Source: a virus
Direction: 5' to 3' (one strand)
IMG/VR virus record: IMGVR_UViG_3300021475_000023
Location: 1 to 48,774 of that record
DNA length: 48,774 nucleotides
The translations under genes and the position numbers were made by a program. The notes beneath the pieces were generated by a model. That model was not told the origin of the DNA and ran no database searches. It saw only the letters and a list, made by a program, of their open reading frames with translations. Below, piece by piece: positions 1 to 48,774 of this stretch (position 1 is its first letter; every line of letters starts with the position of its first letter).

Positions 1-1
1 G

Positions 2-946
2 CCCGACAACGACGGCAATGTGGCGTTCAACCATTCGGGGTTCATCAACATCGGGGCGCAGGACGCCGACAGCGAAAACATGGTGTCGATGGAAGTCTAC
101 TACGACAAGATGGCGCTCTTCTCCACGCTCGCTTGTCAACTTTGGTTTCTCGACCCCGACGAGAGCAAGAACCAGTACTACCAGACGCTCCGGGATGCTG
201 GCACCATCGCGCCCGCGAGCGTGCGCCAGTACGTCGCCAACGACGTCTATTTCCTAGGGAACCACGGGATCAGGTCGCTCCGCGCTCGCGACCTGACGCT
301 GACCGCGGCCGTCGCCGACGTGGGTTCGCCCTTGGACTCGGTGATCCAGGATCTTCTCGCGATCCGAGGCGCGCAATGGGGCGCGTGGCAGACGATGACG
401 GTCCTCGACCCGCGCACCGGCCGTGTCTTGCTGACTTTCGGCGACCGGATCTACGTGTTGTCGAACTACGCCTCGCCCAACATCAGCGCGTGGAGCGTCT
501 ACATCCCCGAGTTCTTCGTCGATATCCAAGGCGTCGTGTTCGCCGACCCCTACCTCGTGTTTCGCGACCTGCACACGCGTCAGCTCTATCGCATGGGGTC
601 GACCGGCGCGCAGATCTACGACTCCTGCCCGGTCGAGTTCGTCACTCCTTTCTTGAGTTTCGACAAGCCGGCGAGCTTTAAGTTCTACAGTGGCTTCGAC
701 GCGATTTGCACCGTCGACCCGGCGACGCCGAGCGCGCAGTGGACGATCCAGATGTCGTTTGACCCGGTCGCGAGCCCGACGCCCTACGACACCATCTGTC
801 AGATCAACAACGCCACCGTGCTCGGCGGGCGCATCCCGATCAGCGGGCGCGGCACCCACGTCCAGGTGACGGCGGCCCACACCGCGCCGGGACCGGCGAC
901 GTTCTCCAAGCTGTTTATCCACTATGCCCCGAGCGATACTTCGTGA
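2..946 (+). CDS. Tail tube/stabilisation protein, C-terminal part (continues from 47952)
   Basis: This is the 3' portion of a gene whose 5' portion is at 47952-48774. The frame is open from base 2 with no start. Joining the window ends over the shared 8-base sequence gives one 586-residue protein. The sequence matches the type of protein that plugs the head-tail connector in podoviruses (P22 gp10 / T7 gp12-like): a mostly beta protein with the stretches FINIGAQDAD, QLWFLDPDESKN and GIRSLRARDLT, which I recall from many phage stabilisation/tail proteins. Its stop overlaps the GTG of the next gene (GTGA), so the two are translationally coupled. The role is an inference from family resemblance and position after the connector gene. 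Confidence 0.75.
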   Translation, partial: PDNDGNVAFNHSGFINIGAQDADSENMVSMEVYYDKMALFSTLACQLWFLDPDESKNQYYQTLRDAGTIAPASVRQYVANDVYFLGNHGIRSLRARDLTLTAAVADVGSPLDSVIQDLLAIRGAQWGAWQTMTVLDPRTGRVLLTFGDRIYVLSNYASPNISAWSVYIPEFFVDIQGVVFADPYLVFRDLHTRQLYRMGSTGAQIYDSCPVEFVTPFLSFDKPASFKFYSGFDAICTVDPATPSAQWTIQMSFDPVASPTPYDTICQINNATVLGGRIPISGRGTHVQVTAAHTAPGPATFSKLFIHYAPSDTS

Positions 947-1455
947 ACCGGATCACGCGGATGACCCCCGATCCGCTGAACTACATCCTCGACAACCTTC
1001 GCCCCGACGACAGAGAAGAGATCGAAGCGGTGCGCGGCGAGGGGTTCGACCACATGGCGTGCGCCATCCAGCTGTGCCAGTTGGCGCAGGCTGCGCAGGG
1101 CATGGGCTGGATCTTCTGGCGGGCAGACACCGGCGCGCCGACGGCGGTGCTTGGGGCCTACGCGATGACGCCGACGTGCGCAGGGTGCTGGGCGTTCGGC
1201 GCCGACGGCTGGCCCCGCGTCGTCCGCAGCGTGACAAGGCATATCCGTCGCGTTATGGTCCCGGCGCTCCTCCAGGCAGGGTTCCACCGCGCCGAGTGCC
1301 GGGCGCTCGCCAAGCGCGAAGACACCAAGCTCTGGCTCAACTCTCTCGGATGGCGCGCAGAAGCCGCATTGTCGGAGTTCGGCGTCCGACACGAAGATTT
1401 CACTCTCTTCGCGTGGCTCGCCAATGAACACCCCCATCCCGATAGCCGGCACTGA
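943..1455 (+). CDS. Internal virion protein A-like, GNAT-fold (DUF2833 type)
   Basis: A 170-residue protein starting with GTG inside the stop of the previous gene (GTGA overlap). The central part has an acetyltransferase-like layout, with a 'GAYAMTPTCAGCWAFG' strand-turn-strand and a C-terminal 'LNSLGWRAEA' stretch. This recalls the DUF2833/T7 gp13 family found between tail-tube and internal-core genes of podoviruses. In T7 gp13 is needed for virion maturation; no acetyltransferase activity is established for the family as far as I know. Position before the internal core proteins supports this call. An alternative is a genuine GNAT enzyme packaged in the virion. Confidence 0.55.
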   Translation: MNRITRMTPDPLNYILDNLRPDDREEIEAVRGEGFDHMACAIQLCQLAQAAQGMGWIFWRADTGAPTAVLGAYAMTPTCAGCWAFGADGWPRVVRSVTRHIRRVMVPALLQAGFHRAECRALAKREDTKLWLNSLGWRAEAALSEFGVRHEDFTLFAWLANEHPHPDSRH

Positions 1456-1470
1456 CGAGCGGAGGGCGTC

Positions 1471-2511
1471 ATGGGCCTTCTGAGCGGCTTGTTCGGCGGC
1501 CAGACGGGCCCGGTCGCGACCAACGACCAGATCGTCGCCCAGCAGAAACAACAAGCCGCCCAGGCCACGGCCGCCAACCAGCAGCGCAACGCCCGGCTCG
1601 GCTACGGCAAGAACCTGATCCAGAGCATCTTCGAGGGCATCCCTTCGGGCGCGACGCCGCTCGACGTCTCGAGCATCACCCAGGCCAACGCGCCGACGAC
1701 CCCGTCGCTCCAGAACGCGTTCGGCGCGGCCGGCGAGCCCGCCGCGATGAGCGAGTGGCTGGCGAAGAACCCCTGGTACGACACGAGTCAACTGACGGGC
1801 GCCGCGGCCGCGGACCCGGCGAACCGCAAGGCGCTCGCCGGTGGTTATTCGTGGGGCATCCTGCCAGACACCGGCGCAGGCACGACCTACGGGATCTACG
1901 ACCCGTCGGGCCAGCTCACCAACACCTCGAGCAATCTCTCGGACCTCGCCGCGTCGAAGATTTATACGGGGGGCGACCCCACCAAGAAGACCGGGGGGTT
2001 CCAACCCGAGTTCTACGACAAATATCGCCAGTCGATCCTCGACTACTACATGCCGCAGGAGAGCGATCAATATAACACGGCGCGCTCTGATCTCGCGGCG
2101 TCACTTGCCCGCGCCGGCACGCTCGATAGCTCGTTCGCCACCCAGAGCATCGGCAAACTCTCGAAACAAGACGCGATCAACCGGGCGCAGATCGCCTCGG
2201 GCGCAGACACCCAGACCGGCACGCTGCGCACGTCGGTCGCACAAGACGAACAGAGCGCGCTCAACCAGCTCTATTCGACCGAAGACCCGAGCGTCGCCGC
2301 CAACACCGCTGGCAACATGGTCGCCGCCGCGCAACTCACCAAGCCGATGTTGAACCCCGCCGGGGCCCTGTTCGCCCCGATCACCGCGGGCGTCGGCACC
2401 TCGCTCACCGGGTTCCTGAACCCCACCTCGTACATCAATCCCAACGCCGGGGGCGCGGCGGCCACGCCCGGCGGTCAGAAGGACTACGGCCAAACCACGC
2501 AAGGCTACTAA
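1471..2511 (+). CDS. Virion protein of unknown function, probably internal/tail
   Basis: A 346-residue protein with a good ribosome site (GGAGG, about 6 bases before ATG). It starts MGLLSGLFGG, a Gly/Leu-rich amphipathic N-terminus common in phage ejection proteins. It then has an Ala/Gln-rich helical segment (about residues 20-50), a middle region with SSFATQSIGKLSKQDAINRAQ suggesting coiled helices, and a hydrophobic Gly/Pro-rich C-terminus. I do not recognise a named domain. The position between the gp13-like and gp14-like genes suggests a structural or ejected protein. Confidence 0.6.
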   Translation: MGLLSGLFGGQTGPVATNDQIVAQQKQQAAQATAANQQRNARLGYGKNLIQSIFEGIPSGATPLDVSSITQANAPTTPSLQNAFGAAGEPAAMSEWLAKNPWYDTSQLTGAAAADPANRKALAGGYSWGILPDTGAGTTYGIYDPSGQLTNTSSNLSDLAASKIYTGGDPTKKTGGFQPEFYDKYRQSILDYYMPQESDQYNTARSDLAASLARAGTLDSSFATQSIGKLSKQDAINRAQIASGADTQTGTLRTSVAQDEQSALNQLYSTEDPSVAANTAGNMVAAAQLTKPMLNPAGALFAPITAGVGTSLTGFLNPTSYINPNAGGAAATPGGQKDYGQTTQGY

Positions 2512-2512
2512 C

Positions 2513-3406
2513 TTGTGCGATCCAATCAGCATGGTCACTCTCGCCGGCGCGGCCCTCTCGGCCGGCGCGGGCATCTACGAGGGGGGCCAGGCGGCGGCCG
2601 GGCTGGAGGCGACCAATCGAGCCCAGCAAGACGCCAACAACCAGTGGGTCGCCTACCAGCAAAAGATCCACAACGACCAGGCGCAAGCCGAGGACGCGGC
2701 GCGCCAGAAGGCGACCAACGCCCAGCAGGACACGCTCAGCAAAGTCTCGCCGGAAGCGCAGGCGCAGTCCCAGACCACCGAGCAAGGCCGCCTGAACTCT
2801 CTCTACACTCAGCCTGGCGCGACCACCGCGTCAGGCGCCGGGCCGCCTTCGGCGTCGCTCCTGTCGGGTGAGAGCACCGGCAACCAGACCTTCATGGGCA
2901 GCCTGACAAACGCGGTGAACCAGGCGACGGCCGCCGCGAGAAAGCGCATCGGCGCGCTCGCCACGGCGTCGTCCTACGGGGGTTCGTTCGGGGGCCTCGC
3001 GACCACGGTTCCGATCGCGTTCGCCCAGGGCGGCAACGATATCAATCTTCAGAACGCGATCCGTCAGGGAAACCTCAAGACCTACGGCGTCCAGCAACAA
3101 GTCCAGCCGCTTCAATACGAAATCGGGCCGGGCACCATAGCGCAACAGACGCTGTCTAAGACGCTCGGCCAGGTCTCCGGGCAATTGGCGGGCGTCGGCG
3201 GGCCCCGCGCCATCGGCGACATCAGTCGGGCAGGCGGTCTCTCGAGCATGTTCGGGGAAGACGCAAGTGGCGTGTCTAGGGGGTTCGTCGACCCGAATAT
3301 CAACTGGTCGTCGCCGGCCACGGTAGCGAGCGCGCTTCAGCCTCCCATCGATTGGTCCACGCCGGCCACGATATCGAAGGCAATTAGCCCGGGTTACAGC
3401 GTTTAA
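2513..3406 (+). CDS. Internal virion protein B-like (T7 gp14 position)
   Basis: A 297-residue protein. The best start is TTG at 2513, which gives an N-terminus MCDPIS followed by a hydrophobic Ala/Gly segment (residues 7-25). That 'MCDP' opening is typical of phage gp14-like internal virion proteins. A long Gln/Ala-rich helix follows (about 30-85). The middle part, NVINLQN-like 'GGNDINLQNAIRQGNLKTYG', is Gly-rich. Family knowledge: gp14 forms part of the core and the ejected channel through the outer membrane. No ATG or GTG gives this frame a better start; an alternative GTG at 2515 lies in another frame. Confidence 0.6.
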   Translation: MCDPISMVTLAGAALSAGAGIYEGGQAAAGLEATNRAQQDANNQWVAYQQKIHNDQAQAEDAARQKATNAQQDTLSKVSPEAQAQSQTTEQGRLNSLYTQPGATTASGAGPPSASLLSGESTGNQTFMGSLTNAVNQATAAARKRIGALATASSYGGSFGGLATTVPIAFAQGGNDINLQNAIRQGNLKTYGVQQQVQPLQYEIGPGTIAQQTLSKTLGQVSGQLAGVGGPRAIGDISRAGGLSSMFGEDASGVSRGFVDPNINWSSPATVASALQPPIDWSTPATISKAISPGYSV

Positions 3407-3417
3407 AGGAGGCCGAC

Positions 3418-5130
3418 ATCCCCGTCCTGCGCCAGGCCCCCGACAACACGCTCGCCGAGACTCTCGGCGGACTGGGCACCTCGCTGACCAACGCGTTCAA
3501 CCCGCTCAACATGGTTCGTTCGCAGAACCTGATGTCAGAGATGCAGCAAAGAGCGTGGGAGATCCAGCATCAACAGACGCTCGACGCCGCCAACCGCAAT
3601 GCGGCCGACGTCTACGAGAGAACGAACCCGTACAACGAAGACCCGGCCTCACTCGCGGTGTCCGCCGCCAAGATCCGTAATGGCCAAGGCGACCTGAATG
3701 CGTCGATCACCGCGCTCAAAGCCGCTGGCGGTTTGAAGGCTAACCAAGCCGCCGCCGACATGTATAAGGCGGCGCATCCCGGATTGCCCGCGGAAGAACT
3801 CGCCTCGGACGTGGCCCAGCTTATCCGCGGGGACAAGACCGCTTCCGAACTCGACGCCGAGCGCGCCACTACTCAACTCACCGTCGCCAAAACCGGCGGG
3901 GCTCTCGCGGCCAGCGACGCCGCCAAGGCCGCCGCCAGCATGCCCGGCGCAGACCCCGAAGCAGCGGCGCTGGCGGGTTCGACTGCGCTCACGGATCCTA
4001 CCGCGGCCGAAAAACTGATCGCCGCGCAGCGAGCGCGCATCGGCGGCGTCGCCATGCCCGCAGACACGTCGCAGTTCAGCCCGTTAGTGACGGTGGAGAA
4101 TCAACGCCAGCTCGAGGCGGGCCAGACGCCAACGCTCCCCGCGCAAATCCAACCGCAGAAGATCGCCACGTCGGCCGGGCTGGACATCGCCAAGAACGTG
4201 TTCGGGCCTCATCCTGCGGATCAACCGATCACCGGGGGCACGGTGGACGCTTCCGGCAACGTGACGATTGCTCCCCCTGTTAAGCCCGGTCAGCCCCCGG
4301 CCGCGCCGCCACCGCCCGCGCCGGGCGTGGTGTCTGTCACCCCTGCGCCGGCCGACGTCGGGTCCGTCGCTTCGACTGAGAGCCAGAAGACCTCGGCCCA
4401 CGAGATGGCGGCGAGCGACGTGAAGGTGCTCGACCAGGCCGTATCCGAGAGCGGCGCGGCGCAGTTGATGGTGAACAAGCTCGAACAGCTTAAAGACCTG
4501 GCCGAGAGCCTCGACACCGGCGGCATGGGGCTCACGGCGAGGGTTCTTAAGACTCTCGCCGACTACAACATTCACCCCGGCGACATCGGCGCGACCTACG
4601 CCGCGATCCAGCAGATCATCAACGCCGAGATCCCCGACGTTCGGCAGAAGGCGGGGATTCAACGTTTGGCGGGCCCGGCGATCAAGGAGGAGCAACTGAT
4701 CCTCGGCACTGCGAACATGCCGAAGAAGACGTTGATGAACATCATCGCCAACGAAAGGGCCGCCGCCGACCTTCAGGTCTCACGGGCGCAACTCGCTTAC
4801 CAGGCGCGCACCGGCCAGATGCCGATGAGCGAGTACTACAAGCAATCGCTCGCGCTCGACGCCACGGTCAAACAGCGCACCGACGAGCTGCGCAATCAAT
4901 ACAAGGCGATCGGCACCGAGAAGACTCGGCCCCCGGACGAGGTTCTTCCCCAGTCACAGCCTCTCAACACGAATTCGGCGCTGGACGCGATCAGAGCCCT
5001 CGCCCGTCATTTTGGCTGGAGCACGGGCGATCAGGCGCCGTCACAGACACCGCAGACACAAGCCCCGGCCCCACCGGATCAGCAGACGTTTGACATCCAG
5101 AACGGCAAGATCGTGCCGTTGAGGCCCTGA
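3418..5130 (+). CDS. Internal/ejection virion protein, probable ATC start
   Basis: A long helical Ala/Gln-rich protein. The first ATG in frame is at 3511, but it has no ribosome site. A perfect AAAGGAGG (3405-3412) instead sits 5 bases before an in-frame ATC at 3418. From there the frame reads PVLRQAPDNTLAETLGGLG, like the N-termini I recall for this protein class. No ATG, GTG or TTG lies between the previous stop and 3511 in this frame. I therefore place the start at ATC (570 residues); from 3511 it would be 539. There is a Pro-rich linker near residues 285-320. The function is unrecognised; position suggests the internal core, as for T7 gp15. The stop overlaps the next ATG (TGATG). Confidence 0.6.
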   Translation: MPVLRQAPDNTLAETLGGLGTSLTNAFNPLNMVRSQNLMSEMQQRAWEIQHQQTLDAANRNAADVYERTNPYNEDPASLAVSAAKIRNGQGDLNASITALKAAGGLKANQAAADMYKAAHPGLPAEELASDVAQLIRGDKTASELDAERATTQLTVAKTGGALAASDAAKAAASMPGADPEAAALAGSTALTDPTAAEKLIAAQRARIGGVAMPADTSQFSPLVTVENQRQLEAGQTPTLPAQIQPQKIATSAGLDIAKNVFGPHPADQPITGGTVDASGNVTIAPPVKPGQPPAAPPPPAPGVVSVTPAPADVGSVASTESQKTSAHEMAASDVKVLDQAVSESGAAQLMVNKLEQLKDLAESLDTGGMGLTARVLKTLADYNIHPGDIGATYAAIQQIINAEIPDVRQKAGIQRLAGPAIKEEQLILGTANMPKKTLMNIIANERAAADLQVSRAQLAYQARTGQMPMSEYYKQSLALDATVKQRTDELRNQYKAIGTEKTRPPDEVLPQSQPLNTNSALDAIRALARHFGWSTGDQAPSQTPQTQAPAPPDQQTFDIQNGKIVPLRP

Positions 5131-7532
5131 TGGCAGAGTCTTCTCTCCGCGCCCCCGGGCCAGGCTATCGGGCGCTCGAATTGAGCGACCGCTCGGTGAT
5201 CTGGATGCCGCCCGAAGCGACGGCGGCGCATTGGCAGCAAGCCAAGCAGCAAGGCGAAGCCGCGCTCGACCAGAAATACATGACGCAGGCTGCGCAACAG
5301 AACTCCCCCGTCACCACCAACGGCAAGGTCTACAGCGCCACCGGCGTCTACCCGAACAACGTTCACGGGCACGTGGTGGCGTGGGTGGATCACAATCTCG
5401 GCGGCAACGCGCTCAACCGCGCTGTCTCCAGTAGCCCCACGGCGCAATCCGTCGTCAACGCCGCCGCGCCCGTCGTCGGCTCGGCCAGCCGGATCGGGAC
5501 CGCCGCCATCGAGAGGAACCCCTTTGTCGGCGCCACTGACCTCGGGCTAACCGGGGTCAACGTCGCCAAGCATCTGGCTGCCAAGGTCGCGCCCGGCGTC
5601 AACGCCGTGCCCGACTTCCCCACCATCCTCAGTCAGGTGCGCAGCGCCGTGGGCACGCCCGAACTGGACCCCAACGCCTCGGCGGCCCAGCGCGTGCTGG
5701 AAAACACCGCCGCGCTCTCGGTCGCCAGCCCGACCCCCGTGGTCGAGAATTTTCTTCGCTCGGGGGCGAGCTACGTCGGCGGCCAAGCAGGCGAAGCGGT
5801 GGGCGGCGAGGCCGGCCAAATGGCGGGTTCGTTCGTGGGCGGCGCGCCCGAAAGCGGGGCCAACCTCTTTCGCCGCGTCATGGCCCCGGCGTTTCGCGGC
5901 AAGACCACGCAAGACGTGTCCGAAGCCGCCGAGCGACAAGGCATCCAGCCGACGATGGGCGCGGTGTCTGGCCCCGCGGGGCGATTATTCGAGAAGTCTC
6001 TGGCGGGGGTGCCATGGGTCGGAACCCCGGCGCGAACGGCGCAGGAGAAGTTCAGGGAAGCCATCAGGCAGCGACAACAAGAAGTCGCCACCGACGTGTT
6101 CGGCGCGCCGCTGCCGGGCAACATCAGTAACGAAGACATCGGTCAGTCGCTGCTCGACGCTGCGCGTCAGGGCTCGGCCAACATCACCCAACGGGCGCAG
6201 ACCGAGCAGCAACAACTGATCCACGGCATGCCCGCTCGGCCAGCGACGACTAGCCCTGCGCCTTATACCCCGCCATCGCCGCCGTTATCCGAGGCGGACA
6301 AGCACGAAGTGTTTATGGCGCAAGAGGGCGCTCGCCGAGGCGTCGGGCCGGTCGTTACCCAACCGGCCCAGCCGGCCCAGCCCGGCATCGGCGCGAACAC
6401 GCCGGTCGACGCACGCGGCGTCTACCGCGGCTCGGCGGGCTACGAGGCGGCGCGCCTCCAGATGGACCCGAGCGTCTATCCGGCTTACGCCGCCCGGCTC
6501 GACAACCTGCGCCAGATGGCGATCGAGGCGCAGCATCCGTTCTTTCAGAAGTTCTGGGGGCAATTGAACGCAGGCGAAGTGCCCTACCAGCGGTTCCAGG
6601 AACTACGCAGCAACCTCGGCGCGGACCTCCCCGGCTATTCCGGGATGACCAAGGGCCAGCAAGACCAACTCTACGAGGCGATGACCGACGCCATGCGCGA
6701 CGCCGCCTTCCAACGAGGGGGCCTGGCCCTGGTCGACAAGTTCAACGCCGCCAACGCCAACTATAAATCCTTGATCGGCGCGGGCGGTCAGCGCGAACAA
6801 CTGGAAGCGATCGGGGGACGCCCTCAGTCCGGGGGATGGGAACAGTTCTTCGGCCCCCAGGGCCAGACCCAACCGGCGGTGGGCGTCGACTTCACCGGGG
6901 GCAAAGGTCAGAGCCAAGCCGCCGATTGGCTCAACAACAATCTGCGCTCGCCCGACAGGATTGCGCCGTTCGCGAACCCCACCATCGTGCCCAACGACTT
7001 CTGGCGGCGCGTCGTCGGCCAGTGGCTAGCGACTCGCGGGCAGACACCGGAAGGCACATTCCGCCCGGATCTGATGGCGAGAGACTTGGGCGGCGACGAA
7101 ACCGCCCCCAACAAGGGCGTCGGCGGCGCAGTGCAGACCCAGTTGTTCACCGGCCCTCAAGGCGCGCCAACCGCTAATATCCAAGACGTCAACGACCTTG
7201 CGACACTCGGCCGCAACGCCGTCGTGCCCATCGACCGGGCAGGTTTAACGAACACCGCAGCCAGCGTGTATGCGCTCAAGTGGCTGGGGGACCAAGCGAA
7301 GAACGTTTTCGGGACGATTGGAGGGCTAGCTGCGATGGGGGCCGGCGGGCGAAGCTTGTCGGACCCCGAGTTCGTCAACGCGATTCGTGGTCAGGGCACG
7401 CCCCTCGTTAACAGCCTCTACGCGGGCATTCCCGCCGCGACTCAGAACATCTTGCAGTACCAGAACAACCCGCCCTCGGCCTTCGACGCATTGGGCGTCC
7501 GCATCAGCGCCGGCCAGAACCCGCCGCAATGA
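5130..7532 (+). CDS. Large internal virion (ejection) protein
   Basis: An 800-residue protein whose ATG overlaps the upstream stop. The N-terminal 75 residues (GYRALELSDRSVIWMPPEA) look like a small folded domain. Gly/Ala-rich helical segments follow (residues 100-230, typical of membrane-inserting ejection proteins), then a Pro-rich linker near 410-440, and a helical domain around 450-560 with QRFQELRSNLGADL. No lytic transglycosylase motif is visible, unlike T7 gp16. I infer an ejected core protein from size, composition and position just before the virion hydrolase. Its last codons overlap the next ATG (ATGA). Confidence 0.55.
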   Translation: MAESSLRAPGPGYRALELSDRSVIWMPPEATAAHWQQAKQQGEAALDQKYMTQAAQQNSPVTTNGKVYSATGVYPNNVHGHVVAWVDHNLGGNALNRAVSSSPTAQSVVNAAAPVVGSASRIGTAAIERNPFVGATDLGLTGVNVAKHLAAKVAPGVNAVPDFPTILSQVRSAVGTPELDPNASAAQRVLENTAALSVASPTPVVENFLRSGASYVGGQAGEAVGGEAGQMAGSFVGGAPESGANLFRRVMAPAFRGKTTQDVSEAAERQGIQPTMGAVSGPAGRLFEKSLAGVPWVGTPARTAQEKFREAIRQRQQEVATDVFGAPLPGNISNEDIGQSLLDAARQGSANITQRAQTEQQQLIHGMPARPATTSPAPYTPPSPPLSEADKHEVFMAQEGARRGVGPVVTQPAQPAQPGIGANTPVDARGVYRGSAGYEAARLQMDPSVYPAYAARLDNLRQMAIEAQHPFFQKFWGQLNAGEVPYQRFQELRSNLGADLPGYSGMTKGQQDQLYEAMTDAMRDAAFQRGGLALVDKFNAANANYKSLIGAGGQREQLEAIGGRPQSGGWEQFFGPQGQTQPAVGVDFTGGKGQSQAADWLNNNLRSPDRIAPFANPTIVPNDFWRRVVGQWLATRGQTPEGTFRPDLMARDLGGDETAPNKGVGGAVQTQLFTGPQGAPTANIQDVNDLATLGRNAVVPIDRAGLTNTAASVYALKWLGDQAKNVFGTIGGLAAMGAGGRSLSDPEFVNAIRGQGTPLVNSLYAGIPAATQNILQYQNNPPSAFDALGVRISAGQNPPQ

Positions 7533-8959
7533 CCCCCGACGAAGCTCGGACATTTCTCAGTGGACTGAGCTTCCACCGCAACCGCCCGGGCGACGTCGCC
7601 TACATGAACCCCGATTTCGCCGTGCGCCTGGCGACGGCGATCCAGCAGGCAAAAGCCCAAGGACTTCAAGTCTCGTTGCTCTCGGGCTATCGCGAACCCT
7701 CCGATCACCCCTCGGCCTACGACCTCAAGCAACAATCGTCGCACGAATACGGCCTCGCCGCCGACGTGTCTGGAATCGGAGCCGCGGGGAGTTCAACCGC
7801 GCTCCAATGGGCCAAGATCGCGGCGGCCAACGGCCTATCGAACCCCTACGGCCAGCAAGACGCCGCCGAATACAATCACTGGCAGCTGCCGCCGCAGCCG
7901 CTTGAAACGTCGCCCCAGCTTCTGGACGCCCTCAAAGCCGGCAAGGCGACCGGCGACGTCAACAAGATGTGGGCGGCTTACGACCCAAAGCTAGCCGCGA
8001 GCGCGGTCGCCCAAGGCGCCGACAACCGTCAGATCTTCTTCGACGCCCTCGTCAAGGCGGGCCTCTCCCCCCAGCAGGCGCTCGGCGCGCTGTGGGGCCT
8101 CGCGGGCGAGAGCGGCCCGTCGCTCAACACCGCTGCCTACAATCCGAACGACCCGGGAGGCTCGGTCGGGGCCGGGCAGTGGAACGGGCCTCGCCGCTGG
8201 GCGCTGGAAGAGATCGCGCAGCGCGAAGGCAAGCCGGTCACCGATCCGCAGGTTCAAGCCGAATACTTGGTGGGCGAGCTTACCGGAAACCTTCAGGGCG
8301 CAGTCTTTCAACCCGGTGTGCTCGACGCGCTCAAGAAGGCGCGGACACCGGAGGAAGCGGCCCGGATCTGGGTGACGCAATACGAGCGCCCCAAGATCGA
8401 CAATTCCGATCGGCGCATCGCCAACGGGAGCGCGGTCGGGTCGCTCGACGCCAATGGCCATTTCGTTCCGGGGACCGCCAAGGCCGCCGCGTCAGGCGCA
8501 GGGGGCGTGTCTCCGCGAACAGGCGCCGCCCCCGCGCCGCCCAGCGACCTGGCGCAAATCGGATCGGCCCTGAGCACGGCCCTAGGGAGCCTCGCAGGGG
8601 GCGTCGAGGGCATAACTTCCGGCGCGCCCGGCGCGATAACCGACGCCTCGATGGATCAACCTGCGATTCGGGCCCCGGCTTTGGGCGCAGACTTCACGCC
8701 CCCGCCCGCGAACCCGGTGCCGGCGAACATCGCCGCAGGCGTCGGGGCGACGCCTCTGGCTTCGCAATTGGGCATGCTCGCGGCGACGCCGAGCGACCCC
8801 ATGCTCGAGAACCCCAACGTCGCGCCGAGCATCACGGCGGGCGCGCCGGGCATGACGGCGATGCTGGGCGTCATCGGCGGCGCGCAGCCGGGCAACCCCT
8901 ACGACCCGCGCAGACCCGCTGTGATACAGCCCGGCCTCGCGTTCCCGCGTCTCGGATAA
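7529..8959 (+). CDS. Virion peptidoglycan hydrolase: M15 peptidase plus phage tail lysozyme
   Basis: A 476-residue two-domain enzyme. Residues about 1-120 carry a VanY/D-Ala-D-Ala carboxypeptidase-type (M15) site: SGYREP near 52, SSHEYGLAADVSG with H72 and D79 as zinc ligands, and EYNHW with E114 and H117. Residues about 160-290 match the phage tail lysozyme family: GLSPQQALGALWGLAGESG, then NPNDPGGSVGAGQWNGPRR with the catalytic-type Glu in AGESG. A Gly/Pro/Ala-rich tail fills residues 310-476. Together it would cut both peptide and glycan parts of the cell wall during DNA entry. It belongs to the internal-protein operon, so it is more likely virion-borne than the lysis endolysin. Confidence 0.8.
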   Translation: MTPDEARTFLSGLSFHRNRPGDVAYMNPDFAVRLATAIQQAKAQGLQVSLLSGYREPSDHPSAYDLKQQSSHEYGLAADVSGIGAAGSSTALQWAKIAAANGLSNPYGQQDAAEYNHWQLPPQPLETSPQLLDALKAGKATGDVNKMWAAYDPKLAASAVAQGADNRQIFFDALVKAGLSPQQALGALWGLAGESGPSLNTAAYNPNDPGGSVGAGQWNGPRRWALEEIAQREGKPVTDPQVQAEYLVGELTGNLQGAVFQPGVLDALKKARTPEEAARIWVTQYERPKIDNSDRRIANGSAVGSLDANGHFVPGTAKAAASGAGGVSPRTGAAPAPPSDLAQIGSALSTALGSLAGGVEGITSGAPGAITDASMDQPAIRAPALGADFTPPPANPVPANIAAGVGATPLASQLGMLAATPSDPMLENPNVAPSITAGAPGMTAMLGVIGGAQPGNPYDPRRPAVIQPGLAFPRLG

Positions 8960-8963
8960 GCTC

Positions 8964-9422
8964 ATGGCAGGATCTTCAGTCGCCAGCGCGCTCTCCTCGA
9001 TGGCCTCGACCGTAGGGGGTTCGACCGAGACCGCGAATAACTCGGGGCAAAGAGTGACACCCGGATCGGGTGTGAAGGGGGGTGTTCAGCGAGCGCCGCA
9101 GGCGCCGCAGACACCGGCGCCGGGCTCGCCGCAATTGATGAGAAAACCTCCCCCTGGACAACTAAGAAAACCACCAGTTCCTCCCACCAACAGGCCCTCG
9201 CAGTACAGCGCCAAGAACCCGCCTCTCGGAACGCCTCAGCCCGCGCCTCCCCACCCCGGGCTGATCCCGCCTTATCCTGACGCCCGCTCGCCGCAGCCCA
9301 CGCTCATGCCCAATGGGGCGCCGATCATGCCTCCCCCTCCGGGGTTCCTGAACGCCGGGATGATGGGCCCGCGTGTCCCCTCTTCGTTCACGCCCGGCAT
9401 GACCGGGCTCCTCGGGAGGTGA
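8964..9422 (+). CDS. Proline-rich protein of unknown function
   Basis: A 152-residue protein starting 4 bases after the previous stop. A short Ser/Ala-rich N-terminus is followed by a proline-rich, probably disordered body (repeated PPxP, PQTPAP and PPHPGLIPPYP). The end, GMTGLLGR, resembles GMTGLLNP in the next gene. That hints at a shared short binding motif, or at the two genes having split. No domain is recognised. It lies between virion genes in the same operon, so it is probably a virion or assembly factor. Confidence 0.5.
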   Translation: MAGSSVASALSSMASTVGGSTETANNSGQRVTPGSGVKGGVQRAPQAPQTPAPGSPQLMRKPPPGQLRKPPVPPTNRPSQYSAKNPPLGTPQPAPPHPGLIPPYPDARSPQPTLMPNGAPIMPPPPGFLNAGMMGPRVPSSFTPGMTGLLGR

Positions 9423-9423
9423 A

Positions 9424-9918
9424 ATGGCTGAGATCAGCGACATCTTGAAAAACATGGTCATTGGCCCTTGGCATATCACGCGTCCCATCACAGGGCCGCC
9501 CTACATGCCCGCGCCTGCAAACGACCAACCGCCGCCTTCGCAGTTAGGCTCGCGGGCGCATATGCAGAGTCTGCTCGATGACCGGCTTCAACTGATCAGC
9601 ACACTGACTGGTATGCTCAACCGCGCCACTACCCTCAATTCACCTTTCTACGATTCGGATCAGGCGGACAGGGTTCGCGGCTTGATCCGCAGCGCCAGCA
9701 ACGACGCGCAGATGTTCCGCGATCAAGTCAACCAACTGACGCCGAAAGGCATGACTGGGTTGCTGAACCCTCCTCCCGGCGGTGGCCCTTCCGCCGCCAT
9801 GCCGCTCACGTCGCCGACGCTAGTCACGCGTCCCGGAGGATCGGGCAGCCTGTTTAGTGAAGAGCAATATCTGCAACGGCAGCGGGAAGGGCTTCAACCT
9901 CCTGGACAGAACGACTAA
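9424..9918 (+). CDS. Small virion-operon protein of unknown function
   Basis: A 164-residue protein with a strong ribosome site: GGGAGG, which also contains the end of the previous gene, lies 4 bases before ATG. It begins with MAEISDILKNMVIGPW, has a Pro-rich linker, and then a helical segment (about residues 45-100, DDRLQLISTLTGMLNRATTL) that could form a coiled coil. A Gly/Pro-rich tail contains GMTGLLNPPPGG, echoing the C-terminus of the preceding gene. No family is recognised. Confidence 0.5.
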   Translation: MAEISDILKNMVIGPWHITRPITGPPYMPAPANDQPPPSQLGSRAHMQSLLDDRLQLISTLTGMLNRATTLNSPFYDSDQADRVRGLIRSASNDAQMFRDQVNQLTPKGMTGLLNPPPGGGPSAAMPLTSPTLVTRPGGSGSLFSEEQYLQRQREGLQPPGQND

Positions 9919-9919
9919 C

Positions 9920-10522
9920 ATGCCAGACAGCAACGACGTCACGAACCAGTTCTTTCCCGGCCAGACGCCCTCCACCGCGGGGGGAACTCCCCTCGACCCG
10001 CGGGATCGCGATCTCCTGATCAAGACGATCTATGGCGAGGCTTCGGGAGAACCTGCTCTGGGCAAGGCCGGCGTCGCCAGCGCGATCCTCAATCGCGTAG
10101 CCGCCGGGGGGTACGGCAACGGTGTCTCCGGCGTCGTGCTTGCGGGTGTCCCGAACCCTCGCGACGCTGCGCGGGGTTATCACGAGTTCTCGCCCTGGAA
10201 TCCTCCCGGTGTCCCCGAGAGCAACCCGACGGCGCAACACCTCTCGCCCAACGACCCCAACCCGCTGTTGGCCAACGCTTATCGCAACATCGGCGACATC
10301 GTGGACAAAGTTTATAGTGGTTTGATCCTCGACCCGACCGGCGGTGCGACGCACTATTATGGCTACATGCCGAAGCCCCCGTCTTGGGCTCCCGCCTTGG
10401 CGGCGCAGAACCGGGTGAAAATAGGCAACCAGACCTTCGTGGGGGGTTCGGCCGGGCCCGGGCAGACGCTTCCGAGCCAGGTCACCGGGGGCCTCTACGA
10501 CATCGGGGCGATGAACACTTGA
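9920..10522 (+). CDS. SleB/CwlJ-type cell wall hydrolase (Hydrolase_2)
   Basis: A 200-residue protein. It has the family signatures RDLLIKTIYGEASGEP (catalytic-type Glu in YGEA), GKAGVASAILNR, and a C-terminal GGATHYYGY. Members cleave peptidoglycan glycan strands in spores, phages and alphaproteobacteria. I chose the ATG at 9920, two bases after the previous stop; an upstream in-frame ATG at 9857 would overlap the preceding gene and adds 21 residues unlike the family. A holin-like gene follows immediately (TTGA overlap), so this pair could be a lysis unit. It could equally be a virion hydrolase, since an endolysin is present at 36053. Confidence 0.75.
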   Translation: MPDSNDVTNQFFPGQTPSTAGGTPLDPRDRDLLIKTIYGEASGEPALGKAGVASAILNRVAAGGYGNGVSGVVLAGVPNPRDAARGYHEFSPWNPPGVPESNPTAQHLSPNDPNPLLANAYRNIGDIVDKVYSGLILDPTGGATHYYGYMPKPPSWAPALAAQNRVKIGNQTFVGGSAGPGQTLPSQVTGGLYDIGAMNT

Positions 10523-10824
10523 ACGACGTCGTCCACCTGCCGCCAATACCGAAGATGCTCGACTACCCGGACACGGTCGGCATCGCGTTCGCGATCGTAT
10601 TCACCATAATTCTGGTGGTTGTCGCGAGCCGATTCGATCCGACGATGGGCGTGCTGACGATCAGCCTTCTGATCGTCCTCGCTTTCGTCGGCACCGTGGT
10701 GTTCTGCTTGTTCTTCACCGTCCCCAACGATGAGATCACCTCGGGCGTCATCGGCGGCCTGACCGCGGCGTTCGGCGCGATCGTCGCGCATTGGCTCGGC
10801 CACCCGAAAGAGCCGCCTAAGTGA
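10519..10824 (+). CDS. Holin-like membrane protein
   Basis: A 101-residue protein with three hydrophobic segments: about 22-41 (VGIAFAIVFTIILVVVAS), 46-70 (LTISLLIVLAFVGTVVFCLFF) and a weaker 78-95 (IGGLTAAFGAIVAHWLG). A charged tail HPKEPPK follows. This topology fits class I holins. A TTG at 10519 overlaps the preceding stop (TTGA) and is the start used here; an ATG at 10555 would give 89 residues and keep all segments. Context directly after a cell wall hydrolase supports a role in lysis or in membrane passage, by inference. Confidence 0.55.
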   Translation: MNDVVHLPPIPKMLDYPDTVGIAFAIVFTIILVVVASRFDPTMGVLTISLLIVLAFVGTVVFCLFFTVPNDEITSGVIGGLTAAFGAIVAHWLGHPKEPPK

Positions 10825-10843
10825 GACAAAAGGAGAGACTTTA

Positions 10844-12430
10844 ATGAGAAAAGCACTCTTGGCTTTGACGCTCCTGGCCTCCTCGTCGACGCCCGCTTTT
10901 GCCCAGTGCGACTGCGGGGGCGGTGATAACGGCGGCGGGACAGACACCGGGTGGCAAGAGAGCTTCGTCCCTGGCGGCGCGGACCCGAACGGGAAAATCC
11001 TCAACCAGACCGAGATTAGGCAGTTTGTCCCTTACGGAGGCAAGCTCTACGTGGCTGCCGGCGCGTGGATGGACCAGGGCTCGCCGAAAGGCTCGGCGAG
11101 CATCCTGCGGCTCGATGGGCCCGACGAGCCTTGGCGCCTGGAAATTAGTTTCGGCGGCGCAGGCACCACGACCGGCGGGCTCGCGAGCCTGCGCTTCACT
11201 CAAAGCAAGAACGGCTCCCCGGTCGACGTCTCGGTGCTGACGGCGGCGACATGGTCGGGGGCGAACGCCTATTCCCGCAATGAGGTTGACCAGAAGTGGT
11301 ACAAAACGGATTTCGGATCTGGCCAAATCAGGACGTTCGGCGTTCATAAAGACCTCGTCGCCAACGCCACGTTTGCTTTTGCCGGGGGAAAACCGGGCAT
11401 CTTCAGGGGCCAACTCGCCGACTCCCGCCCGGCCGGGAAAACCCCGATTGCGTGGGCGCAGACACCCGAATTGAACACCGTTAATATGAACCTCCCCTTG
11501 TGCTCTGGAGGAGGCCGGATCACTGGCTTCGCCGAGGCGCGGGGCGCGATGTTCGCCTCCGCGTGCTGGCGCGTGTTCAAGCGGACAGATGGCCCGATCG
11601 GCAAGTGCTCCGGCCCGAGCCAGGTCGAGGTCAACGGCGCTTGTCAAGCGCGTTGGGTACGGTTCTGGGACGATCCGCTGGCAGGTCAGGGCGAAAGCGG
11701 TCTGCGCGGGATGACCCAGATCATGTACCAGGGAAACCAGGTCTTGCTGATCGGGTCCGAAGTCGCCAACGCCCACGTCACCCGGCTCGACCCGGTGACA
11801 GCGCAAAGCGTAGTCGAGTTCAACGTCGACCAGTACCTCGACAAGCTCTGGGCCCCCGCGAACAGCGGCTACAAGATCGTCGCTTACAACGCTCCGATGC
11901 CGCTTTGGTACGGGGCGGACGGCGCGGGGCGGCGGATCTTAGGTTTTGAAAGCTGGCTCCCCGGCAAGCCGACGCCGGGAATGGCGCGCAAATTGGTCAA
12001 CGCGACGCAACTCATGCTGGGTGAGGGAATGCTGTTCCTGCGCAATTCCGCGACGAACTACCAGCTCGTTCACCTTCCAGCGGTTACTAGCCAGCCCATG
12101 ACAGCGGTTAGGGACTGTGTGGCGAGCCCGTTCCCAAGCGAGTGCAACGCGAAGGGGCAGGATTGCATGGTCTACTGCGGCGGCTTCGATGCGAACAAAT
12201 CGACCACGCAGACACCGTGTACAACCTCGCCGTGCACGATTCCACCGCTAGTTGCAGTGCCGACGAGGAACACCGCATGGATCGTCAAAGGTCGCCTCCC
12301 AGCGCCGGCGACGTTGGGGGCCCCCGACGAGGCCGCGCCCGAAGAGAGCCTGGTCCCGGACATTCATCAGGAGGACGAGCCCTCGATCGAGGAGCCCTCG
12401 GTCCCCCCTTCGAACGAGGGGGAGCAGTAA
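10844..12430 (+). CDS. Exported protein, probable beta-propeller, paralogue of 12731-13855
   Basis: A 528-residue protein with a strong ribosome site (AAGGAG) and a clear signal peptide: MRK, a hydrophobic core, then a likely cut after TPAFA at residue 20. The mature part begins QCDCGGGDNGGG. The body is beta-rich, with repeated strand motifs such as GGKLYVAAG, GQIRTFGVHKDL, WDDPLAGQGESGLRG and YKIVAYN, suggesting a propeller. A Cys-rich stretch (about 430-470) and an acidic tail end the protein. Blocks spaced along its length match the leftward gene 12731-13855, so the two are duplicates. The function is unknown. Export by Sec is inferred; it could be released or sit in the envelope during infection. 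Confidence 0.65.
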   Translation: MRKALLALTLLASSSTPAFAQCDCGGGDNGGGTDTGWQESFVPGGADPNGKILNQTEIRQFVPYGGKLYVAAGAWMDQGSPKGSASILRLDGPDEPWRLEISFGGAGTTTGGLASLRFTQSKNGSPVDVSVLTAATWSGANAYSRNEVDQKWYKTDFGSGQIRTFGVHKDLVANATFAFAGGKPGIFRGQLADSRPAGKTPIAWAQTPELNTVNMNLPLCSGGGRITGFAEARGAMFASACWRVFKRTDGPIGKCSGPSQVEVNGACQARWVRFWDDPLAGQGESGLRGMTQIMYQGNQVLLIGSEVANAHVTRLDPVTAQSVVEFNVDQYLDKLWAPANSGYKIVAYNAPMPLWYGADGAGRRILGFESWLPGKPTPGMARKLVNATQLMLGEGMLFLRNSATNYQLVHLPAVTSQPMTAVRDCVASPFPSECNAKGQDCMVYCGGFDANKSTTQTPCTTSPCTIPPLVAVPTRNTAWIVKGRLPAPATLGAPDEAAPEESLVPDIHQEDEPSIEEPSVPPSNEGEQ

Positions 12431-12491
12431 CGAAGCACAGACACGTGGTGCGCGGCCATGAAAATCTACCGCGCCGAGTGATCCGGGGCGT

Positions 12492-12518
12492 GCGGCGCTT
12501 ATTTGGCCAGTAAGCCGC
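12492..12518. terminator. Possible bidirectional hairpin between convergent operons
   Basis: An inverted repeat (GCGGCGCTTA / TAAGCCGC with a one-base bulge and a 9-base loop) lies between the rightward gene ending at 12430 and the leftward genes. No clear T-tract follows on either strand, so calling it a terminator is tentative. The rest of 12431-12730 holds only weak small ORFs. Confidence 0.3.
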
Positions 12519-12633
12519 GCTCCTTCATGGCGCTCGCCAGGCGCTTGTCGTCGATCGTCGAGCGCAGACGCTCGTAGACCGCCACGGCGCAGCCGTGCCG
12601 CCATCCCGGTCCGAGCGGGCAACGACAGAGCAA
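12499..12633 (-). CDS. Possible 44-residue Cys-containing protein
   Basis: On the minus strand the frame reads from a TTG at 12633 (preceded by AGGGG) to a stop at 12499. It has a CRCPLGPGWRHGC stretch and a helical, charged C-terminus (ERLRSTIDDKRLASAMKERG). The composition looks protein-like, but the start is weak and no family is recognised. It would be the last gene of the leftward accessory operon. Confidence 0.3.
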   Translation of the reverse strand: MLCRCPLGPGWRHGCAVAVYERLRSTIDDKRLASAMKERGLLAK

Positions 12634-12730
12634 AGCCCCTCGCTCGTGCGCCCGTTTCCTGCAATGAATGATCGAATGTGGTGGATCGTACCTGTCGTCT
12701 GGCTCGTTGGCGTGAGTCTCGCGTGGGTGT

Positions 12731-13855
12731 TCATCCTGGGCGCAACGCGTCTGCGGTAGACGCCGTCGCCACCCACGCGGTGTTGCTGGACCTGTCGGAG
12801 TTGCAGTCGTAGCCACCGAAATAAACCTCGCTGGAAGTGAACGGCGAGCCGACGATGGTGCGCACCGAGCGCATCGGGTGCGCCACGAGCGAAGGAATAT
12901 CGAACTTCCCCCAGACCCCGTTATAAAAAGCGAGATACTTCGCCGGGCTCGAAGCCTTGCCGTCGAGGCCCGCTAAGAGTGCGCTCTGCCCGCTGACGTC
13001 GATCTGGCAGATGTCGTTATAGGCCACAATCTGGTAGTAGTTATGCGGCCCCGAGATGTCGACTTGGGTCTGGCTGGCCCCAGTCGTCGGGTCGAAACTG
13101 GCGATACGACACTGGGTGCCCTCGACGCCGAACCAAAGATCGTTAGCGATCGGGGTCAGCCCGCGCAGGCCCGACTGCGATCGGCCCGGGAGCGGGTTGT
13201 CCCAGATCTTGGTCCAACTCGAATGCCCGCCATCGACACGCTTGTAGATGCGCTGTCCCACCGTGGCGTAAAGCACGCCCCGGAGTTCGGCCATCGACAT
13301 GACCCGCTCGGGGTGTCCACCTGACATCGGAGGAAACCCGCTCGTGTCAAGCTCCGGCGTCGTCGCCCATTGGATTTCGCCCGGAACGACGGTGTCGTAG
13401 ACCCCGCTATAGATGCCGCTATCCGCGCCGGCGAACGCCATATCCACGCCGGTGATCGAGTCCTTATGCGCGATGAAGCTCCTGATCTGCCCACGCCGGT
13501 CGCCGATGGGCGTTACCACCCACCCGGCCGGGGTCTTGAGGCCAACCGCGGAGCCGCCGAAGAACCCCGCAACCAACGTAGTAAGGTTCGCAGTAGGAAA
13601 GTGAAGCTCGGCCAGACACGCGATCGCGATCCGGTTCACCGGATCGATGGGAAAACTCGCCTCGAGCTGCCACGCTCCCGAGGCAGCGTCGAGCCGAATG
13701 ATCTGCGGGCCCATTGGCGGCCCGTCGTTGCACCACTGGCCCAGGCCGGCGTAGAGCGACCCTCTATGCACGACCAAAGCTCGCGTCTCGGTCGCGGACA
13801 TGCCCGCATGGGGCTGCCAAGACAGGTTAAAAGCCACTATCCGACGAGTTCCCAT
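12731..13855 (-). CDS. Probable beta-propeller protein, paralogue of 10844-12430
   Basis: A 374-residue protein with ATG at 13855, overlapping the end of the upstream gene by 19 bases. A longer frame to 13939 exists but has no better start. Conserved blocks shared with the exported protein at 10844 include GQIRSFIAHKD, IWDNPLPGRSQSGLRGLTPI, YYQIVAYND, VAHPMRSVRTIVGSPF, VYFGGYDCNSD and SSNTAWV. It lacks the signal peptide, the Cys-rich insert and the acidic tail. Repeated beta-strand blocks suggest a propeller. The function is unknown. The paralogues sit in convergent operons, so they are probably expressed at different times. Confidence 0.6.
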   Translation of the reverse strand: MGTRRIVAFNLSWQPHAGMSATETRALVVHRGSLYAGLGQWCNDGPPMGPQIIRLDAASGAWQLEASFPIDPVNRIAIACLAELHFPTANLTTLVAGFFGGSAVGLKTPAGWVVTPIGDRRGQIRSFIAHKDSITGVDMAFAGADSGIYSGVYDTVVPGEIQWATTPELDTSGFPPMSGGHPERVMSMAELRGVLYATVGQRIYKRVDGGHSSWTKIWDNPLPGRSQSGLRGLTPIANDLWFGVEGTQCRIASFDPTTGASQTQVDISGPHNYYQIVAYNDICQIDVSGQSALLAGLDGKASSPAKYLAFYNGVWGKFDIPSLVAHPMRSVRTIVGSPFTSSEVYFGGYDCNSDRSSNTAWVATASTADALRPG

Positions 13856-15324
13856 CCCGATTGGATGTGAGTCAGCCCTAGATGTTGCGGCGCCGGCGGC
13901 GAGCCCCACGTCGGGCTTGACGCGCCTGCGTTGCTCCACGACCCAACTGGGTCAGCCACCGCCGTCGCTTGTCCAGCAGGGGCTTTCACCGTGAACAATT
14001 GGTACGCGACGCCCGGCTGGCTATCGATCCACGCCGCGATGTTGTCGTTGAGGCGCGGGTCCAGGCTCGCGAACGAACCAAAGTGGATCGGATTCCCAAA
14101 TTGATCGACATTGGTGATCATGCCGTTGATCGAGGTATTGACGCTCTGGTGCTCGCCGCCGAGAGCGCTGTCGATCGCCCCAAACGCCTGCGACAGGGCA
14201 AGCTCGTCCGCCGCGGTCCCCGTGGCGTAACTCAAGGTCGAGGGGTTCTGATTGAACCCACTCGCCCCCTGCGGCTGGATCATGAAGTAGCTGTTGTTTT
14301 GGGTTCGCCCGGCGACCTCGTTGTCCTGCACCGTAAGCTCCGGCGCGAGGAAACTAAAATTGCCCGACGCGTTGATGGCGTTGTTGACCAACCAGTTCTC
14401 GCCGCCGCCGGGCGCGGGGCCGAGGTCTTGTTCGAGATAAGTGAACAGAGGCACGCCCGGGCCGTTGACCTCCTCGCCGACCTGCATGCTGCCCGACTGG
14501 ACCGAGCCCACAGTGAGTAGCCCGTAAGTCTCGGTCATCGGCTCGCCCGAGAGTTTACCCGCGGGCGGAACCCAATTTTGGCCGAACACAGAGTAATCGC
14601 CGACGCCCCCTGGGTCGCCGTCGTGCTGAAAAATAAGCGTGTTCGCGCTCGGCGTGTCTGCGATCACGCCATTACCATTGATGATGCCGCCGATCGGGAT
14701 CGTGACCCCGGGCGTGATCGCGTTCACCACCAGCTGCGCGCCATGGGAGAAGTGCCCGGTGAACGCCACCGACTGCGCCGTGATCGTGTCGTTGTGAGAG
14801 GTCGCGAGGACGGGGCGGTTCTTGTTGATCGCGGTGTACAACTTAATGGCGGCGTCGGCCGACGAGATTGCCCCCGAGAGATTGACGTTGCCGTTGTAGG
14901 TCCAGTTGTTGAAGACGATCGTGATCGGCCCGTTGACGGCGCCCCAGTTGTTCGCCGCGACGATGGCGTTGATGTTGCCGCCGATTAAGTGAGGTCGTTG
15001 CCCAAAATTTTCGCGAGTAAAATAGGCAGTCACGCCGGGAACGTTGGCGTAGCCGGCGAAGAACGCCCGCGACCACGCGGCTTCCTGGCTGGAGACACCG
15101 TAGAAATTCTCGACCGCGGTCTGACTGGTGTAGGCTACGCTGATCGTGTCTGGAGTGTTGTTCTGCCAATCCACAAAAGTACGAGCGAGCGCATAGGGGG
15201 AGCTATAAGTCCCAGGCGGGTCGAGCGTCGGCGCCGTCGCGTTGGCGGGGCTGAAATATCCGCCCGGATCGGGAAGGATCACCTTCGATCCAGGCGGGCG
15301 GTACGTGCCGGGCGGGGAACTCAT
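13837..15324 (-). CDS. Adhesin-like structural protein of unknown function
   Basis: A 495-residue protein; its ATG overlaps the upstream stop (ATGA). The N-terminus is Pro/Gly-rich (PPGTYRPPGSK, YFSPANATAPTLDPPG). It is followed by YALARTFVDWQNNTPDTISVAY and a region around NFYGVSSQEAAWSRAFFAGYANV that recalls phage DUF3383/sheath-like proteins where 'aYFG..s.e...A..FF' occurs. The middle is beta-rich with many Asn/Gly/Thr. I suggest a surface or fibre-like protein, but no family is certain. It is odd that it lies in a leftward operon with a regulator rather than among the late genes. Confidence 0.5.
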   Translation of the reverse strand: MSSPPGTYRPPGSKVILPDPGGYFSPANATAPTLDPPGTYSSPYALARTFVDWQNNTPDTISVAYTSQTAVENFYGVSSQEAAWSRAFFAGYANVPGVTAYFTRENFGQRPHLIGGNINAIVAANNWGAVNGPITIVFNNWTYNGNVNLSGAISSADAAIKLYTAINKNRPVLATSHNDTITAQSVAFTGHFSHGAQLVVNAITPGVTIPIGGIINGNGVIADTPSANTLIFQHDGDPGGVGDYSVFGQNWVPPAGKLSGEPMTETYGLLTVGSVQSGSMQVGEEVNGPGVPLFTYLEQDLGPAPGGGENWLVNNAINASGNFSFLAPELTVQDNEVAGRTQNNSYFMIQPQGASGFNQNPSTLSYATGTAADELALSQAFGAIDSALGGEHQSVNTSINGMITNVDQFGNPIHFGSFASLDPRLNDNIAAWIDSQPGVAYQLFTVKAPAGQATAVADPVGSWSNAGASSPTWGSPPAPQHLGLTHIQSGWELVG

Positions 15325-15593
15325 GACAGCTTTTCCTTTTGTTGATGAAGCTTCGCGAGAAAGCTCAGAATCTCCGGCGAGCCCTGCAAGCGGGCGGTCT
15401 CTTCAGCCGTCATCGGGCGCGCCCTGAGACGCTCGTCATAGACGCCGAGAAAGTAACAATCGTGGCACAGGGTCAGGTCGCCCGGCCGAGGGGGTTCAGG
15501 ATCGCCGGAGAAGTGCGAGCGCGCCACCACGCCGCACGAGGGACACCGGCTGCCGGTCGAGACCGGCCGCGCATACATCTTCGCTTTTGACAT
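15321..15593 (-). CDS. Small zinc-ribbon protein
   Basis: A 90-residue protein (ATG at 15593) with two CxxC pairs, CPSC (17-20) and CHDC (43-46), spaced as in zinc ribbons. The second half is helical and charged (MTAEETARLQGSPEILSFLAKLHQQKEK). It could bind DNA, RNA polymerase or another protein; no specific family is recognised. Its stop overlaps the ATG of the next gene. Confidence 0.55.
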   Translation of the reverse strand: MSKAKMYARPVSTGSRCPSCGVVARSHFSGDPEPPRPGDLTLCHDCYFLGVYDERLRARPMTAEETARLQGSPEILSFLAKLHQQKEKLS

Positions 15594-15604
15594 TATACCC
15601 CCGG

Positions 15605-15946
15605 CTAAAGAAGGCCGTCGCGTCGCGCCAGTTCCTTGACGAGGGCGCAGTTGAACCCCAACCCCTGCTCGGCGACGCGCCGGTTGAACATGACGACGCC
15701 CGTCACCACTCCGGCGGCGGCAGTCGTGTCGTCGCCCTTCACGGTTTGAACTTCGGGGGAGTTGAGGACATGAACGACAGCCCGGTCGAGGTCGCGGTCG
15801 TCGCACACTTTCGCCGCCTGCTTGAAGACGCCGACCTTCTGAAAGAAGGAGAAGCGCTCCGGGTCCAGTGTCTGGGCCGGCGCCTGGGCTGGCGACGCCA
15901 TGGCGAGCAGGAACAGCGACACGCGTAGGAGCGAGGAACAAATCAT
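15605..15946 (-). CDS. Small exported protein
   Basis: A 113-residue protein with ATG at 15946, 9 bases after a GAGG. The N-terminus has a signal peptide (hydrophobic SLLRVSLFLLAMASPAQA, likely cut near AQA/PAQ). The mature part has two Cys, in KVCDDRDLD and GFNCALVKEL, that could form a periplasmic disulfide. The function is unknown. A second signal-peptide protein in this region besides 10844 suggests the phage acts on the periplasm or envelope. A superinfection-exclusion role is possible, but that is a guess. Confidence 0.5.
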   Translation of the reverse strand: MICSSLLRVSLFLLAMASPAQAPAQTLDPERFSFFQKVGVFKQAAKVCDDRDLDRAVVHVLNSPEVQTVKGDDTTAAAGVVTGVVMFNRRVAEQGLGFNCALVKELARRDGLL

Positions 15947-15978
15947 GTACAAACCTCATAAGAGACGAACAGGGAACG

Positions 15979-16323
15979 CTAAAGCAAATTTGTCCTAATC
16001 AAGACGCGGCACTCGCGGATATGGCCCTTCGGGTCTCTGGCGTTCCAGATTTCCGGGGGATAAGTCTTGCGCAGCGCGCCGCGCTTGATGCTCATGCTGG
16101 TCAACGTCCCCCACCAGTTCTTGTGCCTGGCCTTGAAGCCCTGCGCCTCGAGGGCGAGGCGAATTTCCTCGGCGATGCCCTTCCAGCCCTCGAGAAGATC
16201 GTAGACCGTGTCTTCCCACTTCCGGCGAAAGCCCGGATCGATGCCCTTGAGCGAGAGGGCGACGCCCTCGTCCTTGAGGATCTCCCCGGAGGGTTGGTTG
16301 TCGACGATCAGGCGCAGGGGCAT
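15979..16323 (-). CDS. Hypothetical protein
   Basis: A 114-residue basic protein. I chose ATG at 16323; a TTG at 16359 would extend it by 12 Pro-rich residues. It contains LKGIDPGFRRKWEDTVYDLLEGW, then a helix (IAEEIRLALEAQGF), then a basic patch KARHKNWWGTLTSMSIKRGALRK that could contact nucleic acid. No family is recognised. It is the first gene after the HTH regulator. Confidence 0.45.
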   Translation of the reverse strand: MPLRLIVDNQPSGEILKDEGVALSLKGIDPGFRRKWEDTVYDLLEGWKGIAEEIRLALEAQGFKARHKNWWGTLTSMSIKRGALRKTYPPEIWNARDPKGHIRECRVLIRTNLL

Positions 16324-16401
16324 GAGACGAACCCCGGGGACGGTAGGAGGGGTTCCCAAGCCGTCCCCGGGCCCACAAGCGGCGAATGCGTCACCGCGAG
16401 T

Positions 16402-16650
16402 TTAGATGAAATCGAACACGAGGCGCGTGCCTTTACGAGTGTCGACGCGGATCGCCGCCTCGATCAGGCGCGTCGCCTCCTCGGGCTGAACGATGAGCGT
16501 GCCACTAAGGGGCTCGGCCTTGATCTGACCCCGTCTAACGAGGTTGTAGATGCGTTGTCGCGGCACACCGAGACGTTCGGCGAGACCGGCGATGGAGACG
16601 GGCCGTTCGACCGGCGGGGTGATTACGGCTTTGCGCAGGGCGCTGGACAT
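16402..16650 (-). CDS. Helix-turn-helix (MerR/excisionase-like) DNA-binding protein
   Basis: An 82-residue protein with ribosome site AAGGAG before ATG. Residues about 18-45 (VSIAGLAERLGVPRQRIYNLVRRGQIKAEPL) form a winged-helix layout like excisionases and MerR N-termini, and LSGTLIVQPEEATRLIEAA follows as the wing and helix. Without an integrase nearby, a transcription regulator is more likely than an excisionase. It heads the leftward accessory operon and has a promoter with inverted and direct repeats directly upstream, which suggests autoregulation. Confidence 0.7.
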   Translation of the reverse strand: MSSALRKAVITPPVERPVSIAGLAERLGVPRQRIYNLVRRGQIKAEPLSGTLIVQPEEATRLIEAAIRVDTRKGTRLVFDFI

Positions 16651-16680
16651 TAGAAAGAAGCTCCTTCACTTGTTGTAACA

Positions 16681-16709
16681 GACTTAGTCTCAATGTCTGA
16701 TATTGTCAA
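16681..16709 (-). promoter_or_regulatory. Sigma70-type promoter and possible operator of the HTH operon
   Basis: Reading leftward, TTGACA (16709-16704), a 17-base spacer and TAAGTC (16686-16681) lie about 30 bases before the HTH gene. The same stretch carries AGACT-T-AGTCT as an inverted repeat and further GTCT/AGAC half-sites around 16690-16712, which would suit binding by a small dimeric regulator. Confidence 0.5.
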
Positions 16710-16713
16710 GACA

Positions 16714-19230
16714 TTACACCCTGTCCTCGTCGGGGAATTCGCTTCCCGCCTTGGACGGAAACGGGATGATCGTACCCGCCTTGGGAGAAGCGAGGTTCTT
16801 CCAGATGGCGATGATCTCGGCGTCGCTCAGCAAAGACCACTTACGCCCGTCGGCCGTCGTCTCGGCGAGCGCCCATAAGCGCCCCGAGTGGGTGACGCCG
16901 TTGATCACGGCGCTGACCACGCCGCAGCGACGGTCCCTGGAAACGCGGAGACGATGAACCCCCGACATGGTCGAGAGCCACGCGCCGATGCTCTGCGCCG
17001 TCACCCGTATGTCGCGAAGCTTGAGATACCCCGCCAGTTCCTGCGCCGACGCCACCAGGGTGTGGGGCGTGTCTGCCGTGATCCCGGCGCGGGCGTCGGC
17101 GATCAAGTCTTCCAGCGCCGCCAGCGGGGGAGCCACGTTCTGTTCCTCCAATTCGACTTTGTCGGGGGTCGAGGGCGCGACGCCTTTGAATTCGGCGATC
17201 TCGGCGTCACTCAAGGAGAGTGTCAGGAGATAAGCCGCGCACAGGGCCCCGGCGCCATCGTCGAGCCATTTGTGCATATCCAAGTAGTAAGCGGGATCAC
17301 GCGCCGGTTGCTTCAGGCGATTGACGACGTGGACGCGCCGCGAGCCGCGCTCCAGGTAGAGCGGGTTCTGGCTGTTGGAGAACAGGATCACAGCGGCGCG
17401 GTTGGGGATCTGATATTGTTTCACATGTTTTTTGTTGATGGTCAGGGAGTCCGGGGGCGCGGCCAGGAGCGGCTTGAGGCGGTTGGCGACTTCGAGCACG
17501 TCGCGCTTCGACTGCGCCGTCTCGCCGATGATGACCAGTTTGTGCTCGGCCCACGGATTGAACTGACTGCTGTCGCCGGCGAGGGCGTAGCTGAGAATGT
17601 CTTCCCAATTGTCTTTGCCCACCGCCAATTTGAGCGGCGCGGTCATGGTGTCTTTGCCAAGCCCGGCGTCGCTGATCACCAGGAAGTGCCAGTTTGGCTT
17701 GAGTTCGGGATATTGGGCGACGAAAGCGCACCAGCGCAAGAAACGATCACGCTCCTCCGGCGACCCAAGCACAAATTCGAGGTGATCGAGCCACTTCTGA
17801 ATGTGCGGCTTAGCGACCGGCTCGGTTGGGATCGTCGTCGCCTTCCAGCGGTTGAATGACGGCAGCTTCACGTCCGCAGACGCGACGAACTGCCCCTCGC
17901 CGGGCGCGTAGGTCAGGTCGAACACCGAAACCCGGTCAGGCTGGCGCAGGAACACGGTGGCTGCGCTCACTGCTTTGCCCTTGACGCCCAGTTCACGGCA
18001 CAGCGCCTTCGCCCGGTTCGCTTCGTCGTTGGAAAAAGCGTCCTTGTCGTAGGCGCGGCCCGTGTGCATGTCGACGAACCCCTTGGCCTTGCAATAGGCC
18101 CAGCGGGCGCTGAGTTCGTCCCAGATCGGCCTCGCCTTTGGGGCGGGAGGGGGTTCGTCCGGGGGGAACTCGGCCGGGTCGAGATCGGGGAAGTCGATCG
18201 GGGCGCGGCGAAACTGGCGCACGATGTCGAGGAGCGCGGTCTCGCCATAGCGCAAGTCCTGGCGGACGATGCTGGCCCAGACCGTGTCCGAACCCCAGTC
18301 TTTCTGAAAGCGCCCGTCGGACCAGTTAAGCCACGCGGCCCGGGCCTCGGGGGTGTGCCGCCGCGAAGGGATAAAGGCCGCGAAGGCGTAGCCCACCGAG
18401 AGCCAGTTCAGGGTGACGTCGAGCCACTGGTCGATGGCGTTGGCGTCGGCGGGGGCGACATCGCGGTTGGGGATCTCGGCGAGGAGCGCTTCGGCTTCGG
18501 CGAGCGCGTCGCCATAAGAAATCTTATGCTCTGTCGCAGGGGGCGCAGACATGGGCGCAGACACGAGTTTACGGGTGATCGGCTCCCAGCCAAGGGTGTG
18601 AACTTGTTCGACGAACTCCTCGAGGATCTTTTCGAACCGGAGAAGCGTAATCGCAGGGACTCGATCGAGCGGAGGGAGTTCGTTTTCCCAGGCGTAGGGC
18701 ATGCGCGTGCCGGGGTGAATCCCAGCGATCACGGCTTGTTTGCTCCTAGCGAGGATCTGAATGCCGCGGGTGATCAAGCCCTTGCGGAACTTGGGATCGG
18801 CATTGGCGACGTCTTCGGGCTCCATCGTGTCGCCGTCGACGACGCGCACGAGAAAAGCGTCGCGCTCGTGCTTGGGGTCGAGCACATAGCGTCGCGGCGC
18901 ATCGGGCAAGAGCGCACGAAGCACTCGACTGAACTCTCCCCCTTGATCGTTGTCGACGAGGACGAGCCCTTGTCCAGCGACCAACCCAGTGTTGGCGCCC
19001 CAATTGTCGCGCCAGTTCTTAGCGACGGCGTAGTCGTGACAACGGTGTCTGGGGTCGTTGACGCTCGCGCCGGTCCAGCCGCCGGGGGTCAGATACCCAG
19101 GGGCTTTGCCCCGGTCCTTGAGGGCGATCTTGGTGCCCGGCGCGAGGTCGCAATCCGGGGGCGTGACCGAAATCAACCGGGGACCGTATCCGAGGTCGAA
19201 CAGGGCTATGACGTCGTGCTGGTAGGGCAT
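16714..19230 (-). CDS. Primase-polymerase / helicase fusion (VirE/DUF5906-like)
   Basis: An 838-residue replication protein. The N-terminal 220 residues look like a bifunctional primase-polymerase: NTGLVAGQGLVLVDNDQGG, with the acidic metal site VDND, then KGLITRGIQIL and KQAVIAGIHPGTRMPYAW. A middle segment (220-440) is helical. The C-terminal part (about 480-740) is a phage P-loop helicase of the DUF5906/VirE type: WHFLVISDAGLGKDT as Walker A, HKLVIIGET as Walker B, and NRAAVILFSNSQNPLYLERGSRR as sensor/arginine region. It would prime and unwind DNA for the polymerase gene directly upstream in the operon. Confidence 0.8.
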   Translation of the reverse strand: MPYQHDVIALFDLGYGPRLISVTPPDCDLAPGTKIALKDRGKAPGYLTPGGWTGASVNDPRHRCHDYAVAKNWRDNWGANTGLVAGQGLVLVDNDQGGEFSRVLRALLPDAPRRYVLDPKHERDAFLVRVVDGDTMEPEDVANADPKFRKGLITRGIQILARSKQAVIAGIHPGTRMPYAWENELPPLDRVPAITLLRFEKILEEFVEQVHTLGWEPITRKLVSAPMSAPPATEHKISYGDALAEAEALLAEIPNRDVAPADANAIDQWLDVTLNWLSVGYAFAAFIPSRRHTPEARAAWLNWSDGRFQKDWGSDTVWASIVRQDLRYGETALLDIVRQFRRAPIDFPDLDPAEFPPDEPPPAPKARPIWDELSARWAYCKAKGFVDMHTGRAYDKDAFSNDEANRAKALCRELGVKGKAVSAATVFLRQPDRVSVFDLTYAPGEGQFVASADVKLPSFNRWKATTIPTEPVAKPHIQKWLDHLEFVLGSPEERDRFLRWCAFVAQYPELKPNWHFLVISDAGLGKDTMTAPLKLAVGKDNWEDILSYALAGDSSQFNPWAEHKLVIIGETAQSKRDVLEVANRLKPLLAAPPDSLTINKKHVKQYQIPNRAAVILFSNSQNPLYLERGSRRVHVVNRLKQPARDPAYYLDMHKWLDDGAGALCAAYLLTLSLSDAEIAEFKGVAPSTPDKVELEEQNVAPPLAALEDLIADARAGITADTPHTLVASAQELAGYLKLRDIRVTAQSIGAWLSTMSGVHRLRVSRDRRCGVVSAVINGVTHSGRLWALAETTADGRKWSLLSDAEIIAIWKNLASPKAGTIIPFPSKAGSEFPDEDRV

Positions 19231-19236
19231 TTCCGA

Positions 19237-21225
19237 TCATAGCTTTCCGTATCGTTTGACAATGGCCCCCTTCGCCGACAACGGCATGCCTTTGGCCCAC
19301 GGCTTGGGATTGGTCATCACGTCGCGCATGAGCTTGAGAAGAACGGACCCGTCTTCGGCGGTCAGAGCGACGATTTCATCATGCACGGTGGTGCAGAGCG
19401 TATCGGGGTAGATTGCATCGAGATCGACAATGGCGTCGGCGAGGAGATCGCGGGCGACGGCTTGCGTGGCGTTTTCGACCAGTTTCCCGCCGTAGGTGTC
19501 GAGTTGACGCCACTGCTTGGTGACCTGGTCGACGCCCCAGAACACGATGCGCCCATTCTCTAATCGAGCATTGCGATAGACGAGGTTGCGCCCGGACGGG
19601 AGCGTCATGAGAAGCGACCCTGCAAGGCGTCCTTTGGGGTTCGCCATGCGAAAGCGAAGGCGCTTGTAGGGGAACTCGTCGCTGGGGCTCAGGATCGCCT
19701 TGCGGGCGCACGTCTCGCACGCGTGCCACAGCGAGACGATGAGCGCGTTGGCCTGGCGAAAAGCGTCGATGGCGTTCTTGGCCTCGCTCAGGCTCAGCAA
19801 CACCCGATAGGCCGGCGACGCGGCTGTCGTTTGGAACTTGACGTGACCCATGCCGAACCCGGCCGCGAGACGAAGCACTTTGCCGAGTTGACGATCGGTC
19901 GAGCCGATAGCGGCGGCGGTGGCGACGTAGACGTCGTCGCCACGGCGAAACACGTCGAGGAGGGGTTCGTCCTCGGCCAGCCACGCCAGGACGATAGCCT
20001 CGATGGCGTGGTAGTCGCACACGACGAAAGAGAACCCCTCCGGGGCCTGGAACACGCCGCGCAGACACGAGGAGACCACATCGAGTGGCCGCCCGAAAAT
20101 GTGCCGGAGCGTGTCGCCGTCAGCTCCAAGGAGGATCTCCTCGATGGCGAGATCGACGTGCCGGATCACGGGGCGGGGGAAATTCTGGATCTGCGGGCCG
20201 CGCCCTCCCCAGCGGAGCGTCCGAACCGCCGCGCCATATTGCACGAGGTTGCGGGCGTAGTCGTCGTGCGAAGCGTAGTTGGCGAGCGAAATCAACTTCG
20301 CCGTCGAGGTTTTGGCCGCTTCGGCGCGGGTGAGCAGAACGTCCTGCACTTCGGGCGTAAGCGCGCTGAAGGCGGGCGTGCCCAGGAACGGGAAGAGCGT
20401 GTCCTTGTCGAGCGAGGCGTGAGGGTAGCCGCCAGCCTGGACCCATTGGAGGAGCCGGGAGTTTTGCGTCGCGCTGGTGACTGCGCCCTTAGTGAGCGAA
20501 GCGATGACCGCGTTGAGGTCTAGAAGTTCTCGAAGCGTGATTGCGCTCAGAGCGGTGAGCAAAACGTCGTCTACGGGTAAGCCGCGGGCGTTCATGCGCT
20601 GGTCGACGAGCCAGATCTCGCGCTCGCGCTTGGTCATGCGCGGGATGCGCATGTGAACCTCGCGCTCGGCCCTCACGTCGTCGATGTTGTACGCGACCAG
20701 GTCTCTGACCTTGGCGCGGTCTTCGCGGTGCCACCAGCGCAGCGGGTTCAAGGAGCGGGGCCGGGCCATGCGCTTCATCAAGGCGCGGCCGGTTTTGTCT
20801 TTGAGATAAGGCGAACCCACCGCGATCGCCGCTTCGTCGAGGCTCATGGGCAAGCCGGCGCATGCCGCTGCGCACATGGTGCAGTGAAAGCGCTCGATGG
20901 GGAGTGCAGGCCAGCCAAAGCGTGGGACACAGATGTTGTTCCAGACGTTCCACTCGAAGTTGGCGTTCCAAGCATGAAGCTCCGCGCCGCCGACAACAGC
21001 ATCGAGCAAGGTGGCGCGCTTCTTGTGCGCGAACCCATGCTCGGTGGGATTAGGCCAAGCGAAATCGAGCATGTCGAACTCGAAGCTCTCAGGCTCGGCG
21101 TGATCGAGCGCGAACCCGCACAGGATTGGGACCGTGTCCGGGCGCTTAGTCCACACGTCCGCGCCTACGTCGGAGAGATCGAGTACACCCGCCAGTTCGA
21201 AATCGAGCGAGACGACTTTAGTCAC
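19237..21225 (-). CDS. polA: DNA polymerase, family A, with 3'-5' exonuclease domain
   Basis: A 662-residue polymerase starting with GTG inside the upstream stop. The N-terminal exonuclease site shows LDFELAG (D8, E10) and HAWNANFEWNVW. Polymerase motif A is VVCDYHAIEAIVLAWLA, motif B is LGKVLRLAAGFGMGHVKF and motif C is TVHDEIVAL near the end. It lacks a 5' nuclease domain, as is usual for phage replicases. Motif B reads FGMGHVKF rather than the common YGxx form. It works with the adjacent primase-helicase and DUF2815 genes. Confidence 0.9.
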   Translation of the reverse strand: MTKVVSLDFELAGVLDLSDVGADVWTKRPDTVPILCGFALDHAEPESFEFDMLDFAWPNPTEHGFAHKKRATLLDAVVGGAELHAWNANFEWNVWNNICVPRFGWPALPIERFHCTMCAAACAGLPMSLDEAAIAVGSPYLKDKTGRALMKRMARPRSLNPLRWWHREDRAKVRDLVAYNIDDVRAEREVHMRIPRMTKREREIWLVDQRMNARGLPVDDVLLTALSAITLRELLDLNAVIASLTKGAVTSATQNSRLLQWVQAGGYPHASLDKDTLFPFLGTPAFSALTPEVQDVLLTRAEAAKTSTAKLISLANYASHDDYARNLVQYGAAVRTLRWGGRGPQIQNFPRPVIRHVDLAIEEILLGADGDTLRHIFGRPLDVVSSCLRGVFQAPEGFSFVVCDYHAIEAIVLAWLAEDEPLLDVFRRGDDVYVATAAAIGSTDRQLGKVLRLAAGFGMGHVKFQTTAASPAYRVLLSLSEAKNAIDAFRQANALIVSLWHACETCARKAILSPSDEFPYKRLRFRMANPKGRLAGSLLMTLPSGRNLVYRNARLENGRIVFWGVDQVTKQWRQLDTYGGKLVENATQAVARDLLADAIVDLDAIYPDTLCTTVHDEIVALTAEDGSVLLKLMRDVMTNPKPWAKGMPLSAKGAIVKRYGKL

Positions 21226-21614
21226 TCCAGCGTCTCGCTAACGAGATGCGCCTGGCCCTCGATGTCGCGCCAATGATCGAGGTGGTGGGGGTTGCCCGAA
21301 AGAATGCGGGCGAGCTTGGTGAAGATCGCTTCGAGGCTCTCGCGCTGGATGTCGGTGAGGTTCGAACCCCAGTTGGGCGTGTTGCGCGCCACGTCCTTGA
21401 AGCGCTGAGCGATCAGCGCCGTCGCGCTGAAATTACCGTGGGTGAACTCCCGCTCAACTAGGAGGGGATGACGCGACGCCGGCGTCGACGGATGGCGCAG
21501 CGCGGCCTCGATGGCGGCGAGGCTCCCGATATGCGGCAGCGCATAGTGTTCGGAGACACGGCGTGTCTCGCTGACGTGGCTGTAGTCTTCGACGTGCTCG
21601 GAGGTTTCGTCCAC
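21222..21614 (-). CDS. DUF6378-like small phage protein
   Basis: About 130 residues from a GTG at 21614 with AAAGGA upstream; a TTG at 21635 would add 7 residues but has no ribosome site. The C-terminal half, LTDIQRESLEAIFTKLARILSGNPHHLDHWRDIEG (split here by position 90-125), follows the DUF6378 pattern 'a.em...K.aRilsGn...DhW.DiaGY'. Its role is unknown. The family often occurs in phage replication modules, as here, coupled to DNA polymerase by a GTGA overlap. Confidence 0.6.
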   Translation of the reverse strand: MDETSEHVEDYSHVSETRRVSEHYALPHIGSLAAIEAALRHPSTPASRHPLLVEREFTHGNFSATALIAQRFKDVARNTPNWGSNLTDIQRESLEAIFTKLARILSGNPHHLDHWRDIEGQAHLVSETLE

Positions 21615-21638
21615 GAGGGGTGTTCCTTTCGCCAAGAT

Positions 21639-21663
21639 GCGGGCCGCGTTAAGCGCGGCCCGC
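21639..21663 (-). terminator. Intercistronic GC-rich hairpin
   Basis: A perfect 10-bp inverted repeat (GCGGGCCGCG / CGCGGCCCGC) with a 5-base loop lies between the DUF2815 and DUF6378 genes. No T-tract follows on the minus strand, so it may be an attenuator or RNA-stabilising element rather than a full terminator. Confidence 0.5.
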
Positions 21664-21674
21664 GAAGATTGTTT

Positions 21675-22367
21675 TTAGATGGGTTCTTCTTCGCCCTCGT
21701 CGTCCTCGGGGAACGACAAGTTGGCCGGCTTGCGGCCATCAAGACGAGGTCCGGGCTTGAGGAACTGCACGGTTTCGAGGAAGAACGAACACCCTTTCTT
21801 CCCCACGGTGTCGTAGGCGAACGGGCGAACGTTGGCGCGCACAATCCAACCCGCGTAGAACTCGGACCAGTCGATGATGTCCTCGCGCCGGCTGTTGACG
21901 CAACCGGGCTGAGTCTTGGTCCACGGCGAGATGAAGATGTCGCCGGCTTTGTAACCTTCGTACAAGCCTGCTTTCTCCGCGCCGTCGTGGAAAGGCGAGA
22001 TCAGTCCAGTGGGCAACTTGGCGGGCCAGCGCGCTTTTAGCGCCTCGTCGATACCCTTCTGGAGGTTGGCGAACTCGGGGCGCTTTTGTGCGCTCTTGTC
22101 GAAGATGATGGTGAGCGAGAAGCGCAAGTCAGCGCCCTCGACGATGGCCCTCGGCTTCACGAGATGAGGGAAAGAGCAGACGCCGGGCGGCGTCAGGATC
22201 GAGTGCATAGCCACGGTGATGTCCTCTTGGTCTGTTGAGTCGGTTTGGTCGGTTGAGAAGGGCGCCATCGCCCTCCGGTATCCCGCGACGGTTTTGAGCC
22301 GCTCGCGGAATTGGTCACGCGCATTGAGCGCGCCTAGAACGCCCAGGATCTGATCGGGCGTAGCCAT
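21675..22367 (-). CDS. DUF2815 family, probable ssDNA-binding protein
   Basis: A 230-residue protein whose ATG overlaps the DUF2800 stop (TGATG). After about 50 N-terminal residues the DUF2815 pattern begins: CSFPHLVKPRAI, LRFSLTIIFDKS, FHDGAEKAGLYEGYKAGDIFISPWTKTQPG (seen near 115-145), DIIDWSEFYAGWIVRANVRPFAYD, and GCSFFLETVQFLKPGPRLDG. It ends in an acidic tail (FPEDDEGEEEPI) like many SSBs. The family is commonly linked with DUF2800 nuclease and PolA in phages, and SSB-like function is generally assumed. The N-terminal extension looks additional to the core. Confidence 0.75.
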   Translation of the reverse strand: MATPDQILGVLGALNARDQFRERLKTVAGYRRAMAPFSTDQTDSTDQEDITVAMHSILTPPGVCSFPHLVKPRAIVEGADLRFSLTIIFDKSAQKRPEFANLQKGIDEALKARWPAKLPTGLISPFHDGAEKAGLYEGYKAGDIFISPWTKTQPGCVNSRREDIIDWSEFYAGWIVRANVRPFAYDTVGKKGCSFFLETVQFLKPGPRLDGRKPANLSFPEDDEGEEEPI

Positions 22368-23188
22368 CAGATCGTCTCCAGTTCGGCGTCGAGTTCGGGA
22401 TCGTAGTCGGGGAAGCTGTCGATCGAGCGCTGCGTCCGGTATCTCGCGTACACAGGGCAGTCGATGCTGGCGGCGCAGAAAAAACAGTGGTTGCCGGGCA
22501 CGAGCGGCCCTCCCCCGTTGGCGATGATCTCGACGCTCGGCTTGAACGTCGAATAGCCCCAGTAGAGGAGATCGCCCAGCGAGATCGTCCAGGTGCGCAC
22601 GGGTTGTCCACCGGCGCGGGGCTGCACGATCACCAGACACACATTCTCGATGGTTTGGGCCAGGTCGGGGCGCTCGCGCACCAGCTTGCCGTAGAGGCCG
22701 AGCGCGTAGAGCAAGAGTTGGGTGTTGCGGTCCACCCGAACCCCCTTTCCCCGGCCAAACTTGAAGTCGAGCACATAGAGAGTGAACCCGTCGCAGGCGC
22801 CGAAATCCGAGGTTCCAAACACGTTTTCGGGCGGCTCCTCGCCGAGCAGGGTCCAGATCCACGCGAGCGACACTTCGCCCTCGACCACGCGCCACTGGGA
22901 AGCGTCGGAGATCGACCCGGTGGTGGCGGCAAACAGTTGCACAGCGTTGAGCATTTCGGGCGTGACCTGGATCGAGTCGCCGTCGACGTCGAATGTCGCA
23001 CCCTCTTTCCACGGCACCGCGTGGATGGTCAGCGCCGCCTCGCAGAGCGTGTGCGCCAAGACGCCCTCGTGCGCGGCGAACCCGACCTTGCGCGGCGGGC
23101 GCGTCGCCCACATCGCGGGCGCGCCGGTGCAATTCAGCCAGATGTCGCTGGACGAGGGGCCGAGACGGGCGTGGCGCTGAGACGACAT
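22367..23188 (-). CDS. DUF2800 family, PD-(D/E)XK (RecB-like) nuclease
   Basis: A 273-residue protein. It begins HARLGPSSSDIWLNCTGAP and AAHEGVLAHTLCEAAL, typical of the DUF2800/Cas4-RecB-like fold. The active-site region is GTSDFGACDG and LYVLDFKFGRGKGVRVDRNTQLLLYALG (near 140-180), giving the D...DxK triad and the following Gln motif. Four C-terminal Cys (CFFCAASIDCP plus nearby) could hold an iron-sulphur cluster, as in Cas4/AddB, though I only see three closely spaced ones. It probably processes DNA ends in recombination or replication together with DUF2815. Confidence 0.75.
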   Translation of the reverse strand: MSSQRHARLGPSSSDIWLNCTGAPAMWATRPPRKVGFAAHEGVLAHTLCEAALTIHAVPWKEGATFDVDGDSIQVTPEMLNAVQLFAATTGSISDASQWRVVEGEVSLAWIWTLLGEEPPENVFGTSDFGACDGFTLYVLDFKFGRGKGVRVDRNTQLLLYALGLYGKLVRERPDLAQTIENVCLVIVQPRAGGQPVRTWTISLGDLLYWGYSTFKPSVEIIANGGGPLVPGNHCFFCAASIDCPVYARYRTQRSIDSFPDYDPELDAELETI

Positions 23189-23204
23189 TGGCTTTGTCTT
23201 AGGA

Positions 23205-23720
23205 TCACGCCACCGGCTCGGCGAGCCCGGCCGCTTCGATCAGGTCGGCGAGCGCTTGTTTATGCGCGTCGGTCGCCTCCATCACGAACCCAAGGCCCGT
23301 CTTGGTCTTGAACGCCGGGAGCAACTCCAGGATTTTAGGTGAAGCGCCTTGTTCTTTCTTCTGAGCGAGGCGCACGGCCTGGGTCACGACGCCCTTGAGC
23401 ACATCGAGAGGAGGAAGCTCGCGCACGGGAGGAGGGGGCGCGGGAGGCGCGGGGGGAGGCGCGGGGGGAGGAACGGGAGCGGGCTTCGCCGCCTCGGGCT
23501 CGGGCGCCGGCGCGGGCTTGGTTTTCCTCGTGCGACTGGGCGCGGAAAGGGGTTCGACAGGGGCCTCGGGAACAGGTTCGGGAAGGGACTTAGCTAATTC
23601 CTCGACGTCGTCGGGGAACTCGTCGAACGCCGGAAGAGGCTTCACGTCCAGCGCGCTGCGCATCTGCAGGGCGATATCGAGCCAGTTAGCGCCTTGAAAT
23701 GTAATGGATATGTTGGTCAT
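23205..23720 (-). CDS. Hypothetical replication-operon protein with Pro-rich linker
   Basis: 171 residues from ATG at 23720 with GAGG 6 bases upstream; a longer open frame to 23837 overlaps the helicase gene and is not used. The N-terminus MTNISITFQGANWLDIALQM suggests a small fold. Residues about 55-115 are a Pro/Ala/Glu linker. The C-terminal 55 residues (VLKGVVTQAVRLAQKKEQG, LLPAFKTKTGL, HKQALADLIEAAGL) are helical. It could be an adaptor between replication proteins, but no family is named. Confidence 0.5.
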   Translation of the reverse strand: MTNISITFQGANWLDIALQMRSALDVKPLPAFDEFPDDVEELAKSLPEPVPEAPVEPLSAPSRTRKTKPAPAPEPEAAKPAPVPPPAPPPAPPAPPPPVRELPPLDVLKGVVTQAVRLAQKKEQGASPKILELLPAFKTKTGLGFVMEATDAHKQALADLIEAAGLAEPVA

Positions 23721-23745
23721 CTGTGTCCTCACTTGGTTTAAGATG

Positions 23746-25167
23746 TCATATGGCATCTGGAAAGTCAACTCTTGTAGCACGTTGCACAGGGGTGTTGTCA
23801 ACGATTTGCGCGATTTCGCGGGTCTTGCGGGCAACAATGGACACCAAGCGGGCGTCGAGAGTTCCAGGGAGAAGCACGAAACGAGCTAAAACAGCGTTAC
23901 GTTGTCCATTTCTGTGCGCTCTGGCGATCGCTTGGTGGTTCTTCGCCGGCACAGGCGACATCTCGGCGATGACGACGTTGTGCGCCGCATGAAGCGTGAT
24001 GCTCTCCCCGGCAGCCTCGATGGCGAGAACGATCAAACGGCGCTTGGGGTTCGCCTGGAAAGCGCCGATCACCATCTCGCGGTTTCGAGCGTTCGTCTCT
24101 CCGGTGATCACCAGGGGCGCATAAGCCTTGAGCCGCTCGGCGAGGTCACGAATAACCTCGCGATGATGAGCGAAGACGATGAGTTTCTCGTCGAGGTTGT
24201 CTTCGAGAAAGTCGCTCACCAGTTCGGCGACGCCCTCGACTTTCGCTCGGCCGATCAGGCGCCGCACCGTCGAAAACGCGACCATGCTCGATTGAACCAT
24301 CCCCAGAAGCTGGTCGTCGTCGAGCGCATCGATGTTTCGATCGAGTGTTGCGCCAGCCATCGCCTGCGCCAGTTCGACGCGCAGTGAGCGCTCGATGGCC
24401 GTGTCTGCCGGCAGCGAGTGCTCGACGATACGAAGCTCGGGCAACTCGGGGAGCACGTCTCTGAGCTTTTTACGATCGATGAACGGTTTGAGCCGTTGGC
24501 CAAGCTCATAAGTGTTGCGCGATCCCACGATGCGCAGGCCCCTGGGCCCGCCGCGGGCGACGACGCAAAACCTGTCGACGAACGTGTCGTAGTCCATCGC
24601 GCCCAGTTGCGGGAGAACGATCAAATCGGGCCTGAGCGCGTGGAGGTGGGTCCAGAACTCCGCCGCGTGGTTGAGAATGGGTGTTCCGCTGAGGCACCAG
24701 ACGTGGGGAGTTGTCGCCAAAGGCGATCCCTTGAGGTCGAGGCGCTCGCCGTAGATGGCTTGGGTGCGGATCGCCTCGGGGTTCTTGAGGTAATGGGCCT
24801 CGTCCACGATCGCCACGTCGAAGGGGGCGCGTGAAGCCGCCTCGATCACGCTCCGGCTCTGAGCGAGGCGCGAGAACGGGACGATCCGAACCCCCTCGCC
24901 CGCCATGAAGTCGTAGGGCTTGGCCGCGGCCGTCGCGTCGAAGATCCTGATGTCCCTGATGTTCGACCAGTCGACAAAATGCTGTCTCCAGACACTCACC
25001 GCGATCGGCGGGCAGAACACCAGGATTCTGACTGCTCCGGTTTTCATCGCGGCGCGCACCGTCGTCGGCGTCTTGCCCACGCCCGCGTCCCACACCAGCA
25101 TCGCCCGGTGCGAAGTTGCGAGCAGGTTTGCGCCCTTCGCCTGGAAAGCCATCAGTTCGAAGCTCAT
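23746..25167 (-). CDS. SNF2/DEAD-type superfamily 2 helicase
   Basis: A 473-residue helicase with ATG at 25167 (GGAGG 4 bases upstream, ATGA overlap with the previous gene). Motif I is WDAGVGKT (26-33), with GVGKT in place of the usual GLGKT. Motif II is VAIVDEAHYLKNPEA, motif III WCLSGTP, motif V around AAGESITLHAA and motif VI QAIARAHRNGQ. This compact SNF2 form is typical of phage replication modules with PolA, DUF2800 and DUF2815. It probably remodels or unwinds DNA during replication or recombination. Confidence 0.85.
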   Translation of the reverse strand: MSFELMAFQAKGANLLATSHRAMLVWDAGVGKTPTTVRAAMKTGAVRILVFCPPIAVSVWRQHFVDWSNIRDIRIFDATAAAKPYDFMAGEGVRIVPFSRLAQSRSVIEAASRAPFDVAIVDEAHYLKNPEAIRTQAIYGERLDLKGSPLATTPHVWCLSGTPILNHAAEFWTHLHALRPDLIVLPQLGAMDYDTFVDRFCVVARGGPRGLRIVGSRNTYELGQRLKPFIDRKKLRDVLPELPELRIVEHSLPADTAIERSLRVELAQAMAGATLDRNIDALDDDQLLGMVQSSMVAFSTVRRLIGRAKVEGVAELVSDFLEDNLDEKLIVFAHHREVIRDLAERLKAYAPLVITGETNARNREMVIGAFQANPKRRLIVLAIEAAGESITLHAAHNVVIAEMSPVPAKNHQAIARAHRNGQRNAVLARFVLLPGTLDARLVSIVARKTREIAQIVDNTPVQRATRVDFPDAI

Positions 25168-25421
25168 AGCTCCTCCACGTTCAAGTCGATGGCGTTGGCG
25201 AAGGTGAGCAGGCTGTCGAGGTACCAACCGCCTATCAGGGTGTTCGCCATGTAGCTGTGGTGATGGCGCAACGCCTGCGCTATGATTCGCAGCCTGGCTC
25301 GGGGGCTCTGCGCTTTCTCGTATTGAGCGAGCAACCGTTTCCGCTCGGCGTCGAAGACCGCGAAGCGTTTTGCCGCCTCGGCGCCGATCTGGGTCATCTG
25401 ATCTTCAGCGTCAGTGCTCAT
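25164..25421 (-). CDS. Small helical protein of unknown function
   Basis: An 85-residue protein, ATG at 25421 overlapping the resolvase stop, with GGAGGG upstream. It is almost wholly helical and charged (AEAAKRFAVFDAERKRLLAQYEKAQSP at about 14-40) and then has LRHHHSYMAN and GGWYLDSLLTFANAIDL. It is coupled on both sides by ATGA overlaps, so it is likely produced stoichiometrically with the resolvase and helicase. Confidence 0.55.
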   Translation of the reverse strand: MSTDAEDQMTQIGAEAAKRFAVFDAERKRLLAQYEKAQSPRARLRIIAQALRHHHSYMANTLIGGWYLDSLLTFANAIDLNVEEL

Positions 25422-25912
25422 ACGAACCCCCTCCCGGCGTCGGTGTCGAAAGCGTAGCGCGCCAGGAGCAAAGCGTCCGCCCGGCCCACGTGCTTTTTCA
25501 GGCCAAGTTTCGACGACGCTTCCGGGTAGAGCCGGATGGCGATCTCTCGCGAAACGTCCTTGTCTTTTCCTAAGAGCCGAAAGTGCGCCTTCCACTTGGC
25601 CGGCGTGACATAGGAAATGGGCGCGCCATACCCGGCGACGCACCCTATCGCGACGCCATAAGCGCAGCCGAAAGTGAATACCGAACTCACTCCCTGACCC
25701 GGCCTGGACGCCACTTTTTCGATAATAGCGAAAGCCGGGCGCATCGAGCGGAGCATATCACAGAACGCGGTTGCGTTCACCATTTTGGCAAAGCGAGGCA
25801 GCTCGTTGCAATCTATGAACTCCCCAGCGCCTCCGAGAATTGCAAAAGCTCCGTTCACGCCTGGGTCGATGGCGATAATTCCCGTGCGGGAATCGGGGTT
25901 TTGATGGGTCAT
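25418..25912 (-). CDS. RuvC-like Holliday junction resolvase
   Basis: A 164-residue RNase H-fold nuclease. Acidic residues sit where expected: D16 in AIDPGVNGAF, E65 in FAIIEKVASRPGQGVSS, and H141/D146 in KKHVGRADALLLARYA. It probably resolves branched DNA before packaging and recombination. It is the first gene of the leftward replication operon. Its ATG lies inside a 32-bp tandem repeat and overlaps the stop of an 11-residue upstream ORF. Confidence 0.85.
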   Translation of the reverse strand: MTHQNPDSRTGIIAIDPGVNGAFAILGGAGEFIDCNELPRFAKMVNATAFCDMLRSMRPAFAIIEKVASRPGQGVSSVFTFGCAYGVAIGCVAGYGAPISYVTPAKWKAHFRLLGKDKDVSREIAIRLYPEASSKLGLKKHVGRADALLLARYAFDTDAGRGFV

Positions 25913-25970
25913 AGCTCACAGTCATAATCTGGCATATAGGTCATAGCTCATGGTCATAATCTGACATGTT
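25907..25970 (-). repeat. 32-bp tandem duplication over the resolvase start
   Basis: Two direct copies, 25907-25938 and 25939-25970, agree at 27 of 32 positions. Each contains GGTCATAGCTCA and GTCATAATCTG. The inner copy holds the resolvase start codon; the outer copy duplicates that start context. Confidence 0.8.
25909..25944 (-). CDS. 11-residue upstream ORF in the resolvase leader
   Basis: Within the outer repeat copy, an ATG at 25944 opens a short frame (MTYMPDYDCEL) whose TGA overlaps the resolvase ATG (ATGA). It was probably created by the duplication and may couple or tune translation of the replication operon. Expression is unproven. Confidence 0.35.
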   Translation of the reverse strand: MTYMPDYDCEL

Positions 25971-25981
25971 GAACTCGTCAA
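25953..25981 (-). promoter_or_regulatory. Candidate sigma70 promoter of the leftward replication operon
   Basis: Reading leftward, TTGACG (25981-25976), a 17-base spacer and TATGAC (25958-25953) precede the resolvase. The predicted transcript would start close to 25946, only a few bases before the upstream ORF at 25944. Confidence 0.45.
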
Positions 25982-26400
25982 GAGCAATTCGTTAAGTGAT
26001 TTTCCTCGTGAATTTGAGTTCATGGTTTGTACCCATTACCGCTTTTACCATATGCATCGATGTATGTTTTTGTATGGTAAGCGGAAATTTTCTCTTTTTT
26101 GTCAATAGCTATTTACCCTTTTACCTTTTTACCTTTTATATATATAAAGAAAAAGAATAAGAATAAGAAAAGAACAAAAAAAGGAACAAGAATACAAAAC
26201 ATTACACATAGGGGAGAAGAAAAAAGAGAAAAAAGAAAAAGAGGGAAATAATGATAGGAAAAGTCAGTTTGGTTGGTAATCCGGTATAAGACACCTCGCT
26301 ACAAAACCGGAATGTTCCTGCGATAAGGCGGGTTCGAATTTGTCGAAAACCCTCTGACGATTTCCGGGGCCACTTTGTCTTATAAGGCAAAACGCTTTTC
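25982..26400. other. AT-rich island, candidate DNA-unwinding part of the origin
   Basis: About 400 bases with no convincing gene and a composition far more AT-rich than the rest. It holds three TTTACC-like repeats (26110-26135), a TATATATATA stretch near 26140, and a long run (about 26148-26250) of almost pure purines on the plus strand. Such easily melted DNA beside iteron-like repeats is typical of replication origins. I see no DnaA box of the TTATCCACA type. Confidence 0.55.
26039..26084. repeat. Inverted repeat in the AT-rich island
   Basis: CCGCTT-tt-ACCATA (26039-26052) pairs with TATGGTAAGCGG (26073-26084), giving a 12-bp stem with a 2-base bulge and a loop of about 20 bases. It could be a protein-binding palindrome or a cruciform at the origin. 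Confidence 0.6.
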
Positions 26401-26436
26401 GGGGTGGTGAAGAAGAGGCGCCCGGCCCGGCGCGAG

Positions 26437-26548
26437 CAGACACGCCAGGCCAGACACGTCAGGCCAGACACGCCAGGCCAGACACGCCAGGCCAGACACG
26501 CCAGGCCAGACACGCCAAGCCAGACACGCCAGGCCAGACACGCCAGGG
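26437..26548 (+). repeat. Iteron-like array: eight 14-bp repeats starting CAGACAC
   Basis: Eight contiguous units start at 26437, 26451, 26465, 26479, 26493, 26507, 26521 and 26535. The consensus is CAGACACGCCAGGC; units 2, 6 and 8 each carry one or two changes, all outside the CAGACAC core. The array borders the AT-rich island, as iterons border origin melting regions. The heptamer core is scattered through the whole genome. There are no spacers, so this is not a CRISPR. Confidence 0.9.
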
Positions 26549-26551
26549 CGT

Positions 26552-26740
26552 TCAGACCTCTTTGTCGAGCCGGGCGCGCTCCCGCGCCAAGTAAGCTTCG
26601 TGCTTGGCGGTTTCGCTCAATTGTCGAGGCGACGGCGCAGGAGGCCACTGCGTCTCAGACTGGCAGTCGTCGCAAATCGACAAGATCCCCAAAAGGGCTA
26701 CGAGCCACAACGGCAGAAAAACGACGACGACGACGATCAC
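26552..26740 (-). CDS. Small single-span membrane protein
   Basis: A 62-residue protein from GTG at 26740, with GAGG 9 bases upstream. Residues 2-22 (IVVVVVFLPLWLVALLGILSI) form one membrane span, followed by a Cys pair (CDDC) and a charged cytoplasmic or periplasmic helix (LSETAKHEAYLARERARLDKE). It ends 10 bases from the iteron array. A larger open frame to 27097 overlaps the CobT-like gene and is not supported. The function is unknown; it follows the CobT-like gene and shares its unusual leader. Confidence 0.5.
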   Translation of the reverse strand: MIVVVVVFLPLWLVALLGILSICDDCQSETQWPPAPSPRQLSETAKHEAYLARERARLDKEV

Positions 26741-26757
26741 GGGGTTAATCCTCAACC

Positions 26758-26802
26758 GGGCAAAAGCGCCCGCGACCAGGGGGCGGGTTCGAACCCGTCC
26801 CC
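26758..26802 (-). promoter_or_regulatory. Leader stem-loops before the small membrane protein
   Basis: Two elements lie between the CobT-like stop and the GTG at 26740. A near-perfect palindrome of 24 bases (26779-26802) is centred on GGGTTCGAACCC. A 19-base stem-loop at 26758-26776 (on the minus strand GTCGCGGGCGCTTTTGCCC) is almost the same as one before the gene at 28937. Confidence 0.55.
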
Positions 26803-26817
26803 TGCGCGCTGGCGCTT

Positions 26818-28758
26818 TCAGGCGGCGCGGGGCGCGCCGCCGTCGAGCAGCTTGATCAGGGCTTTCAGGCCCTCGGTCGAGAGCGCCCTCGTGTCCCACA
26901 CGACGCACGCCCTCTGTGCGAACGGCCAGAGCACGCTGTTGGTCATCAGTCCGATACCGACAATCTCGACCCCACGGCCCTGGTAGAACGCGCACAGAGC
27001 CGCGTTGGCGTCCGGCGAGTAACTGTCTTGACCGTCGGTCAAAACGAGCAAAATGCGCCGGGTCACATTGCCGACTTTCAGCAAGCGCTCGGCGCACGCT
27101 TTCATCGCCGGCAGCATGCCCGTGCCGGCTTGGCTCGTGAGACCGGCGACTTTGCGGCGGGTGGGTTCGGCCCAGCCCTCCGTAAACGCCTTCGGGCGCA
27201 TGATGGAAGCGTCGTCGAACCCCGTGATCTCGAACTTCACGCCGGCCGCTTTGAGGGCGTCGCCCATGTGCAGCGCCATCGCCTTGGCCGCAGCGAGACG
27301 CGGACCCGCCATCGAGCCCGACACGTCGAGCAAGATCGACACGGCGGCTTCCCTGCCCTCTTCCTCGACCCGTCGGCGAAACACGTTAGGCGCGCCGGTC
27401 GCGAGCCCCACCAGGTTCCGCATATCGAGACGCCCAGATGGTTGGCGACGTTCGTTGGCCACGCGCTCCGGGCTCTTGACCGCTTGCGTCAAGTGCCGGC
27501 GCAACCTGGCCGGGCTGGCGATGGCTTCGCCTGCGAGCTTGGGGCTTCCGCCGCGCTTCAATTCGACTTCGCGAGGCAGGGGAACGTTCAAGATCGTCGT
27601 GGCGTTGGCGGCTTCGACCGTCACCTGATGAGGGTCTTTGCCCGCTCCCCGCGCTGTTTCCTCGGCGATGTCGTTCAGGTGGGCCTCTTCGTAGCGCTGG
27701 GTAGCGTCGCTCACGTCCTCGACTGGCTCGACTGGCTCGGCGGGTTCATGGTCGCTACGCCCTCCGGCGTCGCCCGTGTTCGCGCCCTGGGAAGCCTTGC
27801 CCGCATCGTCGCCCTCAGCTTCGCCTTCAGGAGGCCCACCAGAGGCCGCTGGAGGCCCTTCGAGGCCGGGTTGGGGGGAAACAGCCTCTGAGGGCTCTTG
27901 GCCGTCCACGGGCTCTGGCGCGTCGTCTGGCGTGTCACTCTCTGCACCTGTCAAATCGCCCAGCGCCGCATCGTCGTCTTCACTCTCGCTTTCGGTTATT
28001 TCGCCTTCGTTCTCGCCTTCGTTCTCGCCTTCGCTTCCGGCAGGGCGGGGAGAGAGGTTCGACTGCGCCGGTTTGGGCGCGGTCGAAGCCAGCGCTTTCA
28101 GGTCGTGCGCCAAGGTCAAACAATCCTGGGTCGAGGCGAGCGTGTCGAAACGCGCCAGGGCGAGATCGAACAACGGCAGTTGTTCGCGGCGCACATGGCC
28201 ACGCCAATTGGCGGGGAACGTCGAGGCGTAGCCTAGCTTTTCGCGAAAGATCACGAGGTTCAGGACGAACGAAAACTGCGCCGGGTCGCTCAACTCGAAC
28301 CCCGGCGCGTTCAGCGCCCGCTGAGCGATATGGGCGTTGAGCGCTTCCAGCAATCGTCGTGCTTCCGTCACCATGACCAGCGCCGGAGTGTTTGCTTTCG
28401 TCTCGATACGGTTGTCTTCGAGCGCGTTGACCAGCGCGTGAACCCCGTCGCGGCGCGATTGCGCGACGACTTCCCAGTCGGTCCACAGCGCGTGCAGGAG
28501 TTCGTGAACGACGTAAGCGCCGATCAAGTCCGCCTGCCAGCGTGGCAGGCGCACGTTCAACGGCATTGCCGGCATGCACAGTGTCCAATGCGACACGCCG
28601 GTGTAAAGGTCGCGTTTCGCCAGTGCAATCGCGGCGGTCCCGACAAAAGGCCTGATCACCCAGTGGTCGTGCGGGTTACCGCCATTGGCTACGTACAAAC
28701 GCACGCAAGTTTCTTTCGCGGCATGGTACAATTCCATCGGGGTTAAAAGTTTCGACAC
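26818..28758 (-). CDS. CobT-like zincin-VWA protein
   Basis: A 646-residue protein from GTG at 28758 (GAGG 9 bases upstream); an ATG at 28812 would add 18 mainly Arg residues. The N-terminal part has VVHELLHALW (HExxH at 85-89) and VNALEDNRIE, the paired motif of CobT-like proteins and putative metallopeptidases, where the Glu may be the third zinc ligand. The middle (about 235-380) is a highly acidic Glu/Gly/Pro linker. The C-terminal VWA domain has LLDVSGSMAG (DxSxS at 478-482) and LVLTDGQ. In cobaltochelatase, CobT acts with the AAA+ CobS on CobN. Here no CobN-like gene is present, so the target is probably different. Confidence 0.75.
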   Translation of the reverse strand: MSKLLTPMELYHAAKETCVRLYVANGGNPHDHWVIRPFVGTAAIALAKRDLYTGVSHWTLCMPAMPLNVRLPRWQADLIGAYVVHELLHALWTDWEVVAQSRRDGVHALVNALEDNRIETKANTPALVMVTEARRLLEALNAHIAQRALNAPGFELSDPAQFSFVLNLVIFREKLGYASTFPANWRGHVRREQLPLFDLALARFDTLASTQDCLTLAHDLKALASTAPKPAQSNLSPRPAGSEGENEGENEGEITESESEDDDAALGDLTGAESDTPDDAPEPVDGQEPSEAVSPQPGLEGPPAASGGPPEGEAEGDDAGKASQGANTGDAGGRSDHEPAEPVEPVEDVSDATQRYEEAHLNDIAEETARGAGKDPHQVTVEAANATTILNVPLPREVELKRGGSPKLAGEAIASPARLRRHLTQAVKSPERVANERRQPSGRLDMRNLVGLATGAPNVFRRRVEEEGREAAVSILLDVSGSMAGPRLAAAKAMALHMGDALKAAGVKFEITGFDDASIMRPKAFTEGWAEPTRRKVAGLTSQAGTGMLPAMKACAERLLKVGNVTRRILLVLTDGQDSYSPDANAALCAFYQGRGVEIVGIGLMTNSVLWPFAQRACVVWDTRALSTEGLKALIKLLDGGAPRAA

Positions 28759-28769
28759 GGGATCAATCC

Positions 28770-28937
28770 TCACGCTGCGGTTTCGTCGTCGTCGGCGTCT
28801 TCGTTGCGCCAATGACCTGAGTTTTCTTCGTCTAGAAAAGCTTCGAAGCGGAGGGCTTCTGCTGCGCTGGCGAAGTTTTGTGAGCGCTCGCTATCGCCAG
28901 CGCAAATGTCAGTTTCAATCCAAATGACAGTGATCAC
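28770..28937 (-). CDS. Tiny acidic protein between CobS- and CobT-like genes
   Basis: A 55-residue protein from GTG at 28937 with GGAG 8 bases upstream. It starts with a beta strand (MITVIWIETDI), then has a helix (FASAAEALRFEAFLDEE) and an acidic end (NEDADDDETAA). It sits 11 bases before the CobT-like start. No family is recognised. It might be a substrate adaptor or regulator of the pair, by position only. Confidence 0.5.
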   Translation of the reverse strand: MITVIWIETDICAGDSERSQNFASAAEALRFEAFLDEENSGHWRNEDADDDETAA

Positions 28938-28955
28938 GTTCAAGTCTCCGTTGTA

Positions 28956-28997
28956 GGGCGAAAGCGCCCGCAACTGCCCAACGCGCCGCGTTGGGCA
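28956..28997 (-). promoter_or_regulatory. Two intercistronic stem-loops after the CobS-like gene
   Basis: On the minus strand a perfect 10-bp stem (TGCCCAACGC / GCGTTGGGCA with a 3-base loop, 28997-28975) is followed by a second stem-loop GGGCG-CTTT-CGCCC (28969-28956). The second element with its flank (28956-28974) matches 26758-26776 at 17 of 19 bases. There is no T-tract. They may attenuate transcription or protect mRNA ends. Confidence 0.6.
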
Positions 28998-29017
28998 ATC
29001 GCTGACGTTCTCAGCCC

Positions 29018-30694
29018 TCAGAGGGGATCGCTCGCGTCGGGGAACGACAGTCCGGCGACACTGATCCCCGCGCCTTGCGTCGATGCGTCGACGGGCTTGG
29101 CGTCGGGGTCGAGCGAACCGCGAACGATCCCGTCGATCACGGCGTGCGCAGATGTCAGGTTTTGCCCGGCGAGCATGATCAGGGCGGCTTTGTCCTCGGC
29201 CGCTGCGCCCGCGATCACTACGCCTTCGAACGCTTGTTTCGAACCGATCCCGATCTTGACTAGGTTCGCCCATGCCAACAAACGTCTCGTTGTGACGCCC
29301 ATTGTCAGTTTTCCCGCGTCGCAGCTCTGGCGCGTGAGCTTGGCGTATTCGACCATAGGCTGAACCGCCTTGGGATGTACGCCAACGCGCCGGGAAACCA
29401 TGGTTGTCTCTTGACCCTCAGTGAGAAAGCTCAGTTCAGTCTTGAGCGCGAACCGATCAAGAAAAGCAGCGTTCAACGCTGCGGTATCTATGTATCTCCC
29501 ACTGTCGTCGCCGGTCCCGTTGGTATTGTCGCAAGCGCAGATGAAAACCCCATGCGCGGCAGGGACAATTTCCCCAGTGACTAGATACAACTTCCGCGTG
29601 TCGAGCGCGGTCTGCAAAACGCTCAGCGTCCCGGAGCGCAACAACGAAGGCTCGTCAATCAAAATCACGCAACGCGGTATCCTGAACGCTCTCGTTAGTT
29701 TCCCGTCTTCCCACGTCATCCCTCCCCCTTTTGCTGGGACCATCTGGCCGATCAATTCCATCGGCTCGGTCGTCCTCTCAATCGGGATCCGCACGAACGG
29801 GCGGTTCAATCTCGCCGCATATTGCCCTAACCCGACAGTTTTCCCGGTCCCCGCGACCCCGTACACCCAAGCGTTCATCCCGGCGGCGTCCTGCGCCGCA
29901 AGCTCAGCCAGCAACGAAGGCTGCCACAAATAGTCCAAGTCCACTGGGTTCAGCGGGTCGACGTAGTCGCACACGTCGACTTGCAAACTGTCCCAAACGT
30001 GCCTGTGTGTCTGGGGGCAGTCGCTCTTTCTCATGCCGAACGCCTGGAACAGCGAGAGCGTCTTAGTTCTCGCGACCGTCAGTGGCGGCTGAACCACCGC
30101 GCCGTCTTTGTCGACGGTCTGAACGACGGTTTTCACGATCGTTCTCGGTCCTCGAACCGCAGACGCCACGACGTCCCTGATCAAGTCCGGCATCATCCCG
30201 GCCAAGTGCGGGGTCATGTGTACCGAGGCCGGCGCTAATACCTCCGCGATTACCGTCTCGACGTCGCCCCCCTCGAAGCGCTCTGCGTTGTTCGCGCCGC
30301 TCTCTTCTTTCTCTTGCTCTTTCGTGTGCGCCATCGCCTCCGCGATGCTGTCCAAGCTCACGAGGCCCTCCGCCAGAAGCTTGTTGCGCAGCGCCTTCGA
30401 TGTCGCGCCGCCTAGTTGGGGTTCGTCAGGCGAAGGCGCCTGAGGCATGGCTGCGACTTTTCCCGGAGACCCGAGCGCCAGCCATTGCGCATGAGCCGCG
30501 AACAAATCGTACCTAAGCGCCTCAGCCGCCAAAATGATCTCGGCTTTGGTCAAGGTCTCGGTTCGGCCGTTCCAGCCTTGCGTAACGCAATAATCGCTCC
30601 AACCCGGTTGCGATTTTAATCGCGGCTTGATGAAGTCGCGAAATTCTCTCCCCAACTGGAAACGGTCGTATTTCGAAGGAATAACGTTAGACAT
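29018..30694 (-). CDS. CobS/MoxR-like AAA+ ATPase
   Basis: A 558-residue protein. The first 250 residues are not typical of CobS and may bind a partner or DNA. The AAA+ core shows Walker A GVAGTGKT (279-286), RTTEPMELIGQ, Walker B CVILIDEPSL (D347, E348), sensor ICACDNTNGTGDDSGRY and arginine region NAAFLDRFA, as in CobS/NirQ/MoxR ATPases. It would be the motor for the VWA protein downstream. It is the first gene of the leftward operon from the divergent control region at 30695-30838. No strong ribosome site is visible, with GGAG 13 bases before ATG. Confidence 0.8.
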   Translation of the reverse strand: MSNVIPSKYDRFQLGREFRDFIKPRLKSQPGWSDYCVTQGWNGRTETLTKAEIILAAEALRYDLFAAHAQWLALGSPGKVAAMPQAPSPDEPQLGGATSKALRNKLLAEGLVSLDSIAEAMAHTKEQEKEESGANNAERFEGGDVETVIAEVLAPASVHMTPHLAGMMPDLIRDVVASAVRGPRTIVKTVVQTVDKDGAVVQPPLTVARTKTLSLFQAFGMRKSDCPQTHRHVWDSLQVDVCDYVDPLNPVDLDYLWQPSLLAELAAQDAAGMNAWVYGVAGTGKTVGLGQYAARLNRPFVRIPIERTTEPMELIGQMVPAKGGGMTWEDGKLTRAFRIPRCVILIDEPSLLRSGTLSVLQTALDTRKLYLVTGEIVPAAHGVFICACDNTNGTGDDSGRYIDTAALNAAFLDRFALKTELSFLTEGQETTMVSRRVGVHPKAVQPMVEYAKLTRQSCDAGKLTMGVTTRRLLAWANLVKIGIGSKQAFEGVVIAGAAAEDKAALIMLAGQNLTSAHAVIDGIVRGSLDPDAKPVDASTQGAGISVAGLSFPDASDPL

Positions 30695-30764
30695 TTCAGT
30701 AACTTAGCTCCACTCGCCCGCAGACGCATTCCACGGGACATCGTGTCACTAGCATACAAAACAG

Positions 30765-30805
30765 GGCATGTCTAGGCGTTTTTAGGCGTTTGTGGACATG
30801 TTGCC
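30765..30805. promoter_or_regulatory. Operator-like repeats in the divergent control region
   Basis: Between the leftward CobS-like gene and the rightward late genes, an inverted repeat GGCATGTC / GACATG(TT)GCC brackets two direct TAGGCGTTT copies 10 bases apart (30773 and 30783). A weak rightward promoter (TTGCCT at 30801, 17 bases, TTAATT at 30824) would overlap it. One regulator bound here could set the balance between the two directions. Confidence 0.45.
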
Positions 30806-30838
30806 TGATGTTTGTGCGCCGGCTTAATTCCTTGCGCT

Positions 30839-31114
30839 ATGAACTTCACGCGTGAGGACTGGCGACCGGGCCGCAATAGACGGAGCTATCCCCGACAACG
30901 CGACTGGGGAGGGCGGCGCGAGATATCGCCAGGAATGAGCGCGAACGTCGTTCCCGGCGTGTTTGCACCGGGCGCTCCTCGTTGCGCTCACTGCGGGCGC
31001 GTGGCTATGCGAGGTCTCACGGTTTGCCGTCAGCACGGCGGCGCACGATGGACGGCGCGTTTGAGGCCCTACATAGCGCGCCAGGATATCAAGGCGGGTT
31101 CGCCGGAGCCATGA
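30839..31114 (+). CDS. HGG-type zinc-finger protein next to small terminase
   Basis: A 91-residue basic protein; ATG at 30839 has no ribosome site and a TTG at 30812 would add 9 residues. It carries CAHCGRVAMRGLTVCRQHGGA (C49, C52, C63, H67, listed by position), a treble-clef-like finger widespread in phage and transposon genes next to or within terminase small subunits. The rest is Arg-rich. Its stop overlaps the next ATG (ATGA). DNA binding in packaging is a reasonable inference. Confidence 0.55.
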   Translation: MNFTREDWRPGRNRRSYPRQRDWGGRREISPGMSANVVPGVFAPGAPRCAHCGRVAMRGLTVCRQHGGARWTARLRPYIARQDIKAGSPEP

Positions 31115-31428
31115 GGCGTTTGAAAACTGCCGTGTCTGTCGTGTCTGTGCCAGGACAACTTGAGGCCATTACAGACACAGTTGAACTCGCCAAGCTAACT
31201 CTACAGGCGATTTGCCGGAGCGACGCACCAGCTGCGGCGAGAGCACAAGCTGCGAGAACACTATTGGAATTGGCCGGAGTTTTACGCTCAGGCGGAGGCG
31301 CAGACACGCGTCGGACACCTGCAGAAATGTCACTCGAGGAATTGGACGCTCGGCTCGAGGCATTGAGCGCAAGCGGGTCCGGGCTGGGTCCGGGCGACGG
31401 CGCAGACACGGAAAAAGTGAGGAAATAG
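31111..31428 (+). CDS. Terminase small subunit candidate
   Basis: A 105-residue helical protein coupled to the zinc-finger gene. The pattern TVELAKLTLQAICRSDAPAAARAQAARTLLELAG (residues about 23-57) and EMSLEELDARLEALSASG near the C-terminus recall phage small terminase relatives. The finger gene and this one together resemble a full small terminase split in two. A longer frame from 30982 exists but overlaps the finger gene. Five CAGACAC/GTGTCTG heptamers lie inside this short gene, so it may double as the packaging site. Confidence 0.5.
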   Translation: MRRLKTAVSVVSVPGQLEAITDTVELAKLTLQAICRSDAPAAARAQAARTLLELAGVLRSGGGADTRRTPAEMSLEELDARLEALSASGSGLGPGDGADTEKVRK

Positions 31429-31447
31429 TAGGCGAGGCACGGGATGA

Positions 31448-31492
31448 CGCGGTGATGTTGGATCACCGCGTGTCGTGTCTGGGCGCAGACAC
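31448..31492. repeat. Two perfect hairpins behind the small terminase, one made of the CAGACAC motif
   Basis: CGCGGTGAT (31448-31456) and ATCACCGCG (31462-31470) form a perfect 9-bp stem. Directly after, GTGTCTG (31475-31481) and CAGACAC (31486-31492) form a perfect 7-bp stem with loop GGCG. Apart from these, the 31429-31886 gap shows one more GTGTCTG at 31523 and no convincing gene. Confidence 0.7.
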
Positions 31493-31886
31493 GCGGGCGC
31501 GTGACGGCGCGTGGGCGCGTGCGTGTCTGCCCCCGGGGGTATTGTCTAGCGACCGCGAGCCCGGGCCCCGTAAGGCTACTAAATTCAGCAATTTTGAACT
31601 TTTCAGGCTATTTCCATCAGGGTTTTAGAAAAGGGGTTCACTCGTCGAGTGTTCGGCGGATCTGCTGATCGCCTCGATACTTGCCGCACGAGAGCGCCGG
31701 CGATCTGCTCGAGACGCTCGACACGAGGGTACAAGTCAGTACACCCGCGTTGGCCACACTCCGAGGCGGTAAAAGGGTGTCCCCGCAGGGGTGAGGGGTT
31801 CACAAGCGTCGGGCAAAGCCCTATGCTGGCCGCCGCCGGTATTCGGATCGCTCGGCATGGTCCCCGCTCTCTTCCCCGAGTGCGCC

Positions 31887-33227
31887 ATGTCGTTTCCGAA
31901 CCCCCCTGCGAAGCTGGTGCCGTTCAACTCGGGGCCGGTCGCGCCCCACGACATCGGCCGTCAGTTCGACGAGCACACACGCTCAATCTCCAATGTTGTC
32001 AGCTTCTTACGCGGCATTGTGCGCGACGACGGCCGGCTCAGAAATGGGGCGATCGGGGCCGAGCAGCTCGCCCCGGGCCTGCCCGAAGACCTCGCCAAGC
32101 GAGCCGTCGCCGGCGTCGAAACCCTCCTCTCCGACGTCCGTCACAGCGCCGACGAGGCCGCCGCGGCGGTCAGCGAAGCCTGGCGGATACGGGAACAATT
32201 AGAGAACCTGCACGTCCGAATCGCCCAGAGCGTCGACGCAATGCAGCTGGCCAGCGCCGAGGCGCGCCAACATTTAACGCTATTACAGCGCGACCTTGAG
32301 GAAGCTCGTTCACCCCGCGCAGACACGAGTGGGACGGCTTTGCCCACGGGTGTCTTAGGCCCGAACGTAGGCGGCCCGTTCGGGACCGACCCCCAGGGCG
32401 CGAGCGCCACAGCCCAGGATTACTCCCAAGTCGCCATCGAATGGGCCGAGCACATGCCCGACACCATTCCTCCTAACATATTGGCAATAAACGCGATTAC
32501 CGGCCAGCACTGGTCCTCGCGGTGGTGGGCGAGCCGCGCCGCCGGGATGTTCGGAGGCTATTTGGTGTGGTGGTACCTGGGCGCCTACCACCACGCCGAC
32601 GCCCCGACCCACACGCCGACTGGGGATCCTCTCCAGCCGGGGATGCTCTATTACGACATCGACCTGCAACAAATGATGGTGTGGAACGGGACGACCTGGC
32701 AGTCGCTGGGCGCGCCGGTGGCGGGCATTTCGGCCTCCCTCTATTACCTGACCACGGCCGGACAAAGCGTTTATCCCCTTGGAACTGCTGACAAATTTGG
32801 AACCACCGCGACCCTCCAGATTGGCCAGGGCGTCAACGTCTATCTCAATGGGGTTCGGTTGACCCCCCTCGACGATTACTCCGTCAGCCAGCCGACTTCG
32901 ACCATAACCCTGACCGCCGGCGCTCCGGCGGGCTTGATCCTGGCGATCGACACCCTCATTCTCCCGGCGCAACTCGCGCACTCGACCGCTTTGGTCAAGG
33001 CGCTCAAGCCCTTGGTCCCGGTCCCCGACGGCGCCACCACCACCTTCACCCTGGCGTCGGCCGACGGCGCGACCCTCTCGATCAACAACGACGCCCAGGC
33101 GTGGATCAGCGTCGACGGCGTTCCGCAGCAGCCGACCACCGCCTACACCATTGTCGGCAACCAGATCTCCTTCACCACGGCGCCCAGCGCCGATGCTTAC
33201 ATTTTCGGGGTGTGGTTCTCACAATGA
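31887..33227 (+). CDS. Tail fibre/appendage anchor protein
   Basis: A 446-residue protein. I chose ATG at 31887 (CCGAG upstream); ATG at 31857 and an earlier frame to 31791 give less typical N-termini. Residues 1-75 ([48 protein letters not shown], by position) match the virion-binding start of many phage fibres. A long helical segment follows (about 75-150), then compact beta domains with [24 protein letters not shown] and a C-terminal [16 protein letters not shown]. It is the first of five overlapping fibre/lysis genes. It probably attaches the others to the tail. Confidence 0.65.
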
Positions 33228-33871
33228 CCAAGACCTTTGATCTTGCTAGGTTTTTAACCCAGGGAGGAGGCGTCGGCGGCCCGGTGACGCTCGCCGCGGA
33301 TCCCTCCGTCGCCCTCGGCGCGGCGACCAAGCAGTACGTCGACGCCCATGCCGGCGGCGGTGGGATCGCCGACGCGCCCAGCGACGGCTCTTATTATAGT
33401 AGGCGCAACGCCGTCTGGGCGGTGCCGCCCGCGGGCCTCGCCGACGCGCCCAACGACACTCTATATTATGTGCGTCACGCGCTCGGCTGGGTCGCGCTCA
33501 ATTACATAGCGCTCCCGGCCGAAGTCCAGCAAGTCCCGGTCTCGTTCCCGTTCCAGGGCAAGCCGGCGACGGCTGCGGTCGTCAACGTGCCGATGCCCTG
33601 GGCGCTCACGATTCCCGCGGGCCTGGCCGGGACGGTCGTCTACGACACGACCCAGGCGACGGCGAGCGCCATGTTCACTGTCAACAAGATCTCCGGGGGT
33701 TCGACGACGGCTCTGGGAACCGTAACCATTACAACGACTTCGCACACCTCGGCGACATTGGCGGGCGCGGGCGGGTCGTTGGCGATCGGCGACGTGCTCC
33801 AGGTCGTCGCCCCGACCCAGGACGCGACCCTTGCCGACCTCGGGATCACCATCCTGGCGATGAGAATCTAA
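33224..33871 (+). CDS. Tail fibre-associated protein
   Basis: A 215-residue protein starting in an ATGA overlap. It has [12 protein letters not shown], a motif of phage tail fibres, and two copies of a 'ADAPsDxxYYxRxxxxWv' repeat (about residues 46-80), common in fibre shafts. The C-terminal 110 residues form a small beta domain ([19 protein letters not shown]). It probably trimerises on the fibre. Confidence 0.6.
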
Positions 33872-34593
33872 TGCCGGCGCCCGTTGCTCATGAGACCGGC
33901 ATCGGCAATGGGACGAACGTCGCGTCTTTCACCCTGTCGTTGACCACGACGCAAACAGACTACATTCTCGTCCTGGCGATTTACAACGAGCATACCGGGA
34001 CCGCGGCGGCTACGGTGTCGTCGGTCACCAGCGCCGGCATGACCTGGGCGCTGCGCAGGAGGTCGAACAGCAGCACGACCGGCGGCTTGGAGCTGTGGTG
34101 GGCGCACGGCGCAGCGGCGCTTTCCGGCTATATCATCACCGTGAATATGGCCGGCGCTTACGACGACGCCTGCGCTTGCGTCGTCGTCGTCTCCGGGTGC
34201 AGCCCGTCTACGCCGTTCGACGCCAACGCCGGCCTTCCGGCCAGATTGTCTGCGCCGACAGCGACTTGGACGCCGTCGTTCACCGCCATAAACACCTCCA
34301 GCGCCAATGACTTATTGCTCTTTCTTATTGGGACAGTTTCGGGGGCGTACACCATCGTTGCGTCTGGCTTTTCCCTCTTGGTCAGCACCGGCAACCCCGG
34401 GGGCGCCTGGACGGCCAACAACACGATCGCCGGGCAGACGGTCGGCGCGCTTCAGGTCAATGCGACCTATACCTGGGGTGGCGCGCTGACCAACGGCTTC
34501 GGGACGGCGAGCTGCGGCGAGGCGATCTTCGACGCGCTCACCGGGGCGGCGCCGCCTTCGACTGCGCAGGCGCGTGTGATGGTGATGGCATGA
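33871..34593 (+). CDS. Beta-rich tail appendage protein
   Basis: A 240-residue Thr/Ser/Ala/Gly-rich protein beginning in a TAATG overlap. Alternating hydrophobic strands (YILVLAIYNEHTG, ACACVVVVSGC, DLLLFLIGTVSG) suggest a jelly-roll-like domain such as those in fibre tips. No specific family is recognised. It overlaps the following fibre gene by ATGA. Confidence 0.5.
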   Translation: MPAPVAHETGIGNGTNVASFTLSLTTTQTDYILVLAIYNEHTGTAAATVSSVTSAGMTWALRRRSNSSTTGGLELWWAHGAAALSGYIITVNMAGAYDDACACVVVVSGCSPSTPFDANAGLPARLSAPTATWTPSFTAINTSSANDLLLFLIGTVSGAYTIVASGFSLLVSTGNPGGAWTANNTIAGQTVGALQVNATYTWGGALTNGFGTASCGEAIFDALTGAAPPSTAQARVMVMA

Positions 34594-36056
34594 CCGTAAA
34601 CCGCATCCAGACGATCCGCTCCAACTCGGCCGGCGCCCGCCCTGCGGCGGGTTCGAACCTCCCCGGCGTGCTCTATTCCAATTGGCCCGACCGGCAAATT
34701 GGTGTCCTCGACAGCGGCAAAAACCCTATTGATCTCCTCGCTGTACGGGTGTTCTCGACTACGGCGGTTTACGCCGTCGGGGCCTATGTCGTCCAGGGCG
34801 GGTTCCTCTATCGCGCCAACGCCGCCGCCGGGCCAGGGGCGTTCGTCCCCGCCCAGTGGGACAAAGTCCAGACCACAGTCGATATTACTGGGGCTTATCT
34901 CCCCATAGGCGGGGGAACTCTCACCGGCCCGCTCGGGATAATCATCGCGCCCCCCGCCGGGACGACCAACGCCCTCGTCACCACCGCCCCGGTCACGTCG
35001 GGCACCTTCGTGTTCAATGCTTACGCCGCCCCCGGCGGAACCGGGTGGAAGGCGCTCGGCGCCGGCCGGGCGGGGTTCGTTGGCTACGACGTGTCTGCCG
35101 GGCAGTTCGATTTCTACACCACGGCGAGTGTAGGAGCCAACGCGGGCGTGACCCCCGCCGTCGTCGCTACGATCGACAGCGCAGGTACGCTCAACGCCTA
35201 CGGAAATTTGATTGCCCACGCCACGACTTATCCCTCTTACAACAACGCTACGGATTTTCTTCTCAATGCCTCGTCGACCCTGCGTTATCTCCAGTGGGGG
35301 TCGAATTGGTACGACGGCTGGAACCCGGCCAATGGACTGCGCAACTGGGCGGGGTTCGACGGGACCAACGCCTATAACTGCATGCTGCTCGACGGCGCCG
35401 GCAACCTCGTCGTGCGCGGCTCGGTCAACGCCGGCGGCCCGGTAGTCGCGTCGGGCGCGTTGGCGGGTTCTCAGGTCTCGGTGACCGGCTCGGTCACCGG
35501 CCAGGACATCACCGCCTCGCGCAATATGAACGCTTCCGGCGCGCTCGGAGTCAATGGAAACACCAGCATCGGCGGCGCTCTTGGCGTCACCGGGCCAGTT
35601 AATTTCGCCAGCGCCCTCGGGGTCGCAGGCAACGCGCAAGTCAACGGCAGCGCGACCGTCCTCGGCAACCTTACGGTCAACGGCTCCTTCACTGTCGGGT
35701 CGTTCACTTTGTCGACCCTCACCTCGAACACCATCTATTACAATTACCTGATCTCGGACACTTTCTATGGGCACCAGTACGCCTTCGGGTGGAACGGCGT
35801 AGGCACCCGGCACCGCGTCGACGCCACCGACGAGGGTTATCTTGTCCGTTCCGAGAACATGTACGAGATGCAATTCACCGGGTCGGCGGTAGTGGGTTCA
35901 CGCGACGGCGGGACGTTCTACTGGCCCGCCTACGCCGCCGCGACCCGCGAGGAGGCCGAGGCGAAGGCCGAAGCCGCTGTCGCCGTGATCGAGGATCTCA
36001 AGCGTCAGGTCGAGGTGTTGACCCAGCGCCTCGCCGCCCTGGAGGCGCGCTCGTGA
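34590..36056 (+). CDS. Tail fibre protein with C-terminal coiled coil
   Basis: A 488-residue protein. The N-terminus has a carbohydrate-binding-like 'YAVGAYVVQGGFLYRANAAAGPGAF' element (about 65-90), then GAYLPIGGGTLTGPL, a shaft motif also present at 38770. The middle contains a regular series of short repeats around residues 295-375 (SGALGVNGNTSIGGALGVTG, ASALGVAGNAQVNGSATVLGN), suggesting a beta-helix shaft. The last 30 residues (EAEAKAEAAVAVIEDLKRQVEVLTQRLAALEA) are a trimeric coiled coil. Confidence 0.7.
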   Translation: MTVNRIQTIRSNSAGARPAAGSNLPGVLYSNWPDRQIGVLDSGKNPIDLLAVRVFSTTAVYAVGAYVVQGGFLYRANAAAGPGAFVPAQWDKVQTTVDITGAYLPIGGGTLTGPLGIIIAPPAGTTNALVTTAPVTSGTFVFNAYAAPGGTGWKALGAGRAGFVGYDVSAGQFDFYTTASVGANAGVTPAVVATIDSAGTLNAYGNLIAHATTYPSYNNATDFLLNASSTLRYLQWGSNWYDGWNPANGLRNWAGFDGTNAYNCMLLDGAGNLVVRGSVNAGGPVVASGALAGSQVSVTGSVTGQDITASRNMNASGALGVNGNTSIGGALGVTGPVNFASALGVAGNAQVNGSATVLGNLTVNGSFTVGSFTLSTLTSNTIYYNYLISDTFYGHQYAFGWNGVGTRHRVDATDEGYLVRSENMYEMQFTGSAVVGSRDGGTFYWPAYAAATREEAEAKAEAAVAVIEDLKRQVEVLTQRLAALEARS

Positions 36057-36550
36057 GAGAACCCCCCGCCAAGCTGCGCCTTTCCGACGAGGGCTACGAC
36101 GTCCTCGCCGACCGCGAAGGCCTGGAGCTTACCGCGTATAAAGACACGCAGGGTGTCTGGACGATCGGCCTCGGCCACACCGGCGCAGCCGGTCCCCCCG
36201 AGGTCGTCGAGGGCATGACGATCACCGAGGCGGAGGCGCAGTCGATCTTCCGGCTGGACGCCACGCACTTCCGCGAGGAGTGTGTCGGCATGGTGAAAAC
36301 CCCCCTCGAGCAGTGGGAGTTCGACGCGACGGCGTCGTTCATCTTCAATATCGGCTCGACCCAGTTCTCGACCTCGACCTTCCTCGAACGCCTCAACCAG
36401 GGCGACTATGCCGGCGCGGCGGAAGCCCTTTTGTGGTGGGACAAGCCCCCGGAAATCATCCCGCGTCGTCGTGGAGAATACGTGCAGTTCACCGAAGGGA
36501 TCTACGCCGCCCGCGTCGACGACGAAGCCTGGGGAGACATGACGACGTGA
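36053..36550 (+). CDS. Endolysin, T4-type lysozyme (GH24)
   Basis: A 165-residue enzyme starting with GTG in a GTGA overlap, with GGAGG 7 bases upstream. The GH24 catalytic triad spacing is intact: E22, D31 and T37 in EGLELTAYKDTQGVWTIGLGHT (cited by position). No signal sequence or membrane anchor is seen, so it needs a holin. The two small membrane proteins directly downstream provide candidates. It cleaves the glycan strands of peptidoglycan. Confidence 0.9.
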   Translation: MREPPAKLRLSDEGYDVLADREGLELTAYKDTQGVWTIGLGHTGAAGPPEVVEGMTITEAEAQSIFRLDATHFREECVGMVKTPLEQWEFDATASFIFNIGSTQFSTSTFLERLNQGDYAGAAEALLWWDKPPEIIPRRRGEYVQFTEGIYAARVDDEAWGDMTT

Positions 36551-36729
36551 CGCTGGGAAGCTCGGCCAACGAAGCGATCAGAGGGCTCTCGGCGCAGCCG
36601 ATGCTACTCCTGATTGCAATCCTGAACGTGACGATGGTCGGCGGACTAATCTATGTCGCCCGATCCCAGCAAGAAGAACGAGCGGTTTTGACTGCGCAGA
36701 TCTTTGCCAACTGCAAGGGGGGTCCGTGA
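36547..36729 (+). CDS. Single-span membrane protein of the lysis cassette
   Basis: A 60-residue protein starting with GTG (GTGA overlap with the endolysin). One membrane span (about 19-39, MLLLIAILNVTMVGGLIYVA) is followed by a helix (RSQQEERAVLTAQIFANC) with a Cys near the end. This layout fits an inner-membrane spanin-like or holin-like protein. No separate outer-membrane spanin is seen. Confidence 0.6.
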   Translation: MTLGSSANEAIRGLSAQPMLLLIAILNVTMVGGLIYVARSQQEERAVLTAQIFANCKGGP

Positions 36730-36899
36730 TGCCGAAAGGACTCTTATTCTGGGTGATTTGGGTCATTTGCGTGGTGATCTGGCTCGGGGCGATCAACGGC
36801 CTCGGCGGCCCTTACAGTCACCTCGCGGGCGGCGGCGTGGTCGAGTTTGTTCTGTTCGCCCTGCTGGGTTGGGGCATCTTCGGCCCCCCGATCCAGTGA
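36729..36899 (+). CDS. Small two-span membrane protein, holin candidate
   Basis: A 56-residue protein whose ATG overlaps the previous stop (TGATG). Two hydrophobic segments (LLFWVIWVICVVIWLGAI at 5-22 and VEFVLFALLGWGIFG at 38-52) are separated by a Gly-rich turn, as in class II holins. Its position directly after the endolysin and the single-span protein supports a lysis role. Confidence 0.6.
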   Translation: MPKGLLFWVIWVICVVIWLGAINGLGGPYSHLAGGGVVEFVLFALLGWGIFGPPIQ

Positions 36900-36927
36900 A
36901 TCTGAAGCCGAAGAAGGAGGTTCGACA

Positions 36928-37356
36928 ATGGCTCTTATTCCCGGCGGCGGCGGCGCGCCCCCCGGCCCCCCGCCTCCCGGCGGCCCCGGAGGCGGCATCT
37001 CCGGTCTCCTCGCCAATCTTGCGGCTTCGCATGGCGCGCCCGCCAGCTTGACCATGCATCCCGGCATGACCGGCGGGGGCGGCGGAATGCCACCCATGGG
37101 GGGAGGTGGAGCCGGACCCCCCGCTATGCCCCCGATCGCCGGCCCGGGCGGCGCGCCGTCTCTTCCCCCGATGGGCGCGGGCCCACCGATGGGAGGCCCG
37201 CCGGGCTTAGGCGCTCCTCCCCCTTCCCCGGGGATGCGCCCGCCCGGCGCAGGCGCTCCGGGCATACGCCCGCCGCGCCCGAAAGCCCCAGGCGGCAAGC
37301 GCCCGCCAGCCCGAGGCCGGGGCAGGATCAAGTCAACGCCCGTCCGCGTCTCTTAA
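36928..37356 (+). CDS. Gly/Pro/Met-rich low-complexity protein
   Basis: A 142-residue protein with a perfect ribosome site (AAGGAGG) before ATG at 36928. The only ordered-looking part is GGISGLLANLAASHGAPASLTMHPG (about 22-46). The rest is Gly/Pro/Met repeats ending in a basic tail (PRPKAPGGKRPPARGRGRIK). It resembles the low-complexity protein at 8964 in style. The function is unknown; the strong translation signal argues that it is made. Confidence 0.5.
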   Translation: MALIPGGGGAPPGPPPPGGPGGGISGLLANLAASHGAPASLTMHPGMTGGGGGMPPMGGGGAGPPAMPPIAGPGGAPSLPPMGAGPPMGGPPGLGAPPPSPGMRPPGAGAPGIRPPRPKAPGGKRPPARGRGRIKSTPVRVS

Positions 37357-37369
37357 GGAGTGCTCCAAC

Positions 37370-37786
37370 ATGGTCAGCCCGACTTCCTACGCATGGGCCA
37401 AGATCCTGCCCTATGGGGTCAGCGTCGACGAGACGTTTGGCGTGCCGACGCCCGGCTTCGACGACCCGGCCGGGTACGACACGCCCAATGCGCAAGTCGT
37501 CTATAAGGACAGAGTGCTCCAGCCCGAACAGTTCGTGTTGACGTGGGCGGCGGACTTTTCGTTCGCCGACCTCGAGAACAAGGACGAAGAGACGACCTGG
37601 GTGCAGGGAAACACGATCTACGTCACGGTCGCAGCCCTTCCCCCCGCCGACATCAAGGCGCTCGCCAACCAGGTCGCGGCGCAAGAAGAAGAGATCAATG
37701 TCTTGAAGACGCAAGTCGGGGATCTTCAGACACAAGTCGGGGATCTCCAGACACGGGTGACGGCGTTGGAAACCGCCGCGCCTTAA
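37370..37786 (+). CDS. Short fibre protein, paralogue of the next gene's N-terminus
   Basis: A 138-residue protein. Residues 1-90 match the start of the following gene: [11 protein letters not shown] versus [30 protein letters not shown] versus [19 protein letters not shown], and [10 protein letters not shown] versus [10 protein letters not shown]. The last 45 residues are a coiled coil with a repeated TQVGDLQ heptad. It looks like a duplicated virion-attachment domain without shaft or tip, perhaps a co-assembling or anchoring subunit. Confidence 0.65.
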
Positions 37787-37799
37787 GGGGAGTTCGACC

Positions 37800-39572
37800 G
37801 TGCCTGAACCCTCTTCATATGCGTGGGCGACGATCCTCACCGCCGCCGTGCCGATCGGCGCGACGGCGACGATCAAGACGCCCGGGTTCGCCAACCCGGC
37901 GAGCTATGACACCCCGAACGCGAGGGTCGTCTACGGCGGCGAGGTGCTTCCAACCGCCGAGTTCACCGCGACCTGGGCGGGGGACTGGTCGAGCGTCGCC
38001 GTCCTGAACAAGTCCGACGAGAACTGGCCGCCGTCGGACTTTCTCGCGATCGCGGTGGCGGGCTTGCCGGTCGATATGAGCAATATCGAGCAGAGTCTCA
38101 CCGATCTCACTACCAGGACAGCCGTGCTGGAGACCGGGCAGACCGCCCAGGACAACGAGATCGCCGACCTCGACAGTCGGGTCGACGCGCTCGAGGCGGG
38201 CGAGGGCGCCGTGGGGCCCGCGGGGCCGGAAGGGCCGGAAGGGCCGCAAGGACCGATGGGACCGACGGGGGCCGCGGGCGCGCCCGGCGTCCCGGGCGCG
38301 AACGGAAGCACCGGCCCGGCGGGCCCGACCGGCGCGACCGGCGCCACCGGGCCGGCGGGTTCGACCGGGCCGCAAGGGTCTCAGGGCGCCACGGGCGCGA
38401 CCGGATCGACGGGCGCAACGGGTCCGGTGGGGCCAAGCGCGGTCTCGACCCAGGCGGGCAATCTCGCGGTTCTCGGCTCCGACAACCTGATCTTCGTCGG
38501 GACAGACACGACCCGCTACGCGGCGTCGAACCCCGCCGGGTACCAAACGGCCGCTCAAGTGTCTGCGTCGCTTGGACCCTATGCGCTGACGACGAACGTT
38601 CCGGTCGCGGCCTCGACGCCGCCGGTAATGTCGGGAACCGCCGCGGTCGGGGCCGGGACGACCTGGGCAAGAGCCGATCACGTTCACCCGAGCGACACCT
38701 CGCGCTACGCCGCGACCAATCCCTCGGGTTACCAGACGGCGGCGCAAGTCACTGCGGCGCTCGGTTCTTATCTGCCGCTCGCCGGCGGGACGCTGACTGG
38801 CGCGCTCAATGGAACGACGGTGACGACGACGGGTACGATTAGTATCGCCCCAGCTTCGGGTGGGGCTAATCTCATCCTCAACGTCGCGGCCGTGGCTAAT
38901 AGAAACATTCAGGCGCAGACCGCCGGGTCGGCTCGCTGGACATTGCAACTCGGTAACAGCACGGCCGAGGGGGCCGGCAACGCCGGCAGCGATTTTCAAC
39001 TTAATTCATACAACAATTCCGGCGTGCTGATAGGTACATCGCTCTCGATCAACCGCGCCACCAGCAATGCGACTTTTGGCGGGACGGTCAGCGTGGCCGG
39101 GATTGGCATTCAATACACTGGCTATGCGACCAACTATATCGGATGGGCGTGGCTCAATTCGAGCGGCCTAAAATTGTTCGGCTATGTAGACAACGTTCAG
39201 CAGGGATATCTGACCTTCACTTCCGACTACCGCATCAAGAAGGATGTCGCGGACCTGCCTTCAATGTGGGAGCGGGCGAAGGCGCTGCGCCCGATCAGCT
39301 ACACGCACAAGGAGTTTACGCCGCCGGGGTTGGCGAACAAGGAAGACGGGAGCCCTCCCGATCCTATGTTCGTTGACGACGACGATGAAAATTGGGGTTT
39401 TCTCGCTCATGAACTGCAAGAGACGCTGATCCCCACGGCGGCGAGTTGCGCCAAGGACGAACCCGACAAAATTCAGTCGCCCAACCCGTGGACGGTGATC
39501 GCCACGCTGACCAAAGCGCTGCAGGAAGCTATGGCGCGCATCGAGGCGCTGGAAATGGCCGCCAGGCGCTGA
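37800..39572 (+). CDS. Collagen-like tail fibre with S74 chaperone domain
   Basis: A 590-residue fibre starting with GTG at 37800. Residues 1-90 are an attachment domain shared with the preceding gene, followed by a coiled coil (95-133). A collagen-like Gly-X-Y shaft follows (139-212, rich in GPE, GPT, GAT). Next come two copies of 'RYAA(S/T)NP(A/S)GYQTAAQV' and a '[15 protein letters not shown]' motif. The C-terminus from residue 475 ([21 protein letters not shown], final coiled coil) is an intramolecular chaperone of the peptidase S74 type, which helps trimerisation and often cleaves itself off before the Ser-Asp. This is probably the receptor-binding fibre. Confidence 0.85.
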
Positions 39573-39574
39573 AA

Positions 39575-41140
39575 ATGGCTGAAAACGAGCTAAAAACCCT
39601 CCTTCAGCGACGAAAAGCGGCGCTTCTCGCCCGCGACGACGTGATCGCGTTCGCCAAGTACATGATGCCGGTCCCAGACACGCCCGACGACGTCAATGCG
39701 TCGCTCTATCGGCCGGCAAAACACCACTTGGTGCTCGGCGCAGCCCTGGAAGAAGTCGAAAAAGGAGTTTTTAAGCGCCTTCAGGTGTCGATGCCTCCTC
39801 GCCACGGCAAGACCAAGCTCTCGAGCCACATGTTTCCCGCCTGGTACGTCGGCCGCCACCCGGAAAAGTCGATTATCGTCGCGACATACTCCGAAAAATT
39901 CGCCTGGGACCACGGCAGAGCTGTCCGCGACATCATCGAGAACCCGCTTTATCGCCAAATTTTCCCCGCGACATGCCTGAAAGCCGGTTCGGCGTCGATG
40001 GATCGCCTCGAGACCGAGCAGGGGGGTATTTTGTTCTTTCTCGGTCGTGGTTCGGGCGTCACCGGCCGCGGCGCCGACGTGATTCTCCTCGACGACCCGA
40101 CCAAAGACCGAAAAGAGGCCGATAGCCCGACGATTCGCGAAGATCTATGGAAATGGTATACGCAAGTTCTCCAGACACGCCTGATGACCAAGGGGGGAGC
40201 GATTATCCTCATCCAGACACGCTGGACCGAGGACGACATGGTCGGGCGGCTCACCGATCCGATGAACCCCTGTTACTCCGAGAGCGAAGCCAAGAAATGG
40301 CGGGTGATCGACATGCCGGCGATCGCCGGGCCAAAAGACGTTTTGGGCCGCAAAGAGGGCCAGGCGCTGTGGCCCGAGCGGTTCGATAGAGAGTATCTGG
40401 ACAATCTCCGTGAGACCGATATCCGCGGCTTTCAGGCGCTCTACCAGGGTAAACCCACCCCGGACGAGGGGAGCTTCTTCAAGGCGGTGTCGCTGCGCAC
40501 CTACGATCGTATGCGGGTGTTGCCGCCCAAGGAGAAACTGAGGTTCTACGGCGCGTCCGATCACGCCGTGAGCCTGGAGCAGGGCCGCGACAAGACTTGT
40601 TTAATGATCATCGGGGTCGACGACCGCGACGACATCTGGGTGCAGCCCGATATCTTTTGGCAACAAGCAGACACCAACACCGTGGTCGAGCGCATGGTGG
40701 CGATGATGGAGGTCTATCAGCCCTTATTTTGGTGGGCCGAGAAGGGGCACATCTCGAAGTCGATCGGGCCCTTTTTGCGCAAGCGCATGCTGGAAAAGCG
40801 CGTGTTCGTCACCCTCGACGAAATCACCCCCGTCGCCGACAAACAGACACGGGCGCAGAGCATCCAGGCGCGAATGTCGATGCTGAAAGTGAGCTTTCCC
40901 GGGTTCACCCGGTGGTGGCCCGAGGCGCACGACCAGATGCTCAAGTTTCCCCAGGGGGTTCACGACGACTTCGTCGACACGCTCTCCCTCTTTGGTATTG
41001 GCCTCTATCGCCAGCGCGGGCGACGCCTCCCGCCGAAAGAGGACAAGACGGCGAAATTCGGCACTTTCGCCTGGGTGATCGAGGACGCTGCGCGTGAGCG
41101 CAAGCGCGAAAAATCTAACTTGACCACAGGCGGGTGGTGA
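39575..41140 (+). CDS. terL: Terminase large subunit
   Basis: A 521-residue protein. ATPase motifs are SMPPRHGKT (72-80, Walker A) and VILLDDP (169-175, Walker B, DD at 173-174), followed by IQTRWTEDDMVGRL. The C-terminal RNase H-like nuclease has YGASDHAVS, LMIIGVD and GVHDDFVDTLSL. The motor pumps DNA into the prohead and cuts concatemers. I took ATG at 39575, two bases after the fibre stop, although the ribosome site is weak. Five CAGACAC motifs lie inside it. Confidence 0.9.
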   Translation: MAENELKTLLQRRKAALLARDDVIAFAKYMMPVPDTPDDVNASLYRPAKHHLVLGAALEEVEKGVFKRLQVSMPPRHGKTKLSSHMFPAWYVGRHPEKSIIVATYSEKFAWDHGRAVRDIIENPLYRQIFPATCLKAGSASMDRLETEQGGILFFLGRGSGVTGRGADVILLDDPTKDRKEADSPTIREDLWKWYTQVLQTRLMTKGGAIILIQTRWTEDDMVGRLTDPMNPCYSESEAKKWRVIDMPAIAGPKDVLGRKEGQALWPERFDREYLDNLRETDIRGFQALYQGKPTPDEGSFFKAVSLRTYDRMRVLPPKEKLRFYGASDHAVSLEQGRDKTCLMIIGVDDRDDIWVQPDIFWQQADTNTVVERMVAMMEVYQPLFWWAEKGHISKSIGPFLRKRMLEKRVFVTLDEITPVADKQTRAQSIQARMSMLKVSFPGFTRWWPEAHDQMLKFPQGVHDDFVDTLSLFGIGLYRQRGRRLPPKEDKTAKFGTFAWVIEDAARERKREKSNLTTGGW

Positions 41141-41142
41141 CG

Positions 41143-43422
41143 ATGGCGCTCGAAGACCTCGACCCGCTCGCGCAAGCCTACGCCGACGCGCCCACCGTCC
41201 CGCTCGAAACCCTGTTCGGGCTCGAAAAGCAAAGCGAAGACCTGATCGACCGCGACCGGCCCGACCCGCCCGAACCGCGCAAGGAACTGGTGTCGCAATG
41301 GTCGGGCAAGATCAAGCGCGCCAAGAAATATTGGGAACCCGTGTTCAACCGGATGAAGGCCGACCAGGACTTCGCCGCCGGCTATCAGTGGTCGAAAGAG
41401 GAAAAAGACGATCGCTACGTCGCCAATCTGACCCTGCGCATCATCGCCCAGCGGGTTGCTTTCTTCTACGCCAAGAACCCCAAGTTCGACGTCCACCGGC
41501 GCGCCCGCATCATGAACACCGTGTGGGACGGCGACCAGTCGACGCTGATGGCGCTGCAAGCCAGCGCCGGGCAAGTATCACAACAAGTGGCGATGGGCGT
41601 CATGGACCCGATGGCCGCGCAGCAAGCGCAACAAGCAGCGATGCCGATCATTCAGGATGCGGCCCGGGTGAAGCAACAAGAAGAGCAACTGGGCAAGATC
41701 GGGAAGACACTGGAGCTTCTTTTTCGCGCCAACATCGAAGGCGCGACCCACGACTTCAAGTCGATGATGAAGATGACGGTGCGCCGGGCGTCGACCACGG
41801 GCGTTGGCTACGTCAAAGTCGGCTTCGAGCGGGTGATGCAGAAGAAGCCCGACATCGAGCAGCGGATCGCCGATATTTCGAACAGACTCTCGACGCTGGA
41901 GCGCATCAGCGCCGACCTCCACGACGACCAGACCGACGAGAACGGGCCCGAGGCCGAGCAATTACGGTTGATGCTCAACGACCTCAAGAGCCAGATGCAG
42001 GTCGTAGTCCGTGAGGGCCTGACCTTCGACTACCCAATGTCCACGTCCATCGTCCCCGATCCGAAGCTCATATCGCTGCGGGAGTTCTTGGGCGCCGACT
42101 GGGTCGCCGAGGAGTACATCCTCTCGCCGAATGACGTTAAGGAGATCTACGAGGTCGACGTCGGCAAGTCCTACAACGCCTATAAGGGCGTCGATGACGC
42201 AGTCACGGTGACTTCGAGACACGGGTTCGTCGTACTTCAGGACAAAACCTCCAAGACCGAAGTGCGCGAGGGAAACGACGGTCGCTCGTGCTGTGTCTGG
42301 GAAGTCTACAACCGCAAAGATGGACTCGTCTATACACTCTGTGACGGGTACCCCGATTTCCTGCGCGAACCTGCTTCGCCCGAGGTCTACACCGATCGTT
42401 TTTGGCCGTGGTGGCCGTTGACACTCAACGAGACCGACCACGAAACCATGGTCTTTCCGCCGTCGGACGTGAAGCTCATTCGTGACATGCAGATGGACTA
42501 CAACCGCGGCCGGCAGGGCATCCGCGAACACCGTCGTGCGGCGCGCCCAAAGACCGTCGTCGCCGCCGGCATGGTCGACCAGGAAGATTTAGAGAAACTT
42601 TCGAACCACCCCGACAACGCCATCATTGAACTCAATGGGCTCCAGCCCGGCCAGAAGGTCGAGGATCTTCTTCAAGCTTTTCGCGGGCCTCCGATCGATC
42701 CCAACCTGTACGAAGTCGAGCAGACTTTCACCGACATGATGCGCGTGTCTGGCATCCAAGACGCCAACATCGGGGCTACGGGGGGTTCTCCTTCGGCCAC
42801 GCAATCCAACATCGCCGAGGCTTCACGAGCTACGGCCATGGGCTCCAATATCGACGACATCGACGATCTCTTGACCGGGATCGCCCGGTCGGGATCGCAG
42901 ATCCTGCTCCAGGAGTGTTCGGTAGACACCGTCAAGCGGATCGTGGGCGAAGGCGCGGTGTGGCCAGATCTTTCGCGTCAACAAATCGCCGACGAAGTCT
43001 GGCTTCAGATCGAGGCGGGCTCGACTGGGCGCCCCAACCAGGCGCAGGAGATCGCCAACGCCGAGCGGCTCTTTCCCCTTCTCCTCCAGATCCCCGGGAT
43101 CAAGCCCGAGTGGCTGGCGAAAGAACTGATCAAGAGGCTCGACGACAAGCTCGACATCACCAACGCCTTCCAGTCGATGCTGCCTTCGATCATCGCCATG
43201 AACGGTATGGCCTCGCGCCTCGCAGCGGGGCCAGAAGGCCCCGGCGGGCCAATGGACATGCCGGGCGCGGGACCGGCGCAGGGGCCCGCCGGAGTTGCCA
43301 ACGCGCCGCAAGGCGCTCCTCCGGGCGCTCAAAGGCCAGGCGACCAGACCGGGCGACCTCCCCCTCCCAATCCCATGCCGGGGCCTGGCGCGCCTCCTCC
43401 CGGAGGTCACCCCATTGCGTAA
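41143..43422 (+). CDS. Portal protein (P22 gp1-like)
   Basis: About 759 residues from ATG at 41143; two GTG codons at 41134 and 41137 could add up to 3 residues and the second overlaps the terminase stop. It has the P22-type portal features DQDFAAGYQW, RYVANLTLRIIAQRVAFFYAKNP-like sequence (about 90-115), RQGIREHRRAARPK near 460, and a long C-terminal helical part. The last 60 residues are Gly/Pro-rich and probably disordered. It forms the 12-fold vertex through which DNA passes. Confidence 0.85.
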   Translation: MALEDLDPLAQAYADAPTVPLETLFGLEKQSEDLIDRDRPDPPEPRKELVSQWSGKIKRAKKYWEPVFNRMKADQDFAAGYQWSKEEKDDRYVANLTLRIIAQRVAFFYAKNPKFDVHRRARIMNTVWDGDQSTLMALQASAGQVSQQVAMGVMDPMAAQQAQQAAMPIIQDAARVKQQEEQLGKIGKTLELLFRANIEGATHDFKSMMKMTVRRASTTGVGYVKVGFERVMQKKPDIEQRIADISNRLSTLERISADLHDDQTDENGPEAEQLRLMLNDLKSQMQVVVREGLTFDYPMSTSIVPDPKLISLREFLGADWVAEEYILSPNDVKEIYEVDVGKSYNAYKGVDDAVTVTSRHGFVVLQDKTSKTEVREGNDGRSCCVWEVYNRKDGLVYTLCDGYPDFLREPASPEVYTDRFWPWWPLTLNETDHETMVFPPSDVKLIRDMQMDYNRGRQGIREHRRAARPKTVVAAGMVDQEDLEKLSNHPDNAIIELNGLQPGQKVEDLLQAFRGPPIDPNLYEVEQTFTDMMRVSGIQDANIGATGGSPSATQSNIAEASRATAMGSNIDDIDDLLTGIARSGSQILLQECSVDTVKRIVGEGAVWPDLSRQQIADEVWLQIEAGSTGRPNQAQEIANAERLFPLLLQIPGIKPEWLAKELIKRLDDKLDITNAFQSMLPSIIAMNGMASRLAAGPEGPGGPMDMPGAGPAQGPAGVANAPQGAPPGAQRPGDQTGRPPPPNPMPGPGAPPPGGHPIA

Positions 43423-43488
43423 GCCTCGTCTCCAGCGTACTAAACACAGACACGGGGTTCCCGCGCCTCGCGGAGACCGTGACGTTTA

Positions 43489-44535
43489 ATGGCAGATCCG
43501 TCCACTGCCGACCCCGGCTTGGAGCATGCCGAACCCGCAGACACGGGTTCGATCGAGCACGCTCCGACCCAAACCACCGACGTAAGCGCGCCCTCGTCAG
43601 GCGCTGAGAAGAGCGAGACAAAGGAGACGCTTCTCGAAGCGGTGCTCAAGGCGGTCAAACCCGCCGAGGACGCCGAAGAAGAGGAGCCTCTCGCCGGGAC
43701 TTCGCCACCCTCGGAGCAAGCGCCACCCGGACCCGACGCCAAGGGCGAAGGGGACAAGGCCGACCTCACCAAAGACCCCACGACCGAAGAGCTTGCCGCG
43801 TACAACAAACGCACCCGCGAGCGCGTCGAAAAGCTGTTGGGGGAGCGCAACGCGTATCGTGCCGAAGCGGAGGTCACCCAGACTCTTCGCAACTTCCTGG
43901 TCACGAACGACATCGCCCGCGAAGATTTTCAGCTCACGCTGGATCTCGCCGCGGCCATGCGCAGGGGGGACTTCAAGGCGTTCCTTGAGGGTGTCGGGCC
44001 CTATGTCCAGTTAGCCACGCAAGCAATGGGCATCACGCTGCCGACGGACCTCGAGCAAGAGGTCAGGGCGCAGCGGATGACGTTCGACACGGCGGCCCAG
44101 ATGTCTCGCGACAGGTACGCGAGGGCCCTCGCCGAGCAGCGCGCAACCCGCACTGCCCAGATCGCGACGGCCCAGACCACCACCGCGCAGACACAACACC
44201 TCCAGCGATCCATCGAGAGCACGGTGGCCAGCTGGGAGCAAGGCATCCGTCAGACCGACCCGGACTATGGGCGCAAGGAGGAGACTGTTCGGCAGCTCCT
44301 CTGGTCGGTGGTGAACGAGAAGGGTGTCCCAACCTCGCCCGAGCACGCGGTGGAAATCGCGAAGGAAGCCTATGCCCGGGCGAACAAGACATTCGCGACC
44401 TTTGCGCCTCAACGCCAAGCAACCAGAGCAGTTCCGAGCAGCGTCAACAACCGCGCCGCGTCAGGCGCACGCTCGGAGCCTCGGTCGATGATGGAAGCGG
44501 CTGAACTCGGGCTTGCGCGTGCTCGCGGAGCTTAA
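43489..44535 (+). CDS. Scaffolding protein
   Basis: A 348-residue protein between portal and coat, the standard place. The N-terminal 110 residues are acidic and disordered-looking. Then come helical segments (TEELAAYNKRTRERVEKLLGERNAYRAEAEV and IARED-FQLTLDLAAAMRRGD, by position 100-160) and a Gln/Thr/Arg-rich helix. The C-terminus is basic (RSEPRSMMEAAELGLARARG), as in P22 scaffold coat-binding ends. Confidence 0.75.
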   Translation: MADPSTADPGLEHAEPADTGSIEHAPTQTTDVSAPSSGAEKSETKETLLEAVLKAVKPAEDAEEEEPLAGTSPPSEQAPPGPDAKGEGDKADLTKDPTTEELAAYNKRTRERVEKLLGERNAYRAEAEVTQTLRNFLVTNDIAREDFQLTLDLAAAMRRGDFKAFLEGVGPYVQLATQAMGITLPTDLEQEVRAQRMTFDTAAQMSRDRYARALAEQRATRTAQIATAQTTTAQTQHLQRSIESTVASWEQGIRQTDPDYGRKEETVRQLLWSVVNEKGVPTSPEHAVEIAKEAYARANKTFATFAPQRQATRAVPSSVNNRAASGARSEPRSMMEAAELGLARARGA

Positions 44536-44553
44536 TCGCTCTGGAGCAATCTC

Positions 44554-45666
44554 ATGGCATTCACAGCCGGCGAAATCGCGAGCATCGCGAACGCATCACT
44601 CGACTACTACTTCAATAAAGGCGGTCAGTTCGACCAAACGATCCAAGACAAGCCTCTTCTGAACCTGTTCGAGGGGCGCAAGAAGACTTTTCCCGGCGGC
44701 AAAGGTAATATCTCCCTCGCGGTCGTCGGCGCTTACGGCGACGGTTCTGGTAACGATGTCGTCAAAGGCTACACCCATAATGACGCCGTTCAGTTCTTCA
44801 CTCCGGCGAACATCAAGCGCGCCAACTATCCTTGGCGTGAACATCACCTTGGCCTCACGCTTACTCACACTGAACTGAAGATCGACGGTATTTCTGTCGT
44901 CGATACTAACGGCGAGAAGACCGCCGAACACTCGAAGCGCGAGCTGACGGTGCTGGTGAACCTCCTCGAGCAGAAACTGTTCTCGATGGGCGAGCAGTAC
45001 GCCCGCTCGATGAACCTCCTCCTGTGGGGCGACGGCACCTCCGACGCCAAGGCGCTGGCGGGGGTTCGCAGCATCATCAAAGACAACCCGGCACAGGGCA
45101 CGGTCGGGGGTCTCGACCAGACGCTGGCGACCGGATTCACCTGGTGGCGCAACCGGGCGTGGACGGCGGCGATGGGCACTTGGCTCGGCACGCACCCCGG
45201 CGACGGCTGGGGCGGCGGCGTGATCACGTCGAACCCCGCCAACGGCGGCGCGCTCCTCCAGCAGCTTCAGCACGAGTACTTCCAGCTTATTCGTTATGGC
45301 GGAAAACCCACCGTGGCTCTCGCTGGGTCTTCGTTCATCGACGCGATGATGATCGAGCGCCGGGCGAACGGCACCTACACCATGACCGGCTTCTCGCAGT
45401 CGCAGGACATCTCGTCGGGCGATATCATCCTGCCGGGCGGGACCAAGGTGCAGTACGACCCGACCCTCGACGACCTCGGCTACCAGAAGAGAATGTACTG
45501 GTTCGATCCGAAGTGCATCTTCTTGATGGCCATGGAAGACGAGTGGCGCAAGGACCACACCCCGGCGCGGCCCTACAACGCCTTCGTGCTCTACAAGTCG
45601 ATCACCTCCACGGGACAACTGGTGGCGACGATGCTGAACTCCTCAGTCGTGATAGACATCGCCTGA
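44554..45666 (+). CDS. Major capsid (coat) protein
   Basis: A 370-residue protein with a ribosome site GGAG 7 bases before ATG. It starts with a helical arm (GEIASIANASLDYYF), then has LNLFEGRKKTFPGGKG as a glove-like loop and SKRELTVLVNLLEQKLFSMGEQYARSMN as the long spine helix (residues about 128-155). FDPKCIFLMAMEDEWRKDHTPARPYN lies near the end. This order fits HK97-fold coat proteins. Position after the scaffold agrees. Confidence 0.85.
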   Translation: MAFTAGEIASIANASLDYYFNKGGQFDQTIQDKPLLNLFEGRKKTFPGGKGNISLAVVGAYGDGSGNDVVKGYTHNDAVQFFTPANIKRANYPWREHHLGLTLTHTELKIDGISVVDTNGEKTAEHSKRELTVLVNLLEQKLFSMGEQYARSMNLLLWGDGTSDAKALAGVRSIIKDNPAQGTVGGLDQTLATGFTWWRNRAWTAAMGTWLGTHPGDGWGGGVITSNPANGGALLQQLQHEYFQLIRYGGKPTVALAGSSFIDAMMIERRANGTYTMTGFSQSQDISSGDIILPGGTKVQYDPTLDDLGYQKRMYWFDPKCIFLMAMEDEWRKDHTPARPYNAFVLYKSITSTGQLVATMLNSSVVIDIA

Positions 45667-45679
45667 AGAGGACCAAGCC

Positions 45680-46063
45680 ATGACGCAGATGCTGGCCCCG
45701 GCGAGCGCCAACGATGTCGCCTTCATGCAGGCGCACACTACGGCGCTCACCAAGAGGATGGCGCCCCGCCTCGCCCAGGCCAAGCAAGTCCACGCGGCGG
45801 CGGGGCCGGTGTGCACCGTGGCCCCCGCCGTCACTGGCACGCTCACGATCGGCCAGGTGCAGACTTGCTCGTCGGGGACGTGGCTGAACGCCCCGGCTTT
45901 CACGTACCAGTGGCGCCGCAACCGGGTGGACATTCCCACCGCCAACGTCGCGACCTATACCCTGACCGCTACAGACACCGGCTTTCCGCTCGAGTGCATC
46001 GTGACCGGAACCAACGGAGGGGGCGCCACCAACGCCCGCTCCAACGTCATCCTGGGGCCATGA
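45680..46063 (+). CDS. Ig-like head decoration protein
   Basis: A 127-residue protein directly after the coat gene with AGAGGA upstream. Residues 1-45 are helical. Residues 48-125 form an Ig-like fold (VAPAVTGTLTIGQVQTC, FTYQWRRN, ATYTLTATDTGFPLECIVTGTN), with two Cys that may bond. Such domains decorate phage capsids and may bind surfaces weakly. Confidence 0.7.
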   Translation: MTQMLAPASANDVAFMQAHTTALTKRMAPRLAQAKQVHAAAGPVCTVAPAVTGTLTIGQVQTCSSGTWLNAPAFTYQWRRNRVDIPTANVATYTLTATDTGFPLECIVTGTNGGGATNARSNVILGP

Positions 46064-46077
46064 GGGAGGTTCAACCC

Positions 46078-46266
46078 ATGCCGAAGATCCTCGATGAAAC
46101 CGTCAAAGCCGTTAAGAAATCGAGCCCGGGAGTGAACCCCTACGCGGTCGCCACGGCCACACTCCAGAAGAGTGGATCTCTTAAGCCCGGGACCAACAAA
46201 GCGACCCCGAAAGGCGTGGCGCGGGGTAATATGACCAAAGCCGAACGCCACAAAACCAAGCCGTAA
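46078..46266 (+). CDS. Small basic protein of the head operon
   Basis: A 62-residue protein from ATG at 46078 with GGGAGG upstream. It contains PGVNPYAVATATLQKSGSL and a Lys-rich end (NMTKAERHKTKP). Similar tiny proteins lie near coat genes of many phages, with unknown role. Confidence 0.55.
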   Translation: MPKILDETVKAVKKSSPGVNPYAVATATLQKSGSLKPGTNKATPKGVARGNMTKAERHKTKP

Positions 46267-46277
46267 GGAGAAACCCG

Positions 46278-46577
46278 ATGGCAACCGACACCAAGCACCC
46301 TACGCCGCCGCCCCCGCCGTCGCAGACACCGCCGCACGCTGCGCCCGCCGCCCCCGGCGCAGACACGTCGAGGCACTCGCCCTACGAGACCAAGCCGAGC
46401 CCTCTGCCCCCGGTAGGCTCTCGCGACTACGTCGCCGGTCAACCTATCGACGAGGAAGAGCAAAAGAAGGTCGACGGCGAGCACGAGGCCAAGCTCAAGG
46501 CCGCCGAAGAGGCGCAACGTAAAGCCGAGGCGAAGGCCGCCGCAGCCGCCGCCGCAGACACGCATTCGAAGAAGTGA
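46278..46577 (+). CDS. Small Pro-rich, helical-tailed protein
   Basis: A 99-residue protein with AAGGAG upstream. The first half is Pro/Ala-rich; the second half is a charged Ala/Glu/Lys helix (EEEQKKVDGEHEAKLKAAEE, then QRKAEAKAAAAAAADTH). It contains three CAGACAC heptamers within 300 bases. No family is recognised. Confidence 0.5.
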   Translation: MATDTKHPTPPPPPSQTPPHAAPAAPGADTSRHSPYETKPSPLPPVGSRDYVAGQPIDEEEQKKVDGEHEAKLKAAEEAQRKAEAKAAAAAAADTHSKK

Positions 46578-46579
46578 GC

Positions 46580-46993
46580 ATGACCGAACGCGAAGAAGGC
46601 TACATGCAGCAACACCTGTGCGAGTGCATGATCGACATCGCCGGGGAGAAACTGACCGTCATCTGGAAGTGCGCGCCCGATCTCGTGCCCTGGCCCGAGA
46701 TCGCGGTGCTCATGCACGTCCACGGCGAGCAATCGGTCTACGACATCAAGCCGGTCGCTCTCGGCCCTCGCGAAACCCCCTTACGCGAGAAAGAGCGCAT
46801 GGCGCTCAAGTACGGGCGCGAGAACGTCGAGGGCGTCTACGCCGGTAAGGCGTTCACCATGGAGTTCTTCGCGCCCGGCTGGCCGATCGACCCGGCCAGG
46901 CAGTCGAAAGCCAAGAGCAAGGCGGACGTTCGGCCTCCGAGGGTGCAGGTCCAAAGGCCCGACGACGCCGAGGCGACCGACGCCCGGATCTGA
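46580..46993 (+). CDS. Head-operon protein of unknown function
   Basis: A 137-residue protein; ATG at 46580, or GTG at 46574 overlapping the previous stop. It has two Cys in QQHLCECMIDI, a beta-rich middle (TVIWKCAPDLVPWPEIAVLMHVHG) and a Lys/Arg-rich tail. It lies between coat and connector genes, where P22-like phages often carry small conserved proteins. Confidence 0.5.
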   Translation: MTEREEGYMQQHLCECMIDIAGEKLTVIWKCAPDLVPWPEIAVLMHVHGEQSVYDIKPVALGPRETPLREKERMALKYGRENVEGVYAGKAFTMEFFAPGWPIDPARQSKAKSKADVRPPRVQVQRPDDAEATDARI

Positions 46994-47010
46994 TTTAAGG
47001 GGGTTCGGAG

Positions 47011-47790
47011 ATGCCCGCACCGCGCCAAATGGAGGTCGGGATCGCGCTCAGCGAGCTTCGCCGTCGCCTGATGGCCGAGACGTTCCAATCGCTGAACCCC
47101 AACCAGACGACTTCTTCGTTGCCCTATTACAACTACGCCCTCGACCGGGTGCAGCGCGAGCAGTGGAACGACATCGAGTGGCCGCACCTGACGATCTATA
47201 AAGACATGGCGATGGCGGCCGGCCAGCGCTACTACGACTACCCTCCCCAGCTGCCGTTCGACAGCATCTTCAGGATCTGGTGGCCGCAGGGTGTCAACTG
47301 GGTTCCCCTCGATTATGGGATCAACCCGCAAACTTATTCCACCATGGGCGGCGAGAACGTGCAGGCGTGGCCTCCCCGGCGTTGGCGCAACTGCGCCGTC
47401 TTCAACGAGACCACCGGGCAGACCGAACCCGCGGCGCAGTTCGAAGTGTGGCCGACGCCGGGCCCGAGCACGCCCTTCTCCCTGCGCATCGAGGGCAACG
47501 CTCCGCTGAACACCCTGGTCGAGGACACCGACATCTGTGTGATCGATGCGACCCTAATCGTCTTGTTCGCGGCGTCGGAGATTCTGGCGCAGCAAAAGAG
47601 CGAAAGCGCGAGTTTGAAGCTCCAGAAAGCCAACCAATATCGCCGGATGCTGATCGCCCGTCTGGGCGCACAACAACGCAACATGAAATCCCTCAGCAAA
47701 GACGGCGGCCACATGGGCCCGCTCGCCGACGGGCGTCGCCTGACGCCCTACTTGGATTTCATTCCCGCCTACCAGCAGATCGGCGGCTGA
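47011..47790 (+). CDS. Head-tail connector (P22 gp4 / T7 gp11-like)
   Basis: A 259-residue protein. The N-terminus (LSELRRRLMAETFQSLN, then SSLPYYNYALDRVQREQWNDIEWPHL) is the usual start of podovirus tail-tube A/connector proteins. QRYYDYPPQLPFDSIFRIWW and a beta sandwich follow, and then a C-terminal helical part (AASEILAQQKSESASLKLQKANQ) with ending LDFIPAYQQIGG. It should join the portal to the tail-tube protein encoded next. Confidence 0.75.
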   Translation: MPAPRQMEVGIALSELRRRLMAETFQSLNPNQTTSSLPYYNYALDRVQREQWNDIEWPHLTIYKDMAMAAGQRYYDYPPQLPFDSIFRIWWPQGVNWVPLDYGINPQTYSTMGGENVQAWPPRRWRNCAVFNETTGQTEPAAQFEVWPTPGPSTPFSLRIEGNAPLNTLVEDTDICVIDATLIVLFAASEILAQQKSESASLKLQKANQYRRMLIARLGAQQRNMKSLSKDGGHMGPLADGRRLTPYLDFIPAYQQIGG

Positions 47791-47792
47791 CG

Positions 47793-47951
47793 ATGAAACG
47801 CTGGTGGGGGGTTCGGCATATCCGTTATTACTGGCTGAGCTGGCGCGCTTACAGCTGGGCGCAGGATTGGGCCCAAATGGGAATTGGCCTCGGCGTCCCC
47901 AACGAGAGCGATATGCGCACTTTGGACGCGATCTGGCGCGGCGAGGCGTGA
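47793..47951 (+). CDS. Small Trp-rich protein
   Basis: A 52-residue protein between the connector and tail-tube genes. It starts MKRWWGVRHIRYYWLSWRAYSWAQDWAQ, remarkably rich in Trp, Tyr and Arg (quoted by position 1-28), and is too short to fold alone. The tight spacing on both sides supports it being a gene. The function is unknown. Confidence 0.5.
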   Translation: MKRWWGVRHIRYYWLSWRAYSWAQDWAQMGIGLGVPNESDMRTLDAIWRGEA

Positions 47952-48774
47952 ATGGCGCAGGCGCCGCAAAAGACCGGGGGCGGCGGCGGCGCTCTCTACT
48001 ACGAGATCGCCAATTTTCAGTCGGGCATGGACCTGCGCAAGAGCGCGCTGACCGCGCCCGCCGGCACCCTTCGCCTGTTACAGAACGCCCACGTCACTTC
48101 AGGAGGCGAGATCGAGAAGCGCACTGCCTTTGTCCCTTGGTGCGTGGCCCCGGCGGGCTCGCTGGGCCTGTGCGCGATCAACGACCAGGTCTTCACCCAT
48201 TTACCTAGTGGGACTCCGGGCGCAATCGATCCGCCGACGGCGAGCGCTGTTGGAGTCGTCCACATCGCCCAACCCTCGGGCGCGATCACGTTCTCGGGGC
48301 GCATTTCCGACGGCAACACCACGACACCCGGCGCGGGCACGACGCTCCTGGTGTCTGCGGTCAGCCCGGCGGGGGTTCTCCCGGTCGGGACCAAGCTCCT
48401 GGGGACCGCGGGCGAGGTTCAAGCGGGGACCGTGATCACCGCGGTCGGGAGCGTCGACGCCGGCGGCAACGGAACCTATACCGTCAACAATTCGCAACTC
48501 GCTTACCCGAGCGGCGCGATCGGCGCGCCGATCGCGGGCGTCACACTGATCTATCAGCTCGATTTCGACACTTTCAACGGTGTGATCTACGCCGTTTTTT
48601 CCGGCTCCGACGGCAACAACTATCACTATTACAACGGCATCCAGGTCGTTCAGGCGACCGGCAAGGGCTACAATATTCGAACGTATAAAGACAAGATGTA
48701 CGGCGTCAACGGGCGCACGCTCTACTTCAGCGCCGTCGGCGACCCAACGGTGTGGCAGAACCCCGCGCCCGACA
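47952..48774 (+). CDS. Tail tube/stabilisation protein, N-terminal part (continues at 1)
   Basis: The 5' part of the gene ending at 946. ATG directly follows the previous stop. ALYYEIANFQSGMDLRKSALTAPAG and LLQNAHVTSGGEIEKRTAFVP are typical starts of this podovirus protein. YNIRTYKDKMYGVNGRTLYFSAVGDPTVW (residues about 238-267) continues across the end. The frame remains open at the last base. The complete protein would plug the connector and link it to the tail. Confidence 0.75.
   Translation, partial: MAQAPQKTGGGGGALYYEIANFQSGMDLRKSALTAPAGTLRLLQNAHVTSGGEIEKRTAFVPWCVAPAGSLGLCAINDQVFTHLPSGTPGAIDPPTASAVGVVHIAQPSGAITFSGRISDGNTTTPGAGTTLLVSAVSPAGVLPVGTKLLGTAGEVQAGTVITAVGSVDAGGNGTYTVNNSQLAYPSGAIGAPIAGVTLIYQLDFDTFNGVIYAVFSGSDGNNYHYYNGIQVVQATGKGYNIRTYKDKMYGVNGRTLYFSAVGDPTVWQNPAPD

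Follow-up and report, generated by a model that had tools for sequence, protein, structure and literature searches.

CAGACAC, a dispersed phage heptamer that resembles a "self tag" on viral DNA, of a kind not yet described, more than an ordinary replication origin

Two described systems serve to introduce what is reported here. The DNA uptake sequences of the Neisseriaceae and Pasteurellaceae are short self-marking words that recur about once per kb, in coding and in non-coding DNA alike, and that exist as lineage variants. The stoperators of mycobacteriophages are bound by the phage repressor, are oriented, lie mostly between genes and are fewer. The stretch of viral DNA considered below (48,774 nucleotides, analysed in its entirety and referred to as the window) is densely strewn with a word of its own, CAGACAC. 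Eight copies of it form a tandem array, which the first-pass annotation read as an iteron-type replication origin. The array and its surroundings are made up as follows:

26437..26548, plus strand: tandem array of eight 14-bp units (CAGACAC plus 7 bases), in the gap between ruvC and the small ORF downstream of cobT.

25950..26250, no strand assigned: AT-rich island upstream of ruvC, a promoter or origin candidate; an AT-rich stretch is found there in relatives too.

25418..25912, minus strand: RuvC-like Holliday junction resolvase, with which the replication run opens.

26552..26745, minus strand: probable small ORF of membrane type (INPVIVVVVVFLPLW...ARLDKEV), which separates cobT from the array; proposed from sequence only and with an uncertain start codon.

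26818..28812, minus strand: CobT-like protein, 664 aa, with an HExxH...ED..IE domain, a long linker and a C-terminal VWA/MIDAS domain like that of NorD.

29018..30694, minus strand: CobS-like protein, 558 aa, with an N-terminal helical domain, linkers and a MoxR/NorQ-type AAA+ core (~208-540).

The array is what it was said to be: eight units at 26437-26548, with CAGACAC at an exact spacing of 14 bp (Tandem Repeats Finder: 26437-26547, period 14, 7.9 copies, 95% matches, consensus CAGACACGCCAGGC). As befits a conserved core, the heptamer is intact in 8/8 units; among the other bases, unit 2 has C->T (GTC) and unit 6 has G->A (CCAAG), and the last unit deviates at its end. The array lies a short way downstream of the cobS-cobT pair. 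The AT-rich island next to which it had been placed is real (~26.0-26.25 kb, up to 73.5% A+T per 200 bp) but is not contiguous with the array, the two being ~190 bp apart. On the far side of the island the RuvC-like gene is followed by the rest of the replication run: an SNF2 helicase, an ssDNA-binding protein, PolA and a primase. At the ruvC start and adjoining the island, a 32-bp sequence (ATGGGTCATAGCTCACAGTCATAATCTGGCAT) is directly repeated at 25904-25967, its two copies 88% alike; this is a possible regulatory or origin element. In the relative L033 a 32-bp unit repeated 3.1 times (CGAAGCATTAGTTTCCGCTTACGGATAGAGCC, 726-825) follows immediately on the ruvC match (230-718). Neither a distant DNA search of GenBank phages for the locus nor a search of IMG/VR for the exact array returned a match.

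The array accounts for a minor part of the word's occurrences:

1124..48357, both strands: the 57 CAGACAC sites that do not belong to the array, dispersed over every reading frame and also intergenic.

31132..31529, both strands: second dense patch, with eight CAGACAC sites (31132-, 31141-, 31172+, 31301+, 31403+, 31475-, 31486+, 31523-).

CAGACAC is the most over-represented heptamer of the window: it occurs 65 times in 48.8 kb, against 4.7 +/- 2.0 expected from dinucleotide shuffles, that is, ~1 per 750 bases or ~1.2 copies per kb, while its 21 one-mismatch neighbours stay at background (1-14 copies each). The first-pass suggestion that the array core is a phage-wide element is thereby borne out. 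The second patch surrounds the divergent gap between the early (minus-strand) and structural (plus-strand) operons, and its sites are partly arranged as inverted repeats (GTGTCTGGGCGCAGACAC). GTGTCTGGGCGCAGACAC and a longer CAGACAC inverted repeat lie at 31475-31530, in the gap that precedes the structural operon; in the relative locus L005 two words form a hairpin at 13864-13885. Spacing of the sites is approximately random in most genomes and somewhat even in two of them (G001 and G016p).

Could the word be a by-product of what the genes encode? Thirty genes contain 39 coding sites, 28 in the sense and 11 in the antisense direction; 300 synonymous-codon shuffles of these genes predict 2.45 and 0.92, respectively, with a maximum total of 12. 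The enrichment over this null is accordingly 11-12x and equal on both strands, from which it follows that selection acts on the double-stranded DNA and that the apparent sense bias is due to codon constraint only. Leaving the array aside, the 30 masked genes have 1.05 sites per kb and the remaining sequence 1.53. Sites in all frames, on both strands and between genes argue against an RNA signal, a peptide repeat or an oriented signal, and an explanation by coding (a repeated peptide, codon usage) is out: the word is read in several frames and on both strands, and synonymous shuffles fail to yield the sites. (A separate observation concerns another dispersed word, GAACCCC, with 63 copies against 11 expected over the whole window, for example at 1041, 3280, 9016, 19636 and 30418. 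It is strand-symmetric in coding DNA, at 22 sense and 25 antisense sites against 7.7 and 4.1 in synonymous shuffles; it is also found in the relatives G002 and G003, and it may be a second tag.)

In two related prophages the word is restricted to phage DNA. These prophages, of the same family as the window phage, allow phage and host sequence to be compared side by side: in the prophage of Rhizobiales bacterium AFS002495 the word AGACA, mostly preceded by A, T or C, occurs ~25 times per 5 kb, against ~2 in the flanks; in that of Devosia sp. 66-22 the word YGGACA occurs ~20 times, against ~4. In both, the word is dense inside and at background level beyond both ends. Among 397 genomes searched from the host order, none contained another such prophage.

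Relatives (IMG/VR contigs recovered through their terminase or DNA polymerase, the longer records then being read) carry the same word or a changed one. CAGACAC is a leading heptamer of the close relatives, at 10-19 per 10 kb; others have one-base variants, CAGGCAC, GAGACAC or GGGACAC, which longer records confirm, adding RAGACAC (G004). The cultured Microcystis phage Mae-Yong1326-1 has CAGGACA (89 copies, 11 expected). Variant words among related phages comprise RAGACAC, CAGGCAC, GGGACAC, YGGACAC, CAGGACA, GGGACAA, GGACGTG, CAGACG and TACAGAG. Strong words in pieces of the longer records include TACAGAG (71 against 3 expected, G030), GGGACAA (76 against 7, G026), CGGACGTG (53 against 5, G022) and ACTGAC (110 against 29, G020); Roseobacter phage CRP-810 has CAGACG (142 against 51), the word of the oyster-derived phage T5S1 is weak (AGACA, 222 against 143), and so is that of G028. 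Several CRP-810-type loci (L216, L228, L235, L261, L268, L269) show CCAGAG/GCCAGA, in some alongside CAGACG. Two CobS loci, L205 and L214, have an AT-rich word, GTTTAAA (25 and 21 copies, ~1 expected), unlike the RGAC-type words, and the word-less relatives G006 and G007 (L061-L062, L065) are rich in the palindromes GAGCTC, CTCGAG and GCCGGC instead. No description of such dispersed words was found in the open-access literature searched.

What do the phages that carry a word have in common? Profiles of the window genes were compared across word-carrying and word-less phages, and CobS was also sought in complete records. Only the CobS-like and CobT-like genes, among the genes of the window, are common to all word-carrying phages compared, CRP-810 and T5S1 included; both are absent from word-less kin (RHph_N65, G014, G006 and a Bosea prophage). 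Replication and structural genes are present in word-carrying and word-less phages alike. The converse comparison started from CobS: the strongest non-palindromic word in the central 10 kb of each CobS-selected locus was set against the same quantity in 63 control loci (Mann-Whitney). Window-type CobS loci (n=32) lie far above the controls (p=1.6e-7 for 6-mers, 8e-9 for 7-mers) and loci with full-length CobS of the CRP-810 type (n=22) moderately so (p=0.02 for 6-mers, 0.006 for 7-mers, 0.001 by neighbour contrast); loci matched solely through the AAA core of CobS have weak or null words, and phages with a short CobS have no stronger word than the controls (p=0.47). (On the choice of background: words were scored against a second-order model and by neighbour contrast, a third-order Markov model being unsuitable because the word itself shapes the 4-mers; even with a third-order background CobS loci remain above controls, p ~1e-7.)

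The long-form cobS-cobT pair is thus strongly associated with a dispersed word; cobT is found in 67/89 CobS loci, typically directly downstream. The gene pair alone is insufficient, since no such word is found in the short-form CobS/CobT phages SSU5, ICP2, RHEph10, nickie, ANB28 and V1VFA-S, or in cyanophage S-CAM9 with its short CobS. The pieces read of G020, G028 and G030 are without the capsid, portal and DNA polymerase of the window phage; in G020 and G030, therefore, strong word and cobST recur on other backbones. Most samples in this comparison belong to one phage family, and presence or absence of the word needs only ~two changes on the terminase tree, which means few independent events. 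Word similarity tracks CobS similarity (Mantel r=0.33, p=0.0002), and this could be a reflection of general phage relatedness. That the N-terminal domain of CobS sets the dialect is not clearly supported: its partial Mantel correlation (0.10, p=0.04) is no better than that of the AAA core (0.17, p=0.003).

Phage CobS and CobT have been listed as cobalamin auxiliary genes, with the remark that their role is uncertain (PMC11288001, PMC8651126). The window proteins fall far below the NCBIfam equivalog cut-offs (67.3 of 558.6 bits for the CobS-like, 21.4 of 759.1 bits for the CobT-like protein), and the window has no CobN-sized ORF, which makes cobalamin synthesis by the phage genes alone unlikely. 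In its predicted structure (mean pLDDT 80.5) CobS has a confident N-terminal helical domain at ~residues 4-77, low-confidence linkers at 78-141 and 183-204, and an AAA+ core that matches NorQ (Foldseek TM 0.86, target-normalised); the N-terminal domain found no useful family match in Pfam. CobT, modelled from a 648-aa start, has a confident N-terminal domain with conserved HExxH and ED..IE motifs, a low-confidence linker (234-359) and a VWA domain that matches NorD (Foldseek TM 0.65, target-normalised) and in which DxSxS is invariant. A NorQ/CbbQ-type AAA+ core with an adjacent VWA/MIDAS partner makes of the two a MoxR AAA+/VWA pair. Diversity in the CobT alignment was too great to allow a pattern scan, and the HExxH is not claimed as the mark of a protease, because the profile extends over most of true CobT as well. 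PADLOC returned no match for either protein.

The best explanation that we can offer, and one to which we would give nearly an even chance, is that CAGACAC is a phage-specific tag on double-stranded DNA, kept by selection throughout the genome and read by CobS/CobT or by a partner, the whole forming a self/non-self addressing system. The identity of the reader, either the CobS/CobT machine itself or a phage protein working with it, we infer from comparison of genes and genomes. The proposed machine would be an ATP-driven, NorQ-like AAA+ ring of CobS whose N-terminal helical domains are tethered, and the VWA arm of CobT would supply its substrate. It might act selectively on tagged phage DNA, for example by clearing or remodelling bound host proteins; alternatively, tagged DNA might be spared while CobS/CobT acts on untagged DNA of the host or of a competitor. 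Within this explanation the array results from tandem amplification of the dispersed word at one place, and it could serve, next to the operon, for high-affinity loading or for titration, possibly in an autoregulatory role. The variant words suggest that reader and tag change together, like a password by which self is told from non-self. A broader proposition, possible and put forward more tentatively, is that phage CobS/CobT with long N-terminal domains would not be cobalamin genes at all: they would form a self-recognition motor reading a dispersed, phage-specific password, whose dialects diverge as those of uptake sequences do and separate a phage's own DNA from that of host or rival. A strong, selected, phage-private DNA word in many phage genomes has apparently gone unnoticed before, and it offers a lead to what phage CobS/CobT do. 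If the proposal is true, phages have a sequence-based self/non-self system with dialects, superinfection, host takeover and counter-defence acquire a testable handle, and sequence could predict which phages interfere with one another.

One more protein of the window enters the argument, as an alternative candidate reader of the word in the clade of close relatives:

16402..16650, minus strand: 82-aa HTH/excisionase-like protein, its conservation limited to close relatives.

That this or some other DNA-binding protein, differing from phage to phage, is what recognizes the word (as a dispersed operator, a nucleoid site or a packaging site), and that cobST co-occurs through a shared life style or cassette, is the strongest rival, unlikely as we judge it. 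Binding of the word by CobS/CobT is itself putative, the close group does share the HTH protein, and word similarity may merely track phage relatedness. Set against this, the profile comparison shows all word-carrying phages to share no window gene besides cobS and cobT, the association recurs on the unrelated backbones of G020, G030 and CRP-810, and control phages and short-CobS phages show nothing comparable; one would expect stoperator-like sites, moreover, to have an orientation and to lie mainly in intergenic DNA, and CAGACAC sites do neither. The binders suggested on first pass (the small helical or zinc-finger proteins, a DUF2815-type ssDNA-binding protein, a host protein) have weaker support than CobS/CobT, both because none of the other window genes is shared by every word phage compared and because flanking host DNA is without the word. 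An iteron-type origin, with the AT-rich region as the site of unwinding and with dispersed copies that titrate the initiator, has in its favor that eight direct repeats lie close to an AT-rich island, with replication genes adjoining. Replication origins are usually expected at the minimum of GC skew. Here the cumulative skew has its minimum at ~13-14 kb and its maximum at ~24-25 kb, and the array is near the maximum (weak evidence). In the comparison with relatives the dispersed word is conserved and the array is not: three of them (G001, G002, G009) keep the gene order ruvC-cobT-cobS and an AT-rich stretch upstream of ruvC but not the array, nor was such an array seen in the others, though close kin keep the dispersed word. 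The dispersed copies, selected inside genes and on both strands, far exceed what titration would need, and enrichment within genes on either strand is not something that an origin requires. The array has CobT-like and RuvC-like genes for neighbors, and the window ORFs scanned contain no Rep-type initiator domain, in agreement with the earlier remark that no known initiator family accounts for the element. We therefore consider an origin at the array improbable.

Two further explanations assign the word to marks of other kinds. Haloarchaeal viruses that encode a Dam enzyme have frequent GATC (PMC8651126), and by analogy the word might be the recognition site of a phage-encoded modification enzyme, its enrichment serving to mark the genome densely; some variant words are indeed asymmetric and contain A. 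No methyltransferase domain was found among the window ORFs scanned with Pfam and no methyltransferase gene is common to the word phages, and this explanation is accordingly a very improbable one. Still further down the scale is a host signal (Chi, a DNA uptake sequence or an FtsK polar sequence) accumulated by the phage. Such host words are short, dispersed and variable among lineages, and Chi is over-represented in some phages (PMC3784561). However, enrichment ends at the prophage boundaries, host DNA flanking both prophages having none, which makes signals of the Chi, uptake or FtsK type unlikely; no orientation preference remains after codon correction, and the ~12-fold enrichment seen here compares with a Chi observed/expected ratio of ~2.3 in E. 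coli (PMC3784561). We regard this last explanation as largely refuted.

How, then, does the tag reading sit among known systems? With DNA uptake sequences the phage word shares dense dispersal and lineage dialects; it differs in being absent from flanking host DNA, with no carriage by a competent host, and what accompanies it is not uptake machinery but a phage AAA+/VWA gene pair. Chi sites, which act with RecBCD/AddAB, are likewise dispersed, asymmetric, short and lineage-specific, whereas the phage word is unoriented after codon correction, is not host-encoded and is much more strongly enriched. Stoperators are phage-specific dispersed sites too, but CAGACAC has 65 copies, mostly inside genes and on both strands. 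The iteron origins of plasmids and phages resemble the array in having directly repeated units near an AT-rich stretch, and they part company with it in that the array is unconserved in relatives, no initiator family has been found for it, and the same core is dispersed genome-wide. The closest kin of the proteins are the MoxR-VWA pairs, cobaltochelatase CobS/CobT, NorQ/NorD and CbbQ/CbbO, which have a homologous AAA+ core and VWA domain and are likewise encoded by adjacent genes; compared with cobaltochelatase, the N-terminal domain of the window CobS is divergent and attached through a poorly predicted linker, and the phage genes go together with a dispersed DNA word.
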